Part shown: positions 1 to 52,658 of the stretch, piece by piece
Position numbering within the stretch: position 1 is the first letter of the stretch
Layout of the letters: every line of letters begins with the position of its first letter
Assembly (NCBI GenBank): GCA_002255495.1
Contig: NCAP01000003.1
Location: 1 to 52,658, forward strand
DNA from: Rhodospirillales bacterium 20-60-12
GTDB taxonomy: Bacteria; Pseudomonadota; Alphaproteobacteria; Acetobacterales; Acetobacteraceae
Length of the DNA: 52,658 bases
Direction of reading: 5' to 3'
Notes under the pieces: generated by a model
What the model was told of the DNA's origin: nothing
Database searches by the model: none
What the model saw: only the letters and a program-made list of their open reading frames with translations
Position numbers and translations under genes: made by a program

Positions 1-338
<338 letters not shown>

Positions 339-503
339 ATCATAACTCACCGCCCCCCATACACAGCAATCATCCATGTGCTGGGGTAAGCCAACATAAA
401 CACAGCATCACTCGCACAACATAAAATCCGCAAACAATGCAACACAACACCAGAACCAAACCACATCCACCAAAGCACACCAAAGTCCAAAAGATAGGCT
501 GGA

Positions 504-632
504 CGACCTGGTGGCTCTGGCGGGGAGCCTACACCCGATCCCATCCCGAACTCGGCCGTGAAAATCCCCAGCGCCCATGGTACTGTGTCTTAAGGCACGG
601 GAGAGTAGGTCGCCGCAGGTCGCCGCCAGGTC
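504..632 (+). rRNA. rrf: 5S ribosomal RNA with an internal 10-bp duplication
   Basis: The 5S gene is recognised from the 5' strand GACCTGGTGGC at 504 pairing with GCCGCCAGGTC at 622-632 (helix I), and from the conserved internal CCCATCCCGAACTCGG. The span is 129 nt, while 5S is normally about 115-120 nt. The excess is a perfect tandem repeat of AGGTCGCCGC at 607-616 and 617-626 in the 3' strand of helix I. The first repeat copy could also close helix I imperfectly, so the mature 3' end could be near 620 or near 632. Confidence 0.9.
607..626. repeat. Tandem 10-bp duplication inside 5S rRNA
   Basis: Two adjacent identical copies of AGGTCGCCGC lie at the 3' end of the 5S gene. Removing one copy gives the expected length of 119 nt. 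The duplication offers two competing 3' strands for helix I. Confidence 0.9.
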
Positions 633-688
633 CTCCAACCTATCTCACTAAACACAAACAAATACACACACCACGCTCAAAAAATAAC

Positions 689-1231
<543 letters not shown>

Positions 1232-1272
1232 TCTGAACCGCCCCGGGATTTTCGGAGGCTGTTTGGTTTAAG

Positions 1273-2501
<1,229 letters not shown>

Positions 2502-2555
2502 CGTGGCTCCAGTTTACTTCAGAGTTGGAGCCTCCGAAAATCCCGGGGCGGTTCA

Positions 2556-2566
2556 CCCCGCAACCA
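2556..2566. repeat. Copy of the tRNA-fMet 3' end (att-like)
   Basis: CCCGCAACCA at 2557-2566 is identical to the last ten bases of tRNA-fMet at 756-765 in the same orientation. The two copies bracket the recombinase remnant and the IS, so this may be the distal attachment repeat of a decayed integrated element. Ten bases is short and chance identity cannot be excluded. The position directly against the IS end argues that an IS-linked deletion removed the interior. Confidence 0.5.
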
Positions 2567-2593
2567 ACGATGGCATAACACCAGAACAAACAG

Positions 2594-2625
2594 AGCCCGC
2601 ACCAGTATGAGTGTGGGCTTTGCTC
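2594..2625 (+). terminator. Probable rRNA operon terminator, now behind the insertion
   Basis: A 9-bp stem (AGCCCGCAC at 2594-2602 with GTGTGGGCT at 2611-2619, one G-T pair) encloses an 8-nt loop and is followed by a weak T-rich tail. It sits about 28 nt after the second copy of the tRNA 3' end. It may be the original terminator of the 23S-5S-tRNA operon, pushed about 1.8 kb away by the inserted DNA. Confidence 0.6.
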
Positions 2626-2838
2626 GTTGTTGAGCCCGAAGCTTGGTCCGGGTCCTCCTGTCGACGGAGGTCAGTCGCAGTTGTAGAGACGTTGCTCCGC
2701 GCTTGTCCGCCTTTGTCAGCCGACTTCGCGGCGTCGCATAAACTCTCCGCCCGCTGGGCAGCCCAGCAAAGTTTGCCACCTGCCGGGGTGCGCATGATCC
2801 AAAGACCTGACTACGATTCAAACAATTGTGAGGACTTA

Positions 2839-3540
2839 ATGGCCGATTTTCCCTATCGCTCCGCCTTAATTATCGGCGCCGGACCGGGCATCAGCGCTTC
2901 GCTGGCGCGGCTTTTATCTCAGCTCGGCCTCCATGTCGGTCTCGCTGCTCGTGATGTTGAGAAGCTGAAACCGATTGCCGAAGAGTCCGCGGCTGCCGTG
3001 TTCGCTGTCGATGCCTCCCAGCCGGATGCAGTGGCTCAGCTGTTCCTCGACATGGAGCGCCAATTCGCGGAGCCGGATGTCGTGATTTACAACGCCAGCG
3101 CACGCGTCCCGGGGCCATTATCGAGCGTCGATCCCATTGCGGTCGAGAAAGCCATTGCCATCACAACGTTCGGCGCATTTTTGGCCGCCCAGCAGGCCGC
3201 CAAGCGTATGGAGCCGAAAGGCCATGGCGCGATCTTCTTCACCGGTGCGAGCGCTGGCATGAAGGGCTTCGCTCAATCGGCGGCTTTCGCAATGGGCAAG
3301 TTCGGCCTGTGCGGGCTCGCTCAGAGCGCTGCAAGAGAGCTCGGCCCGAAGGGGATACATGTGGCGCATTTCAACATCGACGGCGGCGTCCGCTCATCGC
3401 GACGACCAGACCCAAGCGATCAGCCTGACAGCACGCTCGATCCGGACGCCATCGCTCAAACCTACATCGACATTCTTGCGCAGCCGAGAAACGCATGGTC
3501 GCATGAGATCGACCTACGGCCGTGGACAGAACGATTCTAG
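2839..3540 (+). CDS. Atypical short-chain dehydrogenase/reductase
   Basis: A 233-aa Rossmann-fold protein. The nucleotide-binding motif GAGPGIS is near the N-terminus and NASA occupies the NAG-like position. The usual catalytic YxxxK reads FAMGK, so the general-acid tyrosine is phenylalanine; the lysine remains. This is a recognisable SDR subgroup (also marked by AARELGPKGIHVAHFNIDGG), so the change is probably ancestral and not a recent loss. Activity and substrate are unknown. The ATG at 2839 is preferred over upstream starts because GAGGA lies just before it and homology begins there (MADFPYRSALIIGAGPG). The gene stands alone between the IS3 element and the IS66 scar. Confidence 0.85.
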   Translation: MADFPYRSALIIGAGPGISASLARLLSQLGLHVGLAARDVEKLKPIAEESAAAVFAVDASQPDAVAQLFLDMERQFAEPDVVIYNASARVPGPLSSVDPIAVEKAIAITTFGAFLAAQQAAKRMEPKGHGAIFFTGASAGMKGFAQSAAFAMGKFGLCGLAQSAARELGPKGIHVAHFNIDGGVRSSRRPDPSDQPDSTLDPDAIAQTYIDILAQPRNAWSHEIDLRPWTERF

Positions 3541-3620
3541 TATCAATGCTAACGACATAACCCATTGGGTGTAAAATGTTAGAAGCCGTCCTCGAAACCG
3601 CACTGCAATCGGCCAAGCTA

Positions 3621-3677
3621 GAGCAAAATTCATCTTAATCGAACCGGAAGGTTCAATTCAGATGAATGAATTTGCTC
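3621..3677. repeat. Palindromic intergenic repeat R1
   Basis: An imperfect inverted repeat. The left arm 3621-3645 begins GAGCAAAATTCATCTTAATC and the right arm 3650-3677 ends with its near complement GAATGAATTTGCTC. The loop is about 4 nt. Related arms (GAGTAAAATTCATC... or GAGTAAATTCGTC...) occur at 15941 and 18033. Confidence 0.7.
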
Positions 3678-3690
3678 GCTCAAATGAAGT

Positions 3691-3723
3691 TAGAGTGTTT
3701 TTCATCAGATGAAAAACACTCTA
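3691..3723. repeat. Perfect 15-bp hairpin next to R1
   Basis: TAGAGTGTTTTTCAT at 3691-3705 and its exact complement at 3709-3723 enclose the loop CAG. The core TTTTCATCAGATGAAAA recurs in reverse orientation at 15903-15919. It borders the IS66 remnant and could mark the edge of a deleted mobile element or act as a terminator. Confidence 0.7.
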
Positions 3724-3852
3724 AATGGCCTCGATCCGGAAACCTATCTTGCCGATGTCATCGACTGCATGGCCGAGGGCCACCCAATCAATCGGCTCAG
3801 CGAACTTCTCCCATGAAATTGGAATAAACCGAAGATCACCCTAGCCGCTTAA
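3721..3852 (+). pseudogene. C-terminal scrap of an IS66-family transposase (TnpC)
   Basis: In frame from 3721 the DNA encodes LNGLDPETYLADVIDCMAEG, then HPINRLSELLP, a stop (TGA at 3814-3816), and NWNKPKITLAA with a final stop at 3850-3852. This matches the end of IS66 TnpC proteins, where the sequence after HPINR..ELLP is normally W. The internal TGA is therefore a W-to-stop mutation. Everything upstream of the scrap is gone. Its end overlaps the end of the convergent P-type ATPase gene by 12 bp. Confidence 0.75.
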
Positions 3853-6477
3853 CTCAGCGCGGTGTTGGGCTTCCGCTGACGTTGGCACCTTGTTCGTACC
3901 GGCTGGACTTACCCTTGCGGCGATGACGCAACGCCAGACCCAACCGATTAAATCGTTGATTATGACACATACAAGCGCCGCCCCGGCAGCCTCGCCAAGC
4001 TGCGGCATGGTCAATGGTGCAAAACCAAAAATACTTCGCAACCACGGCAAGGAAATCGATAACGTCAGTGCGGCCAGCGTTGTGACAACAACAACTGCCA
4101 GAGCCTTGTTCGGCCGCATCAGCACGCGCAGCGCACTTATCGTGGTGGAGCGATTGGTAAGTATGAGGCCGAGGTTGCCGAGCACCAGTGTTATGAACAC
4201 CATGGACCGAGAAACCTCCTCTCCATGGGCGTCATGCACACCCAGAACAAAAATGCCCAGTGACGCAGCTAAAACCACAGCCCCTTGCAGCAGGCCATGC
4301 AACAACAACGGTGCATCGAACAACGCTGCATCCGCTTTGCGCGGCGGACGCGACATAATGCCCGGCTCTTCTGGCTCAGCCTCAAAGACGATGAAGGAAA
4401 CGGGATCGATGATCAGTTCCAGAAACACCACATGGATAGGCCCCAGAACAAGGGCCCAACCAAACAGCACTGGGATCAAAGACATGCCGGCAATCGGAAC
4501 GTGGACAGCCAGAATATAGCCGATTGCCTTGCGCAGATTATCGTCGATACGCCGGCCAAGCCTGACGGCAGTAACCAGGCTCGCGAAATTATCGTCCAGC
4601 AGAACCAGCGCCGCCGCCTCGCGCGCGACATCCGTGCCGCGGCCGCCCATCGCCACGCCGATATGCGCGGCTTTCAGTGATGGTGCGTCGTTGACGCCGT
4701 CACCGGTCATCGCCACCACCTCGCCGCCGGCGGCAAACGCCTGCACCAGTCGAAGTTTTTGCTCCGGCATGATGCGCGCAAACACATTGGTATGAGCGAG
4801 GTGCTCGCGAAAGCTGGCATCATCCATATCGGCGAGTTCGCTGCCGGTCAGGACCTCCTCGCTGGTCATTCCGGCCTGCCGCGCGATCGCCAATGCGGTG
4901 GCGGGGTGATCGCCGGTGATCATCACCACCCGGATACCGGCACCGATACATGCCGCAACCGCGGCCGGCACCTCCGGCCGCAGCGGATCGGACAGGCCAA
5001 GCAAACCGACGAACTGGAAATCGAAACCATTCTGGTCTGCCGGCCAGCCTGCTCCGGAATATTCGGCCCGCGCCACGCCGAGTACGCGCAAGCCCGATGC
5101 TGCCATAGCGGCAATATCCCGGCGGATGGTTTCAATCTCCGGCCCTGCCAACTTGCACAAAGCCGCAACCGCCTCCGGTGCGCCTTTGGCCGCGACGGTA
5201 AAGCCAACCCCGTCATGGGCCTGCCAGACTTGCGACATGGCGAGCAGATCAGGCTGCAGTTTGTAGGCATGACGCAGCGACCAATCACTGTGCAGATGCT
5301 CGGTTTGTATAAGAAAACGCTGGCCGAGTTCGCTGAACGCGCGCTCCATCGGGTCAAACAATTCCAGGCGGCTGGCGAGTATCGCGTATTCCACCAGCGG
5401 ATGAAATTTTTCCGGCAGGTCCGGCTCACTTGTTTGCGGGACCGGGTAACTCGCACCCGCCACAATCATTTCAGCAACGCTCATGCGGTTCATCGTCAGC
5501 GTGCCGGTTTTATCCGTACAAAGCACAGTGACCGCGCCGAGCGCCTCAATCGCGGCGGAGCGGCGTGTCAGCACCTTGCTCTGCGACATCCGCCAGGCGC
5601 CTAAGACCAGAAATACGGCCAGGACCAAAGGAAATTCTTGCGGCAAAGTTGCCATGGCAAGCGTGATACCCGCAAGCACGCCATCCACCCAACTGCCATA
5701 CCGAAAGCCATAAACAACGGCGAGCAGGACCGATGACCCAATCCCCAATGTCGCAAACACCCTGACCAGCTTGCGCGTTTGAATTTGCAGCGGGGTTGGC
5801 GCGCTCTTGACGGTGTTCAGCGACTTGCCGATCTGTCCGATCTCCGTGTGTGCGCCGGTTGCCGTCACAAGCGCCTGGCCCGTGCCGCTTAAAACCAATG
5901 TGCCCGACCAGACATTTGCACTGGCATCACCGCCGGGCCTCGTTTGGGCCAAGGATTCAGCAGTAGCGATTTTGCTGACGGGCAAAGATTCCCCAGTCAA
6001 AAGCGATTCATCACAAGACAAATCCGTCATCACCAGTAGCCGCGCATCCGCGGGCACTCGGTCGCCTTCATTGAGAACGATCAAGTCGCCAGTTACGAGC
6101 AAGCTCGCCGCGATGCGCTGTCTCGCGCCATCGCGAATCACAATGGCATGCAGGCTCGTCAAATCTTTCAATGCCGCCAGCGCGCGCTCGGTACGGCCCT
6201 CCTGCACGACCACCATAGCAACATTTAACAAGGCGAAGGCCAATAGGATCAGCGCTTCGACAAGATTGCCGATGAACAGATAGATGATTCCGGCTGCGAG
6301 CAGTAATTGCAGCATCGGCTCGCGCACTGCGTCCAGTATGATCCGCAAGGTGCCGCGTTGGCGTTCCTGCGGTAATTCATTGGGACCGTCGCGCCGCAAA
6401 ATTTCGGCGGCGATGAGAGAAGTGAGGCCAGTTTCTACGCTTGGGCCAAGCGACGCCGATTTGACCGCAGCGCTCAT
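3841..6477 (-). CDS. Cation-transporting P-type ATPase
   Basis: An 878-aa P-type ATPase in the inner membrane. Visible in order: an N-terminal cation-ATPase domain, a membrane pair, the actuator loop with LTGES, a transmembrane segment with TLPQEFPLVLAVFL in the ion-path position, the phosphorylation motif DKTGTLT around residue 320, the nucleotide-binding domain, the hinge GDGVNDAPSLKAA, and six C-terminal membrane segments. No N-terminal heavy-metal domain or CPC motif is present, so it belongs to the Ca2+/Mg2+/Na+-like P2 group and not the copper or zinc pumps; the ion is not assignable. Its ATG overlaps the stop of the AI-2E gene (ATGA at 6474-6477), so the two are probably translationally coupled. 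Confidence 0.92.
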   Translation of the reverse strand: MSAAVKSASLGPSVETGLTSLIAAEILRRDGPNELPQERQRGTLRIILDAVREPMLQLLLAAGIIYLFIGNLVEALILLAFALLNVAMVVVQEGRTERALAALKDLTSLHAIVIRDGARQRIAASLLVTGDLIVLNEGDRVPADARLLVMTDLSCDESLLTGESLPVSKIATAESLAQTRPGGDASANVWSGTLVLSGTGQALVTATGAHTEIGQIGKSLNTVKSAPTPLQIQTRKLVRVFATLGIGSSVLLAVVYGFRYGSWVDGVLAGITLAMATLPQEFPLVLAVFLVLGAWRMSQSKVLTRRSAAIEALGAVTVLCTDKTGTLTMNRMSVAEMIVAGASYPVPQTSEPDLPEKFHPLVEYAILASRLELFDPMERAFSELGQRFLIQTEHLHSDWSLRHAYKLQPDLLAMSQVWQAHDGVGFTVAAKGAPEAVAALCKLAGPEIETIRRDIAAMAASGLRVLGVARAEYSGAGWPADQNGFDFQFVGLLGLSDPLRPEVPAAVAACIGAGIRVVMITGDHPATALAIARQAGMTSEEVLTGSELADMDDASFREHLAHTNVFARIMPEQKLRLVQAFAAGGEVVAMTGDGVNDAPSLKAAHIGVAMGGRGTDVAREAAALVLLDDNFASLVTAVRLGRRIDDNLRKAIGYILAVHVPIAGMSLIPVLFGWALVLGPIHVVFLELIIDPVSFIVFEAEPEEPGIMSRPPRKADAALFDAPLLLHGLLQGAVVLAASLGIFVLGVHDAHGEEVSRSMVFITLVLGNLGLILTNRSTTISALRVLMRPNKALAVVVVTTLAALTLSISLPWLRSIFGFAPLTMPQLGEAAGAALVCVIINDLIGWVWRCVIAARVSPAGTNKVPTSAEAQHRAELSG

Positions 6478-7553
6478 ACAACAAGTTCCGGAACGGTTCG
6501 CTTCGGCAAACTGCCCAGTTTTCCTTCAGGCTGTTCCGGCGGTTTGCCGAGGCCGCCCTGGACATACAGCAATTCAACGGCCGTCATTAAAAACAAGGTG
6601 AGCGGCGCGGCGAGCAGCACCGCCGTCGGGCCGAACAAAAGGCTGAATACTACCGTTGACAGCAACGCCATTACGGGGGGCAAAGACGTTGCCTCCGCCT
6701 GGATTAGCGGCGTGATAAAGTTGCCCTCAATAAAATGTACCCCAGCATACATCAAAATCACCATGGCGGCGTAAGCCGGCCCCTGCGTCAGGGCGACCAG
6801 GGTTGCCGGCACAGCCGCCAGGATCGCGCCGATATAGGGAATGAAACATAGTAAGCCACCGATCAGCCCCAGCGTGAAAGCCGCTTCAATCCCGAGTAGC
6901 CACAGGCCGAGACCGGATAACACGCCGATCACAGCCATGATGACGAACTGGCCGATCAGCCACCGCTGCAGGATATCGCCGGTCATGTTGAATAGATTCG
7001 TAATCATGGCGCGGTGGTGTGAGGGAACGAGGCGCAAGGCTAGGTGCCGATAGCGTTCCGGTTGGGCCGCAAGATAAATCGCCACGAAGAATGTGATCGC
7101 CACATAGCCGACGCCCATGGCAATCGAGCGTGCAGCAATTGTAAGCATCGACGTGATCCAGCTTGTAGCACCCAGAACATTCACGCCGCGGGCTTGTTCA
7201 AGTATCTGCGGTCCATAAGCGTAGCCGCGGAATTTTTCGATCAAGAGGTTGAAGCCTGCCGGAACGGTCTGAACGACGTTATCGAATTGCGCCGCGAGTG
7301 CTGTGCCAAAAATCCAGAAGAGAGCGATGATGGCAACAGTACCGACGACGATCACTAATGTCAGCGTAAGCCAGTTCGGTAGTCCGGTTAAGCGAGAAAC
7401 GCGTCTCGTCGCAGCCCTTAGCCCAATGGCGAGCAAGACGGCGCCAAAGAGCAGAAGCAGAACATTCGCCAACTTCCAAAGTGTGATCGCCAGCACGATG
7501 ATCGTGATTGAGATGATGAGGCGGCCCACGAAACTGGCATTTGGTGTTGGCAT
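6474..7553 (-). CDS. AI-2E family transporter (PerM-like)
   Basis: A 359-aa membrane protein of the AI-2E/PerM family, with two early hydrophobic segments, a central amphipathic region and a C-terminal block of several membrane segments (LGLIGGLLCFIPYIGAILA; the family's P-Y-I-G motif is visible). Members export small molecules, act as Na+/H+ antiporters or have unknown roles; the substrate here is unknown. It is the middle gene of a three-gene operon, 14 bp after the CBS gene and overlapping the ATPase gene by 4 bp. Confidence 0.9.
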   Translation of the reverse strand: MPTPNASFVGRLIISITIIVLAITLWKLANVLLLLFGAVLLAIGLRAATRRVSRLTGLPNWLTLTLVIVVGTVAIIALFWIFGTALAAQFDNVVQTVPAGFNLLIEKFRGYAYGPQILEQARGVNVLGATSWITSMLTIAARSIAMGVGYVAITFFVAIYLAAQPERYRHLALRLVPSHHRAMITNLFNMTGDILQRWLIGQFVIMAVIGVLSGLGLWLLGIEAAFTLGLIGGLLCFIPYIGAILAAVPATLVALTQGPAYAAMVILMYAGVHFIEGNFITPLIQAEATSLPPVMALLSTVVFSLLFGPTAVLLAAPLTLFLMTAVELLYVQGGLGKPPEQPEGKLGSLPKRTVPELVV

Positions 7554-7567
7554 GGCCGATGGTCTGC

Positions 7568-7786
7568 TCAGAAATCCGCAAGATCGTCTTGCGGCATCCG
7601 GGCCATGGCACGAACGATATCAGCACGGCTCATAATGCTCGCCACGGTTTTGTCCCGCATAATCGGCACACGCTTGATGCGATGCTGTGCAAGCCAATCC
7701 GCGATAGTGCCGACGGTTGCAATCGAGTCTTGCTCTTGCGCGCTCACAACGCTTCTCGTCATTATAACGCCAGCATATAGTGTCAC
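7568..7786 (-). CDS. Short single-CBS-domain protein
   Basis: 72 aa containing one CBS motif (MTRSVVSAQ ... IADWLAQHRIKRVPIMRD ... SIMSRADIVRAMARM). CBS domains usually work in tandem pairs and bind adenosine nucleotides, so a lone domain must dimerise or be a C-terminal half of a once longer protein. A stop codon lies two codons before the GTG at 7786, so the present gene cannot extend further. AGGAAA is 8 nt before this GTG; an ATG at 7762 gives a 64-aa alternative with no clear ribosome-binding site. It is the first gene of the operon with the AI-2E transporter and P-type ATPase. Confidence 0.75.
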   Translation of the reverse strand: MTLYAGVIMTRSVVSAQEQDSIATVGTIADWLAQHRIKRVPIMRDKTVASIMSRADIVRAMARMPQDDLADF

Positions 7787-7847
7787 GGGTTATTTCCTAT
7801 TTGCTAATCTCAGTCTGATAACTTTAACCTGTTCGACGCTCAACGCT

Positions 7848-7861
7848 TTGACTCAGATCAA
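7848..7861 (-). promoter_or_regulatory. FNR/FixK-type box upstream of the CBS-AI-2E-ATPase operon
   Basis: TTGACTCAGATCAA fits the Crp/Fnr-family consensus TTGA-N6-TCAA. Its centre is about 68 nt before the GTG start of the CBS gene. With a class II arrangement (box at -41.5), transcription would begin near 7813. This predicts activation at low oxygen. Confidence 0.65.
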
Positions 7862-8315
7862 TGCATTATGTCGTCGCTCGTGTTAAAAGGATTACAGTTC
7901 ACCAAGCTCAATTCGGTCCTCGCGCCAATGAGGGCCAACGCCGCGCCACTTGGAAAGACGTCTCGTCTCTTCGTCACCTTGCATCGCCTAATTTTCGTTC
8001 AGAGTATCATTCTGAACGAATTAGGCCTTTGTACCATGCTATGCGCCAGAGAGACGTAGAAATAAACTGAATACACGTTTGTTTTATTCTTTGCAGAAAC
8101 GAATAGATTGCTCGGCTGCCAACTCTACGATGCCAATCCTACGGCAAGTATTTTGCAAGAGATGCTCAGGGTTGTTCATATTTATTGGTGCGTGCCCCGC
8201 AACCAACGCCAGTCAGTATCCAGGCGCACTCGTTCCATGGGGGGTATCCGATGTGCGCCACCCCACGAATATGGCGGCGCACGCTATTTGGGTCTGCGGC
8301 CCGCAGTAGGATTAC
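7862..8315. other. Gene-free stretch
   Basis: About 450 bp without a convincing gene on either strand; short frames show no recognisable protein. It holds the upstream side of the FNR-type promoter and a hairpin at 7986-8026 (8-bp stem, 2-nt bulge, another 8-bp stem, 7-nt loop). The hairpin could be a repeat or a terminator-like structure. Confidence 0.5.
7986..8026. repeat. Long intergenic hairpin
   Basis: The left arm 7986-8003 (GCCTAATTTTCGTTCAGA) pairs with 8011-8026 (TCTGAACGAATTAGGC) except for a TT bulge. The loop is GTATCAT. There is no T-tract of terminator quality on either side. Confidence 0.6.
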
Positions 8316-8999
8316 TTAATTGAAGGTCAGTGCAGAGAGTTCGGCTAATGATTGGATCATATGATGCGGCGTGCCGGGCAATCGCTCGGCGGGCTGGGCG
8401 GTGCGATTGCACCAGATAACCTGAAAACCGAACGCCGAAGCGGCGTAAGCGTCCCAGCCATTGGCCGATACGAAGCCGATATCCAAGGCGGGCAACCCAA
8501 GCCTGTCCACTGCGAGTTGATAGACCTCTGGTGCAGGTTTGAATACGCCGACCTCTTCCACCGAGAGCACATGGTCCAGCAGATGGCTGATGCCGGCATG
8601 CTCGACGGCGGCGCGCAACATGCCTGGCGTGCCGTTGGAGAGTATGCCCGTGATCAATCCGCGCGCGCGCAGCGCCTCCAGCGTTGCCGCGACATCGCGA
8701 TAGGCGTCGAGCGTCTGATAAAGGGCGAGCAGGCGCTGGCGCAATGGGGGGCTGGCAAGACCGGTGACCTCCAGCGCATAATCGAGCGCCTCAGCTGTCA
8801 CCTGACCGAAATCCGCATGCCGTTTCTGCAACGCGCGCAGCCATGTGTATTGCAGTTGCTTGTCGCGCCAAAGTGCTGCCAGCATCGCACGCTGTGCGGG
8901 TGGGATGTCACTACACGAGGCGACGGCGGCGCCGACGTCGAATAATGTGCCATAGGCATCGAATATTATGGCCTGAACGTTGGGAAATTTCGCTGTCAT
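8316..8999 (-). CDS. (S)-2-haloacid dehalogenase, HAD type II
   Basis: 227 aa, the usual length. The family hydrolyses 2-haloalkanoic acids to 2-hydroxy acids through an aspartyl ester. Visible motifs: nucleophile in FDAYGTLFD; WRDKQLQYTWLRAL of the cap with the halide/carboxylate-binding arginine; LSNGTP (Ser/Asn of motif II); the lysine of VFKPAPEVYQ with the following tyrosine; and SANGWDAYAAS (motif III). All catalytic positions that can be placed are kept. The gene is monocistronic on the minus strand, about 110 bp from a TetR gene transcribed the same way. True substrates may be haloacids or other organic acids. Confidence 0.88.
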   Translation of the reverse strand: MTAKFPNVQAIIFDAYGTLFDVGAAVASCSDIPPAQRAMLAALWRDKQLQYTWLRALQKRHADFGQVTAEALDYALEVTGLASPPLRQRLLALYQTLDAYRDVAATLEALRARGLITGILSNGTPGMLRAAVEHAGISHLLDHVLSVEEVGVFKPAPEVYQLAVDRLGLPALDIGFVSANGWDAYAASAFGFQVIWCNRTAQPAERLPGTPHHMIQSLAELSALTFN

Positions 9000-9111
9000 A
9001 CGCCTGCTCCTCGCCTGTTTGGTTTCGCGACCTTATGCGCCGCGCACATATCGTCGACTTGCGTGTCGGTTTCGGTAGTCATCTACGATTTCCTGGCGTT
9101 AAGGTGAAAAA

Positions 9112-9702
9112 CTATTTTTTGCATCCGAGCGCGTTGAGCGCCTGATCGGCGATCCGGCGGAGCTGCTTTGGATTGGCGTCAATGCGCGCAAGAACACGCA
9201 GCGAGAGTATGGTGGCCGTGAGATACTCCGCCATTGCAGCTGGATTTATATGATCTGGCAGGGCGCTCGATTTTCTCGCCCGCGCGATTTGTGTTTTCAA
9301 AAATCCCTGGACCTCGAACAGCCTGGAATGGACGAGAGCGCGGGCCTGGGCTGACATCGCCCCGCCATCGAGCAGGGAATTCACGAGCAGGCAGCCCAGG
9401 TGATGCGGATCGTCATCCGATAGCGAGATAATCTCGTTGAAAAAATTCTTGATCGCGGCGATGGGATCAGGCTCCCGCGTCAGGCGCGCCAGCCGCGCGG
9501 AGATGCCAAGATCAGCATAGCGATTGATCGCTGCTGCAAATAATCCGTCTTTATCACGATAGCGGTGATATAATGATGCCGCACTCAGCCCCGTGGCAAG
9601 GGTGAGGTCGCGCATTGATGCCGCGGCGTAACCATGACGCCAAAACACATTTATCGCCCGGTCAAGCACCACATCATCGGCAATCTGACGGGGCCTGCTC
9701 AT
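9112..9702 (-). CDS. TetR/AcrR family transcriptional regulator
   Basis: 196 aa. The N-terminal helix-turn-helix is visible as ALATGLSAASLYHRYRDKDG-like sequence (LTLATGLSAASLYHRYRDKD) after AINVFWRHGYAAASM. The C-terminal ligand domain is divergent (FNEIISLSDDDPHHLGCLLVNSLLD) and belongs to the group with a C-terminal TetR_C domain around a GCLLVN motif. It is divergent from the DsbA-like gene at 9787, so it probably represses that gene and itself from the 84-bp spacer, which contains GAACGTTC. Confidence 0.88.
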   Translation of the reverse strand: MSRPRQIADDVVLDRAINVFWRHGYAAASMRDLTLATGLSAASLYHRYRDKDGLFAAAINRYADLGISARLARLTREPDPIAAIKNFFNEIISLSDDDPHHLGCLLVNSLLDGGAMSAQARALVHSRLFEVQGFLKTQIARARKSSALPDHINPAAMAEYLTATILSLRVLARIDANPKQLRRIADQALNALGCKK

Positions 9703-9741
9703 GGCTCAGAGATTATTTGCAACATACAATATTTTATATTA

Positions 9742-9749
9742 GAACGTTC
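9742..9749. promoter_or_regulatory. Candidate TetR operator
   Basis: GAACGTTC, a perfect 8-bp palindrome inside an AT-rich stretch, lies midway between the divergent TetR and DsbA-like genes. Position and symmetry suit a TetR-family site. The flanks are not symmetric, so the assignment is tentative. Confidence 0.4.
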
Positions 9750-9786
9750 GATATATATCAAGGGCCTAATCTGGAGTCATAAAATC

Positions 9787-10440
9787 GTGAATCGACCTCA
9801 TCTCGTGTATTTTGCCGATCCGATGTGCTCCTGGTGCTGGGGGTTTGCGCCCGTGATTAAGGCCATTCGGGCAGAATTTGCGGATCGCCTGCCGATCCGC
9901 CTGGTCCTCGGTGGTCTGCGTCCCGGCACCACAAAGCCCATGGACGGCGCTGCCAAGGCCGGTATGCGCAGCCATTGGGACCATGTTCACACCGCCTCGG
10001 GCCAAATGTTCGATCATAAATTTTTCGACCGGCCAGTGTTTATCTACGATACCGAGCCAGCCTGCCGTGCCGTTGTTCTCGCGCGCCGCGATTCTATGGA
10101 TTTGGCGCTTGATATGTTGGACGCTGTTCACCACGCATTTTATGCCGAAAATCAGGATGTCACCAGCACTGCTGTTTTGGCTAAGATTTATGCCTCGATC
10201 GATGGCGATGAGGCGATGTTTCGGAACATATTTTCAGACCCTGAGCTAATCGCCGAAACGCGGCAGGATTTTTATATCAGCCAGCAAACCGGCGTGACCG
10301 GCTTCCCGACCTTAATTGCCGGTACCGGCGCCGACGCCGCATTCTCACTGGTCACGCAAGGCTATCAAGGCCCCCAAAAAATTCTGCCGGCCCTTACGAC
10401 ATGGTGGCAACGCACCGAGGCGGAGGCTGTTTCACCATAA
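9787..10440 (+). CDS. DsbA-family thioredoxin-fold oxidoreductase (COG3531-like)
   Basis: 217 aa with a thioredoxin-fold active site right at the N-terminus (YFADPMCSWCWGF, CxxC = CSWC), a helical insertion, and the cis-proline loop TGVTGFPTLIAG. This is the cytosolic FrnE/DsbA-like group often annotated as predicted disulfide isomerases; there is no signal peptide. The GTG at 9787 is chosen because homology starts at once (VNRPHLVYFADP). A longer frame reaches 9634 but would overlap the TetR gene. GGAG is about 11 nt upstream. The divergent TetR gene probably controls it. Confidence 0.85.
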   Translation: MNRPHLVYFADPMCSWCWGFAPVIKAIRAEFADRLPIRLVLGGLRPGTTKPMDGAAKAGMRSHWDHVHTASGQMFDHKFFDRPVFIYDTEPACRAVVLARRDSMDLALDMLDAVHHAFYAENQDVTSTAVLAKIYASIDGDEAMFRNIFSDPELIAETRQDFYISQQTGVTGFPTLIAGTGADAAFSLVTQGYQGPQKILPALTTWWQRTEAEAVSP

Positions 10441-10586
10441 AAAGCTGTATCAGGGCATCGAGCGAAATTGTCCCACCGCTTGGAGAGATCAAGGGCCGCA
10501 TGACATCGTGAGCGATCTTGGTTTGGCCTAAGCTTCGTCTGTAATGTCGAGCCACAGGCAACGCTCGATGAGCATGGATATGAGGA

Positions 10587-10682
10587 TGGTAGGGGCGACA
10601 GGACTTGAACCTGCAACCGCGCACTAATCTGGTGCTCTCGTCGGATATAAGCCGACCGCTCTGCCAATTGAGCTACGCCCCC
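10587..10682 (-). tRNA. tRNA with UAU anticodon and long variable arm (tRNA-Ile-like)
   Basis: A 96-nt cloverleaf with encoded CCA. Acceptor GGGGGCG pairs with CGCCCCT (one G-T), T8 A9 are present, the D arm is GCTC/GAGC with loop AATTGGCA, the anticodon stem is GTCGG/CCGAC with loop CTTATAT, and the T arm is GCAGG/CCTGT with loop TTCAAGT; A73. The anticodon TAT should read the isoleucine codon AUA. Between anticodon and T stems lie 25 nt, with a GCAC/GTGC stem and 7-nt loop. Such a type II variable arm is expected only in Leu, Ser and Tyr tRNAs. AUA is usually read by a lysidine-modified CAU tRNA, so this gene is unusual. All core nucleotides are intact. Confidence 0.8.
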
Positions 10683-11010
10683 CAAAATCCTAAAGGGTGG
10701 TGAGCGTCGATATTCGGCTGGAGATGAGCAACAACATTTGTTGGTTATAGCGCAGAGCATGGGGGATGTCACGCCTATTCCCATGCCCGTATTCGTCATG
10801 GCTTTGAGGGCGGGGCGACGGATGTGCGCTGTGTGCGCCCAGCGCCGATGCCGCATGTGCCGCGCGGCGCCCCCACACGCAAGTCGAACTCGTCATCGAG
10901 TTCGCGATGTTTTGCTGTCTCCGGCAGATGCCCTTGTCTGGGCCTGTGTGTCTGTCCACATGCCAAAGCGCGGTGGTGAAACGCAGCTGCCATCGATCGA
11001 CAAGAGGAGA
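10683..11010. other. Gene-free stretch before the glucoamylase gene
   Basis: About 330 bp between the tRNA and the glucoamylase start. The glucoamylase frame stays open through it, but the encoded residues look non-coding (cysteine/arginine rich). It includes a perfect 8-bp hairpin at 10883-10902 (CGAACTCG, loop TCAT, CGAGTTCG) followed by a short T-run. Confidence 0.5.
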
Positions 11011-13407
11011 ATGGTCATCGCCGACGCACCTGGCTTTCCTGGTATTGAGCCCCGCTGGACGACAAGTGCCAAAGATGGTGTCGGCACCGCCCTCTCGCCG
11101 CGGAGTGCCGTGTGGTTTACCCATAGCCACGGCATCGTCAATGAGATCTATTATCCCAGTGTCGATCAAGCCTGCACGCGTGATTGCGAGCTGATTGTAA
11201 CGGATGGTATGGCCGGCGGGTTTTTCGCTGAAGAGAAACGCGATACGATCACTGTGACGCGCCGTTATGCTGATGGCGTTCCTTCGTTCATCATCACCAA
11301 TACGTGCCGGCGAAATCGCTTTACGATCGAAAAGCGAATCACCACCGATCCAGAGCATGATTGCGTCATTCAGCAGATCCGTTTGATCCCGCATGAGGGT
11401 GTGACCGGCTTGCGGCTGTTTGTCCTGCTCGCCCCTCATCTGGTCAATGGCGGCGCGCACAACACGGCGTGGCTTGGAGATTACAAGGGTGCGCCGATGC
11501 TTTTTGCCAGCGGCGATCATGCGGCTTTAGCGTTGGCGTGCTCCGGCGGATTTGCCGAGCGGAGCGTCGGCTTCGTCGGTGCTTCGGACGGTTGGCAAAT
11601 TTTGCATAAACACGGGTATCTGGCGGAGATATATGATCGAGCCGCTGACGGTAACGTTGCCCTGGTTGCTGAAATCGATGCGAAGGCGCCGGTCATTTTG
11701 GCCATCGGGTTCGGGCGGACAGGTGAAACCGCATCGTTCCAGGCTGCCGCTGGTCTGGCGCGGGGCTATGGTCGGATCGAGGCCGAATATGCCGCGCATT
11801 GGCAGGCTTGGCAAAGTGAGTTGCAACCGCTCGATCCGGTGCATCAGAGTGCGCCGCATAATTATTATCGGATCAGCACAACGGTGCTGCGCTGCCACGA
11901 AAGCCCGCTTTTTCCCGGCGGCTCGATCGCCAGCCTCTCGATCCCGTGGGGCGCCAGCAAGGGCGATGATGATCTGGGCGGATATCATCTGGTCTGGCCG
12001 CGCGATCTCGCGGAAACGGCAGGTGCGTTATTGGCGTGCGGGGCGCTGACGGATGCGCGGCGCGCGTTGGATTATCTGCGGGTCATTCAGGAGGCGGACG
12101 GGCACTGGCGGCAAAATTCATGGCTCGATGGTTCAGCCTATTGGAACGGAACGCAGATGGATGAAACCGCGTTCCCGATTCTGTTGCTCGATCTCGCTTT
12201 TCGTCACGGCGCTTTGTCGGAGGCGGAATGGCTGGATTATTGGCCGATGGTGAAGCGTGCTTGTGCCTTTATCGTCAGTCATGGTCCGGCGACAGACCAG
12301 GATCGCTGGGAAGAGAACGCGGGATATACGCCTGCGACGATCGCTGTGGAAATTGCTGCCCTGCTGGCCGGGGCCGATCTAGCTGACAAAGCGGACGAGC
12401 CTCGGATTGCAGAGTTCTTGCGTGACACCGCCGATGCGTGGAACGCCGATATCGAAAGCTGGATGTATGTGCGCGACACTGAGCTGGCAAAGAGGTGCAT
12501 AGTCGCTGGATATTATCTGCGCATTGTGGCCGAAGGCGACCATGACCTCTCGTTGGCGCCGGTTCATGCCCGGATTGACGTGCGAAATCGTCCCACCAAG
12601 GCGGCCGACATGGCGACGGACGAATTGGTCGGCGCGGACAGTCTTGCACTCGTGCGATTTGGTTTACGCTCGGCTGATGATCCGCGCATTCTCGATACGT
12701 TGAAAGTCATTGACCACCTTACCAGGGTTGAGTTGCCGCAAGGCCCGGTTTGGCACCGTTACAATAATGATGGGTACGGTGAGCATGCTGACGGGCGGCC
12801 ATTTGACGGAACCGGGCACGGCCGGGCGTGGCCATTGCTCACCGGCGAGCGGGCGCATTACGCGATTGCCGCCAATGATATGGCGCAGGCCGAGGGGCTT
12901 GTCCAAACGATGGAGAATTGCACGAGTGAGGGCGGGCTGCTGCCCGAGCAGGTTTGGGATGACGCTGATATTCCCGAACGCGAGTTGTATCTGGGCCGCC
13001 CCACCGGTTCGGCCATGCCGCTGGTATGGGCGCATGCTGAATATGTGAAGCTGCTCCGCTCGTTGCGCGATGGCGCGATATTTGATCTGCCGCCGCAGAC
13101 GGTGCAGCGCTACATTGTCGACAACACGCAGCCACGCTGCCGCGACTGGCGCGAGAGCTGGCGGCGGAGCCGGTTGCCGGCGGGACAAATTTTGCGGGTC
13201 GAATTAAGCAGTCCTGGCATTGTAAGGTGGAGCGATGACAACTGGATGACATCACGCGATATGCCGACGACCGATGACGGGCTTGGAATTCATGCAGTGG
13301 CTTTACCTACCGGGTCTCTTGTCGCTGGGCAGAGCGTTATATTCACCTGGCATAATTCACAAGGAAATTGGCGCGGCGTGGATTTCGCGGTTGCGATCGT
13401 TGAGTGA
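11011..13407 (+). CDS. Glucoamylase, glycoside hydrolase family 15
   Basis: 798 aa. An N-terminal beta-sandwich domain typical of bacterial glucoamylases begins almost at once (PGIEPRWTTSAKDGVGTAL, VWFTHSHGIVNEIYYP). The (alpha/alpha)6 catalytic domain includes YHLVWPRDLAETAGAL, the general acid region DRWEENAGYTPATIAVE and the general base region GGLLPEQVWD. The reaction is release of glucose from non-reducing ends of alpha-glucans. No signal peptide is seen after the chosen start, suggesting a cytosolic enzyme acting on storage glucan. The ATG at 11011 has AGAGGAGA directly before it. It stands alone. Confidence 0.93.
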   Translation: MVIADAPGFPGIEPRWTTSAKDGVGTALSPRSAVWFTHSHGIVNEIYYPSVDQACTRDCELIVTDGMAGGFFAEEKRDTITVTRRYADGVPSFIITNTCRRNRFTIEKRITTDPEHDCVIQQIRLIPHEGVTGLRLFVLLAPHLVNGGAHNTAWLGDYKGAPMLFASGDHAALALACSGGFAERSVGFVGASDGWQILHKHGYLAEIYDRAADGNVALVAEIDAKAPVILAIGFGRTGETASFQAAAGLARGYGRIEAEYAAHWQAWQSELQPLDPVHQSAPHNYYRISTTVLRCHESPLFPGGSIASLSIPWGASKGDDDLGGYHLVWPRDLAETAGALLACGALTDARRALDYLRVIQEADGHWRQNSWLDGSAYWNGTQMDETAFPILLLDLAFRHGALSEAEWLDYWPMVKRACAFIVSHGPATDQDRWEENAGYTPATIAVEIAALLAGADLADKADEPRIAEFLRDTADAWNADIESWMYVRDTELAKRCIVAGYYLRIVAEGDHDLSLAPVHARIDVRNRPTKAADMATDELVGADSLALVRFGLRSADDPRILDTLKVIDHLTRVELPQGPVWHRYNNDGYGEHADGRPFDGTGHGRAWPLLTGERAHYAIAANDMAQAEGLVQTMENCTSEGGLLPEQVWDDADIPERELYLGRPTGSAMPLVWAHAEYVKLLRSLRDGAIFDLPPQTVQRYIVDNTQPRCRDWRESWRRSRLPAGQILRVELSSPGIVRWSDDNWMTSRDMPTTDDGLGIHAVALPTGSLVAGQSVIFTWHNSQGNWRGVDFAVAIVE

Positions 13408-13413
13408 TCGCAA
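13391..13413 (+). terminator. Hairpin over the glucoamylase stop codon
   Basis: TTGCGATC (13391-13398) and GATCGCAA (13406-13413) form a perfect 8-bp stem with a 7-nt loop that includes the TGA stop. No T-tract follows, so this is at most a weak or factor-assisted terminator. Confidence 0.35.
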
Positions 13414-13572
13414 TTGACGAATATCCATGTCAGCCCAACAACCGGAGCGATGTAACGCAGCTGAACGATGGAATATTTATCTATTTTGAATATAGATCAG
13501 CCGTGCTCATACTCGCTACAACATTTCATCCGGTTCCCGCCCCGCCGGCACCGACTGCTCGGGAGAGACGCC

Positions 13573-14748
13573 TTGAACGACCTTGTGCAACCCATTGATT
13601 TGAGCCCGCACGCCGCGATCCGCAATGAGGTCAGGAAGCTTTGTGCGGCATTTCCGGGCAGCTACTGGCGCGCATTGGATCGGGATAATTTGTATCCTGA
13701 GGCCTTCGTGCGCGCTCTGGCCGAAGGCGGCTGGTTGGCCGCACTCATCCCCGAGGAATATGGCGGTTCGGGTCTCACTCTGTCATCGGCTGCAGCGATT
13801 TTGGAGGAGATCCAGCGTGCCGGCTGCAATGGGGCAGCCTGTCATGCACAAATGTATATCATGGGTGCGTTGCTGCGGCACGGCAACGCGGCGCAAAAGG
13901 CCGAATATCTGCCCAAGATTGCCAGTGGGGCATTACGATTGCAGGCGTTCGGCGTCACCGAGCCGAGCAGCGGAACCGATACTTTGGCGCTGCAAACCAC
14001 AGCACGGCGGGATGGTGACGAATATGTCGTCAATGGCCAGAAAATCTGGACCTCGCGGGCTGAACATTCCGATTTGATGTTGCTGCTCGCGCGCACAACC
14101 CCGCGCGAGGAGGTACAAAAACGCACCGACGGACTTTCGGTGTTCCTGCTCGATATGCGTGCGGTGAGGGGTTCGCAACTCACCATCCGCCCGATCCGGA
14201 CCATGATGAACCATGCGACCACCGAGGTATTTTTTGATCATATGCGCATCCCCGCGACGGCGCTTATTGGTGAAGAGGGCGAAGGATTTCGCTATATTCT
14301 CTCGGGCATGAACGCAGAGCGGATTCTGATAGCCGCTGAATGCATCGGCGATGCGAAATGGTTCACCGAAAAATCCACAAACTATGCCAATGAGCGCGTT
14401 GTTTTTGGTCGCCCGATTGGGCAGAATCAAGGTGTTCAATTTCCGATCGCCAAAGCCTATGCCCGAATGCGCGCCGCTGAACTCATGGTCGAGCGCGCGG
14501 CCGCCTTGTTCGAGGCCGGCCAGGATTGCGGCGCTGAAGCGAACATCGCCAAGATGTTGGCCGCCGAAGCGTCATGGGAGGCGGCCGAGGCCTGCGTGCA
14601 GACTCATGGCGGCTTCGGGTTTGCCGAAGAATACGACATCGAGCGCAAATTTCGCGAAACCCGCCTTTATCAGGTGGCACCGATCTCCACCAATTTGATC
14701 CTCAGCTATCTCGCCGAGCATGTGCTCGGACTGCCGAGATCCTATTGA
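13573..14748 (+). CDS. Acyl-CoA dehydrogenase family protein
   Basis: 391 aa, a normal length. The middle domain carries AFGVTEPSSGTDTLALQT (FAD/substrate contacts) and IWTSRAEHSDLMLLLART; the C-terminal domain has the YANERVVFGRPIGQNQ and QTHGGFGFAEEYDIERKFRETR regions. Where many members have R..YEGT with the catalytic glutamate, this one reads YQVAPISTNLILSYLAEHVLGLPRS, the pattern of a known subgroup, so the base must sit elsewhere or the chemistry differs. TTG at 13573 follows GGGAGAGA; an earlier in-frame ATG at 13468 adds residues without homology. A 30-codon frame and a hotdog dehydratase gene follow in an apparent operon. Confidence 0.88.
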   Translation: MNDLVQPIDLSPHAAIRNEVRKLCAAFPGSYWRALDRDNLYPEAFVRALAEGGWLAALIPEEYGGSGLTLSSAAAILEEIQRAGCNGAACHAQMYIMGALLRHGNAAQKAEYLPKIASGALRLQAFGVTEPSSGTDTLALQTTARRDGDEYVVNGQKIWTSRAEHSDLMLLLARTTPREEVQKRTDGLSVFLLDMRAVRGSQLTIRPIRTMMNHATTEVFFDHMRIPATALIGEEGEGFRYILSGMNAERILIAAECIGDAKWFTEKSTNYANERVVFGRPIGQNQGVQFPIAKAYARMRAAELMVERAAALFEAGQDCGAEANIAKMLAAEASWEAAEACVQTHGGFGFAEEYDIERKFRETRLYQVAPISTNLILSYLAEHVLGLPRSY

Positions 14749-14840
14749 TGAAAACGCCGCTGGCGCGTGGCGTTCGACGCCATGGCGGCAAGGTGCGTGC
14801 CGTTGGCGAGCATATGGTCACCGGATGGGCACAGAAATGA
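14748..14840 (+). CDS. 30-codon frame coupled at both ends (unknown)
   Basis: The ATG at 14748 shares its A with the TGA of the acyl-CoA dehydrogenase gene (TGATG), and the TGA at 14838-14840 overlaps the ATG of the dehydratase gene (ATGA). The peptide is basic (MKTPLARGVRRHGGKVRAVG...). It may be a translational bridge or the end of a deleted gene; the fragment AVGEH loosely resembles the end of CaiB-type CoA-transferases, but this is a guess. Confidence 0.35.
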   Translation: MKTPLARGVRRHGGKVRAVGEHMVTGWAQK

Positions 14841-15691
14841 ACCAGGACATAGATCTCGATATAGCGGCGCTGCGCCAATGGATCGGCCGCACTGAACTGG
14901 CGCGCGACGTGATCACGCCGCGTCTGGTCGATGAGCTGAACGCGACATTGGATGTCGATGCCGGACATGCGCAGGGCGGCAGCTTGGCACCGCTTGCGAC
15001 CCACTGGTGTTTGGCACCGCCTGCCGCCAGAGCCTCGCTGATCGGGCCTGACGGGCATCCCGCGCGGGGCGGGTTTTTGCCCCCTGTGCCGTTGCCGCGC
15101 CGGATGTGGGCGGGTGGGAGTCTGCGTTTTCATGACAGGCTGCGGGTTGGCGATATCATCGAGCGCACATCGCGGATTGCCGATGTGACAATGAAGGAAG
15201 GCAGCACCGGCCGGCTATGCTTTGTTGCGGTCGACCATGCGTTTCATTCACCGCGGGGCCTGGCGATCGAGGAGCGCCAGGATATCGTTTATCGGGACAT
15301 ACAGGTGGCGGCCGCGACCAAAACGCCACCACCAGCGCCGCTTCCGACGCCGCAATGGCGGCGCGCGATGCGCGCCGATCCGGTATTGCTTTTCCGCTAT
15401 TCCGCCCTGACTTTCAACGGCCACCGGATTCACTATGATCGGGCCTATGTGACACAAATTGAGGCCTATCACGGCCTGATCGTCCATGGTCCATTGCAGG
15501 CGACCTTGCTCATCGATTTTGCGGCCCATGTGAGAGGCTCGGCGCCGAAACATTTCAATTTTCGAGGTGTGCAACCCTTATTCGATTTCATGAATTTCGC
15601 GCTTTGTGCCTCTGAAACACAGAACGGGCTTGATGTGTGGGTTCAAACCGATGAGGGCGTGAAGACCATGGATGCGCAGGCAATATGGTAA
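14837..15691 (+). CDS. MaoC/HTD2-type hotdog hydro-lyase (mesaconyl-CoA hydratase-like)
   Basis: 284 aa with a double-hotdog arrangement. The N-terminal FAS1-like dehydratase part includes FLPPVPLPRRMWAGGSLRFH and LRVGDIIERTSRIADV. The C-terminal part has LLFRYSALTFNGHRIHYDRAY, the family motif with the catalytic His region, then HGPLQATLLIDFA. Relatives hydrate mesaconyl-C4-CoA or itaconyl-CoA, or dehydrate 3-hydroxyacyl thioesters. With the acyl-CoA dehydrogenase upstream it could act in breakdown of a branched or dicarboxylic acyl-CoA. ATG at 14837 is used; ATG at 14825 is an alternative. Neither has a strong ribosome-binding site, which fits translational coupling. Confidence 0.82.
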   Translation: MNQDIDLDIAALRQWIGRTELARDVITPRLVDELNATLDVDAGHAQGGSLAPLATHWCLAPPAARASLIGPDGHPARGGFLPPVPLPRRMWAGGSLRFHDRLRVGDIIERTSRIADVTMKEGSTGRLCFVAVDHAFHSPRGLAIEERQDIVYRDIQVAAATKTPPPAPLPTPQWRRAMRADPVLLFRYSALTFNGHRIHYDRAYVTQIEAYHGLIVHGPLQATLLIDFAAHVRGSAPKHFNFRGVQPLFDFMNFALCASETQNGLDVWVQTDEGVKTMDAQAIW

Positions 15692-16168
15692 GTCGAACGG
15701 GTTAGTGCTCGACCGAACCCAAGCTTGCTCCCATCTATGATTTCGGTATCAAGGCGTATTCAAAGTAATGTGTCTGCGCCAAATATCTCGGGATCCATAC
15801 TCCGGTGAATGCGAAAAACGACGATCCAACCGCGGCCATCGCCGAAGAATGTCGTGGCGGCACTGATTTCGTCTTAATCACGACAACTGCGTTCTGGAGC
15901 CCTTTTCATCTGATGAAAAGCAATCGAACTTGAATTTTGTGAGTAAATTCGTCTATCTGAATGCAGCCTGCGAGTTCGATTTCGATGAATTTAATTCAAA
16001 TTGATCTGCCTCTGCTCGGCGTGCGGTGATAACGGACGTTTCCACTCAGGCAGGCTCGTTGTCAAAATAGGCGTTCTCGCTTGGCGCGGCGGCAAATACA
16101 GGAGTGTCGCTTGCCCATCTTTGGTTGCGTTCTTGCGTCCTATCTCATATGGTCATTAGGATGACAAG
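15692..16168. other. Gene-free stretch with palindromic repeat R2
   Basis: About 475 bp with no credible protein-coding frame. It carries a small hairpin at 15902-15920 and a longer palindromic repeat at 15941-15993, plus the promoter region of the GntR gene. Confidence 0.55.
15902..15993. repeat. Palindromic intergenic repeat R2 (hairpin plus palindrome)
   Basis: CTTTTCAT-CTG-ATGAAAAG at 15902-15920 is the reverse complement of the core of the 3691-3723 hairpin. Then 15941-15993 begins GAGTAAATTCGTCTATCTGAA and ends GATGAATTTA, an imperfect palindrome like R1. Order and orientation are reversed relative to R1, as for an inserted copy in the opposite direction. Confidence 0.65.
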
Positions 16169-16903
16169 ATGGATGAAGTGACGGATTTTTTCTCAGACAG
16201 CCCAGTGCCCCGCTATTCTCAATTAGCCGATCTTTTCCGGCATCGAATAGCGCGTGGCGTTTGGCCATCCGGCACTAAGCTGCCCTCCAATGAAGTTCTG
16301 GCCCGTGAGCATAATGTCGCGCGGGTCACGATCCGGCAGGCGATCGAAATCCTTGCCCGGGAAGGGGTGGTCGAAGCCCAGCAAGGTCGTGGCACCTTCG
16401 TCATTGGGCCGGCCAGCAATGACCGGTGGCTGCGCGTTGAAACGACTCTCGCCAGTCTGGCCGAGGTTTATCGTGATACCGATCCCGAATTGCTCAATCT
16501 CGCGGAAGGCATGCGTGATCCGGGGCTTGAAGCCGCCGACGGGATCAAGGCACCGCACTATTTTTATATGCGGCGCGTTCATGCCCGGCATAAACGACCA
16601 TATTGCATCATTTCGATCTATCTGGATGAGCGCATTTTCAAGAAGGCGCCCGAGGCGTTTCGGACACAAACAGTTATCCCGCTCCTGACCGAGTTGCGCA
16701 GCCCCAAAATCGCCCGTGCCCGCCAGAGCCTCACAATCAGTGCAGCGGACATGGAAACAGCACGCTATCTGGGCATCGCCGTGAATGCGCCGGTCGCCGA
16801 AGTCAGGCGGGTGTTCAATGCGGCCGACGGTACCGTCATCTATCTTGGTGAGGTGACATATCGGGGTGATTTCCTGCATCTTGAAATGGATCTCAAGCCG
16901 TGA
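16169..16903 (+). CDS. GntR family regulator, HutC/UTRA type
   Basis: 244 aa. The N-terminal winged helix is clear (PRYSQLADLFRHRIARGVWP, GTKLPSNEVLAREHNVARVT, LAREGVVEAQQGRGTFV). The rest matches a UTRA ligand domain (IISIYLDERIFKKAPEAF, VAEVRRVFNAADGTVIYLGE). UTRA proteins usually sense sugars, sugar acids or amino-acid breakdown products. It overlaps the enolase-superfamily gene (GTGA at 16900-16903), so it probably controls that enzyme and possibly the neighbouring sugar locus. AGGA lies 6 nt before the ATG. Confidence 0.9.
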   Translation: MDEVTDFFSDSPVPRYSQLADLFRHRIARGVWPSGTKLPSNEVLAREHNVARVTIRQAIEILAREGVVEAQQGRGTFVIGPASNDRWLRVETTLASLAEVYRDTDPELLNLAEGMRDPGLEAADGIKAPHYFYMRRVHARHKRPYCIISIYLDERIFKKAPEAFRTQTVIPLLTELRSPKIARARQSLTISAADMETARYLGIAVNAPVAEVRRVFNAADGTVIYLGEVTYRGDFLHLEMDLKP

Positions 16904-18033
16904 GCGGCGCGGTTCTGCGCAGGCTCGAGACATATGTATTTCGCTATCCCATTGCGACACCGGTGCAGACGTCCTTTGGCATCATGCATGACCGTCCAGC
17001 GGTCTTTGTCCGGCTGGAGGATGAGGATGGCTGTCATGGCTGGGGCGAGGTGTGGTGTAATTTTCCATCCGTCGGCGCGGAACATCGCGCGCGCCTGGTC
17101 AGGGATGTTTTGGGCGAGATGGTCGTCGGTTATGCGCTCAATGACCCGGCATCCCTGTTCAACCATCTCACGCAAGCGACCGCCGTGATGGCACTTCAAG
17201 CGGGCGAGCGCGGCCCCCTGGCGCAGTCTATCGCGGCGGTTGATCTGGCGGCGTGGGACATCATGGCCAAACGCGCAGGCTCGCCGCTCTGGCGCTATCT
17301 GGGCGGTGCCTCACCTCATATCGCCGTATATGCAAGCGGCATCAATCCACAGGAACCAGCGCGCCTCGCGCGGGCAAAATTCGCGGAGGGCCACCGCGCC
17401 TTTAAGATCAAGATCGGCTTTGGCGCGGCCCGCGACATCAGAAATCTGCAGGAGGTCCGGTCCGCTCTCGGTGCCGCGCATCTGGCGGCGGATGTGAATC
17501 AGGCTTGGTCATTCGGCGATGCCTTGGCCATGATACCGTCACTAACAGCGTTCGACCTGGCCTGGCTTGAGGAGCCGCTGCGCTGCGACCGGCCTTGGCA
17601 TGAATGGCGGCAGCTTGCCCAAGCTGGCGCCCCTCCGCTGGCCGCTGGCGAAAATCTGGACACTGCCGCGCAGTTCGGGGCCGCATTGCGAGAGGGAGAT
17701 CTCGCCGTGATCCAGCCCGATGCCACCAAATGGGGTGGGTTCTCGGGATGTCTGCCGGTTGCGCAGGCCATACGAGAAGCCGGCAAAAAGGTCTGCCCGC
17801 ATTTTCTCGGTGGCGGGATCGGTCTTGTAGCCTCGGCGCATTTACTCGCGGCAGCCGGTGGCGATGGCATGCTCGAGGTTGACGCAAATGAAAATCCTCT
17901 GCGCGACCTCATCGCCGGACCGCAATTAACAGTCACGCAGGGCAGGGTTTGCCTTTCCGATCAGCCTGGGCTCGGCATCGAACCTGACCTAGCGTCGATC
18001 GCGCAATATCGCGTGAGACATATCCGTCTTTAG
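16900..18033 (+). CDS. Mandelate racemase/muconate lactonizing enzyme family protein
   Basis: 377 aa of the enolase superfamily. The N-terminal capping domain covers about residues 1-125. The barrel contains the K-x-K motif in AFKIKIGFG, metal ligands in AADVNQAW, LEEPLR and AAGENL, and a histidine in KKVCPHFLGGGIG. The family abstracts the alpha proton of a carboxylate; with K-x-K and a late His, acid-sugar dehydratase or racemase activity is likely. Substrate cannot be set; sugar-acid dehydration fits the aldolase and dehydratase genes nearby on the other strand. The start is GTG at 16900 overlapping the regulator's stop. The stop codon merges with repeat R3. Confidence 0.85.
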   Translation: MSGAVLRRLETYVFRYPIATPVQTSFGIMHDRPAVFVRLEDEDGCHGWGEVWCNFPSVGAEHRARLVRDVLGEMVVGYALNDPASLFNHLTQATAVMALQAGERGPLAQSIAAVDLAAWDIMAKRAGSPLWRYLGGASPHIAVYASGINPQEPARLARAKFAEGHRAFKIKIGFGAARDIRNLQEVRSALGAAHLAADVNQAWSFGDALAMIPSLTAFDLAWLEEPLRCDRPWHEWRQLAQAGAPPLAAGENLDTAAQFGAALREGDLAVIQPDATKWGGFSGCLPVAQAIREAGKKVCPHFLGGGIGLVASAHLLAAAGGDGMLEVDANENPLRDLIAGPQLTVTQGRVCLSDQPGLGIEPDLASIAQYRVRHIRL

Positions 18034-18089
18034 AGTAAAATTCATCCAAGTTGAATCGGTAGGCTCTATTAAGATAAATGGGTTTGCTC
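18033..18089. repeat. Palindromic intergenic repeat R3
   Basis: It begins GAGTAAAATTCATCCAAG and ends ATGGGTTTGCTC, the same arm pattern as R1. The first G is also the last base of the TAG stop of the preceding gene. Confidence 0.6.
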
Positions 18090-18143
18090 GCTAACATAAA
18101 GATTACCCATTGAAATTGATCGACAAAATGAACAAAGAGCGTA

Positions 18144-18189
18144 TCGTTGTATTACGATCACACTCTCGCGCGAGATCGTAATACAACGA
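18144..18189. repeat. Perfect 16-bp hairpin after R3
   Basis: TCGTTGTATTACGATC at 18144-18159 and its exact complement at 18174-18189 enclose a 14-nt loop. It lies between convergent genes and could serve as a bidirectional terminator, but no T-tract is adjacent. Confidence 0.65.
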
Positions 18190-18252
18190 GCCGCTTCAGA
18201 GTCACTTGATCCAATGCGCTGTCCTATGCGGCGCAAGCGCGCTCACAATTCA

Positions 18253-19005
18253 TCACCTATCCATTGCCGCCAGAATATCCGCTGCACGTGAGGTCAGCAT
18301 GGCCATATCGGACCCGATGGCAACAAACTGATAGCCATAGCCGAGAAAAAGCTTTGCCATGTCCAAATTGGGCGCCAAAATACCAACCGGCAGTCCGGTT
18401 GCACGGGCCGTGGTTACCGCGCCGGCCAGAACATCCTGCACGGCTGCATGGCCGATGTCACCGATATGACCCATCGCCGCAGAGAGATCACCAGGGCCGA
18501 TGAATAAGCCGTCAACACCGATGACATTCGCAATCGCTGTCAAATTGGCAATCGCTTCGGGTGTCTCCAGTTGCACGATCAGGAAGGCACGATCATTGGC
18601 GGTTTTCAGATAGGTGCGGTCTGCCCCATAGCGGCTTGCACGATGCATTGCCGCCACGCCGCGCCGGCCTGCCGGCGGGTAGCGCATGGCCTGTGCGGCG
18701 GCTTCGGCCTGTGCCGCGTCCTGCACGAACGGAACCATGAGTGTCTCCCCGCCCGCATCCATGACGCGCTTGATCCAGATCGGGTCGTTCCACGGTATGC
18801 GTACCACCGGCACGGAAGGCGTGTTCCCGATGGCGCGCAATAGGTCGACGGCCTCCGGCGTATCGACCGGCACATGCTCCATATCGACCACGAGAAAGTC
18901 GAACCCGGCATGACCCAGAGCCTCCGCCGTGGCGGGCGCACCGCTCATCAGCCAGGTGCCGATCGGAACACCCTTGCCGAGTTTCGTGCGAAATGGATTT
19001 GCCAT
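18253..19005 (-). CDS. HpcH/HpaI family aldolase (2-keto-3-deoxy sugar acid aldolase)
   Basis: 250 aa, a class II pyruvate aldolase. Visible features: IGTWLMSG start, catalytic His in VVDMEHVPVD, the pyruvate-binding arginine in VVRIPWND, metal-ligand Glu in IVQLETPEAI and Asp in LFIGPGDLSAAMG. The family splits 2-keto-3-deoxy acids to pyruvate plus an aldehyde; the KDSG aldolases of sulfo-Entner-Doudoroff pathways belong here as well as GarL/RhmA types. It is the last gene of the minus-strand operon, just after the IlvD/Edd dehydratase, which makes exactly such substrates. ATG at 19005 has AAAGG upstream; a TTG at 19020 would overlap the dehydratase gene. Confidence 0.9.
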   Translation of the reverse strand: MANPFRTKLGKGVPIGTWLMSGAPATAEALGHAGFDFLVVDMEHVPVDTPEAVDLLRAIGNTPSVPVVRIPWNDPIWIKRVMDAGGETLMVPFVQDAAQAEAAAQAMRYPPAGRRGVAAMHRASRYGADRTYLKTANDRAFLIVQLETPEAIANLTAIANVIGVDGLFIGPGDLSAAMGHIGDIGHAAVQDVLAGAVTTARATGLPVGILAPNLDMAKLFLGYGYQFVAIGSDMAMLTSRAADILAAMDR

Positions 19006-19016
19006 GATGGGACCTT

Positions 19017-20756
19017 TCAAAAAATCGGCGGTTCGGGCACGCCGCCGCGGCCGGCGAGGAAATCAAAATCGCAGCCATCGGGGGCCTGATTGACATGACG
19101 TTTGTAGAGCCAGCCATATGAGCGCTCATATGTTTCCGCGGGCGGCATCCAGGCGGCGCGGCGGAGGGCTAATTCGGCTTCATCCACCAGCATGTCTAAG
19201 GTGCCGGCCGCGACGTCGAGTGCGATCATATCGCCGGTGTGCAGCAGCGCGAGCGGGCCGCCGGTGGCCGACTCCGGAGCGATATGCAGCACGCAAGTAC
19301 CGTAATGCGTGCCGCTCATCCGGCCGTCGCTCAGGCGCAGAATGTCGCGCACGCCGCGTTCCAGCAGCGGCTTGGGGATCGGCAGATTGCCCCATTCGGG
19401 CATGCCGGGCGCGCCCACAGGCCCGGCATTGCGCAATACCAGCACCGTATTTTCGTCGATCTGGCTGGCAGGGTCGTCAATGCGTGCCGCCATGTCGGCC
19501 GGATTATCAAACACCAATGCTCTGCCGGTATGTTGCAGTAAATGCATGCTGGCAGCACTGGTTTTGATCACCGCGCCATCCGGACAGAGATTGCCGCGCA
19601 CCACCGCGAGCGTGACGCCTTTATCCAGCGGCACGACCGCCTGAGTGGGGTCGCGGATGACGTCGTCATCATAGCACATCGCATCTTTGATGTTGTCGCC
19701 TAATGTCCGGCCATTGACGGTCATGCAATCTTCATGGATCGCGTTGCCCAGTTTGCGCAGCAAGGCAGGCAGGCCACCGGCAAAAAAGAAATCCTCCATC
19801 AGATGCACGCCTGAGGGATATAAGTTGGCGCACACCGGAATTCTGCGGGCGGTTGCGGCCAAATCATCCAGGGTCAGAGCAATGCCGGCGCGTCGCGCCA
19901 GGGCAATGATATGGATCGCCGCATTGGTTGAGCCGCCAAGGGCCATGCACGCGGTCACGCCATTTTCGACCGCCCTCTCATTGAGCAGCGTAGACAGTTT
20001 CATATCCTCCCACACCATGCCGACAATGCGCTCTCCGCATGCCGAAGCCATTCGCGGGTGGCCGGAATCGGCTGCCGGGATCGAGGATGCGCCAGGCAAG
20101 GTCAGTCCCATGGCCTCTATGATCGATGTCATCGTCGAGGCGGTGCCCATGGTATTGCAGGTGCCGATCGACCTCGTCATGCGGCTTTCCAGTTCGATCC
20201 AGTCCGCCTCGGAGATGTTGCCCGCGCGTCGTTCCTCCCAGTATATTTTGGTGTGCGTGCCGGCGCCCACCAAAGTGCCGCGGAACTTGCCGTTCAACAT
20301 CGGCCCTGCAGGACAGAAAATGGCTGGAATATCCATGCTGATTGCCCCCATCAGCATGCCGGGAGTGGTTTTGTCGCAACCGCCCAGCAGCACCGCCCCG
20401 TCAATCGGCAGCGAGCGCAACAACTCCTCGACCTCCATGGCGAGCAGATTGCGGTAGAGCATCGTGGATGGCTTCACCAGCACCTCGCCCAGCGAGAGCG
20501 CCGGCAATTCGACCGGATAGCCACCTGCCTGCCAGACACCGCGCTTTACTGCCTCGGCACGCTCCCGCAGATGGATATGGCAAGGGCTGAGATCGCTCCA
20601 GGTGTTGATAATGCCGATCACCGGCCGGCTCATGAACTCCTCGCGCCTCAGCCCCATTTGCAAGCTGCGCTGGCGGTGTGCAAAGCCGCGAATATCAGTC
20701 CCCGCATACCATCGCTGGCTGCGCAACGTCTCCACCGGCCTGTGTTTGTTGTTCAT
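19017..20756 (-). CDS. IlvD/Edd family sugar acid dehydratase
   Basis: 579 aa, matching L-arabinonate/xylonate-type dehydratases (about 580 aa). Iron-sulfur/Mg2+ family motifs are seen: LLGGCDKTTPGMLMGA, GTCNTMGTASTM (cluster cysteine), ACMALGGSTNAAIHI, and SDGRMSGTHYGTCVLHIAPE near the C-terminus. It should convert an aldonic acid to its 2-keto-3-deoxy form. Sulfogluconate dehydratase of sulfo-ED is in the same family, so the exact acid is open. It overlaps the upstream ATPase gene by 4 bp (20753-20756) and precedes the aldolase gene that would use its product. Confidence 0.92.
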   Translation of the reverse strand: MNNKHRPVETLRSQRWYAGTDIRGFAHRQRSLQMGLRREEFMSRPVIGIINTWSDLSPCHIHLRERAEAVKRGVWQAGGYPVELPALSLGEVLVKPSTMLYRNLLAMEVEELLRSLPIDGAVLLGGCDKTTPGMLMGAISMDIPAIFCPAGPMLNGKFRGTLVGAGTHTKIYWEERRAGNISEADWIELESRMTRSIGTCNTMGTASTMTSIIEAMGLTLPGASSIPAADSGHPRMASACGERIVGMVWEDMKLSTLLNERAVENGVTACMALGGSTNAAIHIIALARRAGIALTLDDLAATARRIPVCANLYPSGVHLMEDFFFAGGLPALLRKLGNAIHEDCMTVNGRTLGDNIKDAMCYDDDVIRDPTQAVVPLDKGVTLAVVRGNLCPDGAVIKTSAASMHLLQHTGRALVFDNPADMAARIDDPASQIDENTVLVLRNAGPVGAPGMPEWGNLPIPKPLLERGVRDILRLSDGRMSGTHYGTCVLHIAPESATGGPLALLHTGDMIALDVAAGTLDMLVDEAELALRRAAWMPPAETYERSYGWLYKRHVNQAPDGCDFDFLAGRGGVPEPPIF

Positions 20757-21817
20757 GGTAAAATACCGGCTGGCAACGCAGCACCGCTGTCTGGATCAAA
20801 CAAATACGCTTTGCCTGACGCCACAGCGAGCGGCAGGCGCTCGCCTACAAGCGGTTTGGTATCGGGCGCAACCCGGGCGATGCATTTGATGTCACCGACC
20901 AGAAAATGCACCAGCGTGTCTGAACCAAGCGGCTCGACCAGCGTAACCTCGACCGGCATGCCGCTGCCATCCGGTGCTGGAACAAAATGTTCGGGCCGGA
21001 TGCCCAGCACGGCTTGGCCCTCAAGCGTCGCGCCGATATTTAGTTTACGGCCATCGAGGAGATGCGCTGCGCCCTTGAGCAATGTCACAGGTAGAAAATT
21101 CATCGATGGCGAGCCAATGAAGCCGGCGACAAATCGGTTTGCCGGACGTCCGTAAATCTCCTCCGGCGCACCGACCTGCTGGATCACGCCGCCGCGCAGT
21201 ACGACAATGCGGTCCGCCATCGTCATCGCCTCGACCTGGTCGTGCGTGACGAACACCATCGTCGTCTTGAGCCGCTGCGAAAGCGCCTTGATCTCGCTGC
21301 GCACCTGACCGCGCAATTGGGCATCGAGATTCGAAAGCGGTTCGTCGAAGAGAAATACTTTCGGGTCGCGCACGATGGCGCGGCCCATCGCAACGCGCTG
21401 CCGCTGGCCGCCGGAGAGTGCACGCGGGCGGCGTTTGAGCAAGGGCCCGATATCGAGAAGGCGCGCCGCGTTCTGTACCCGCGCGTCGATCTCGGCTGCC
21501 GGCGTATGGCGCATCTGCAGGCCGAAAGCCATGTTCTGGTACACGGTCATATGCGGGTAGAGAGCATAGTCTTGAAACACCATGGCAATATCACGCTCTG
21601 CAGGGGTCAGATCATTCACCCGTTGATTGCCGATATAAAGATCACCCTCGGTAATCGGCTCAAGCCCGGCGATGATCCGCAGCAATGTCGATTTTCCGCA
21701 CCCCGACGGGCCGACAAACACAACAAATTCATGATCTAAGATTTCAAGATCAAGACACGGTATAACCTCGATTGCCCCGAAGCGTTTTTTTAAGCCCTGC
21801 ATTCGCACTGATGCCAC
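20753..21817 (-). CDS. Sugar ABC transporter ATP-binding protein (MalK/UgpC type)
   Basis: 354 aa. Walker A is GPSGCGKST, the signature LSGGQRQRVAMGRAIVRDPK, Walker B FLFDEPLSNLD, and the switch His is in VFVTHDQVEA. A C-terminal TOBE/MalK regulatory part follows (NIGATLEGQAVLGIRPEHF). It energises uptake with the two permeases and binding protein of the same operon. It lies 4 bp after the MalG-like permease gene. Confidence 0.95.
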   Translation of the reverse strand: MASVRMQGLKKRFGAIEVIPCLDLEILDHEFVVFVGPSGCGKSTLLRIIAGLEPITEGDLYIGNQRVNDLTPAERDIAMVFQDYALYPHMTVYQNMAFGLQMRHTPAAEIDARVQNAARLLDIGPLLKRRPRALSGGQRQRVAMGRAIVRDPKVFLFDEPLSNLDAQLRGQVRSEIKALSQRLKTTMVFVTHDQVEAMTMADRIVVLRGGVIQQVGAPEEIYGRPANRFVAGFIGSPSMNFLPVTLLKGAAHLLDGRKLNIGATLEGQAVLGIRPEHFVPAPDGSGMPVEVTLVEPLGSDTLVHFLVGDIKCIARVAPDTKPLVGERLPLAVASGKAYLFDPDSGAALPAGILP

Positions 21818-21821
21818 GCTG

Positions 21822-22661
21822 TTATCCTTTCACCGCGCCAAGAGTGAGGCCGGCCACCAGCCAGCGCTGGACCGCGATGGCGAGCACCAGCGGCGGCAGC
21901 GCGATTAGAGTGGCCGCAGCCATCAATCCACCCCAATCGGTTGAGCCCTCGCCGATATAATTGAACGCGGCCACCACCAGCGGTTTGGTATTTTCATCCG
22001 ACAGCACCAACGCAAATAAGAAGTAGTTCCAGGAAAATACGAACGCCAGAATGGTCGCGATCACCAGCCCGGAACTGACCAACGGCAGAGCCACGCGCCA
22101 CAGGCTGCGTAATGTACCGCACCCATCGACGCCGGCAGCCTCCAAAATACTGCGCGGAATGGCGTCAAAAGCCGGCAGCAAAACCCAGATGACGATCGGC
22201 AGCGTAATTGCGGCCTGCGTCAGGATCAATGCGCCATAGGTACCCACCATGCCCAGATCACGAAACACGATATACCATGGGATCAGGAATAAAGTCCCTG
22301 GGGCCATACGAGCGGATAACGTGACCAGGGCAGGCCAGCTTGAGCGTGTGATCGAGGCGGCATAGGCAGCGGGGACGCCCAGCAGCAACCCGATCAAGGT
22401 TGAACTGCCACTCTCGATCAGGCTGTTGCGCGCATAGGAAAAAAACGGTGTCGTCTGCAGCAATCTTGTATAATTTTCCAGTGTCGGCCGGAACAAGAAT
22501 GTCGGAGGATAAGCGGTCACATCGGCCGATGATTTGAACGATGAACTCACCATCCAGATGATCGGAAACAGAATCCCAGCGGCCACGATCACCAGCTGCG
22601 CAATGACGGACATGCGCATCCAACGGTCACGTCGTGATTCCGACATCACATGATCGCTCAT
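21822..22661 (-). CDS. Sugar ABC transporter permease, MalG type
   Basis: 279 aa, about six membrane segments. The EAA loop that contacts the ATPase is visible (EAAGVDGCGTLRSLWRVALP). The typical MalG start region follows a short cytosolic tail (FPIIWMVSSSFKSSADV). ATG at 22661 is chosen because GAGACGAG precedes it and it begins 7 bp after the first permease gene; a longer frame to 22712 would overlap that gene. Confidence 0.93.
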   Translation of the reverse strand: MSDHVMSESRRDRWMRMSVIAQLVIVAAGILFPIIWMVSSSFKSSADVTAYPPTFLFRPTLENYTRLLQTTPFFSYARNSLIESGSSTLIGLLLGVPAAYAASITRSSWPALVTLSARMAPGTLFLIPWYIVFRDLGMVGTYGALILTQAAITLPIVIWVLLPAFDAIPRSILEAAGVDGCGTLRSLWRVALPLVSSGLVIATILAFVFSWNYFLFALVLSDENTKPLVVAAFNYIGEGSTDWGGLMAAATLIALPPLVLAIAVQRWLVAGLTLGAVKG

Positions 22662-22668
22662 TCTCGTC

Positions 22669-23550
22669 TCACCAATCGATGGCCCTGCGCAACCGGTTGA
22701 GCGCCAGCACAACGCCGAACACCATGGCGGTCAATGTCATGGCCAACGCGCTTGCATAGCCGAACTGGAACAGTTCAAAGCCGATATGAAAGCCATAGAT
22801 ATTCAATGTGTCAGAGGCGTTGAGGGGCCCGCCTTGCGTCGTGACGTAAATGATATCGAAGAAGCGCAACAGATCGACGGTGCGCAAAATGGCCGCTGTC
22901 GCCAGAGTGGGCAGCAGGAGCGGCAATGTAATCCGCCAGAATACCAGACGGGGGGGGGCACCATCGATCTTCGCGGCTTCATAGACGCTTGGTGGCAGCG
23001 ATTGCAGCCCACCCAGAACGATCAGCGCGACAAAGGGCATCCATTGCCATGTGTCGATCAACGCGACCGTCGGGATAACCCATTCCGGCGAGGCAAGCCA
23101 TGCCGAGGGGGCAATGCCGAACAGGCTGAGCACCCAATTCGCCGCCCCCAATGACGGATCGAGGATGATAAGAAACATCATCCCGACAACAACCGGCGGT
23201 ACCATGAAAGGCGAGATCAGGATCGAACGCAAAATGGCGGGCATGCGCTTGGCCTGAAACAATAGCAGCGCCAGATAAGTGCCGCCCGTCAGCTGCATGG
23301 CAAGGGAGATGACATATAATGTCAGGCTCACTTTGATACTGTTCCAGAATTGCGGTGAGTCAGCCAATTGCGCATAATTGGCAAACCCGACAAACTGCGT
23401 GGCATGACCTAAAGGCGCGGTCCGGAAGCTGAGCCATATGGTGTAGAGAATCGGAAACACCACCATCATGGCTGTGAACAGAACCGCTGGCATCGCGAGT
23501 ACAGCAAGCGCGCCGCGTTGGCGCGAGGAGGCGGAAATATGCATATTCAT
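22669..23550 (-). CDS. Sugar ABC transporter permease, MalF type
   Basis: 293 aa with six predicted membrane segments. The EAA loop reads [25 protein letters not shown]. Its ATG overlaps the stop of the SDR gene (ATGA at 23547-23550). A run of nine C on the coding strand (G at 22950-22958 on the plus strand) encodes the A-P-P-R of the EAA loop; slippage there would frameshift the gene. It pairs with the MalG-type permease downstream. Confidence 0.93.
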
Positions 23551-24299
23551 CCGGCCAGAAACCCGCCGTCGGCGGCAATCACAGTGCCGGTGACATAGGA
23601 TGAGGCGGGCATGCATAGGAACGCCACAGCGCCGGCTACCTCTGCCGGCTGCCCCCAGCGGCCGAATGCCGTGCGTTCGGCGATGTGCCGGTAGTGCGCG
23701 GCATCACTTCGTCCCGCCGCGTTCAACGATGTCTCGATATAGCCGGGTGCAACGGCGTTGACGCGGATGCCATCGGCGGCCCAGGCGAGTGCGAGCGATT
23801 TAGTCAGCATCACGACACCCCCCTTGCTCGCGCAATAAGCCGGTATCCGCGGCAGGGCGGCAAACGCATTCATTGAGGCGATATTGACGATCGACCCGGA
23901 GCGCCGGGCGAGCGCCGCGCGAAACGCATTGCAGACCCGAAATGTGCCAGTGAGATTGACATCCAGAACCTGCTGGAAGACATTAATGTCGAACTCAGCG
24001 TCACGGCGCACGATGCCGGCACAATTAACCACCGCGTCAATCTGGGCAAAGCTCCCGGCGAACGCCGTGACCTGTTGGTTGTTGGTCACATCGAGCACCG
24101 CCAATGCGAGCCGCTCATGGGGTTCCAGTGCACTGCCCCCAACCGCTGCCGCATCAACACCGGTGGCCGTGACATGGGCGCCGAGATCCAGGAAGATCCG
24201 AGAAATTTCGGCACCAATGTCACCGCATCCACCGATCACGGCGACGCGAAAATCCGCATTGAGCCGAAATTGTCCGGGCGTCACCGTGTCAACCGCCAT
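23547..24299 (-). CDS. Short-chain dehydrogenase in the sugar operon
   Basis: 250 aa, classical SDR. NAD(P) motif is [11 protein letters not shown], followed by NCAGI, catalytic Ser in NIASMNAF and YCASK, then [12 protein letters not shown]. It lies between the binding protein and the permeases, so it is co-transcribed with the transporter. It probably oxidises the imported sugar, or its lactol, as the first step before the dehydratase; sulfoquinovose dehydrogenase of sulfo-ED is also an SDR. It could equally be a sugar alcohol dehydrogenase. It overlaps the binding-protein gene by 11 bp with the ATG at 24299; a TTG at 24308 is possible. Confidence 0.88.
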
Positions 24300-25587
24300 C
24301 TTTGGCAATCAATGTGTTCAAAGATGCGTCGGCAGCGCCGCAGGCGGCAGCCGGCGTCTTGGTGCCGACAATGACATTATCGACGGCATCGCCGATATAT
24401 TGGCGTGATTCCGGATTATCGACGATCGGATAGCCAACATCGGAAGTCCCCGTCGTCGCGAGCTCACTCACGGCTTGCTGCCACTGCGTGCGCACAGGTT
24501 CCGCTTTCAGCCACGCCTGCACGGCGCGGTCTTTGGCAATCGATGCCCGTGGTGCGGCAATGCCGGCAAGTTGATTTTTAGCCTGCATGTCCGGGCTGGT
24601 GGCCCATTGGATCAGGTACCAGGCTGCACCTTTGTGGGTGCTGTAGGGAGACATGGCGAGCCCCCAGTCGATCGCGGTCGGATGCGAACCGCCAGGCCCT
24701 GGGGGCAGAAGTGCCACACCGGTATCGCCAAGCCGTGCACCTCCTTGCATGACATCCGACAATTCATTCGATGATTCAAAGGCCATGGCGGCCCGTCCAT
24801 CGCGATACAATGAGGAGATCTGGTAAAAGCTGTAATTGACCACACCGAGCGGTCCAAATTGGCGCAGTAGATCGCCATATAGTTTCAATGCCGCAAGGCC
24901 CTGCGGTGAGCACAACCCGGATTTTCCATCAACGATGTATTGCCCACCCATATTATGAAAAAATGCACTATATGTGTAGGGAAGTGCGTCTCTCAAGCCG
25001 CGTGAGACGAACGGGGTGACCGAGGGATCGCAGGCCTTGATTTTTTGCGCGGCCAACTCAAGATCTGCCAATGTCGCGGGCACGGCCACATGGCATTTGC
25101 GGAGAATATCGGCCCGATAATACAATACCGGACCTTCGATATTCATCGGAATACTGGTGAGTTTGCCATTGATCGTAGCTGCTTTCAGCAAGGCCGGACT
25201 CAGACCGTTAAAATCATACGATGAACTAACGTCGCCCGTCATTGGTGTGAGGTCGGTATACCATCCTGCTTTTGCGAATTGCGCTCCCTCGCGCGACGGC
25301 AAGGTCATGAAGACATCGATCTGATTGCTGTTGGCATCAAGCACTGTCACCAGGCGCTGGCGCATCTGCTGCTCGGTAAAAATATCAACCTTCAACGTAA
25401 TACCGGTCAGCTTTTCAAAGGCATCAGCATTCGTGGCGATAACCTTACCGATCGGATTATTGTCGACCAACACTTCGATTGTTTGGCCTTTATATTTCTG
25501 CCAATTGAAACTGGCTGCATGAGCGGAGATCGGCAATAATATAGAAACCGCCAAGGCCAAAACGCGCCGCGCGTATTGTGCAGTCAT
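24289..25587 (-). CDS. Extracellular sugar-binding protein, family 1
   Basis: 432 aa. A Sec signal peptide is clear (basic MTAQYARR, hydrophobic [11 protein letters not shown], cleavage probably after AHA). The mature part has a family 1 periplasmic binding fold ([47 protein letters not shown]). It delivers the substrate to the MalFG-type permeases. It is the first gene of the minus-strand operon, 130 bp from the divergent plus-strand genes. Confidence 0.93.
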
Positions 25588-25635
25588 GATTATATTCCTC
25601 CCGAAGCGACCATATCAGGATCAATCTGTTGACTG

Positions 25636-25657
25636 GTCGTATGGCTTATAGTACGAC
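25636..25657. promoter_or_regulatory. Candidate operator in the divergent promoter
   Basis: GTCGTA (25636-25641) and TACGAC (25652-25657) form an inverted repeat with a 10-bp spacer, between the binding-protein and aldolase genes. A second pair, CGACCA near 25609 and TGGTCG near 25634, surrounds it on one side. TTGACT at 25629-25634 could be a -35 element. This is where a shared regulator would bind. Confidence 0.4.
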
Positions 25658-25753
25658 ATTGGAGCTAGCGCCTCATTGCCCCATTGTCAATCAGGCTCGC
25701 ACGAATGAGGTGTCGCATTGTCCGAAAATAATCCACCAGGGAGCGGAGAGATC

Positions 25754-26626
25754 ATGCATGACATAAGCGTCGCCATGGCGCGCATGGCGCGTCCCTCCGG
25801 AGCCTTTGCCATGCTCGCCATCGATCAGCGCGAAGGTTTGCGCGTGATGATGGCGGAGCATCAGCTTGGTCCCGTTGCCGATGAAACGCTGACCGAATTT
25901 AAACTCGAGGTCATTGAAGCGCTGTCGCCCTATGCCTCGGCTGTCTTGATCGACCGTGAGCTGGCTTGGGAGCAGGCGCTGGCCGCTGGGGTAACAGCGC
26001 CATCCTGCGCGTTGATCGCTGCCGCCGATACGCTCGTGCCCGGCCCCGGCGAACTTGTCGCGTCAGTCGAGATCGACCGGGCGGTGGAACCTGCACAGGT
26101 GCGCGCACAGGGAGCCGTTGCCTTGAAATTGCTCGTGCTCTGGCGTCCAGATGAACCGGTGGCACCGCGGATTGCCATGGTCGATGAGTTCATCGCGGTT
26201 TGCCATGCCGCAGGCCTTGCCAGCGTCGTTGAGCCTGTGACTCGCCGTCCGCGGGACGGCGGAGCGTGGGATCGCGAGGCTGCCATTATTGCTGCGGCCA
26301 GGGAACTTGGCCGGCGCGGGCAGGATCTGTACAAATGTGAGGTGCCGCTGTTGGGCGCAGGGTCGGAGGCCGATATGCGGCGCGCGTACGCGGCGATGGC
26401 GCGGCATGTCCAAAGTCCGTGGGTGGTGCTTTCCTCCGGCGTCAAACAAGATGAGTTTCCGCAGGCAGTGGAATGGGCCTGCCGCGAGGGCGGCTCCGGT
26501 TTCCTGGCCGGGCGTGGCATCTGGTCCGGCGTCATCGGAAGGCGCGATATGAAACAGGCTTTGCGTGAGGATGCCGTGCCGCGGCTGGAGCGGCTATGCT
26601 CCATTGTCGACAGGGTGATGGCGTGA
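25754..26626 (+). CDS. YihT-like class I aldolase (sulfofructose-phosphate aldolase-like)
   Basis: 290 aa, close to E. coli YihT (292 aa), which cleaves 6-deoxy-6-sulfofructose-1-phosphate to DHAP and sulfolactaldehyde. Matching stretches recalled from YihT: SGAFAMLAIDQREGLRVMM, ALSPYASAVLID, ALKLLVLWRPDE, DLYKCEVPL (Schiff-base Lys), PWVVLSSGVKQDEFPQAVE and SGFLAGRGIWSGVIG. The substrate could also be an ordinary ketose phosphate, since LacD tagatose-bisphosphate aldolases share the fold. ATG at 25754 has GGAGAG before it; a TTG at 25718 is less likely. It heads a three-gene operon with a dehydrogenase and a YihV-like kinase, each joined by a 4-bp overlap. Confidence 0.87.
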   Translation: MHDISVAMARMARPSGAFAMLAIDQREGLRVMMAEHQLGPVADETLTEFKLEVIEALSPYASAVLIDRELAWEQALAAGVTAPSCALIAAADTLVPGPGELVASVEIDRAVEPAQVRAQGAVALKLLVLWRPDEPVAPRIAMVDEFIAVCHAAGLASVVEPVTRRPRDGGAWDREAAIIAAARELGRRGQDLYKCEVPLLGAGSEADMRRAYAAMARHVQSPWVVLSSGVKQDEFPQAVEWACREGGSGFLAGRGIWSGVIGRRDMKQALREDAVPRLERLCSIVDRVMA

Positions 26627-27585
26627 GAGCCGCACGCTTTCTCGGTGACGGCCGGATCAGCATTATCGATGCGGCAGCGCCGGTCCTCGGCCCGGATGAG
26701 GTGATCGTGGATGTGGCGGCTTGTGCGCTATGCGGCAGCGATTTCCGCCCGTTGCAGCAAGGCTGGCCATTGACCCCAGGGCATGAAATTTTCGGCCATG
26801 TGCGCGCGCCCGGCACTGCCGATCATGGCCGGCGCGTATTGGTCTATATCCCGACATTTTGCGGCCAATGCGTGCAATGCGTCGCCGGGCGCACCCATTT
26901 ATGCCCGCACGCGGAATTATTGGGCTGGCAGCGTCCGGGCGGCTATGCGCAATCCCTGGCGGTACCGCGGCGCTGTCTGCTGGCGGTCCCGGATGATATT
27001 CCCGACCGGCTGGCGCCGCTGCTTTTGGATGTCATCGGCACCACCGCTCACGGCATTCGTCAGGCTGCGCGGGTTGTGCAGCCGGGCGCAGCCTTGGTCA
27101 TTGGCGCGGGCCCGATTGGGCTCGGATCGCTTTTGGTGTTGCAGGCTCTGCAATGGGGCCCGATTTTTGTGTGCGAACCTAACCCTCAGCGCGCGGCATT
27201 TGCCGCAAGCCTGAGTGCCACAGTGCTGACAGCTAAACAGGCCGAGGCGCTGCAAGTGCCGTTGGTGATCGAGGCGAGTGGCAAAGATGCCGGGCGGGCC
27301 CTGGCGCTCACCGCGGTCGCGCAGGAGGGAGCCGCCGTGCAACTCGGCGAAAGCGACCAATGGAGCATCAGCGAAACGCGAGCAATAAGGCGGAAGGATT
27401 ATTTTCTGATCCGATCGTTCTATTTCCCACTCAGCGACTATGCGGCGAATATAAAGATATTGCGGGCCAATCTCTCACAGTTTGAAAAACTCGTTGATGC
27501 GACGGCGGATCTCGATGGTCTGGAGACATTATTCGCCGCCTTCGCGCGCGGCGAACGCATAAAGCCGCTGCTTTGCCCGACTTGA
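26623..27585 (+). CDS. Zinc-dependent alcohol dehydrogenase (MDR family)
   Basis: 320 aa. Catalytic zinc ligands are suggested by ACALCGSD and GHEIFGHV; the structural zinc site by CGQCVQCVAGRTHLC; the Rossmann motif by VIGAGPIGLGSLL. Such enzymes oxidise sugar alcohols or reduce sugar aldehydes and ketoses. Placed between an aldolase and a kinase gene, it could make the ketose that the kinase uses, or reduce/oxidise the aldehyde product. GTG at 26623 overlaps the aldolase stop (GTGA); the next gene overlaps its own stop (TTGA). Confidence 0.87.
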   Translation: MRAARFLGDGRISIIDAAAPVLGPDEVIVDVAACALCGSDFRPLQQGWPLTPGHEIFGHVRAPGTADHGRRVLVYIPTFCGQCVQCVAGRTHLCPHAELLGWQRPGGYAQSLAVPRRCLLAVPDDIPDRLAPLLLDVIGTTAHGIRQAARVVQPGAALVIGAGPIGLGSLLVLQALQWGPIFVCEPNPQRAAFAASLSATVLTAKQAEALQVPLVIEASGKDAGRALALTAVAQEGAAVQLGESDQWSISETRAIRRKDYFLIRSFYFPLSDYAANIKILRANLSQFEKLVDATADLDGLETLFAAFARGERIKPLLCPT

Positions 27586-28472
27586 AGCGGGTCCTCTGTT
27601 TCGGTATCGCTGTGTTCGACCGGATTTACGAAGTCGAGACGCTACCGACAGGGGATGAAAAATACACCGCCACCGGATACCGCGAAAGCGGCGGCGGCGT
27701 GGCAGCGACGGCGGCTGTGGCGGTGGCGCGGTTAGGCGGGCATGCGGCTTTCATGGGGGCACTGGGCGACGATCCCGCAGGACGCTGGCTTGCCGCCGAA
27801 ATGAGTGCTCTCGGCGTCGCGCTTGATGTGGTTCAGTATGTTGCTCATGGCCGCACGCCCAACGCCTGCGCCCTGGTGGCCCCTGATGGCGGGCGCTGCC
27901 TGATCATCGACCGCGGCACCGCACGGCCTGCAAGTGCTGCACCGGACAGCGCATGCGCAAATGTCGACGCATTGCTGGTCGATCACCGCTTTCCCGATTT
28001 GGCCGCTGCCTTGCTCATCGGCGCCCCGCGCACCATGCCCCGTATATTGGACGCTGAGGGCGGTGACCCAGAGGCACTCCGGCACCTTGTCGCCCTGGCG
28101 CAATATCCCATTTTCTCATCGACCGGCCTTAGACTTTGCACCGGCCAGGATGATCCGTTGGCCGCGCTCAGCCGGGTATCCGCGCCGCAGGCGCGATGCC
28201 TCGCGGTGACGCGGGGCGCGGCGGGTAGCCTATGGCTGATCGATGGGCAGGTTCATCACGTGGCCGCACCGCCTGTGGCGGCGCGCGATACGACCGGCTG
28301 CGGCGATGTCTTTCACGGCGCCGTGGCATTGGCTTTGGCGGAGGGCCAACACCTTCTCGACGCCGCGCGGTTCGCAACCGCCGCCGCAGCCCTCAAGGCC
28401 CTTAACGGGGACGGCTGGCGCGGCATGCCGGACCGCCAGGCAGTGCAGGCGTTGCTGAAGGAAAGCTGGTAG
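27582..28472 (+). CDS. PfkB-family sugar kinase, YihV-like (sulfofructose kinase-like)
   Basis: 296 aa of the ribokinase family: an N-terminal glycine motif (SGGGVAATAAVAVARLGG) and a C-terminal catalytic motif DTTGCGDVFHGA with the base Asp. The start at TTG 27582 overlaps the dehydrogenase stop and brings the protein into register with E. coli YihV, sulfofructose kinase (FGIAVFDRIYEVETLPT, EKY with Lys27, GDDPAG). As I recall YihV, sulfonate-contacting residues include Lys27, Asn109 and Arg138. Here Lys27 and an Arg (DHRFPD, residue 136) are kept but position 109 is Ile. The substrate may therefore be sulfofructose or another ketose. Confidence 0.85.
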   Translation: MKRVLCFGIAVFDRIYEVETLPTGDEKYTATGYRESGGGVAATAAVAVARLGGHAAFMGALGDDPAGRWLAAEMSALGVALDVVQYVAHGRTPNACALVAPDGGRCLIIDRGTARPASAAPDSACANVDALLVDHRFPDLAAALLIGAPRTMPRILDAEGGDPEALRHLVALAQYPIFSSTGLRLCTGQDDPLAALSRVSAPQARCLAVTRGAAGSLWLIDGQVHHVAAPPVAARDTTGCGDVFHGAVALALAEGQHLLDAARFATAAAALKALNGDGWRGMPDRQAVQALLKESW

Positions 28473-28546
28473 GAAGGCCGAAGGGCGCGCGAGCCCAAAG
28501 ACTAAGCGCGCCGGGGCATGTCAAGCGTCAGCCCCGACCGATCGAG

Positions 28547-28560
28547 TTGATCTAAGTCAA
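28547..28560 (+). promoter_or_regulatory. FNR/FixK box upstream of hemN
   Basis: TTGATCTAAGTCAA fits TTGAT-N4-(A/G)TCAA closely and lies 34 bp before the hemN ATG. Anaerobic activation of hemN by FNR/FixK-type regulators is well known, so the site agrees with the gene's role. Confidence 0.8.
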
Positions 28561-28594
28561 TGATGAGCGGCAAGCCGCATCATAGCCTGTCCCC

Positions 28595-29887
28595 ATGGAA
28601 AGCGCAGACCTCATCGCACGATATGACGGCCGCGTCCCACGCTACACAAGTTACCCCACCGCGCCGCATTTCACGACATCTGTTGGCCCGGATGTCTATA
28701 TCCAGTGGCTGCAAACATTGCCGCCCGGTTCGCCTCTCTCGCTTTACATCCATGTGCCGTTTTGCGACCGGCTTTGCCTTTATTGCGGTTGCAACACCGG
28801 CGTCGTTCGGCACGAGGGGCCGCGTCGCGCCAGCGCGTCAGTCATGTCCATTGGGGCGGCGGCACACCGACCACGCTGCCCGCCGATTGCCTAACCGGCA
28901 TCATGGATCTGATCGGCCGCCTATTCCGGCTCTCGCCCGATGCTGAAATAGCCATCGAATTGGACCCGACGGCTCTGCCCACCGATCGCATGGCCGCTTT
29001 GGCCGCTATGGGGGTCACGCGGGCCAGCTTGGGCGTGCAGGACCTCGATCCGGCGGTGCAGGCAGCCATCGGTCGCATCCAGTCATACGAGGTCACGCAG
29101 GCCTGCGCGCGGGCTGTGCGCGGGATCGGGATCGAAGCGCTCAATCTTGATCTCATCTACGGTTTGCCGCGCCAGAGGGTGCAATCTGCCACCGCGACGG
29201 CGCGGATGGTTCTGCGCCTGCATGCCGGCCGCGTCGCGGTGTTCGGCTATGCCCATGTGCCCTGGATGAAACGCCACCAATCGCTGATCCCCGATGACAC
29301 TTTGCCCGGCCCGCTTTGAGCAGCGCGCCGCGATCGGCCGCGTGCTTGAGGAGGAGGGCGGATACCTGCCGATCGGGCTCGATCATTATGCCCGTCCCGA
29401 TGACGAACTGGCCCGCGCTGCGCGCTGCCGCACGATGCATCGTAGCTTCCAGGGCTATACCACAGACGCCGCTCCTGCCTTGATCGGCATCGGCGCCAGC
29501 GCCGTTGGCTGCCTGCCGCAAGGCTATGTGCAAAACGAAAGCAGCGTGCCGGCCTATTCGGCCGCCATCCGCGCGGGGCATGCGGCCACGGCGCGCGGTG
29601 TTGCGCTCTCGCCCGATGACCGGCTGCGTCGTGCCGTCATCGAAGCATTGATGTGCGATCTGAAAGCCGATCTGCCTGCCATTGCCGCTGCGTATCAAGC
29701 CGATCCCGCCTCTCTGAACATCGCCGCCGCCCTTACGCGCTTCGAGACCGATGGGTTGGTCATTCGCCATGGCGGCATCATCCGTGTGACCGAACGCGGC
29801 CGGCCTTTTGTTCGCAATGTTGCTGCCATGTTCGACGTCTATCTCAACCAAGAAGAAATCAGGCCGCGCCACGCTCAGGCCGTGTGA
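28595..29887 (+). pseudogene. hemN: hemN, oxygen-independent coproporphyrinogen III oxidase, split by two frameshifts
   Basis: The radical-SAM enzyme of anaerobic haem synthesis is recognisable but split over two frames. Segment 1 (from ATG 28595) has ARYDGRVPRYTSYPTAPHF and the cluster motif CDRLCLYCGC. After GVVRHEGP the frame changes, and about 50-60 nt seem deleted near 28825-28845. Segment 2 runs HVHWGGGTPTTLP to DLIYGLPRQ and ends at a TGA near 29317 (IPDDTLPGPL). Segment 3 returns to the first frame with ARFEQRAAIGRVLEEEGGYLPIGLDHYARPDDELA, FQGYTT and the C-terminus. The two shifts cancel, but a stop at about 28892-28894 would end translation. Either the gene is truly dead or the assembly has errors. 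Confidence 0.88.
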
Positions 29888-30060
29888 TCTGCCGAGCCCG
29901 CAACGTCGGGCGCTGTTCCGCGTCGCTTCTGCGCGTGCCGCATCGATCCTGACCGTAGTCAGCATGGCCTTCATGACGAGATGGGCCGCCGGGCGATCCT
30001 CGCCTTGAGCGTGATGCCTCATCACGCAGGTGCTCCAGCCATATTCTACCGATTAATTTC

Positions 30061-30100
30061 ATGCGTTTAGATTGACTCGTGTGATTCAATCTAAACGCAT
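30061..30100. repeat. Perfect 15-bp hairpin R4
   Basis: ATGCGTTTAGATTGA (30061-30075) and its exact complement (30086-30100) enclose a 10-nt loop. It lies in the roughly 280-bp spacer between hemN and the LysR gene, which is otherwise without features. Architecture resembles the hairpin at 18144-18189 but the sequence differs. Confidence 0.65.
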
Positions 30101-30169
30101 CTTGATCTATGCGGCACGAATCCGCCATGGCAGCGTCGCGGGCATGTCAAAATCGGAGGCTGGTCGAAC

Positions 30170-31090
30170 TTGGTTGAACGACATTTGGAACTGCGCCATT
30201 GGCGCGCCTTTGTTGCCGCTGCGCAGGCGGGGCATTTCGGCGCTGCGGCTGAGCAGCTTGGGATCAGCCAGCCGGCCCTCAGTCAGCTGATCCGCACGCT
30301 GGAGGCCGGGCTTGGTGTCGCCTTGTTCGACCGCGCGGCCCGCCGCGCGCGGCCCAATCAGGCGGGAGCGGCATTGTTGCCGCAGGCTCAGGCCGTCATC
30401 GCCCAAGCCGATCTCGCCGCGCGCACCGGCGCTGCCATCGGCCGTCGGGGACACCGCGCCATCGCGGCTGGTTATGTCGGCTCATCGGCCTTCCATCCGC
30501 AATTCGCCCGCCTGATCCGCGCCATCGGCGGCGCACGGCCGGCGATCAAGCTCCTGCTCGATCAATGTTCGGCGACCGTGCAGGTGCGCAACCTGATCGA
30601 GGAGCGCTTTGATTTTGGGATTGTCCGCGCGCCTTTGCCGACCCTCGACCCCGCGATCGCCAGCCTGACTTTGGCCCGCGAACGCATGGTCATGGCGGTG
30701 GGCGCGCCGCCGGCGGGCCGTGCGCGCTCGCCGTGGAAGCTGGCGAGCTTCGCCGATCGCCCTTTCGTGCAATATCTCCAACAGCCCAGCGGTGGATTAC
30801 GCTCATTGATGATAGGCGCGTGTCAGCAGGCCGGGTTCGAGCCGCGTATCGTGCAAACCGTGCCGCAAATCGCCACCATGCTCTGCCTGGTTGGTGCCGG
30901 TGTGGGCGTGGCGCTGGTGCCGGCCAGCATGGCACGGTTCAACGTGCCTGGTGTTCATTATCTGCCCTTGGAGGAGGCCGTTATGACCGATTTTACCTTG
31001 CTTTATCGGCGCAGCGACACGGCACCAGCGTTGCGCAGCGTGCTGCGGATTGCCAGAGGCATCATCGATAAGACAGACTTATCAAAATAG
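30170..31090 (+). CDS. LysR family transcriptional regulator
   Basis: 306 aa with an N-terminal winged HTH (LELRHWRAFVAAAQAGHFGAAAEQLGISQPALSQ) and a C-terminal periplasmic-binding-like effector domain. TTG at 30170 is used, with GGAGG 10 nt upstream and typical LysR homology starting straight after it. The downstream genes (hydrolase, ABC transporter, lyase) run in the same direction, which is unusual for LysR targets, so it may read as part of the cluster or act elsewhere. Confidence 0.9.
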   Translation: MVERHLELRHWRAFVAAAQAGHFGAAAEQLGISQPALSQLIRTLEAGLGVALFDRAARRARPNQAGAALLPQAQAVIAQADLAARTGAAIGRRGHRAIAAGYVGSSAFHPQFARLIRAIGGARPAIKLLLDQCSATVQVRNLIEERFDFGIVRAPLPTLDPAIASLTLARERMVMAVGAPPAGRARSPWKLASFADRPFVQYLQQPSGGLRSLMIGACQQAGFEPRIVQTVPQIATMLCLVGAGVGVALVPASMARFNVPGVHYLPLEEAVMTDFTLLYRRSDTAPALRSVLRIARGIIDKTDLSK

Positions 31091-31137
31091 CCGGAATATC
31101 TGATTGGTCGGCGCGCTTAACGCGCTATGACCGGACG

Positions 31138-32085
31138 ATGGAGGAAATGACCAATCCCAAACAGGGTGATGCCGAATGTGCGCCTGGCCGCCTTACCGTC
31201 GGTTCGGGGCCACAGGCCGTGCGCGTGCCCATCAAGTATGAAGGTGCCGCACCGCATGAAGCACGCCGGGCAATGATCATCGTCCATGGCCGCCGGCGCG
31301 ACGCCGTGACCTATGCCCGATTGGCGATGGACGCCTTTGGCCGCTTAATGCCGGATCTGCTGATTGCCGCGCCGCAATTTCTTGCAGTGCAGGATCTGAT
31401 TGGCGGGGGCGGCGAGCAGCTAGCCTATTGGGGCGAGCGTGACTGGATGGAGGGCGGCCTTGCCGCAGGACCCTTACCGATTGCCGCGTTTGCCGTGCTC
31501 GATGCGCTATGTGCCCATCTGGCCGACCGCACGCGCTTTCCCCTGATCGATGACATCGTGCTGGCCGGTCATTCAGCCGGCGGCCAGTTGGTGCATCGCT
31601 ATGCGATTTTGTCGCCTGTGGCGGATGATGTGCGCTTTATCGTCGCCAACCCGTCCTCCTATGTCTGGTTTGGGCCTGGGCCTGGGCCTGGGCCTGGGTC
31701 TGGGCCTGAGCCTGGGCCTGGGCCGTTCCGCTGGAAATACGCACTGGCGGGCCGCCCGGCTTATGGCGCCATGCTCGATGATGCCGCCATTGAGGCCCGC
31801 TATGTGGGGCGTGACATGCTGTATCTGCTGGGCGCGCGTGATTGCGATCCTGCTCATCCGATGCTCGATCGTTCGGCGGCGGCGATGGCCCAGGGGCCGC
31901 ACCGGCTTGCTCGCGGCCGCGCATATCAGGCCCATCTGGCCGAACGCCACGGCGCTGCATTGCGCCATCGCTGGGTGGAGGTGCCGGATGTCGGCCATGA
32001 TCCGGCGGGCATTTTATCGGCCACGGTGGCGCAAGAAGCGATTTGGCCTGCTTATCTCAACCTAGCCGACCACGCCCGACCATAA
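31138..32085 (+). CDS. Alpha/beta hydrolase with a repeat-encoded GP linker
   Basis: 315 aa. The fold is suggested by AMIIVHGRRRDA (oxyanion region), the nucleophile elbow LAGHSAGGQLVHRY, and a late VGHDPAG His. There is no signal peptide. In the middle, residues around 180-196 are a Gly-Pro run (GPGPGPGPGSGPEPGPGP) encoded by nine 6-bp units; unit number changes would lengthen or shorten the linker without a frameshift. ATG at 31138 is used; ATG at 31147 is too close to GGAGG. The substrate is unknown. Confidence 0.72.
   Translation: MEEMTNPKQGDAECAPGRLTVGSGPQAVRVPIKYEGAAPHEARRAMIIVHGRRRDAVTYARLAMDAFGRLMPDLLIAAPQFLAVQDLIGGGGEQLAYWGERDWMEGGLAAGPLPIAAFAVLDALCAHLADRTRFPLIDDIVLAGHSAGGQLVHRYAILSPVADDVRFIVANPSSYVWFGPGPGPGPGSGPEPGPGPFRWKYALAGRPAYGAMLDDAAIEARYVGRDMLYLLGARDCDPAHPMLDRSAAAMAQGPHRLARGRAYQAHLAERHGAALRHRWVEVPDVGHDPAGILSATVAQEAIWPAYLNLADHARP
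31672..31725 (+). repeat. Hexanucleotide tandem repeat (GGGCCT)9, imperfect
   Basis: Nine 6-bp units, six of them exactly GGGCCT, the others GGGTCT, GAGCCT and GGGCCG. It encodes alternating Gly-Pro within the hydrolase. Being a multiple of three, it can vary in length while keeping the frame. Confidence 0.92.
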
Positions 32086-32102
32086 AAAACGGAGGAACAA
32101 CC

Positions 32103-32936
32103 ATGCAAATTCCATCGACCATGCCCCGCTTGCTCGCTCATCTCGCCATCGGTGTTTGTGCGGTGTTTCTGCCGCTGAGTGTGTGCGCCGCCGCCGCACC
32201 GCCGCCGACCATCACCAAAGGCCAGCTCACGGTTGCCTATCGCACGGATGACAAGCCGATCTCGTTTATCCAGAACGGCACACCGGCCGGATTTCTCGTC
32301 GATTTCGAGCAGGCCATCGGCGTGCAGCTTGGCTTGAAGGTGCAGTTCGTCTCTACCGGTTTCGCCAGCATGTTGCCGGCGGTTAAAAACCATATTTATG
32401 ACACCGCGGCTTTTGCCGTCATCGTCACGCCGCAGCGCAGCGCGATGGTCGATTTCACGACACCGATCGGCTATGGGCAGGCGCGGCTCGTCACCCGTGC
32501 GAAAGACCCCATCGCCACCGTGCAGGCCGCCGCCGGCAAAGTCGTCGCGGTGACGCAGGGCAGCGCCTTGATCCCGCTGCTCGCCCATATTGCACCGGGT
32601 GTTCAGGTGAAGGAATTTCCCAATGTCGCATCGAGCCTGAATGCGCTGATTGCCGGCCAGGTCGATGGGCTATTCACCGGCCTTGCAACGGCTGACAGCC
32701 TGGTGAAAAAGCACCCTGGCTTGGGTGAATCGCAAATCGTCACGAGTGGCGTGACCGAATTTCCGATTTCGAAATCCAACCCGGCCCTGCGCGAGGCGAT
32801 GAATGTGGCCATCGCCCATTTGATGAAGGACGGCACATTCACCAAGCTGTTCGTCAAATGGAACCCGCCTGCTGTGCGTATCCCCGCTGAGCTCTATGCC
32901 GATTATCCCGGCATGCCCCAGCAGCCGGCCGAATAG
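32103..32936 (+). CDS. Periplasmic solute-binding protein, family 3 (amino-acid type)
   Basis: 277 aa with a signal peptide (LLAHLAIGVCAVFLPLSVCAAAA). The mature part shows family 3 motifs: GQLTVAYRTDDKPISF, NGTPAGFLVDFEQAIG, PQRSAMVDFTTPIGYGQ and TKLFVKWNPP. It would bind an amino acid or similar small organic acid for the permease and ATPase encoded next. ATG at 32103 has GGAGGAAC 5 nt upstream. Confidence 0.9.
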   Translation: MQIPSTMPRLLAHLAIGVCAVFLPLSVCAAAAPPPTITKGQLTVAYRTDDKPISFIQNGTPAGFLVDFEQAIGVQLGLKVQFVSTGFASMLPAVKNHIYDTAAFAVIVTPQRSAMVDFTTPIGYGQARLVTRAKDPIATVQAAAGKVVAVTQGSALIPLLAHIAPGVQVKEFPNVASSLNALIAGQVDGLFTGLATADSLVKKHPGLGESQIVTSGVTEFPISKSNPALREAMNVAIAHLMKDGTFTKLFVKWNPPAVRIPAELYADYPGMPQQPAE

Positions 32937-32957
32937 ATCCAACCAGAGGCATCACCC

Positions 32958-33686
32958 ATGTTCGCCGGACTATCAAGGATTCAGCAGACATTTTTTGATA
33001 TCCATATGATCGCCCGGGTGATGCCGTCGCTGCTGACGGTGGGCCTGCCGAATACGATTTTGCTGGCGATTCTGGCATCATTGATCGGCATCGTGGTCGG
33101 ACTCGTGATTGCGATTGGACTGCCGTCGCGGCATCTTTCATTGCGGCTCATCTGCCGCTCTTATGTCGATATTCTGCGTGGCTTGCCGCATATTCTGACC
33201 ATCTATCTGATCGGCCAGGGCTTGCCCCTGGCAGGTCTCGCTTTGTTCGGTTCCAACACTTATGCCTATGCGGCACTCGCGATCGGGTTGATCGAAGGCG
33301 CTTATATGGCGGAGATATTTCGCGCCGGTATGCAAAGTGTCGAGCGTGGACAGATCGAGGCGTCGCGCACGTTGGGCATGACCAAATGGCAGACCATGCG
33401 CTATATCATTATGCCGCAGGGGATCAGGCGGGTTTTGCCGCCGCTCACCGGGCAATTCATTCTGGTGATCAAAGGTTCCGCGTTGGTGTTCCTGCTCGGA
33501 TTGACCGCCTCGCAGCGCGAGATATTTTCGATCGCTCAGGATTCCGCCATCAATAATGCCAATTTGTCCCCGCTCACCGCTGCCGGTCTTCTCTATCTCG
33601 CTCTGACCGTGCCGATGACCTATGCGGTGAATGCGTGGGAGCGCCGATTGCGCGGCGCTCAAGGGAGCATGCGCGGCGATGAGTAG
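32958..33686 (+). CDS. Amino-acid-type ABC transporter permease
   Basis: 242 aa of the HisM/GlnP family with about five membrane segments. The transporter-typical stretch is IEGAYMAEIFRAGMQSVERGQIEASRTLGMTKWQTMRYIIMPQ. Only one permease gene is present, so the channel is probably a homodimer. AGAGG lies before the ATG. Its end overlaps the ATPase gene by 8 bp. Confidence 0.92.
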   Translation: MFAGLSRIQQTFFDIHMIARVMPSLLTVGLPNTILLAILASLIGIVVGLVIAIGLPSRHLSLRLICRSYVDILRGLPHILTIYLIGQGLPLAGLALFGSNTYAYAALAIGLIEGAYMAEIFRAGMQSVERGQIEASRTLGMTKWQTMRYIIMPQGIRRVLPPLTGQFILVIKGSALVFLLGLTASQREIFSIAQDSAINNANLSPLTAAGLLYLALTVPMTYAVNAWERRLRGAQGSMRGDE

Positions 33687-34416
33687 CACCATAGCGGTCA
33701 AATTTTCAAAGGTGAGCAAGACATACGGCACGACCCAGGTGCTGCGCGATATCTCGCTCGATCTGCCGCGTGGCTCGACCACATGCGTGATCGGGCCGTC
33801 GGGTTCGGGCAAATCCACCTTGCTGCGCTGCACGAATTTGCTGGCGCGGCCCGATAGCGGGTCGATCGAAATTGAAGGCATGGACATCACGGCCGCGGGC
33901 ACCGATGTTAATCTCATGCGGACGAAAGTCGGCATGGTGTTTCAGCATTTTCATTTATTCAGCCATCTCGACGTGCTGCAGAATGTCACATTGGCGCTGC
34001 GCAAAGTGCGCGGCATGTCAGCGGATGAAGCCGATGCGCGCGCAATGGCGCAATTGCGCGCGGTCGGGCTCGGCGGGCTTGAGCGCCGGCGCCCCTCGCA
34101 AATATCGGGCGGTCAACAGCAGCGTGTGGCGATTGCCCGGGCGCTGGCGATGGATCCGGCGATCATGCTGTTCGACGAGGCAACGTCCGCATTGGATCCT
34201 GAGCTCGTCAAGGGCATTCTTAATGTCATGCGCGATTTGGCGATCTCGGGCATGACCATGCTGGTCGTCACCCATGAAATGCGCTTCGCCCGCGAGGTTG
34301 CCGGCCAGGTGGTTTTCATGGATCAGGGGCGGATTGTTGAAACCGGACTGCCTGGCGCCCTGTTCGATCAGCCCCAAACTCCGCGCCTGCGTCAATTTCT
34401 CGATCAGGTTCTCTAA
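33679..34416 (+). CDS. Amino-acid-type ABC transporter ATP-binding protein (GlnQ-like)
   Basis: 245 aa. Walker A is GPSGSGKSTLLRC, signature ISGGQQQRVAIARAL, Walker B IMLFDEATSALDPEL, switch His in LVVTHEMRFAREVA. ATG at 33679 starts inside the end of the permease gene, a usual coupled arrangement; an earlier in-frame ATG at 33631 adds residues without homology. It is followed 24 bp later by the lyase gene. Confidence 0.93.
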   Translation: MSSTIAVKFSKVSKTYGTTQVLRDISLDLPRGSTTCVIGPSGSGKSTLLRCTNLLARPDSGSIEIEGMDITAAGTDVNLMRTKVGMVFQHFHLFSHLDVLQNVTLALRKVRGMSADEADARAMAQLRAVGLGGLERRRPSQISGGQQQRVAIARALAMDPAIMLFDEATSALDPELVKGILNVMRDLAISGMTMLVVTHEMRFAREVAGQVVFMDQGRIVETGLPGALFDQPQTPRLRQFLDQVL

Positions 34417-34440
34417 CATTTCAGACTCCGAAAGCATCTC

Positions 34441-35793
34441 ATGACCAACATGACGCCGCCAAAACCAGCCGCTATTCGCGCATTGTTCGCCCGCCGTTCG
34501 GTCTGGCAATCATGGCTGGAGGTCGAGGCCGCGTTAGCCGAAACTCAAGCAGAGCTTGGCATTATTCCCAGCGCTGCAGCGCTGGAAATCCGGTCTTGCG
34601 CGAATTTCAATGCCATCGATGAGGAAGCTCTCGCCGCCGATATCGAGCGTACCCGCGCGCCGATCGTCTCATTGGTGCGCTTTCTCTCGCGCGCCTGTGC
34701 GGCAGATGCGGGCGGCTTTGTTCATTGGGGGGCTACCACCCAGAATGTCGTGCAAACCGGTCGCACATTGCTGATGCGTGAGGCGCATGAGGCGTTCAAT
34801 TTGCGCCTCGCCGCCATCCTTGAAAGACTGGCCGATTTGGCCGAGACGCAGGGTCATACGGTCACCGTCGCCCGGACGAATATCCGCCACGCGCTGCCGA
34901 TCACGTTCGGCTTCAAGGCGGCTGGTTGGATTGAGGAATTCCTCCGCCACGCCGAGCGATTTGCCGAGGCGGCACCGCGGGTTTTTCGTGTCCAATGGGG
35001 TGGCGCCGTGGGCGCCATGCACGCGGTGGGCCAGGCGGGCCCCGAACTCAATCGCCGGTTGGCGGCGCGATTAGGGCTCGGTTATTTCACCATCCCCTCA
35101 CGGGCGGGCCTTGACACGTTTGCTGAATATTTTCTCCTGCTCGGCTTGTTTGCCGCGAGCTGCGGCAAGATTGCGCGCGATTTATACACCATGTTGGCCG
35201 ATGAATTCGGCGAGGTGATTGAGGATCTCGGCGATGAGGTCATCGGCTCCAGCACCATGCCGCATAAGGTCAATTCCAAAATCGCCGTGCATGTCATCGC
35301 GCTGGCAGCCCGCCTGCGGGCGCAGGTGCCGCTCGCGCTCGATATGATGCAGCCCAGTTTCGAGGGTGATGGCGCGCATAATCAGATGCTCTCCGCCCTC
35401 ATCGATCAGGCTTGCCCGCTGGCTTATGAGATGATCGCCCAAATGGATGAATTGCTTGCCTCGATACGGATCCAGCCAGAGAGAATGAAGAGCAATCTTG
35501 AAATGAGCGGGGAATTCATGGCGTCGGAAAATGCCATGATGACATTGGCCCCTCTGATCGGTCGCACTGAGGCCCATGATGTCGTGCATCACGCCGTATC
35601 GGAGGCCGCACGCACCGGCGCGCGGCTGAGTGATATTCTATGTGCCGATGCCAGCCTGGCCGGCAAAGTGAGCGCGCAGACGATAACCGAATCCCTTGAT
35701 CCTGCGCGCTATACCGGGCTCAGCGCGCAGCTTGCCCAGGCCCTCGTGGCACCGGCGCGGCTTCAGGCTGCTTTGCTGCGCGGCAAAAATTGA
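34441..35793 (+). CDS. Fumarase/aspartase superfamily lyase
   Basis: 450 aa. The superfamily signature is clear (IGSSTMPHKVNSKIAVHV, flexible loop with the catalytic Ser) together with VHWGATTQNVVQTG and ARTNIRHALPITFGFKAAG. It resembles adenylosuccinate lyase and 3-carboxy-muconate cycloisomerase proteins. Because it follows an amino-acid-type transporter and not purine genes, a catabolic C-N lyase acting on an imported N-substituted dicarboxylate is more likely than purine synthesis. That is an inference. Confidence 0.82.
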   Translation: MTNMTPPKPAAIRALFARRSVWQSWLEVEAALAETQAELGIIPSAAALEIRSCANFNAIDEEALAADIERTRAPIVSLVRFLSRACAADAGGFVHWGATTQNVVQTGRTLLMREAHEAFNLRLAAILERLADLAETQGHTVTVARTNIRHALPITFGFKAAGWIEEFLRHAERFAEAAPRVFRVQWGGAVGAMHAVGQAGPELNRRLAARLGLGYFTIPSRAGLDTFAEYFLLLGLFAASCGKIARDLYTMLADEFGEVIEDLGDEVIGSSTMPHKVNSKIAVHVIALAARLRAQVPLALDMMQPSFEGDGAHNQMLSALIDQACPLAYEMIAQMDELLASIRIQPERMKSNLEMSGEFMASENAMMTLAPLIGRTEAHDVVHHAVSEAARTGARLSDILCADASLAGKVSAQTITESLDPARYTGLSAQLAQALVAPARLQAALLRGKN

Positions 35794-35827
35794 CTCTGTG
35801 TCGCTAAATTCAGATGATGGTCGTTAT

Positions 35828-36808
35828 CTAATGATCATAACAACCGGCGGAACGGGCCCGGGCGCGCACCATGGCCAGCACCATGTCGCAAACCGGCATG
35901 GGTTTCTCGACAAGCTGGCCAAGCTCGACCACGGCGCCGAGCAGCGCGTCGATTTCCATCGGCCGGCCGCGCTCCAGATCCTGTAGCATCGAGGTTTTAT
36001 GCGCGCCGACTTCAGCGGCACCGGCAATGCGCTTTTCGACCGAAATGGCGAATTTTACCCCCAAAGCTTCGGCCACTTCTTGTGCTTCCTGCATCATGCT
36101 TTGGCATATGGCCCGTAAATCGGGGCGGCTTGTCAGAATATCCAATGTCGCGCCGGTCAGCGCGGAGAGCGGGTTGAAACAGAGATTGCCCCATAATTTG
36201 ACCCAAATCTCATCACGGATTTTCGGCCGTATGGGCGCTTTCAATCCGGCTTCGATCAATTTTTGCGAAATCGCCTCAACCCGTGCGCTGCGCGTGCCAT
36301 CGGGCTCGCCAAGCGAAAACCGATCACCGTAATGATGCGCAATAATACCCGGCGCGGTCACTTCGGCGGCAGGATAGACCACACAGCCGATCGCGCATGA
36401 AGGCGGCAAAATGGCCGACAGCTTGCCGCCTGGGTCGACATTTTGCACCACCCGGTCCTTGAACGGTCCCTCCAGCCCATGGAAATACCAATAGGGTACG
36501 CCGTTGACGGCGGTGATCAGGCTCGATTGATCATCCATCATCAGTGCAATATCTGCCGCCGCCGCCGGCAGGGAATGGGCTTTCAATGTCACGATCACAT
36601 AATCCTGGCGCCCGGCCTCAGAGGCTGAACTCACACAGCGCGGACGCACATTGATCGTCTCGCCAGCGGAATGCATCGTCACCCCGTTTTCCTGCATTGC
36701 CCTCAGATGCGGGCCGCGGGCAATGAAGGTCACATCCGCACCCACCTGGGCGAGTTTCACGCCCATCATCCCGCCGATCGCGCCGGCGCCGAAAATTGCG
36801 ATTTTCAT
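35828..36808 (-). CDS. 2-dehydropantoate 2-reductase family protein (ApbA/PanE-like)
   Basis: 326 aa. The N-terminal Rossmann motif is IAIFGAGAIGGMMG; a ketopantoate-reductase type catalytic region appears in KLWGNLCFNPLSALTGA. The C-terminal helical domain carries LQDLERGRPMEIDALLGAVVELG. Such family members outside pantothenate loci often reduce other 2-keto acids. It overlaps the CoA ligase gene by 4 bp (36805-36808), so the two are coupled. Confidence 0.85.
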   Translation of the reverse strand: MKIAIFGAGAIGGMMGVKLAQVGADVTFIARGPHLRAMQENGVTMHSAGETINVRPRCVSSASEAGRQDYVIVTLKAHSLPAAAADIALMMDDQSSLITAVNGVPYWYFHGLEGPFKDRVVQNVDPGGKLSAILPPSCAIGCVVYPAAEVTAPGIIAHHYGDRFSLGEPDGTRSARVEAISQKLIEAGLKAPIRPKIRDEIWVKLWGNLCFNPLSALTGATLDILTSRPDLRAICQSMMQEAQEVAEALGVKFAISVEKRIAGAAEVGAHKTSMLQDLERGRPMEIDALLGAVVELGQLVEKPMPVCDMVLAMVRARARSAGCYDH

Positions 36809-38328
36809 GCCGAGAGGCCGAGTTTTGCCGCCAGACCGATCCGCATCAATTTGCCGGTGGCACCTTTGGGGATCTCGTCGAGAAATACGATTTTCCGTGG
36901 CACTTTGAACGAAGCGAGACGCTGGCTTGCGAAATCGCGAATCTGATGCTCCTCGACCGAAGCGCCCGCGCGCAAGACCACCGCGGCGGCGACCTCCTCG
37001 CCCAATTTGCCGTGCGGCATGGCGAATGTGAGAACTTGGGCAATATCGGGGTGGTCCATCAGCACATTATCAACCTCGAGCGGACTGACTTTCTCGCCGC
37101 CGCGATTGATGATTTCCTTGAGCCGCCCGGTCAGCCGCAAAAACCCATCAGGGTCGAGATATCCTTCGTCACCGGTGCGAAACCAGCCATTGATGAAAGC
37201 CTGCGCGTTGGCATCGGGGTTGTTCTCGTAGCCGGCTGTGACGTTGCGGCCGCGAATGACAATTTCGCCCAATTCACCAGGGGGCTGAATCTCGCCGGTC
37301 TGCGACATGATGGCAATCTCGGGTCCGGCGGCAATCCCGACCGATCCGGGAAAGCGCGGGCGGGGCGGCAGCGGATTGGCCGCCATTTGATGCGCTGCCT
37401 CGGTCATGCCGTAACTTTCAATCACCGGCACGCCGAACACGCTTTCCAAGGCGGTCATCACCTGCGGCGGCAGAGAGGCCGAGGAGGAGCGGATCAAGCG
37501 CAGCCGCCCGGCGGCGATGAGCGCGCTGTGGCGTGGTGCAAGGTCGAGCAAGGTCTGGTGCATTGTCGGCACGGCGGTAAACCAGCTTGGCCGAACTTCC
37601 TCGAAATAACTGAAGAATTTGAAAGCATTGAAGCCTGGTGTGCAGCAAACCGATGCCCCGGCACCAAGCGAGGCGAGAACGGCGGCAATTAATCCGTGGA
37701 TGTGAAAGAGCGGCATGATATTGAGGCATGTGTCATCGGCGGTGAGGTTCAGTGCCGTGCCGATATGGCTGGCCGAGGCGGTGATATTGATCTGCCGCAG
37801 CGGCACGATTTTCGGCCGCGATGTCGTGCCCGATGTATGCAGGACCAAGGCGACATCCTCGGGTTCAGCCAGGCCCGGCCGGGCCGGCGTGCCGGTTTGA
37901 TCGGAGTGGAGAACAAATTCACCAGCAAGGCTGCCGGGGATGAGTTCGACAATGGGAATCCCCCGCCCGGCGGCCACCGCGCGGGCCGGGCTTTCCATAC
38001 CCTGGAGGATGATCAGCGCGCTTGCATTCAAATCGCTGAGATAGAACTCAAATTCATCAGCCTTATAGGCCGGATTGAGCGGGGCGGTGGTGGCGCAGCA
38101 TGCGGCGGTGACGAACAAGGCGGCCATTTCCGGCCCGTTGGGCAAAACCATCGCCACGCGGTCACCCCGGCCAATGCCCATGGCGTTCAATGAAGCCATC
38201 GTCCGCGCCGCCAGCGCGCGCAGCTCCCCATAGGTGAGGGCAGGGCGGCCCGGTGCGGCAATGGCAGGCGCATCCTGGTGGCCGGCCGCCAGCAGGCGGG
38301 CCATGGTATCGGCGTGATATGCGGTCAT
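36805..38328 (-). CDS. Acyl-CoA synthetase, oxalyl-CoA-synthetase-like
   Basis: 507 aa AMP-forming ligase. The AMP-binding loop is LHTSGTTSRPK; further ESYGMTEAAHQMAANPLP, GELGEIVIRGRNVTAGYE, FRTGDEGYLDPDGFLRLTGRLKEIINRGGEKVSP and the C-terminal Lys in PKGATGKLMR. The motif around LIRSSSASLPPQV and EAAHQMAANPLPP matches the oxalyl-CoA synthetase (Pcs60/AAE3) group best, as far as memory allows. It activates a carboxylic acid, perhaps a 2-oxo or dicarboxylic acid. Coupled to the PanE-like gene. Confidence 0.83.
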   Translation of the reverse strand: MTAYHADTMARLLAAGHQDAPAIAAPGRPALTYGELRALAARTMASLNAMGIGRGDRVAMVLPNGPEMAALFVTAACCATTAPLNPAYKADEFEFYLSDLNASALIILQGMESPARAVAAGRGIPIVELIPGSLAGEFVLHSDQTGTPARPGLAEPEDVALVLHTSGTTSRPKIVPLRQINITASASHIGTALNLTADDTCLNIMPLFHIHGLIAAVLASLGAGASVCCTPGFNAFKFFSYFEEVRPSWFTAVPTMHQTLLDLAPRHSALIAAGRLRLIRSSSASLPPQVMTALESVFGVPVIESYGMTEAAHQMAANPLPPRPRFPGSVGIAAGPEIAIMSQTGEIQPPGELGEIVIRGRNVTAGYENNPDANAQAFINGWFRTGDEGYLDPDGFLRLTGRLKEIINRGGEKVSPLEVDNVLMDHPDIAQVLTFAMPHGKLGEEVAAAVVLRAGASVEEHQIRDFASQRLASFKVPRKIVFLDEIPKGATGKLMRIGLAAKLGLSA

Positions 38329-38391
38329 CGGGTCCTCACTTAAGGGCGGGTTTGCGCCGCGTCATTCATGCACAGCCCATAGACGAGCCGG

Positions 38392-40722
38392 TCAAGCCGG
38401 TGAAGACGGCGCTTGCTGGATTGCGCTCCAAATGCGGAACGAGGTGCAGGGCAAAGGCGGCAAAATGGCGCCGATCTGCTGCAGGGCATCGGCAATCGCA
38501 TTGGTGGCGGCTGCCAGAGCGCCGGTCGTGCCGGCTTCGCCCAATCCTTTCGCCCCGAGCCGATTATTCGGCGATGATGTGGGCCGCTCGGCGGCCTGGA
38601 AAAACGGCACATCGGCGGCGCGCGGCATGGCATAATCCATGAAGCTTCCGGTCATCGGCTGGCCGGATTCGTCATATTGCATCGCCTCGCTGAACACTTC
38701 GCCCAACCCCTGGACAATCCCGCCATGGATCTGCCCGGCGGCGGCGATTTCGTTAATGATCGTCCCGGAATCATCGACCGCGAGATAGCGCACCAAGGTG
38801 GCCACCCCGGTCGCGCGGTCAATTTCCACTTCCGCCACATGGCAGCCGGAGGGAAAGCTCGAAGAGACCGGGGCGGCACCCAGTGCCGAGACCGGTTGTT
38901 CAGCCATCGCGATCGCTTCGGCAATGCTCATCACCATGCTGCCGTCCGCGCGTTCGATCACGCCCTGGCCGACCCGTAATTCATCCGCCGGCGCGTTCGC
39001 CCGCAGCCCGGCGAACCCCAGCAATATCTGGCGCAATTTGTCCCCCGCATCGGCGATTGCGCTGCCCGCGCTCATCGTCGAACGCGACCCGATCGATCCC
39101 GCGCCGGCCAGACGTGAATGCGCGGGGCTTGCCACAAGCGTTACATCCGCCGGATCGATCCCGATCAGGGGGGCCAGGATATAGGCGTATGTTTCGGCCT
39201 GGCTTTGCCCGCTGCCGCCGGTCACGGTCTCGATGCGCGCCTGCACCTGCCCCGCTTGCTGTGTCAGGACCACCAGCGCCTCATCACGCTCGGCGGCGCC
39301 GCCGCCGGCGATTTCAGTGAACAAGGCGGCACCGCAGCCGAGCAATACACCACGCGCTGCGGCCTCCCGCCGGCGCGCGGTCCGCTCATCCCAGCCGGAT
39401 AATTCCCGCGCCGTGGCAATCAAGGTCTGGTAATTGCCGCTATCGTAAGTGACCCCGAGCGCTGTCCGATAGGGGAAGGCGGAAGCCGGCACCGCATTGC
39501 GCGCGCGCAGTTCGAGCGGATCAATCCCCAGCTCGGCGGCGGCACAATCGACCAATCTTTCGATCAACAGGGCGGTGTCGGGCCGGCCGGCGCCGCGATA
39601 GGGGCCGATCGGCCCGATATTGGTGAAAAACTGCCTGAACCGCGCGCTGATGGCGGGAATATCATAGGTGCCGCCGGCCGTTTGCAGCGGGTTATGGACA
39701 TTAACGAACGCGCCGACGGTTGTGACATACGCGCCCAGATCGGTGTCATAAGCGATGTCCAGAGCCGTGAACCGGCCTTGCGCGTCCAACGCGAGCCGCC
39801 CGGCCAGCCGCGTGCTGCGGCCATGATAATCGGTGAGGAACGCCTCGCTGCGGCTGGCAATCCAGCGAACCGGCCGCCCGGTCAGCCGGGCTGCCAGCAA
39901 CAGGGCGGCATGTTCGGGATAGGCCGGGCTGCGCGCGCCGAAGCCGCCACCGACATCGGGCAGCTCGATCAGGATGGCTTCCGGTGCGACATTCAAAATC
40001 GCCGCCAGATCGAGCCGGATTTCGTTGATGCCCTGATGCGGCGTGGTCAAATGATAGGTCTGGTCAGTTGCGTCATAAGCGGCGATCACCCCGCCCGGCT
40101 CCATGGTGGTGGGGGCCAGACGCGGCAAATCGAACTGGGTGGAGACGATCCGCGCGGCGGAGGCAAAAGCCGCCTGCACTTTCGCGGCATGACCCGCCTC
40201 ATGTGCAAACGCCAGATTTCCAGGCGCCTGCTCATGAATTTGCAATGCCGGATCATCGTGCCTTGCATCCAGCCCGATCGCGGCCGGCAGATCCTCATAT
40301 TCAATATCGATCGCCTCGGCGGCATCCATCGCCGCGGCCTGGCTGGTCGCAATCACACACGCCACCGGCTCGCCGACAAAACGCACCCGCTTTGTTGCCA
40401 GAACCGGGCGATGCGGCACGACCAAGGGCCGCTTGCCGGTCGTGCCGTAGCGCATCAAGCCTCGGAAATTGCCGAATCCCGCCGCGGTGCACTCCTCGCC
40501 GGTGATAATCGCCACCACGCCCGGCATCGCGCGCGCCTGATCGAGATCAATCCGGCGGATTTCCGCATGAGCGTGCGGCGCGCGCAAAAATGCAGCGTTT
40601 AGGTGATCCGCTGCGGCAATGTCGCCGACATAACGGCCCGCGCCCGTGACCCAACGTGTCCGATCCCGCCCCGATTGGGTCTGCCGGTTAGATTGCCGCG
40701 TTACAGTGTCCATGTCAGCCAA
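38392..40722 (-). CDS. Molybdenum hydroxylase large subunit (CoxL/XdhB-like), orphan
   Basis: 776 aa of the xanthine dehydrogenase/CO dehydrogenase large-subunit family. The molybdopterin domain motifs are LPDVGGGFGAR, GPYRGAGRPD and the active-site Glu in KGLGEAGTTGA. CO dehydrogenase would have an AYRCSF active-site Cys, which is absent here, so it is an aldehyde or heterocycle hydroxylase type. The FAD and 2Fe-2S subunits that normally flank such a gene are not in the window. The TTG at 40722 overlaps the end of the MFS gene; ATG at 40713 is possible. No signal peptide. Confidence 0.88.
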   Translation of the reverse strand: MADMDTVTRQSNRQTQSGRDRTRWVTGAGRYVGDIAAADHLNAAFLRAPHAHAEIRRIDLDQARAMPGVVAIITGEECTAAGFGNFRGLMRYGTTGKRPLVVPHRPVLATKRVRFVGEPVACVIATSQAAAMDAAEAIDIEYEDLPAAIGLDARHDDPALQIHEQAPGNLAFAHEAGHAAKVQAAFASAARIVSTQFDLPRLAPTTMEPGGVIAAYDATDQTYHLTTPHQGINEIRLDLAAILNVAPEAILIELPDVGGGFGARSPAYPEHAALLLAARLTGRPVRWIASRSEAFLTDYHGRSTRLAGRLALDAQGRFTALDIAYDTDLGAYVTTVGAFVNVHNPLQTAGGTYDIPAISARFRQFFTNIGPIGPYRGAGRPDTALLIERLVDCAAAELGIDPLELRARNAVPASAFPYRTALGVTYDSGNYQTLIATARELSGWDERTARRREAAARGVLLGCGAALFTEIAGGGAAERDEALVVLTQQAGQVQARIETVTGGSGQSQAETYAYILAPLIGIDPADVTLVASPAHSRLAGAGSIGSRSTMSAGSAIADAGDKLRQILLGFAGLRANAPADELRVGQGVIERADGSMVMSIAEAIAMAEQPVSALGAAPVSSSFPSGCHVAEVEIDRATGVATLVRYLAVDDSGTIINEIAAAGQIHGGIVQGLGEVFSEAMQYDESGQPMTGSFMDYAMPRAADVPFFQAAERPTSSPNNRLGAKGLGEAGTTGALAAATNAIADALQQIGAILPPLPCTSFRIWSAIQQAPSSPA

Positions 40723-42049
40723 TAGCCTCCAACCTGCGCTGGTTTGTTTCTACACCCAACGTCAACACAGCCACGATCAACGCGACCAACAAACCGATCA
40801 TCAGGGCCAGCACGCCGGTCACCCCATCGATCTTGAAGAGATGGATCACCATGAAAGGTGTCAAGATCGTGGCCCCCCGGCCGAACATGTTGCAAATGCC
40901 CGCTGCCCGCAGACGGATTTCGGTGGGGAATAATTCGGGGATGTAAATTGCGAACAGCATGGCCACCAGAACATAAATCGGCACGGTCAGCGCAAAGCCG
41001 ATGACCGGCAGGAACGCCGCTTCCCGCACGAAGGGGTATATCGCGCCGAACAGGATCGCGAATAAAGCGGCAATGACGATGGTCGGCTTGCGGCCCCAGC
41101 GGTCCGCACCGATTGCCCCGATCGCCGAGCCGACAGGTGCGCCGAGCGCCATCACCACCGCATAGCCAAAGCTCTGCGCCACGCTTAATCCTTGCTTGAC
41201 CATGAAGGTCGGCAGCCAGGTGATGAAGCCATAAATCAACGTGTTGATGACGATCAGGGCAATACAGCCGAGCAACAACCGGCCGATCAGCGGCGCCTTG
41301 AACAGGGCCGCGAAATTCTGTGCGATGATTGGTGCAACCGGAACCGGTTCAGGCAATGACCCGCCGGCGCTCACTTCGGTCTCGATCTGCTGCAGCAAGG
41401 CATCGGCCTCGGCATCGCGGCCGACCGATTCCAGCCAGCGTGGTGATTCGGGCAGCGATTTACGCAGCCGCCAGACGAACAAAGCGCCGATACCGCCGAG
41501 CACGAACATGATGCGCCAGCCGAAATGCGGCACCAAGGCATAGCCGAGCAAGGCCGATACCGGCAGGCCGGTCACCACGATGACCGCCATCATGCCGAGC
41601 CACCGGCCGCGGGCCGCCGGGGGGATGAATTCGGTCAAGGTCGAATAGCCGACGACATTTTCCGCCCCGAGCCCGAAGCCCATGACAAAGCGCAGCGCAA
41701 TCAAGATCCCCATCCCCGGCGCAAAGGCGGCGGCCAGCGAGGCCAGGCCGAAAATCGCCAGATTGGCCTGATAGGTAAAGCGCCGGCCAAACCGGTCGCC
41801 GAGAAATCCGGTGACGATCGAGCCCAGCATCATGCCGACAAAGGTTGCTGATACGAAAGCAGCTGCCTCGCCCAGCGTGGCGAAGCCGCTGCGGATTGTC
41901 GCCCCCAGAACGGTCGCCGCGATATAAATGTCGAACCCGTCGAAAAACATACCGACGCCGATCAGCATCATCACTTTGCGATGGAACGCGCCGATCGGCA
42001 GCCGGTCGAGCCGGGCGCCAGCCGATATTGAGTGTGTGTTTTGAAGCAT
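40715..42049 (-). CDS. MFS transporter (organic acid/sugar symporter type)
   Basis: 444 aa with 12 predicted membrane segments. The motif after segment 2 reads GFLGDRFGRRFTYQ, and the second-half equivalent GADRWGRKPT. RFVMGFGLGAENVVG and LPESPRWLE fit the metabolite:H+ symporter group (AAHS/sugar porters). It probably imports the substrate for the adjacent hydroxylase and ligase. Its ribosome-binding site is a run of 11 G (see 42055-42065). It overlaps the hydroxylase gene by 8 bp. Confidence 0.9.
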   Translation of the reverse strand: MLQNTHSISAGARLDRLPIGAFHRKVMMLIGVGMFFDGFDIYIAATVLGATIRSGFATLGEAAAFVSATFVGMMLGSIVTGFLGDRFGRRFTYQANLAIFGLASLAAAFAPGMGILIALRFVMGFGLGAENVVGYSTLTEFIPPAARGRWLGMMAVIVVTGLPVSALLGYALVPHFGWRIMFVLGGIGALFVWRLRKSLPESPRWLESVGRDAEADALLQQIETEVSAGGSLPEPVPVAPIIAQNFAALFKAPLIGRLLLGCIALIVINTLIYGFITWLPTFMVKQGLSVAQSFGYAVVMALGAPVGSAIGAIGADRWGRKPTIVIAALFAILFGAIYPFVREAAFLPVIGFALTVPIYVLVAMLFAIYIPELFPTEIRLRAAGICNMFGRGATILTPFMVIHLFKIDGVTGVLALMIGLLVALIVAVLTLGVETNQRRLEAIG

Positions 42050-42054
42050 TGTTT

Positions 42055-42065
42055 CCCCCCCCCCC
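42055..42065 (-). promoter_or_regulatory. Eleven-G tract as ribosome-binding site of the MFS gene
   Basis: On the minus strand an uninterrupted G11 stands 5 nt before the ATG (AAACA spacer) and is the only Shine-Dalgarno-like sequence. A homopolymer this long is prone to slippage, which would change spacing to the start codon. Confidence 0.8.
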
Positions 42066-42108
42066 GTTTATTGTGTTTTGCGGCGGCTTATGCCGCCCTG
42101 AATTGACC

Positions 42109-42750
42109 TTATTCGGTAATCACCGCCTGGCGGCGCAACGCGCCGAGCACGCGCGCCTCGGCTTCGTCGATATGCGCGCGCAAATGCCGCGCTGCCGCTC
42201 GCCCGTCGCCGCTTTTGATCGCCTCGATGATGGCCCCATGTTCCTCCACCAGCCGGTCCGGCCGGCGCCCTTCGATCTGCCCCAGGCTGACCCGCACCAG
42301 ACGGTCGGATTGTTCGATGCAGTCAATGCAGGCCGCGGCCAGGCGTTTGTTGCTGGCGCTGGCGGCAATCGCACAATGAAAGCGCCGGTTGTAGTCAATA
42401 AAATCGCTGCCTTGCTGGTATGAAACGGCGGCATCGAGGGCGCCGGCGATTTCGTCCTTGCGGCTTGCCGCGTCGCGTGCGGCTTCGGGTTCGAGCAGCC
42501 GGCGCAATTGAAACAAATCGGCCGCATCACGCAGAGAAATCGGCGCCACCCTGTAGGATTGCCGGGGCACGATGCGCACCAGCCCATCGGCCTCGAGACG
42601 CAGCAAGGCATCGCGCACCGGCGAGCGGCTCACCTGATAGCGTTCGGCCAGATCGGGTTCGCGCAATTCCGCCCCGGGCGGCAGGCGGCAGGCAATGATG
42701 TCGGTCTTCAAGGCCTCGTAAACGGAAATCCGCATAAGCATGGTCATCAC
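42109..42750 (-). CDS. GntR family regulator, FCD/FadR type
   Basis: 213 aa with an N-terminal winged HTH (YEALKTDIIACRLPPGAELREPDLAERYQVSRSPVRDALLRLEADGLV) and a helical FCD effector domain with the metal-binding Asp/His pattern (FIDYNRRFHCAIA, LVEEHGAIIEAI, LRAHIDEAEARVL). It is divergent from the hydrolase-fold gene at 42885 and lies upstream of the MFS operon. Two TGTGATATAT-type sites in the 130-bp spacer are its likely operators. Several in-frame ATGs (42750, 42744, 42735) are possible starts. Confidence 0.9.
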   Translation of the reverse strand: MMTMLMRISVYEALKTDIIACRLPPGAELREPDLAERYQVSRSPVRDALLRLEADGLVRIVPRQSYRVAPISLRDAADLFQLRRLLEPEAARDAASRKDEIAGALDAAVSYQQGSDFIDYNRRFHCAIAASASNKRLAAACIDCIEQSDRLVRVSLGQIEGRRPDRLVEEHGAIIEAIKSGDGRAAARHLRAHIDEAEARVLGALRRQAVITE

Positions 42751-42764
42751 CCTTCAGCCTTATC

Positions 42765-42776
42765 GTGATATATCAC
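42765..42776. promoter_or_regulatory. GntR operator candidate 1
   Basis: GTGATATATCAC, a perfect 12-bp palindrome, directly upstream of the GntR gene. FadR/FCD regulators bind short palindromes of this kind. Confidence 0.6.
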
Positions 42777-42850
42777 AAGTGCGAATGCAAGTGGGATTTT
42801 CATTGGACCTCCAGCTTGAATGAAGGTCATTTTTCGTAGAAATGGAGGTT

Positions 42851-42864
42851 TGTGATATATTTCG
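42851..42864. promoter_or_regulatory. GntR operator candidate 2
   Basis: TGTGATATATTTCG shares the left half TTGTGATATAT with site 1 read on the opposite strand, but the right half is degenerate. It sits 20-35 bp before the hydrolase-fold gene start. Confidence 0.5.
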
Positions 42865-42884
42865 ATGTGAGAGGGAGCGTCCAA

Positions 42885-43661
42885 ATGGAGCAATTATTGG
42901 CAGATGGCCAGGTCCGCGCGCGCCGCTTTGGGGCCGGAGCGCCGGTGGTTTTGCTGCATTCCTTGCTGGCCGATTCGACCAGTTGGCATGTTTTGGTGCC
43001 GCATTTGACCGGCCACGCACAGGTCACCGTGATCGATCTTCCCGGATTTTGCGGTCTGCCCGCGGTCACCGGCGGGCTTGCCGCTTTGTCAGCCGTGCTG
43101 TGCCGCGCTCTGGCCGAATTGGCATTGCCGAGCGCGCCCATGCTCGTTGGCAATGGTTTTGGCAGCTTTCTGGCTTTGCGCATCGCTCTGGATCAGCCCG
43201 AACATGTGGACCGGTTGGCCCTGCTCGGCTGCGGCACAAAATTCTCCGACCCTGGGCGGGCCGCTTTCGCCGCGATGCGCGAGGCGGCAACCACGCGCGG
43301 GCTCGCGGCCATCGCCGATAGCGCGATGGCCCGACTGTTCGGCGCCGCATTCCGCGCCGATCATCAGGCGTTGGTCGATGCACGGCGCGCGGCCTTTTTG
43401 CGCACCGACCCCGCGATGTTTACGGCCGCTTGCCGGGCATTGGAGACGCTGGATCTCGATGCTGATATCACGCGCTTGGCCTGCAAAATGCTGCTGCTGG
43501 TCGGCTCGGAAGATCAGGCAACCCCGCCTTCGATGGCCGAGGCGTTGGCGGCGCAGTGTCCTGCAGCGCGCCTTGTCATTCTGCAAGGTCTCGCTCATGT
43601 GCCGCAATTGCAGGATCCGGCGTTGATCGGCGAATATCTCGTCTCGTTCATGGCGGCCTGA
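42885..43661 (+). CDS. Alpha/beta-hydrolase-fold protein without the nucleophile serine
   Basis: 258 aa, similar in layout to 3-oxoadipate enol-lactonases. VVLLHSLLADSTSWHVLVPHL carries the oxyanion region, and the acid and His of the triad are plausible in LVGSEDQATPP and GLAHVPQLQDP. The nucleophile elbow reads VGNGFGSF, so G-x-S-x-G has Gly in place of Ser (codon GGT at 43154-43156). Either it is catalytically different or it is a non-enzymatic member. ATG at 42885 with GGGAG 8 nt upstream is preferred over GTG 42852, which lies in the candidate operator. Confidence 0.82.
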   Translation: MEQLLADGQVRARRFGAGAPVVLLHSLLADSTSWHVLVPHLTGHAQVTVIDLPGFCGLPAVTGGLAALSAVLCRALAELALPSAPMLVGNGFGSFLALRIALDQPEHVDRLALLGCGTKFSDPGRAAFAAMREAATTRGLAAIADSAMARLFGAAFRADHQALVDARRAAFLRTDPAMFTAACRALETLDLDADITRLACKMLLLVGSEDQATPPSMAEALAAQCPAARLVILQGLAHVPQLQDPALIGEYLVSFMAA

Positions 43662-43746
43662 TCATCCCGCCCGGCGCGCGCGGCAAATTGTAACCACCCG
43701 GCTGCATCGCCATATACAAGATGCAAATAAACGGTCGGAGATGTCC

Positions 43747-44568
43747 ATGGACGTGATCGATTTCAGCCGCAGTAATGCCTGTGCGGGCCTCTCACCCGCC
43801 GATCGCGCCGTGCTGGGCGAGGCGGCGGTCAAATTGCTCGACGCGCGCAACGTGATTGTCAGAATCGCCGAATCGCTCGGTGACCTGACGAGCAAAATGG
43901 GCGGCGGTGCGGCGCAGTTTCTGGATGATAAATTCGGCATCGACGTTGCCGGCAAAATCCAGGAAGTCACGCAGACCCTGCTGAGTCATTTCATGACCGG
44001 CGCACTGACCGGCATGGATGCCGAGGGTGCGGGCGATCGCTGGGGTTGGCTGCATAAATCCATCGTCATGCTCAGCGGCGCGACCAGCGGTTTTGTCGGT
44101 CTGCCGGGTCTGCTGTGGGATCTGCCGATCACCACCGGCAATATATTACGCTCGGTTGCCGATATTTCGCGCGCTTACCCGGGCGAGAATATCGATAGTG
44201 AGGATACGCGGCGCGCCTGCATCGAAATTTTCGCCATGGGCAGCCCGCTCGCCGATGATGATGAAGCCGATATCGGCTATTGGGCGGCGCGCGCGAGCCT
44301 GAGCCATGCGAGCGTTGAATTTTTCATCAAAACCGCCGCTGCCCGGTTTGGCGTGGTGATTTCAGAGAAAATCCTTGCCCAGGCGATACCGGTCGCCGGC
44401 GCCGCCGCAGGGGCGGCGCTGAATTATGCCTTCATGGATTATTATCAGGAGATGGCGCGGATTCATTTCATGATCCGCGGTGTCGAACGGCGCACCCCGG
44501 ACCCGAGTTGCGTGCGCCCGTGTTTTGGCGAAATCGTCGGCGCGCTGCGACAACAGCGCGCCCGCTGA
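43747..44568 (+). CDS. EcsC family protein
   Basis: 273 aa. The EcsC-like core is seen in GLPGLLWDLPITTGNILRSVADISRAYPGE, EIFAMGSPLADDD and IPVAGAAAGAALNYAFM. The glycine- and alanine-rich stretches suggest membrane association. The molecular role of the family is unknown. ATG at 43747 is favoured over 43741 because GGAG is then 6 nt upstream. It stands alone. Confidence 0.85.
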   Translation: MDVIDFSRSNACAGLSPADRAVLGEAAVKLLDARNVIVRIAESLGDLTSKMGGGAAQFLDDKFGIDVAGKIQEVTQTLLSHFMTGALTGMDAEGAGDRWGWLHKSIVMLSGATSGFVGLPGLLWDLPITTGNILRSVADISRAYPGENIDSEDTRRACIEIFAMGSPLADDDEADIGYWAARASLSHASVEFFIKTAAARFGVVISEKILAQAIPVAGAAAGAALNYAFMDYYQEMARIHFMIRGVERRTPDPSCVRPCFGEIVGALRQQRAR

Positions 44569-44619
44569 GGCAGGGTCAAGCGGCCGGACGAGCCTTGTTG
44601 ACGCCAATCACTGTTGTGT

Positions 44620-45600
44620 TTAGCTGAACCCCACGATGGAATGGGCGACATAAGGCTCTTCCAGCCGGGTGGTTTCATCAGGTGTTAGTTTCAATGACAC
44701 CGCCGCCAGCGCGTCCTCCAGGTGGGTGAGCTTGGTCGCGCCGATGATCGGTGCTGTGATGCCTGGTTTGCCGAGCACCCAGGCCAGCGCGATCTGGGCG
44801 CGCGCGACACCGCGCTCGGTGGCGATTTTGGCCACCACGTCAACGATTTTGCGATCCGCCTCGGCTGATTTCGCGTAAAGCGATTTGCCGAATTCATCGG
44901 TTTCCGAGCGCGCACTCTGATCATCCCAGTCCCGTGTCAGCCGGCCGCGCGCCAGCGGGCTCCAGGGAATAACGCCAATCCCCTCGGCGCGGCACAGCGG
45001 GAGCATTTCGCGCTCTTCCTCGCGATACAGCAGATTGACGTAATTCTGCATGCTGACGAACTTGGTCCAGCCATGGCGCTCCGCCACTGCCAGCGCCTTG
45101 GCGAATTGCCAAGCATACATCGAGGAGGCGCCGATATAGAGCGCCTTGCCTGCGCGCACGATGTCATGCAGCGCTTCCAAAGTCTCTTCGATCGGGGTGT
45201 GATAATCCCAGCGATGGATTTGATATAAATCGACATGATCGGTGCCGAGCCGGCGCAGGCTGTTATCGATCTCGGTCATGATGGCCCGGCGCGACAATCC
45301 AGCTCCGTTCGGCCCCGGCGACATCCGGCCGTGAACTTTCGTTGCGATCACCACCTCGTCCCGCCGGGCAAAATCTTTCAGCGCCCGGCCGACGATTTCC
45401 TCGCTCGAACCTGCTGAATAGACATTCGCTGTATCGAAAAAATTGATCCCGCCCTCCAAGGCGCGCTTGATGAAGGGGCGGCTGGTGGCTTCATCGAGCG
45501 TCCAGGCATGGTTGCCGCGCGTGGGCTCGCCATAGCTCATGCAGCCCAGGCAAATGCGCGATACGTCAAGTCCGGTATGGCCCAGTTTGATATAATCCAT
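44620..45600 (-). CDS. Aldo/keto reductase
   Basis: 326 aa (beta/alpha)8 NADPH-dependent reductase. The tetrad is visible: Asp in FFDTANVYSAGSSE with its Tyr, Lys in VIATKVHG, His in YQIHRWDYHTP. The cofactor-binding end includes APIIGATKLTHLEDAL. The ATG at 45600 has GGAG six nt before it; the longer frame from 45606 starts at TTG. Substrates are unknown; it is monocistronic. Confidence 0.92.
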   Translation of the reverse strand: MDYIKLGHTGLDVSRICLGCMSYGEPTRGNHAWTLDEATSRPFIKRALEGGINFFDTANVYSAGSSEEIVGRALKDFARRDEVVIATKVHGRMSPGPNGAGLSRRAIMTEIDNSLRRLGTDHVDLYQIHRWDYHTPIEETLEALHDIVRAGKALYIGASSMYAWQFAKALAVAERHGWTKFVSMQNYVNLLYREEEREMLPLCRAEGIGVIPWSPLARGRLTRDWDDQSARSETDEFGKSLYAKSAEADRKIVDVVAKIATERGVARAQIALAWVLGKPGITAPIIGATKLTHLEDALAAVSLKLTPDETTRLEEPYVAHSIVGFS

Positions 45601-45628
45601 CTGCAACTCCTGTTAGATCAATATCGTT

Positions 45629-46228
45629 CTAAGCGAAGCGTAAAATCGCCGTCGTGGCGCGCGCCAGAGCCTGGCTCAAGGCGGCGCGCTGGGCGGCCAC
45701 GAGATCGGGCGCGCTATGGCCGGTGAGCGGCGCCGTGCCGAGGATCAATTGCTGGGCAACCGGCGTCGTGGCAAGGCCGGCCTGCGCACTGATGACCAAG
45801 GTGATCGATGCCCGCGCCTGCCCGGCGGCGAGATCGGCGGCCAATTCATTGAACGAGCCTTCGACGATATAATTCGGCGTCAGCGTGCTGCCCGACTGCA
45901 CCACGGCCCTGAATGCGCCGGTGGCAGCGAGCCACGCCGCCAAGGCGGCCGTTGCGGCGTCGGCCGGATCGGCGGCCCAACGGTTATAATAGCCGACATG
46001 CAGGCTGCCGTTCTGTTGCAAAGTCTGTAGACCCCGCTTGTCCATTCCGGGCCCGGCAGTCAGGCTGCGCACCAAAATGATTTTGTCGTCCGCCTGGACA
46101 GGCTGGGCCGGTGGCGGCGCAGGATCGAGCGGCCAATCCGTACGCGGCGCGTAGGTCTGCGCGGGCAGAATCGAGCCGCAGCCGGCGAGGGAAGCGGGCA
46201 GCGCGAGCATGGCAAAGCGGCGTTTCAT
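45629..46228 (-). CDS. MCE-associated lipoprotein (PqiC/ABC-type auxiliary)
   Basis: 199 aa with a lipoprotein signal peptide (FAMLALPASLAGCGS, lipobox LAGC). The mature part resembles the ABC-transporter auxiliary/PqiC family (DKIILVRSLTAGPGMDKRG and an even spread of Ala-rich helices). It probably sits in the outer membrane and joins the MCE protein in carrying phospholipid. The ATG overlaps the mlaD-like stop by 4 bp. Confidence 0.8.
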   Translation of the reverse strand: MKRRFAMLALPASLAGCGSILPAQTYAPRTDWPLDPAPPPAQPVQADDKIILVRSLTAGPGMDKRGLQTLQQNGSLHVGYYNRWAADPADAATAALAAWLAATGAFRAVVQSGSTLTPNYIVEGSFNELAADLAAGQARASITLVISAQAGLATTPVAQQLILGTAPLTGHSAPDLVAAQRAALSQALARATTAILRFA

Positions 46229-47229
46229 GGTGCGGCGTCTCCTCGTGGCGTGGCATGCGGCGGTGGCGCGCCGCTCAATATGGAGCCGGGATTATGTTCC
46301 AACGTCTCGCTCACATCGCGTAAATTGCTCGATGCGGCGTGCAGATCATGCAAAATCGGGATCATCTGCGCGTTCAAATCGGCCGTTGTGGTGTCGGCCT
46401 TGCTGGCCGTTGCCTGCAGCGAGACGATCAAAGGCTGCATCTGCGCTGTCACTTTGGCGAGTTGTGCGGTTGTGCGGTCCAGATTGGCGATCAATTGCCG
46501 TGTCTGCGCGCCATCGGCCAATGTCCGGATCGATTTCGTGGTGGCGGGTAAATCGGCTTGTTGAATCTGGTCCTGCAATGCGGCAAGCAATTGATTTGCG
46601 CGCGATAGGGTTTGGTGTGCATCGCCGGTGGTGATTTCCTGATTGAGCCCCTTGATGAGCGAGGTCAGCGAGGTCACCGTGTCGGCCAGATTGACATGCG
46701 CCATTTGTGACATGAAGGATTGAATCGCATCCTGCACCTGGGTCAATGTGCTCGGCACCGAGGGGATGACGTCAGTTTTCGGTGTCCATGGCACGCTCAA
46801 CGGGGCCGAGGCGTTGTTGATGAAGGTCAGTTCCAGATAAGCGAGTCCGGTAATGCCCTGCGGCGCGATCTGCACCCGCAAGCCCTGCTTGACGGCATCT
46901 TGGACATCCAGCGCCCGGCCGAGTTTTTTCGGATCGATGGTAAAACGCACGACGATGTCACGATAGGCTTTCTGGCTCAGATCATTGCCGTTATCGGGCC
47001 GGTATTCCGCCGAGGCCAGGCCGATATCGGTGATTTTGCCGATTGATACCCCGTGGAACTTGACCGCTGTGCCGACATCCAACCCCTGAACGGATTCGGC
47101 AAAATAAGTCTCGAAGGAGAGGCCCTTTTGAAACGCGCTGCCCGAGAGAACGAAAATGATCGCCAACAAAGCGACCAGACCGCCGAGCACGAACAGACCA
47201 ACGCGAAATCCCGCGGCTTTATTTTCCAT
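46225..47229 (-). CDS. MlaD/MCE family lipid-transport protein
   Basis: 334 aa with one N-terminal membrane segment (RVGLFVLGGLVALLAIIFVLSG) and an MCE domain (FAESVQGLDVGTAVKFHGVSIGKITDI, LRVQIAPQGITGLAYLEL) followed by a long helical tail with coiled-coil character. Such proteins form hexameric rings that pass phospholipids across the periplasm. It starts right after the ATPase gene. The C-terminus is longer than E. coli MlaD, as in other alphaproteobacteria. Confidence 0.92.
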   Translation of the reverse strand: MENKAAGFRVGLFVLGGLVALLAIIFVLSGSAFQKGLSFETYFAESVQGLDVGTAVKFHGVSIGKITDIGLASAEYRPDNGNDLSQKAYRDIVVRFTIDPKKLGRALDVQDAVKQGLRVQIAPQGITGLAYLELTFINNASAPLSVPWTPKTDVIPSVPSTLTQVQDAIQSFMSQMAHVNLADTVTSLTSLIKGLNQEITTGDAHQTLSRANQLLAALQDQIQQADLPATTKSIRTLADGAQTRQLIANLDRTTAQLAKVTAQMQPLIVSLQATASKADTTTADLNAQMIPILHDLHAASSNLRDVSETLEHNPGSILSGAPPPHATPRGDAAP

Positions 47230-47967
47230 CTATAAGGGCTCCCGGTTGAAAAAGGCACGCACGGTCGCGTCCTGGCTTTGGGTTTGCAATTCTTTCGGCA
47301 CGCCCAGCGCAATCATGCCGCGCGCCGCCCGATCGAGCATCACGCAGCGATCGGCGATGGCGAGGATCGACTGCAATTCATGGGTCACGACAACAAACGT
47401 GCTGCCCAGCGTATCGCGCAGATTCAGGATCAGCCGATCCAGCCCGGCGGATGTGATCGGATCAAGCCCGGCTGAAGGTTCATCAAGAAACAGCACCGGC
47501 GGGTCGAGCGCCAAAGCGCGGGCAATGGCCGCGCGTTTGGCCATGCCGCCGGAAATCTCGGCGGGCATTTTATACGCCGCATCAGCCAGGCCGACCAAAG
47601 CCAGTTTGACGCGCGCAATCTCGGCCCGTGCGGCGGCCGGCAGATCGGTAAAGATCGAGAGCGGCAATATGATATTATCGAGCAGGTTCATCGAGCCGAA
47701 CAACGCGCCGGATTGGAACATCACGCCGATCGTCTGGCGCACATTGGCGCGTTCGCGCACCACGTCATGGCCCAGGACCGAAATATGGCCCGCGCTGGGT
47801 GCGCGCAGACCGATCATTTGTTTGAGCAGGGTTGATTTGCCGCAACCCGACCCGCCGAGCACGACAAACACCTCGCCGGTTTTCACATCGAAGGTGACGT
47901 CGTGAAAAATCTCGGTGCTGCCGAAGCGCTGCGCCACATGATCGACGGTGATGGCAACCTCGCTCAT
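47230..47967 (-). CDS. MCE transporter ATP-binding protein (MlaF-like)
   Basis: 245 aa. Walker A is LGGSGCGKSTLLKQM, signature ISGGMAKRAAIARAL (the M in SGGM is typical of MlaF), Walker B VLFLDEPSAGLDPI, switch in VVTHELQSI. It energises the MlaE-like permease. It overlaps the permease gene by 4 bp (47964-47967) and is followed immediately by the mlaD-like gene. Confidence 0.94.
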   Translation of the reverse strand: MSEVAITVDHVAQRFGSTEIFHDVTFDVKTGEVFVVLGGSGCGKSTLLKQMIGLRAPSAGHISVLGHDVVRERANVRQTIGVMFQSGALFGSMNLLDNIILPLSIFTDLPAAARAEIARVKLALVGLADAAYKMPAEISGGMAKRAAIARALALDPPVLFLDEPSAGLDPITSAGLDRLILNLRDTLGSTFVVVTHELQSILAIADRCVMLDRAARGMIALGVPKELQTQSQDATVRAFFNREPL

Positions 47968-49058
47968 AGGCCGAGCCTGTAGAACACCACGGCGAATAAT
48001 CCATCGAGGACCACCGTCGCGACAATCCCGCCGACCACGGCGGATGTCGCAGCCTCGCCGACCGCGCGGGGACCGAGCCCCGCCGTCAGCCCGGCCCGGC
48101 AGCCGATGACCGCAATGACACCGGCGAAAATGACGCCCTTCATCATGCCGAGCAGGAAATCCGACGGTCCGGTTGTGGCAATCACCTGGGCGAGGATGGC
48201 CGCCGGTGGAAAGCCGAGCAGCATCAGCACGACACCCATGCCGAGCAGCCCGGCCAGATCGATCGCCACCACCAAAGCCGGCATCACCATCATACTGGCC
48301 GCCATGCGCGGCAGGACCAGCATGGTCTCGGGGTCGACGCCCATGGTCGCCAAGGCGGCCACTTCCTCGTTCACCGTCATGGTGCCCAATTCGGCGGCGA
48401 AGGCCGAACCGGTGCGGCCGGCCAATATGACCGCGCAGAGCAACGGCCCGAGCTCGCGGAACAGGGAAATCGCCACCAGATTGGCCACATAGAGATCGGC
48501 GCCGAATTGCCGCATCGGGATGGCGGATTGGAACGCCAGGATCATGCCGATCAGAAATCCCAGCATCACCACCAGCGGCAAAGCCTGAATGCCGGCTCGC
48601 TCGGCGATGCGGAAAAAATCCGCCCCGCGCAGAAACCGCAACCGGCCGGGCAATGCCAGGCTGGCGATCACCGTGTCGCCGAGAAAACTCACTCTGGTGA
48701 TCAGGTTCGCGATCAGACCAGGGCTGGCATCGCCCGCTATTTTTGGTTTTTGCGGCAATGTCTCGGGTGTTGAGTGGCGCAACGTGTCGAGTAATTTCAG
48801 GGCGTTATCGCTTGCGCCAGTGATCTCAGCACCGCTGCTTGCCCGCTCGAGCGCCAAAATGAATGCCGCTCCGGATGTATCGATCATCGCCGCATTGCTG
48901 AGATCAATGGTTAATCCCGCACTTGCCTTGCGCGCGAACTCCGCCGCGGGCTTCCAAACCGCCGAAAGGCTGGCCGCCGTCAGCGCGCCCGAGAGCCGCA
49001 AGGTCGGGCGGCCCGCCTCGTCGCTTGTGTCAAACTGAGCCGGGGTCAAAGATGCCAA
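47964..49058 (-). CDS. MCE transporter permease with fused STAS domain (MlaE-like)
   Basis: 364 aa. Residues 1-100 form a STAS domain (SGALTAASLSAVWKPAAEF, IDLSNAAMIDTSGAAFI) and the rest is an MlaE-type permease (GFLIGMILAFQSAIPMRQFGADLYVANLVAISLFRELGPLL, EVAALATMGVDPETMLVLPRM). The STAS domain does the job of separate MlaB in E. coli. The TTG at 49058 lies inside the end of the TerC gene (13-bp overlap). Confidence 0.92.
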   Translation of the reverse strand: MASLTPAQFDTSDEAGRPTLRLSGALTAASLSAVWKPAAEFARKASAGLTIDLSNAAMIDTSGAAFILALERASSGAEITGASDNALKLLDTLRHSTPETLPQKPKIAGDASPGLIANLITRVSFLGDTVIASLALPGRLRFLRGADFFRIAERAGIQALPLVVMLGFLIGMILAFQSAIPMRQFGADLYVANLVAISLFRELGPLLCAVILAGRTGSAFAAELGTMTVNEEVAALATMGVDPETMLVLPRMAASMMVMPALVVAIDLAGLLGMGVVLMLLGFPPAAILAQVIATTGPSDFLLGMMKGVIFAGVIAVIGCRAGLTAGLGPRAVGEAATSAVVGGIVATVVLDGLFAVVFYRLGL

Positions 49059-49633
49059 CCGCGTGCAGACATCACCTGGAGCAAACCATCATGGATCATC
49101 ATCACTGCTACATATAGAACGATGGCAAGCCCAACCCAGACCAGTCCGCGAAAACGCGTGAGCAAGCGCGCGACAAAGCTCGCCGCCAGACCCATCAGCG
49201 CGATCGACACCCCCAAGCCTGCGGCCAATATCGCGGGCCTGCCATGCGCGGCACCCGCGACCGCCAGCACATTGTCGAGGCTCATCGAAATATCGGCTAT
49301 GATGATCCGCAGCACGGCGTCGCGCAGTCTGGCCGGGGCCTGGCCGGCGGCGACGACGGGCACATGGTTGAATTCCCGGTAGGATTTCCACGCGACGTAG
49401 AGCAGCAAAATGCCGCCGGCCAGGGTCAGTCCGATAATCGCCAGCAATTGCAACGCCACGAGCGCCAGCCCGATGCGGATCACCGTGGCAACACCGATCC
49501 CGATCAGGATCGCCCGCCGGCGCTGGCGCGCGTGCAACCGGGCGACGGCCAGCCCGATCACGATGGCATTATCGCCCGCCAGGACCAGGTCGATCATCAG
49601 GACCTGGGCGAGAATCGCCAGATCGGTGAGCAT
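49046..49633 (-). CDS. TerC family membrane protein (YjbE type)
   Basis: 195 aa with about seven membrane segments. The family motifs are visible as VLMIDLVLAGDNAIVIGLAVARL and ADISMSLDNVLAVAGAAHG with Asp/Asn residues in the membrane, likely a metal-ion exporter. ATG 49633 overlaps the DUF1272 stop (TGATG). The end overlaps the MCE permease gene, so the MCE operon probably starts upstream here. Confidence 0.9.
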   Translation of the reverse strand: MLTDLAILAQVLMIDLVLAGDNAIVIGLAVARLHARQRRRAILIGIGVATVIRIGLALVALQLLAIIGLTLAGGILLLYVAWKSYREFNHVPVVAAGQAPARLRDAVLRIIIADISMSLDNVLAVAGAAHGRPAILAAGLGVSIALMGLAASFVARLLTRFRGLVWVGLAIVLYVAVMMIHDGLLQVMSARGWHL

Positions 49634-49911
49634 CAAAGGCTGGCCGATCCGGCGTCCATCCCAGCCCGCGCGCCGCACGCCTTATGGGCTTTCACGAAGC
49701 GGGCGGTTGCGGCGGGAAAGCCGCTGAGCTTGGCCGCTGGGCGGGCCGGGCGTCGGGTCAGTTCGCCGCTGCAATTAGGGCAGATACCGGCAAAATGCTT
49801 GGCCGCACAATCGCTGCAAAAGGTGCATTCGAAGCTGCAGATCATCGCCAGGGCGGTCTCGGCGGGCAAATCCCGGTCGCAACATTCGCAATTGGGCTTC
49901 AATAACAGCAT
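49633..49911 (-). CDS. DUF1272 domain-containing protein
   Basis: 92 aa, small zinc-ribbon-like protein. Nine cysteines occur in a DUF1272 pattern (PNCECCDRDL, CSFECTFCSDC, CPNC) followed by the conserved GELTRRPARPAAKL. Function unknown; probably binds zinc. ATG 49911 is used because homology begins at once; an in-frame upstream start at 49932 adds seven residues. First gene of the presumed TerC/MCE operon. Confidence 0.88.
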   Translation of the reverse strand: MLLLKPNCECCDRDLPAETALAMICSFECTFCSDCAAKHFAGICPNCSGELTRRPARPAAKLSGFPAATARFVKAHKACGARAGMDAGSASL

Positions 49912-50025
49912 CCGGTCCCCCGATTTCACCAAGCCCGATCATGCCTGCGCCCGTCGGCCCGCGCAACGCAGACCACCTTTTGGCGCCCCCTTGGCCAGAC
50001 AAGGCGGGCGGCCTATCACCCGCTC

Positions 50026-50766
50026 ATGGATGCCATCACGGTCGAACATTTGAGTAAAAATTACGGTGTCGTGCAGGCGGTGAGCGATGTCTCGTTCCGC
50101 GTCGCTCCGGGCAAAATCATGGGCCTGCTCGGCGGCAACGGTGCCGGCAAAACCACCACCATTTCGATGCTGCTGGGGCTGCTTGTGCCCTCGTCCGGGC
50201 GGATTGCCGTGCTGGGTCATGACATGGCGCAGGACCGCTTCGCCGCTTTGCAGGTGATGAATTTTTCATCGCCCTATATCGCGCTGCCCGGCCGGCTGAC
50301 GGTGCGGGAAAATTTGCTGGTGTACGGGCATTTATACAATGTGAAACAGCTCACCCGGCGCATCGGCGAATTGGCCGAGGCGTTCGATCTGAGCGGCCTG
50401 CTGAGCCGCAAAGCGGGGGAATTATCCGCCGGCCAGAAGACCCGCGTGGCCATGGCCAAGGCGCTGATCAACAAGCCCGCTGTGCTGCTGCTCGATGAAC
50501 CGACCGCCAGCCTTGATCCCGATACCGGCGATTATGTCCGTGGATGGCTTGAGCGCTATCGGGCGGATTCCGGCTGCGCCATGCTGCTCGCCTCGCATAA
50601 TATGGCCGAGGTCGAGCGGCTCTGCGACGATGTGCTGATCATGAAGCAAGGCCGCATCGTCGATCAGGGCACCCCCGATGATCTGATCGCACGCTATGGG
50701 CGGGACGATCTGGAGGCGGTGTTTCTCGATATTGCGCGCAATCGGCGCGTGCCGGTGGCGTCATGA
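50026..50766 (+). CDS. ABC transporter ATP-binding protein (ABC-2 exporter)
   Basis: 246 aa. Walker A is GGNGAGKTTTISMLLG, signature LSAGQKTRVAMAKALINKP, Walker B LLLDEPTASLDPDTG, switch ASHNMAEVERL. It is the NatA/CcmA-like type that drives ABC-2 exporters; substrate unknown. It overlaps the permease gene by 4 bp (50763-50766). Divergent from the DUF1272 gene. Confidence 0.93.
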   Translation: MDAITVEHLSKNYGVVQAVSDVSFRVAPGKIMGLLGGNGAGKTTTISMLLGLLVPSSGRIAVLGHDMAQDRFAALQVMNFSSPYIALPGRLTVRENLLVYGHLYNVKQLTRRIGELAEAFDLSGLLSRKAGELSAGQKTRVAMAKALINKPAVLLLDEPTASLDPDTGDYVRGWLERYRADSGCAMLLASHNMAEVERLCDDVLIMKQGRIVDQGTPDDLIARYGRDDLEAVFLDIARNRRVPVAS

Positions 50767-51563
50767 TCCATTCAGCACGCCGGGTCTGGGGCATGGTTTA
50801 CCGGCATATCTGCCTGTATCGCCGCTCCTGGCCGCGGCTGGTCGAGATTGCCTATTGGCCGACGCTGGAATTGCTCATCTGGGGCTTCACCACGCAATTT
50901 CTCACCCGTCATGCCGGCTCGCCGGCCCTCATGGCCGCCGGTTCGTTGATTGCCGGGGTGTTGTTGTGGGAGGTGGTGTTGCGCGCGCAAATCGGCGTGA
51001 CATTCACCTTCCTCGAGGAAATCTGGTCACGCAATCTGGGCCATGTGTTTGTCAGCCCGCTGCGCCCGGCGGAATTGGTGGCCGCCTTGTTGTCGGTTTC
51101 GGCCTTGCGGACGGTGGTCGGCGTGCTGCCGGCGTCGGTCATCGCTTATACCATGTATGGCTTCAACGCGGCGTCACTCGGACCAGTATTGATTTTGTTT
51201 CTGCTCAATTTGCTGATCATGGGCTGGTGGGTGGCTTTAGGCATCGTCTCGCTGCTGTTTCGCTATGGTGCCGGTGCTGAGGCTCTGGCCTGGACGATCG
51301 CCTTCGGTATCACCCCCATCGCCTGCGTGTTCTACCCGGTCTCTGTGCTGCCGTTTTGGTTGCAGCCGGTCGCGCAAGCCTTGCCGGCGGCGCATATTTT
51401 CACCGGCATGCGGGCCATCATGGCCGGGCAGGGCATCATGTGGGGTGAGCTTGCGGCCGCCGCCGGATTGAATGCGGTTTGGCTGGCGGCGGGCATTGCG
51501 CTATTTGCCCGGCAATTCCATCTCGCCCGGGTGCGCGGGGCGTTGATTTCAATTGGTGAATAG
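50763..51563 (+). CDS. ABC-2 type transporter permease
   Basis: 266 aa with about six membrane segments (VLLWEVVLRAQIGVTFTFLEEIWSRNL, ILFLLNLLIMGWWVALGIVSLL, FGITPIACVFYPVSVLPFW). It partners the ATPase gene just upstream. NodJ/drug-export-like family; substrate unknown. Confidence 0.9.
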   Translation: MIHSARRVWGMVYRHICLYRRSWPRLVEIAYWPTLELLIWGFTTQFLTRHAGSPALMAAGSLIAGVLLWEVVLRAQIGVTFTFLEEIWSRNLGHVFVSPLRPAELVAALLSVSALRTVVGVLPASVIAYTMYGFNAASLGPVLILFLLNLLIMGWWVALGIVSLLFRYGAGAEALAWTIAFGITPIACVFYPVSVLPFWLQPVAQALPAAHIFTGMRAIMAGQGIMWGELAAAAGLNAVWLAAGIALFARQFHLARVRGALISIGE

Positions 51564-51564
51564 A

Positions 51565-52194
51565 GTGGCGGAGAAAAAATTGGCCTCGTTCTGGATGATC
51601 CGTCATGCCCTTGTTGCTCCCGAAGCCCTTTCATTCCTCTATGGCCGCAACGATGTGCCGCTGTGCGATCATGCCCTGGCCAGCCAGGGTGCGCGCTATG
51701 CTGCCCTGGCCGCGCGCTTGCCTGTCGATGCCGATTGGGTGGTCACGCCGCTCAGCCGCACCAGACTGACCGCTGAGAAAATTTTCGCAGGCGGCTACGG
51801 CACGCGCGACATGCTGGTCGAGCCGGGTCTGGTCGAACAGGATTTCGGCGATTGGCAGGGCCGCAAAATCGAGGAATTCAATGATCGTCCGGTCGATCAG
51901 CGCCATCCCTTCTGGCCGGTCGCCGCAGCCGAACAACCGCCGGGCGGGGAGAGTTTCGTGGAGATGATCGAGCGCGTCGGCCAGACCATCGAGCGGCTGG
52001 CGAGCATTCACCAGGGCCGCAATATCGTCGCGGTGTCGCATGGCGGCGCGATTCGTGCGGCCATCGCTTACGCCATGGGGCTCAGCGCGCATCAGGCCCT
52101 GACCATGTCAGTGGAGAATTTGTCATTAACGAGGCTTGAATATCATGGCGAAAACTGGCGCTTTGTCTCGTTGAATGAACAATTATCAACTTGA
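51565..52194 (+). CDS. Histidine phosphatase family protein (alpha-ribazole phosphatase/cobC-like)
   Basis: About 209 aa. The phosphoacceptor His lies in MIRHALVAP (RHA instead of the common RHG), and VSHGGAIRAAI carries the second His; VEQDFGDWQGRKIEEFND fits the family's second arginine/acid region. Phosphatase or mutase activity on small phosphates is likely; a cobalamin role cannot be shown. The start is uncertain: GTG 51565 is used; TTG 51580 has the best ribosome-binding site (GGCGGAG); TTG 51553 would overlap the permease gene. Confidence 0.8.
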   Translation: MAEKKLASFWMIRHALVAPEALSFLYGRNDVPLCDHALASQGARYAALAARLPVDADWVVTPLSRTRLTAEKIFAGGYGTRDMLVEPGLVEQDFGDWQGRKIEEFNDRPVDQRHPFWPVAAAEQPPGGESFVEMIERVGQTIERLASIHQGRNIVAVSHGGAIRAAIAYAMGLSAHQALTMSVENLSLTRLEYHGENWRFVSLNEQLST

Positions 52195-52251
52195 GCCGGC
52201 ACGCCCCAGCCACCAGATCACCGGGCACGTGACATGGTAAAGGAACACTGA

Positions 52252-52658
52252 ATGAAACGACTTATCCTCGCGGCCAGCCTGTTCGCCGGCTCAGCAATGT
52301 TGCCTTTGGCGGCATATGCGCAGAATGCGCAACAACAATTGGTCGATCACTCGACCCTCGCCGTTGAAGACATGATGGCCGGCGCACAAGGCTCCCAGGC
52401 CGCTCAATTCCTCCGGCGCGCCAAGGCCGTGGTGATCTGTCCGCGCGTCTTCCGGGCCGGCTTCATTGTCGGTGGCGAGGGCGGCGGCTGCTTGCTGGTC
52501 TCGCGTGCGGCCGGCGGTTCGTGGTCCGCACCGGCCTTTTACAATATGGGCGGCGGCAGCTTCGGCTTTCAGGCCGGCGTGCAGGATGCTGAAGTGATGA
52601 TGATGGTGATGAACGAAACCGGTCTGAACGCGCTGCTCAACAGCCAGTTCAAAATCGG
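52252..52658 (+). CDS. SYLF-domain (YSC84-like) lipid-binding protein, cut by the window end
   Basis: About 135 residues are present before the window ends. A signal peptide is clear (MKRLILAASLFAGSAMLPLAAYAQ) and the mature part is a SYLF/YSC84 domain (AKAVVICPRVFRAGFIVGGEGG, FYNMGGGSFGFQAGVQ, MVMNETGL). Such proteins bind membrane lipids and are periplasmic in bacteria. AGGAAC lies before the ATG. The C-terminus is outside the window. Confidence 0.88.
   Translation, partial: MKRLILAASLFAGSAMLPLAAYAQNAQQQLVDHSTLAVEDMMAGAQGSQAAQFLRRAKAVVICPRVFRAGFIVGGEGGGCLLVSRAAGGSWSAPAFYNMGGGSFGFQAGVQDAEVMMMVMNETGLNALLNSQFKI

Follow-up and report, generated by a model that had tools for sequence, protein, structure and literature searches.

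Which amino acid would be accepted by a tRNA whose anticodon, UAU, suits the isoleucine codon AUA and whose long extra segment, with a stem of its own, recalls the tRNAs for leucine, serine and tyrosine? The question is posed by a gene of Rhodospirillales bacterium 20-60-12 that lies in a stretch of 52,658 nt, the whole of which was analysed and is here termed the window. An anticodon normally serves decoding and also, for many synthetases, identity. In most bacteria lysidine is the solution to the problem of isoleucylating tRNA-Ile2, and UAU tRNAs require an adapted isoleucyl-tRNA synthetase (IleRS). The window gene belongs to a family of tRNAs with two tandem anticodon arms, a design met again in hundreds of genes from phages and bacteria; its anatomy and conservation are plain, and the second arm may well be what IleRS recognizes.

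A second anticodon arm in the window tRNA

The gene is 96 nt long (10587..10682, minus strand) and qualifies as a tRNA: acceptor stem, D arm, anticodon arm and T arm are all present. ARAGORN calls it tRNA-Ile(tat), in agreement with the UAU anticodon of the initial annotation, and the complete cloverleaf described there is borne out both by an Rfam tRNA match (58.0 bits, E 5e-10), in which the extra segment is inserted after the anticodon arm and ahead of the T arm, and by the minimum-free-energy fold (−35.4 kcal/mol), which is a full cloverleaf plus an extra hairpin. The CCA is indeed encoded, as can be read directly from the sequence, and is preceded by the discriminator A73 (10590..10590, minus strand), an identity element of tRNA-Ile that is shared by 210 of 215 relatives. 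ARAGORN, Rfam and the fold all place the first arm, GUCGG-CUUAUAU-CCGAC, at 10640..10656 (minus strand) with its UAU at 10649-10647, where U33 and A37 are both present. Throughout the family this first arm, arm 1, has what normal decoding calls for, namely U33, UAU and A37 or sometimes G37.

Twenty-five nt (RNA positions 44-68) separate the anticodon arm from the T arm. The stem that had been claimed for this region stands, being the extra hairpin of the fold and being conserved in phage homologues. This arm 2, GCAC-CAGAUUA-GUGC (10621..10635, minus strand), is kept in phages and bacteria with covariation in its stem, and positions 3-5 of its 7-nt loop, which correspond to anticodon positions 34-36, read GAU (10629-10627, minus strand; fold and conservation). 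Between arm 2 and the T stem lies CGGUU (10615..10619, minus strand), which the covariation of positions 15 and 48 identifies as a class I variable loop, 44-48, whose U48 pairs with A15. In the family at large this linker is 4-7 nt long, mostly 5 or 6, and covariation between its final residue and residue 15 (A15-U48 in 200 tRNAs, G15-C48 in 12) gives the Levitt pair known from ordinary tRNAs.

Class II tRNAs, those for leucine, serine and tyrosine, share with the window tRNA the more than 20 nt, with their own stem, between anticodon arm and T arm, and it was as a type II variable arm that the segment had been annotated. What is found instead is a hairpin with a 7-nt loop bearing GAU, followed by a complete class I loop of 5 nt at 44-48 with a Levitt partner at 48, and an arm of the Leu/Ser/Tyr type is thereby ruled out. 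In class II tRNAs a long arm replaces the 5-nt class I loop, whereas here that loop is kept after arm 2, and the anticodon is UAU rather than one for Leu, Ser or Tyr; neither ARAGORN nor Rfam offered an alternative fold. Nor is the gene of the lysidine type represented by tRNA-Ile2, since it encodes UAU and not CAU. The tRNA is best described as a putative class I tRNA-Ile that carries a tandem pair of arms in place of the single anticodon arm, and the doubt about a Leu, Ser or Tyr identity would give way to a specific isoleucine signal, the GAU of arm 2. The minor isoleucine identity element C4-G69 is the commonest 4-69 pair of the family (130 of 215 relatives). In 115 of the 215 two-armed tRNAs, that of the window included, the closing pair of the acceptor stem is G1.U72.

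With its 7-nt arm 2 loop CAGAUUA and GAU at 34-36, the window tRNA fits the family of UAU tRNAs with two anticodon arms defined here. A covariance model of that family, R1, built from 60 sequences of which the window tRNA was one, scores it at 90.3 bits and ordinary tRNAs at no more than about 61. That difference, and the letter-for-letter identity of the arm in phage homologues, show that the extra arm is not a product of chance.

Relatives in phages and bacteria

BLAST against phages with the window tRNA retrieved two Synechococcus phages and one Latilactobacillus phage, and in both of those that were read the extra arm is identical to that of the window over GCACCAGATTAGTGCG. When viral contigs were scanned for the window arm 2 with the upstream part left free, 69 contigs were among the matches listed; of 72 sequences listed when the search relied on arm 2 and left arm 1 open, all have UAU except one truncated fragment. 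Further scans left the stem or the loop of arm 2 free, and then the whole V region. All family counts are from samples of the matches listed and not from a census, and are to be read as 'at least'. The same viral scans also yielded at least 40 distinct class I UAU tRNAs of ordinary length that are devoid of arm 2.

When the arm was unconstrained, the matches listed for bacterial genomes comprised 67 stretches. About 59 of these are members from bacteria, 7 are archaeal tRNAs taken to contain introns, and one is an odd contig labelled Saccharibacteria (L501:3900-4226), where tRNAs are apparently interrupted near 37/38 and which is possibly a misbinned archaeal contig. The bacterial carriers include Xanthomonas, Stenotrophomonas, Microbulbifer, Marinobacter and Rhodospirillales, as well as Acidobacteria, Planctomycetota, Nitrospirales, Chloroflexi and Obscuribacterales. 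Among the mobile carriers are Xanthomonas plasmids, Lactobacillus phages LpeD, Lpa804, ENFP1 and 3-521, Synechococcus phages S-SRM01 and S-SKS1, one Acinetobacter phage and 43 Vibrio phage records, arm 2 having been confirmed by reading in Vibrio phages Achelous and henriette 12B8. The E. coli genomes searched gave no match to a two-armed tRNA, and the exact arm 2 pattern gave none in genome contigs.

Several bacterial members (L492, L515, L521, L546, L548 and others) sit in tRNA arrays of up to 34 genes, some of them with TROVE/Ro60 or HNH genes nearby, and in two loci (L514 and L549) a gene for RtcB RNA ligase is about 80 nt from the two-armed tRNA. No conserved gene for a partner protein was found beside the two-armed tRNAs, the commonest neighbour cluster, an HNH endonuclease, being present at 7 of the 59 bacterial loci. 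On one viral contig (L073:5680-5718) just the 3′ part of a two-armed tRNA is present, comprising arm 2, the T arm and the 3′ side of the acceptor; it may be the attachment site that remained after integration at a two-armed tRNA gene. Phage tRNAs for Thr, Trp, Cys, Lys, Asn and other isotypes, for which class I structures are expected, also bear long variable arms (for instance L076:5514-5599, L278:11033-11117 and L209:4532-4622).

How constant is the second arm? From the scans with the arm free, 203 distinct long UAU tRNAs of phages and bacteria were listed, and a parser that seeks only hairpins with 7-nt loops, blind to their sequence, found GAU at loop positions 34-36 in 194 of the 203 and GAC in 4. 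As to the other five, three (L161, L526 and L498) hold AGAT in an imperfect or shifted stem, the Saccharibacteria contig is not a member, and L318, with neither GAU nor GAC, is a true exception. These counts ignore kinship; after clustering at 80% similarity, 41 of 46 have GAU and 2 have GAC. In a non-redundant alignment of 60 tRNAs, G34 and A35 of arm 2 are invariant, U36 is present in 58 and position 37 is near random. Position 32 is almost always a pyrimidine and 38 almost always a purine, as in anticodon loops, and compensatory double changes occur at all four pairs of the stem (95.8% paired). That covariation excludes pseudogene status for the family. The initial annotation had allowed for a decayed copy that is not conserved in relatives; arm 2 is strictly conserved across phyla, in phages and in bacteria, and together with the compensatory changes this disposes of decay at the level of the family.

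A probable split of decoding and identity between the arms

The two jobs of the anticodon may have been split, with the UAU of arm 1 serving the ribosome and the GAU of arm 2 serving IleRS, so that AUA would be read without lysidine. Judged from comparative sequence evidence we consider this probable, if not strongly so. Arm 1 would read AUA on the ribosome, and the isoleucyl-tRNA synthetase of the host would take the GAU of arm 2 as an isoleucine anticodon and charge the tRNA with isoleucine; perhaps arm 2 stacks under the D stem with arm 1 swung out. Phages and mobile tRNA sets could then read AUA in any bacterial host, needing neither the lysidine of TilS nor a special IleRS. A73 and the anticodon are determinants for IleRS, and isoleucylation of tRNA-Ile2 suffers when its C34 lacks modification (PMC9976931). 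The arm 2 loop seen most often in bacteria, CAGAUAA, matches that of the classic tRNA-Ile(GAU), CUGAUAA, except at residue 33. GAU is conserved in phages of cyanobacteria, of lactic acid bacteria and of Vibrio and in chromosomes of many phyla, and the same motif in such diverse hosts is more readily explained by a universal host enzyme than by a special partner.

Several features count against a split of decoding from identity. Bacterial IleRS strongly needs t6A37 (PMC9976931), whereas residue 37 of arm 2 varies and is U in about half of the family. The members with GAC (L411, L507, L521, L548 and Lactobacillus phage 3-521), all of which have G33, and the one exception with neither triplet are also awkward for it, as is the host of the window copy, with TilS and a likely tRNA-Ile(CAU) of its own. 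The strong preference of arm 2 for A33 is without explanation under the split.

Might arm 2 have some different role, structural for instance, and contain R-G-A-Y by accident, with the UAU tRNA charged in some other manner? Coupling of residues 33 and 36 (A..U or G..C) would then reflect the fold of the loop. C36 is present in 4 of the 10 loops that have G33 and absent from the 202 others (p 2.6e-6, without correction for relatedness), and phage 3-521 (GAC), set against its GAU relative ENFP1, has the same association of G33 with GAC. The pairing of G33 with GAC could represent a contact within the loop, tolerance by IleRS or valine identity. Such a role would make it a coincidence that the isoleucine anticodon falls precisely where a 7-nt anticodon loop would have it, and Y32 and R38 match anticodon loops as well; we consider it unlikely.

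An equally unlikely reading of the window copy itself is that it was acquired and is silent or in decay. When 299 genomes of the bacterium's family were searched with the covariance model, the two-armed tRNA was found in the window genome alone, the next best matches being ordinary 72-nt tRNAs at 58 bits, and a simple scan revealed no consensus sigma-70 promoter for it. The source assembly (2.97 Mb in 152 contigs) encodes TilS and one full-length IleRS, and has a CAU tRNA that, judged by eye, resembles tRNA-Ile2 rather than Met; the initial annotation had named tilS and a tRNA-Ile(CAU) as the things to look for, and the first is present and the second likely so. No tRNA-Ile(GAT) was seen in this assembly, which breaks inside the rRNA operon. 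Against silence or decay are the intact helices, A73, CCA and the 90.3-bit score. The copy would seem to be a lone acquisition beside an apparently working AUA system, and its use there is uncertain.

Slightly less likely still is that arm 2 is a decoy, or a site for a protein other than IleRS, such as an anticodon nuclease or toxin directed against tRNA-Ile(GAU), with the tRNA or its arm absorbing the attack. A setting of phages or arrays with TROVE/Ro60, HNH and RtcB genes is often tied to tRNA damage, and many copies are in phages and tRNA arrays, some near such genes. A decoy leaves unexplained why, among the matches listed, GAU arms sit only on UAU tRNAs, and the altered residue 33 would be noticeable to many anticodon nucleases.

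Very improbable is that arm 2 decodes AUC and AUU, making one tRNA suffice for all three isoleucine codons. GAU is the natural anticodon for AUU and AUC. Residue 33 of arm 2, among the members listed, is mostly A (178 of 202), and the U that the U-turn requires stands there in 6 of 202; with the U-turn residue almost always lacking, arm 2 should not decode. In Vibrio phage Achelous a separate class I tRNA-Ile(GAU) directly adjoins the two-armed tRNA, so arm 2 is not needed there for AUC or AUU. The similarly remote idea that arm 1 is an intron-like insert, removed to leave a tRNA-Ile(GAU), draws on the resemblance of arm 2 plus 44-48 to a normal continuation of the tRNA and was rejected, since U33 and A37, on which decoding relies, belong to arm 1, and its removal would leave a tRNA without U33.

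A separation of decoding from identity would, if true, be a natural example of a tRNA parting the two and a new solution to the AUA problem. It would account for AUA being read in unrelated hosts by phages and by mobile tRNA sets, and would provide a ready-made template for engineered tRNAs in which the decoding triplet is changed and the identity triplet kept. Bacterial tRNA-Ile2(CAU), like the two-armed tRNA, serves AUA as isoleucine, but is a class I tRNA whose C34 is converted by TilS, in contrast to an encoded U34 with a second arm. The tRNA-Ile(UAU) of Mycoplasma mobile is an ordinary cloverleaf, whereas the two-armed tRNA has the second arm. UAU tRNA-Ile genes, in which UAU is encoded as it is here, are known in M. 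mobile and a few others, e.g. Bifidobacterium, Neorickettsia and lactic acid bacteria (PMC4013482, PMC8450103, PMC9976931). Nematode nev-tRNA-Ile(UAU) also has UAU and an extra arm, and is set apart by its description as nematode-specific and leucine-charged in vitro (PMC4300185). In the open-access literature searched these UAU tRNAs of a few bacteria and the nematode nev-tRNAs are the nearest published, and no tRNA with two anticodon arms was described there; an earlier description elsewhere is possible.

The surroundings of the window gene

Genes for a TetR regulator and a DsbA-like protein lie on one side of the tRNA, and one for a glucodextranase on the other. A prophage origin of the locus was considered and has no support, the neighbours checked being ordinary chromosomal genes. 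The TetR and DsbA-like genes and the tRNA are together flanked by a 16-nt inverted repeat, 94% complementary, at window positions 9054-9069 and 10872-10887. Further away in the window an rRNA operon is followed by a gene for tRNA-Met(CAU), and just after these comes an IS3-type transposase gene (1273-2220), which contains an ALIL frameshift pseudoknot (2104-2220, minus strand).

Follow-up and report, generated by a model that had tools for sequence, protein, structure and literature searches.

A putative sulfosugar import and breakdown locus with Entner-Doudoroff- and EMP-type enzymes in an Acidocella-like bacterium

Introduction

Sulfosugar production reaches the gigaton scale, and the degradation of these compounds drives organosulfur cycling. 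A contig of an Acidocella-like bacterium (Rhodospirillales bacterium 20-60-12, NCAP01000003.1), of which 52,658 nucleotides were analysed and are called the window hereafter, raises the question of what a single locus does with enzymes of both the sulfo-Entner-Doudoroff (sulfo-ED) and the sulfo-EMP type. The reading favoured here, to which we give even chances, is that of an operon pair for the import and breakdown of a C6-sulfonated hexose, either sulfoquinovose or its 4-epimer sulfofucose. A full-text literature search returned no paper naming both sulfoquinovose and Acidocella.

Gene content and layout of the locus

The locus consists of two arms around one divergent intergenic region, and all genes reported by the initial annotation were found at 18253-28472, in the families that it had named. 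An ABC importer, an SDR, an IlvD dehydratase and an HpcH aldolase make up the minus arm, while the plus arm encodes a YihT-like aldolase, a Zn-dehydrogenase and a YihV-like kinase. The features are as follows:

16169..16903, plus strand: GntR/UTRA-family regulator, adjoining the MR/MLE gene, of uncertain membership in the locus (Pfam PF00392, PF07702)
16900..18033, plus strand: enolase-superfamily (MR/MLE) acid-sugar dehydratase-like protein, possibly a second aldonate dehydratase (PF13378/PF02746)
18253..19020, minus strand: HpcH/HpaI aldolase, predicted to cleave a 2-keto-3-deoxy-sulfoaldonate to pyruvate and sulfolactaldehyde (PF03328; tree)
19017..20756, minus strand: IlvD/Edd dehydratase, predicted to be of the sulfogluconate type (NF009559, NCBIfam label L-arabinonate dehydratase, over cut-off; PF00920; tree)
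20753..21817, minus strand: MalK/UgpC-type ABC importer ATPase (NF008653 over cut-off)
21822..22712, minus strand: MalG-type permease (NCBIfam)
22669..23616, minus strand: MalF-type permease (NCBIfam)
23547..24308, minus strand: SDR oxidoreductase, predicted sugar or polyol dehydrogenase (PF13561)
24289..25587, minus strand: sugar-binding protein of the ABC importer (PF01547)
25588..25753, no strand: divergent intergenic (promoter) region, with a conserved block at about 25622-25654 in three genomes (alignment)
25754..26626, plus strand: YihT-type class I aldolase, predicted ketose-1-phosphate aldolase yielding DHAP and an aldehyde (PF01791; PDB; tree)
26596..27585, plus strand: Zn-dependent medium-chain dehydrogenase, predicted polyol/ketose dehydrogenase (PF08240)
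27573..28472, plus strand: YihV-like PfkB kinase, predicted ketose 1-kinase (PF00294; PDB; alignment; tree)

For the aldolase, the ATG at 25754, which follows a GGAGCGG box, is a more probable start than the TTG at 25718. The MR/MLE gene at 16900-18033 also belongs to the locus; it had been overlooked in the initial annotation.

Conservation of the locus

The gene set, its order and its orientation are all shared with an Acidocella MAG (L002), at 80-93% identity (77% for the kinase). MalK (90%), MalG (93%), MalF (90%) and the MR/MLE protein (80%) are all syntenic, and the Zn-dehydrogenase is 88% identical. Because order and orientation are shared with this MAG, the layout is, judging by synteny, not due to chance. 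Another genome (G391) has a contig-end fragment of the MR/MLE gene beside the same operon. No counterpart of the GntR regulator (16169-16903) was found in L002; the same type of pair occurs in Bradyrhizobium (L038), where a GntR gene (62%) lies near an MR gene (57%). The intergenic block aligns across the window, L002 and L039. A promoter scan gave one hit against 0.5 expected from shuffled sequences, roughly the background level, and a search for inverted repeats gave no repeat in common.

A relict sulfo-ED pair might also have been inserted beside an unrelated transporter and kinase operon, with no joint pathway. The two gene sets do lie on different contigs in G566, an Acetobacteraceae genome, and the window locus has no lactonase, sulfoquinovosidase or sulfo-ED-type SDR. 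However, both halves are intact and keep the same arrangement in two genomes, the IlvD and HpcH genes follow MalK directly, with ends that overlap, and ED and EMP genes also occur jointly in Variovorax (L034) and Arthrobacter (L009) and are described together in print for Paracoccus (PMC12421959), so that such a juxtaposition is very improbable.

When searched across the class in 385 genomes each, the aldolase (E <= 1e-20) and the Zn-dehydrogenase (E <= 1e-70) matched only the genome itself. Within the family, 19 of 299 genomes have an aldolase match, which is distant only (33-35%) in 6 of them; two loci from these six were taken up (L052, L053). The binding protein is present in 13 genomes, of which 12 neighbourhoods were compared, leaving out that on a 3.1 kb contig (G449). 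In Acetobacteraceae and rhizobia, relatives of the importer, SDR, Zn-dehydrogenase and kinase are found again, together with aldolases of the LacD or YihT type. Identity to the Zn-dehydrogenase is 80% in G566, 61-65% in seven further Acetobacteraceae, 52% in G562 and 47% in Shinella, while MalG and MalF are 61-65% and 60-64% identical, respectively, in six Rhizobiaceae/Variovorax loci.

Descent of the IlvD and HpcH proteins

An IlvD match at E <= 1e-150 exists in 152 of the 299 family genomes. Among the matches listed (at most four candidates per genome), identity reaches at least 68% in the genome itself, G566 and G522 only, and the others stay at or below 60%. An ordinary IlvD of the family was rejected as an identity for the window protein on these values and on the tree, which drew on 20 stored loci (the window's own, L125 of G566, L126 of G522 and 13 of the 17 others) and in which the 13 ordinary rows branch apart, in one clade with two plasmid rows. 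In this tree, the window IlvD is sister to the G566 sulfo-ED dehydratase (77% identity; 100/100), and an 11-row clade (100/100) takes in the window and all six sulfo-ED rows, together with two rows whose loci show no recognised sulfonate genes. The window HpcH likewise falls inside the sulfo-ED aldolase clade, as sister to that of G566 (98/97); a Salipiger row is included in this clade, which the HpcH of S. mexicanum (50% identical to the window protein) joins from outside (92/99). The G566 cluster (L125) encodes a GH31 protein (identity 45% with E. coli YihQ, 59% with Ensifer GH31), a sulfo-ED-type SDR (64%), an SMP-30 lactonase and TauE, and the G522 IlvD also sits in a sulfo-ED-like cluster. 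Assignment of the two minus-arm enzymes to sulfo-ED classes, as initially proposed, thus agrees with both trees. Descent of the pair from a clade of sulfo-ED enzymes appears fairly well supported, and this lends support to an ED branch.

The same enzymes could instead act on plain sugar acids and ketoses, with no sulfonate involved: IlvD would then be of the L-arabinonate type, the MR protein an aldonate or aldarate dehydratase, and HpcH a GarL-like 2-keto-3-deoxy aldolase. IlvD does score above the NCBIfam cut-off for L-arabinonate dehydratase. In Salipiger (L031, arranged IlvD-HpcH-MR) and Paracoccus seriniphilus (L037, IlvD-MR), an IlvD of the same clade (68-69%) is accompanied by an MR gene and TTT transporters, and no sulfonate gene was recognised within about 10 kb; the window locus, too, has no downstream sulfonate genes. 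The name L-arabinonate dehydratase, however, is also given by NCBI to genes inside complete sulfo-ED clusters, so that genes carrying this automatic name include members of such clusters, and the tree positions of IlvD and HpcH argue against a purely non-sulfonated substrate range, which we regard as unlikely.

The YihT-type aldolase, the YihV-like kinase and the substrate of the plus arm

The initial annotation had described the aldolase and kinase as close relatives of E. coli YihT and YihV, and the comparisons bear this out. The aldolase is 48.8% identical to YihT over 281 aa, and its best relatives of solved structure are sulfofructosephosphate aldolases (7ag7/7ag1/1to3, E about 1e-84); the kinase is 37.9% identical to YihV over 301 aa, with a sulfofructose kinase (7ag6) as best solved relative. 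Phylogeny groups the aldolase with YihT rather than within tagatose or fructose pathways, apart from LacD-type rows that are themselves uncharacterised relatives (100/99); on this split, the LacD type was rejected for the window aldolase. In the kinase tree, whose rows comprise no characterised tagatose kinase, the window clade adjoins YihV and the Shinella-type kinases. These trees comprise neither the L044 aldolase nor the L048 kinase.

Lys27, Asn109 and Arg138 of YihV are residues that we take to be its sulfonate ligands. Lys27 and Arg138 are kept in the window kinase, and alignment with YihV confirms the Ile initially noted at position 109 in place of Asn. The eight further Acetobacteraceae hybrid kinases aligned from this clade have Val here, which makes Ile or Val in nine of nine, whereas Asn109 is kept in YihV and in four of four Shinella-type kinases. 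Because of this difference, the ketose of the EMP branch may be non-sulfonated. In 2rbc, a sugar kinase outside the YihV type that is presumably a tagatose kinase, Lys27 and Arg138 have aligned counterparts too.

These residues would fit a division of labour in which the ED branch acts on a sulfosugar and the Zn-dehydrogenase, kinase and YihT-type aldolase on a non-sulfonated ketose or polyol, for instance of tagatose or polyol type, the promoter region being shared as the substrates co-occur. Two further observations are in line with it: a relative of the binding protein with a solved structure, 4rya, is labelled sorbitol-binding, and no such IlvD/HpcH, SLA-dehydrogenase-type ALDH or reference-type TauE was seen next to the other 11 Acetobacteraceae importers compared. 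Against it stand the place of the aldolase within the YihT clade and the Shinella-type loci described below, which combine the same importer, SDR and Zn-dehydrogenase families with TSUP genes and, in three of six, an SLA-dehydrogenase-type ALDH; on balance, such a division seems rather unlikely.

Related loci, importer, SDR and MR/MLE protein

Plasmid records with a binding protein at least 55% identical number 11, and six of their loci were compared (L032, L033, L034, L068, L069, L070). All six have a Zn-dehydrogenase, a kinase, a LacD-type aldolase, an SDR and a TSUP/TauE-family gene, and three, including those of Shinella and S. medicae, an ALDH 81-83% identical to the sulfolactaldehyde (SLA) dehydrogenase of Ensifer. 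Two of these three (L033, L070) were included in an ALDH tree, where they group with two sulfo-ED SLA dehydrogenases (97/100). Relatives of the genes other than IlvD and HpcH are thus observed together with an SLA-dehydrogenase-type ALDH and a TauE-type exporter. Loci of Cereibacter and Aquamicrobium share the importer, YihT and kinase families, and were rejected as the same system, being set apart by another Zn-dehydrogenase, an ALDH and a tartrate-dehydrogenase-type gene.

The SDR is 66% identical to that of the Shinella locus and 25% to the Ensifer sulfo-ED SDR, and the corresponding values for the binding protein are 57% and 28%; on sequence grounds, neither is orthologous to its counterpart in the Ensifer cluster. 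The best solved relative of the binding protein is 5iai, SmoF ranking fourth. The MR/MLE protein is 48% identical to that of the Shinella locus and 25-28% to galactonate-dehydratase-like genes of the S. mexicanum and Arthrobacter loci; with 28% to the S. mexicanum gene taken as an SfcF homologue, its identification as SfcF was rejected.

Functions missing from the locus

The window locus has no SLA reductase, SLA dehydrogenase, exporter, lactonase, isomerase or sulfoquinovosidase, in line with the initial annotation for the latter three, and the window as a whole has no match to YihU or SLA dehydrogenase references. The bin (94% complete) contains no GH31 gene and no PF07221 (YihS-type isomerase) match over cut-off, with one below it. 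Lactonase-family genes (PF08450) are found on three other contigs of the bin, the best being 38% identical to the Ensifer sulfo-ED lactonase. The closest ALDH in the bin (C71, 59%) was considered as the missing SLA dehydrogenase and rejected, since it groups outside the SLA dehydrogenase clade. An Arg171/Arg289 pair has been proposed for SLA dehydrogenase in the available text of PMC10599462; it is not diagnostic because E. coli GabD has it too. Of the three TauE-family genes in the bin, C56 and C11 are unlike Ensifer TauE, and the TauE-family gene inside the G566 sulfo-ED cluster is equally unlike it.

A possible pathway

Under the favoured reading of a C6-sulfonated hexose, every reaction and substrate given here is a prediction, drawn from gene content and conservation, which are observed, and from the descent of IlvD and HpcH. 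In the ED branch, the SDR would oxidise the imported sugar, the lactone would open spontaneously or through a lactonase encoded elsewhere, IlvD would dehydrate the sulfo-aldonate, with the MR/MLE enzyme perhaps serving the other epimer, and the HpcH aldolase would release pyruvate and SLA. For the EMP branch, a sulfoketose is predicted to arise with no isomerase, through the Zn-dehydrogenase by itself or jointly with the SDR; the kinase would form the sulfoketose 1-phosphate, which the YihT-type aldolase would split into DHAP and SLA. SLA would be handled by enzymes encoded outside the locus.

A more specific version, which we think doubtful and put forward as speculation, is a dual-route, isomerase-free pathway in which the SDR and the Zn-dehydrogenase would turn one sulfosugar into a sulfo-aldonate and a sulfoketose, and in which IlvD for the gluco- and MR for the galacto-epimer would allow the routes from sulfoquinovose and from sulfofucose to share one aldolase. 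In acidic waters, sulfofucose could come from Thermoplasmatales N-glycans: it is reported in Thermoplasma acidophilum (PMC12421959, as excerpted), whose glycan was used in modelling the density of Cuniculiplasma pili, the exact Cuniculiplasma glycan not being known according to the corresponding passage (PMC12448462). Such a bacterium would be feeding on an archaeal surface sugar. More generally, if the pathway is right, two known splitting routes would be joined without an isomerase, widening the chemistry and the habitats of sulfosugar breakdown, and the locus offers a handful of quickly testable enzymes.

Comparison with known sulfosugar systems

With the sulfo-EMP pathway (E. coli yih; Arthrobacter variant, as outlined in PMC8873060), the locus shares a YihT-type aldolase (49%) and a YihV-type kinase (38%), but it has no YihS-, YihQ-, YihR- or YihU-like gene, Asn109 of the kinase is Ile, and a Zn-dehydrogenase and an SDR are present instead.

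The sulfo-ED pathway has been described in P. putida SQ1 and in R. leguminosarum SRDI565 (PMC10599462, PMC12890257, in the parts available). The clusters of Ensifer (L030), Microvirga (L035), Rhizobium (L134) and G566 (L125, assigned by gene content) resemble the window in IlvD (69-77%) and HpcH (58-62%), which fall in the same clades and are adjacent in the same order. In contrast to these clusters, the window locus lacks GH31 sulfoquinovosidase, lactonase, TauE and SLA dehydrogenase, its SDR and binding protein are of other subfamilies, and the YihT, YihV and Zn-dehydrogenase genes are added.

Five uncharacterised loci of Shinella, S. medicae, Neorhizobium and Rhizobium (L033, L068, L070, L032, L069) share the importer, the SDR (63-67%), the MR protein (46-50%; in L069 broken into two frames), the Zn-dehydrogenase (47%) and a YihV-like kinase (37-39%). 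They differ in having a LacD-type aldolase, TSUP genes (5/5) and an SLA-dehydrogenase-type ALDH (3/5), and no IlvD or HpcH.

The sulfofucose (sulfofucolytic ED) cluster of Paracoccus wurundjeri, as published (PMC12421959, 2025), can also be set beside the window: like the locus of S. mexicanum (L036), a species listed in the same paper, it combines an SDR, an enolase (MR)-type dehydratase, an HpcH aldolase and an ABC importer, and it further carries a lactonase, a PfkB kinase, a PF01791 aldolase and a Zn-dehydrogenase. In Paracoccus, the ED enzymes act on sulfofucose; neither the kinase nor the PF01791 aldolase showed a significant increase, and no oxidation of SLA by the Zn-dehydrogenase was found; some candidate sulfofucose clusters are described there as having no lactonase either. 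The window differs by its added IlvD, by an MR protein 28% identical to the S. mexicanum gene, and in that no lactonase or SuyAB/SlcC/ComC was seen in the locus. The initial annotation had considered the layout with both enzyme sets to be unfamiliar, a view that does not hold beside the Paracoccus cluster as published (PMC12421959). Joint ED and EMP content is therefore already known, and the locus would add a variant to sulfosugar catabolism.

Locus organisation and genomic setting

The window spans an entire contig, C23, from a genome bin of 2.97 Mb and 94% completeness. The two-armed gene set of the initial annotation (importer, SDR, IlvD and HpcH on the minus arm; aldolase, Zn-dehydrogenase and kinase on the plus arm, 18253–28472) is confirmed, with a further gene past HpcH:

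25587 down to 18253, minus strand: binding protein, SDR, MalF, MalG, MalK, IlvD, HpcH
25754–28472, plus strand: aldolase, Zn-dehydrogenase, PfkB kinase
16900–18033: MR/MLE enolase-superfamily protein (MR)

Our preferred reading, at about even odds, is a sulfosugar locus in which an ED branch derived from the sulfo-Entner-Doudoroff (sulfo-ED) pathway joins an isomerase-free, sulfo-EMP-like branch, the sulfosugar being the predicted substrate. The closest named match of the aldolase (78%) lies in an Acidocella sp. MAG (Acetobacterales, Acidocellaceae; locus L002), which repeats the MR gene and all genes of both arms, order and orientation unchanged, at 80–93% identity (kinase, 77%). Alignment reveals a conserved intergenic block common to three genomes. 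Upstream of the locus, the window also encodes a protein of the GH15 family that carries a glucodextranase N domain (10738–13407). Full-text literature search found no report of sulfoquinovose (SQ) and Acidocella together; the words Acidocella, Thermoplasmatales, pit lake and anoxic occur jointly in three papers, so shared habitats of the two groups are plausible by co-mention, which says nothing about the window itself.

The ED arm

The window IlvD matches the NCBI 'L-arabinonate dehydratase' model (895.7 bits, cut-off 882), a name also carried by dehydratases in Ensifer, Microvirga and Rhizobium clusters that contain an ABC importer, HpcH, SMP-30 lactonase, SDR, GH31 alpha-glucosidase and TauE, plus, in two of the three, a succinate-semialdehyde-dehydrogenase (SSADH)-type aldehyde dehydrogenase (ALDH); this content is a sulfo-ED gene set. 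The Acetobacteraceae genome G566 has a compact cluster of this type (L125; G566:C6:147000-166900). Its GH31 protein shares 45% identity with E. coli YihQ and scores 871 bits, far above the cut-off of 553, against the NCBIfam alpha-glucosidase model PRK10426, which we take to be YihQ; a sulfo-ED-type SDR, a lactonase, TauE and an SSF symporter are also encoded. Further genes there specify an OprB porin, a TPP enzyme and a 2-hydroxyacid dehydrogenase; the cluster could thereby reach on to further C3 sulfonate breakdown.

In the IlvD tree (26 rows), the window's dehydratase falls within an 11-row clade (100/100) containing all six sulfo-ED rows and one from Variovorax that has a TSUP gene nearby, the G566 dehydratase being sister to the window–Acidocella pair (100/100). 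Two exceptions in this clade, Salipiger and P. seriniphilus, come from loci with tripartite tricarboxylate transporters and without recognised sulfonate genes; the transporter adjoins an IlvD-HpcH-MR module in Salipiger (L031, 9977–13704) and an IlvD-MR module in P. seriniphilus (L037, 9992–13077), and these modules may serve direct uptake of aldonates or sulfonates. In the HpcH tree (15 rows), the window's aldolase is sister to that of G566 (98/97) within a nine-row clade (95/97) of window, sulfo-ED and Salipiger rows; the next branch is the S. mexicanum aldolase (92/99), and those of Variovorax and Skermanella lie further out, as do GarL and YfaU. Because of these positions and the G566 gene content, the window's IlvD/HpcH pair is, judged from sequence, of common descent with sulfo-ED enzymes.

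The EMP arm

The proposed kinship of aldolase and kinase with E. coli YihT and YihV holds (48.8% and 37.9% identity, respectively), and the best solved relatives of both are sulfo-EMP enzymes. The kinase keeps YihV Lys27 and Arg138, which are non-diagnostic since both also align in 2rbc. Alignment with YihV likewise bears out the reported change of Asn109 to Ile; this position is Val in eight other aligned Acetobacteraceae hybrid kinases of the same clade (L002, L039, L041–L044, L073, L075), and Asn is retained in YihV and all four Shinella-type kinases. In the kinase tree, the Acetobacteraceae group adjoins the YihV and Shinella group (95/90). Pocket residues and tree are compatible with a sulfonated ketose or with another substrate.

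Distribution of the importer module

The binding protein occurs at E <= 1e-60 in 13 of 298 family genomes, own included, and 12 of these 13 neighbourhoods were compared. Ten hold a PfkB kinase of the reference kind (one, in G391, of Arthrobacter type), ten a window-type Zn-dehydrogenase, seven a YihT-type and two a LacD-type aldolase. The G666 contig stops at the kinase, and kinase and aldolase were not found within the stretch taken in G562 and G438. In G391 the importer and SDR are retained together with an MR fragment, but the kinase is of another lineage, the Zn-dehydrogenase is different and the YihT-type aldolase is 62% identical. Of the 12 loci, the window's alone includes IlvD and HpcH of the window type; in G547 a distant IlvD-family gene (30%) adjoins the aldolase. 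G566 carries its sulfo-ED cluster and its importer/Zn-dehydrogenase/kinase/YihT module on different contigs, whereas window and L002 have a single locus. At L041–L044 and L073–L075, a DeoR-type regulator with 40–44% identity to E. coli CsqR adjoins importer/Zn-dehydrogenase/kinase loci; other CsqR matches seen scored 27–36%.

Six of 11 plasmid records with a binding protein of at least 55% were also compared. All six have SDR, Zn-dehydrogenase, kinase, LacD-type aldolase and a TSUP/TauE-family gene (distant and on the opposite strand in Variovorax); MR is adjacent in five, one of which, L069, has it split over two frames. Three encode an ALDH 81–83% identical to that of Ensifer, and the two of these ALDHs that were placed in the tree group with the two sulfo-ED ones there (97/100). 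The TSUP/TauE-family genes and, in three of six, the sulfo-ED-like ALDH tie the importer-SDR-Zn-dehydrogenase-kinase family to sulfolactaldehyde (SLA), but only by way of relatives that share 37–67% identity and use another aldolase. A literature search for Shinella with SLA found one paper, an SQ isotope-probing study.

Other loci vary the theme. A plasmid of Arthrobacter sp. YA7-1, typed conjugative (L009, 583–13197), carries another ED and EMP combination: SDR, galactonate-dehydratase-like protein, DHDPS-type aldolase, SMP-30, PfkB kinase, YihT-type aldolase, SSADH-type ALDH, TauE and a Gfo/Idh protein, possibly an NAD-dependent sulfoquinovosidase. In a Cereibacter plasmid (L005) and Aquamicrobium (L003), importer, YihT and kinase recur, but an SSADH-like ALDH plus a tartrate-dehydrogenase-type gene take the place of SDR/MR, which would fit oxidation of the aldehyde to a 2-hydroxy acid and further processing. 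Arylsulfatase and/or formylglycine-generating-enzyme genes lie near hybrid or MR/GntR loci (L032, L069, L038), hinting at sulfated substrates nearby.

Predicted steps without a gene in the locus

For the sulfoquinovosidase and isomerase noted as lacking from the locus, the bin (94% complete) showed neither GH31 nor, over cut-off, PF07221. Other contigs hold three SMP-30-family genes (the best 38% identical to the Ensifer lactonase) and three TauE-family genes; for the latter, comparison to the reference is uninformative, as G566's own cluster gene fails likewise. The closest bin ALDH (C71, 59%) lies outside the SLA dehydrogenase clade in the tree.

Comparison with known systems

General background is found in passages of several papers (PMC8873060, PMC12890257, PMC10599462, PMC12133307, PMC9594981, PMC13372026, PMC12448462). 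The initial interpretation is borne out in part: the trees support its link of IlvD and HpcH to the sulfo-ED route, but its view of the two-set layout as unfamiliar does not hold, a Paracoccus cluster already uniting both enzyme sets (PMC12421959). In the portions of that report consulted, in vitro work on sulfofucose is demonstrated for the ED set only, the kinase and PF01791 aldolase show no significant increase, and the Zn-dehydrogenase does not oxidise SLA (PMC12421959). That report also divides the dehydratases into an SQ type (PF00920) and a sulfofucose type (PF13378/PF02746) (PMC12421959); both families are represented once in the window, although its MR protein shares only 28% identity with the S. 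mexicanum gene.
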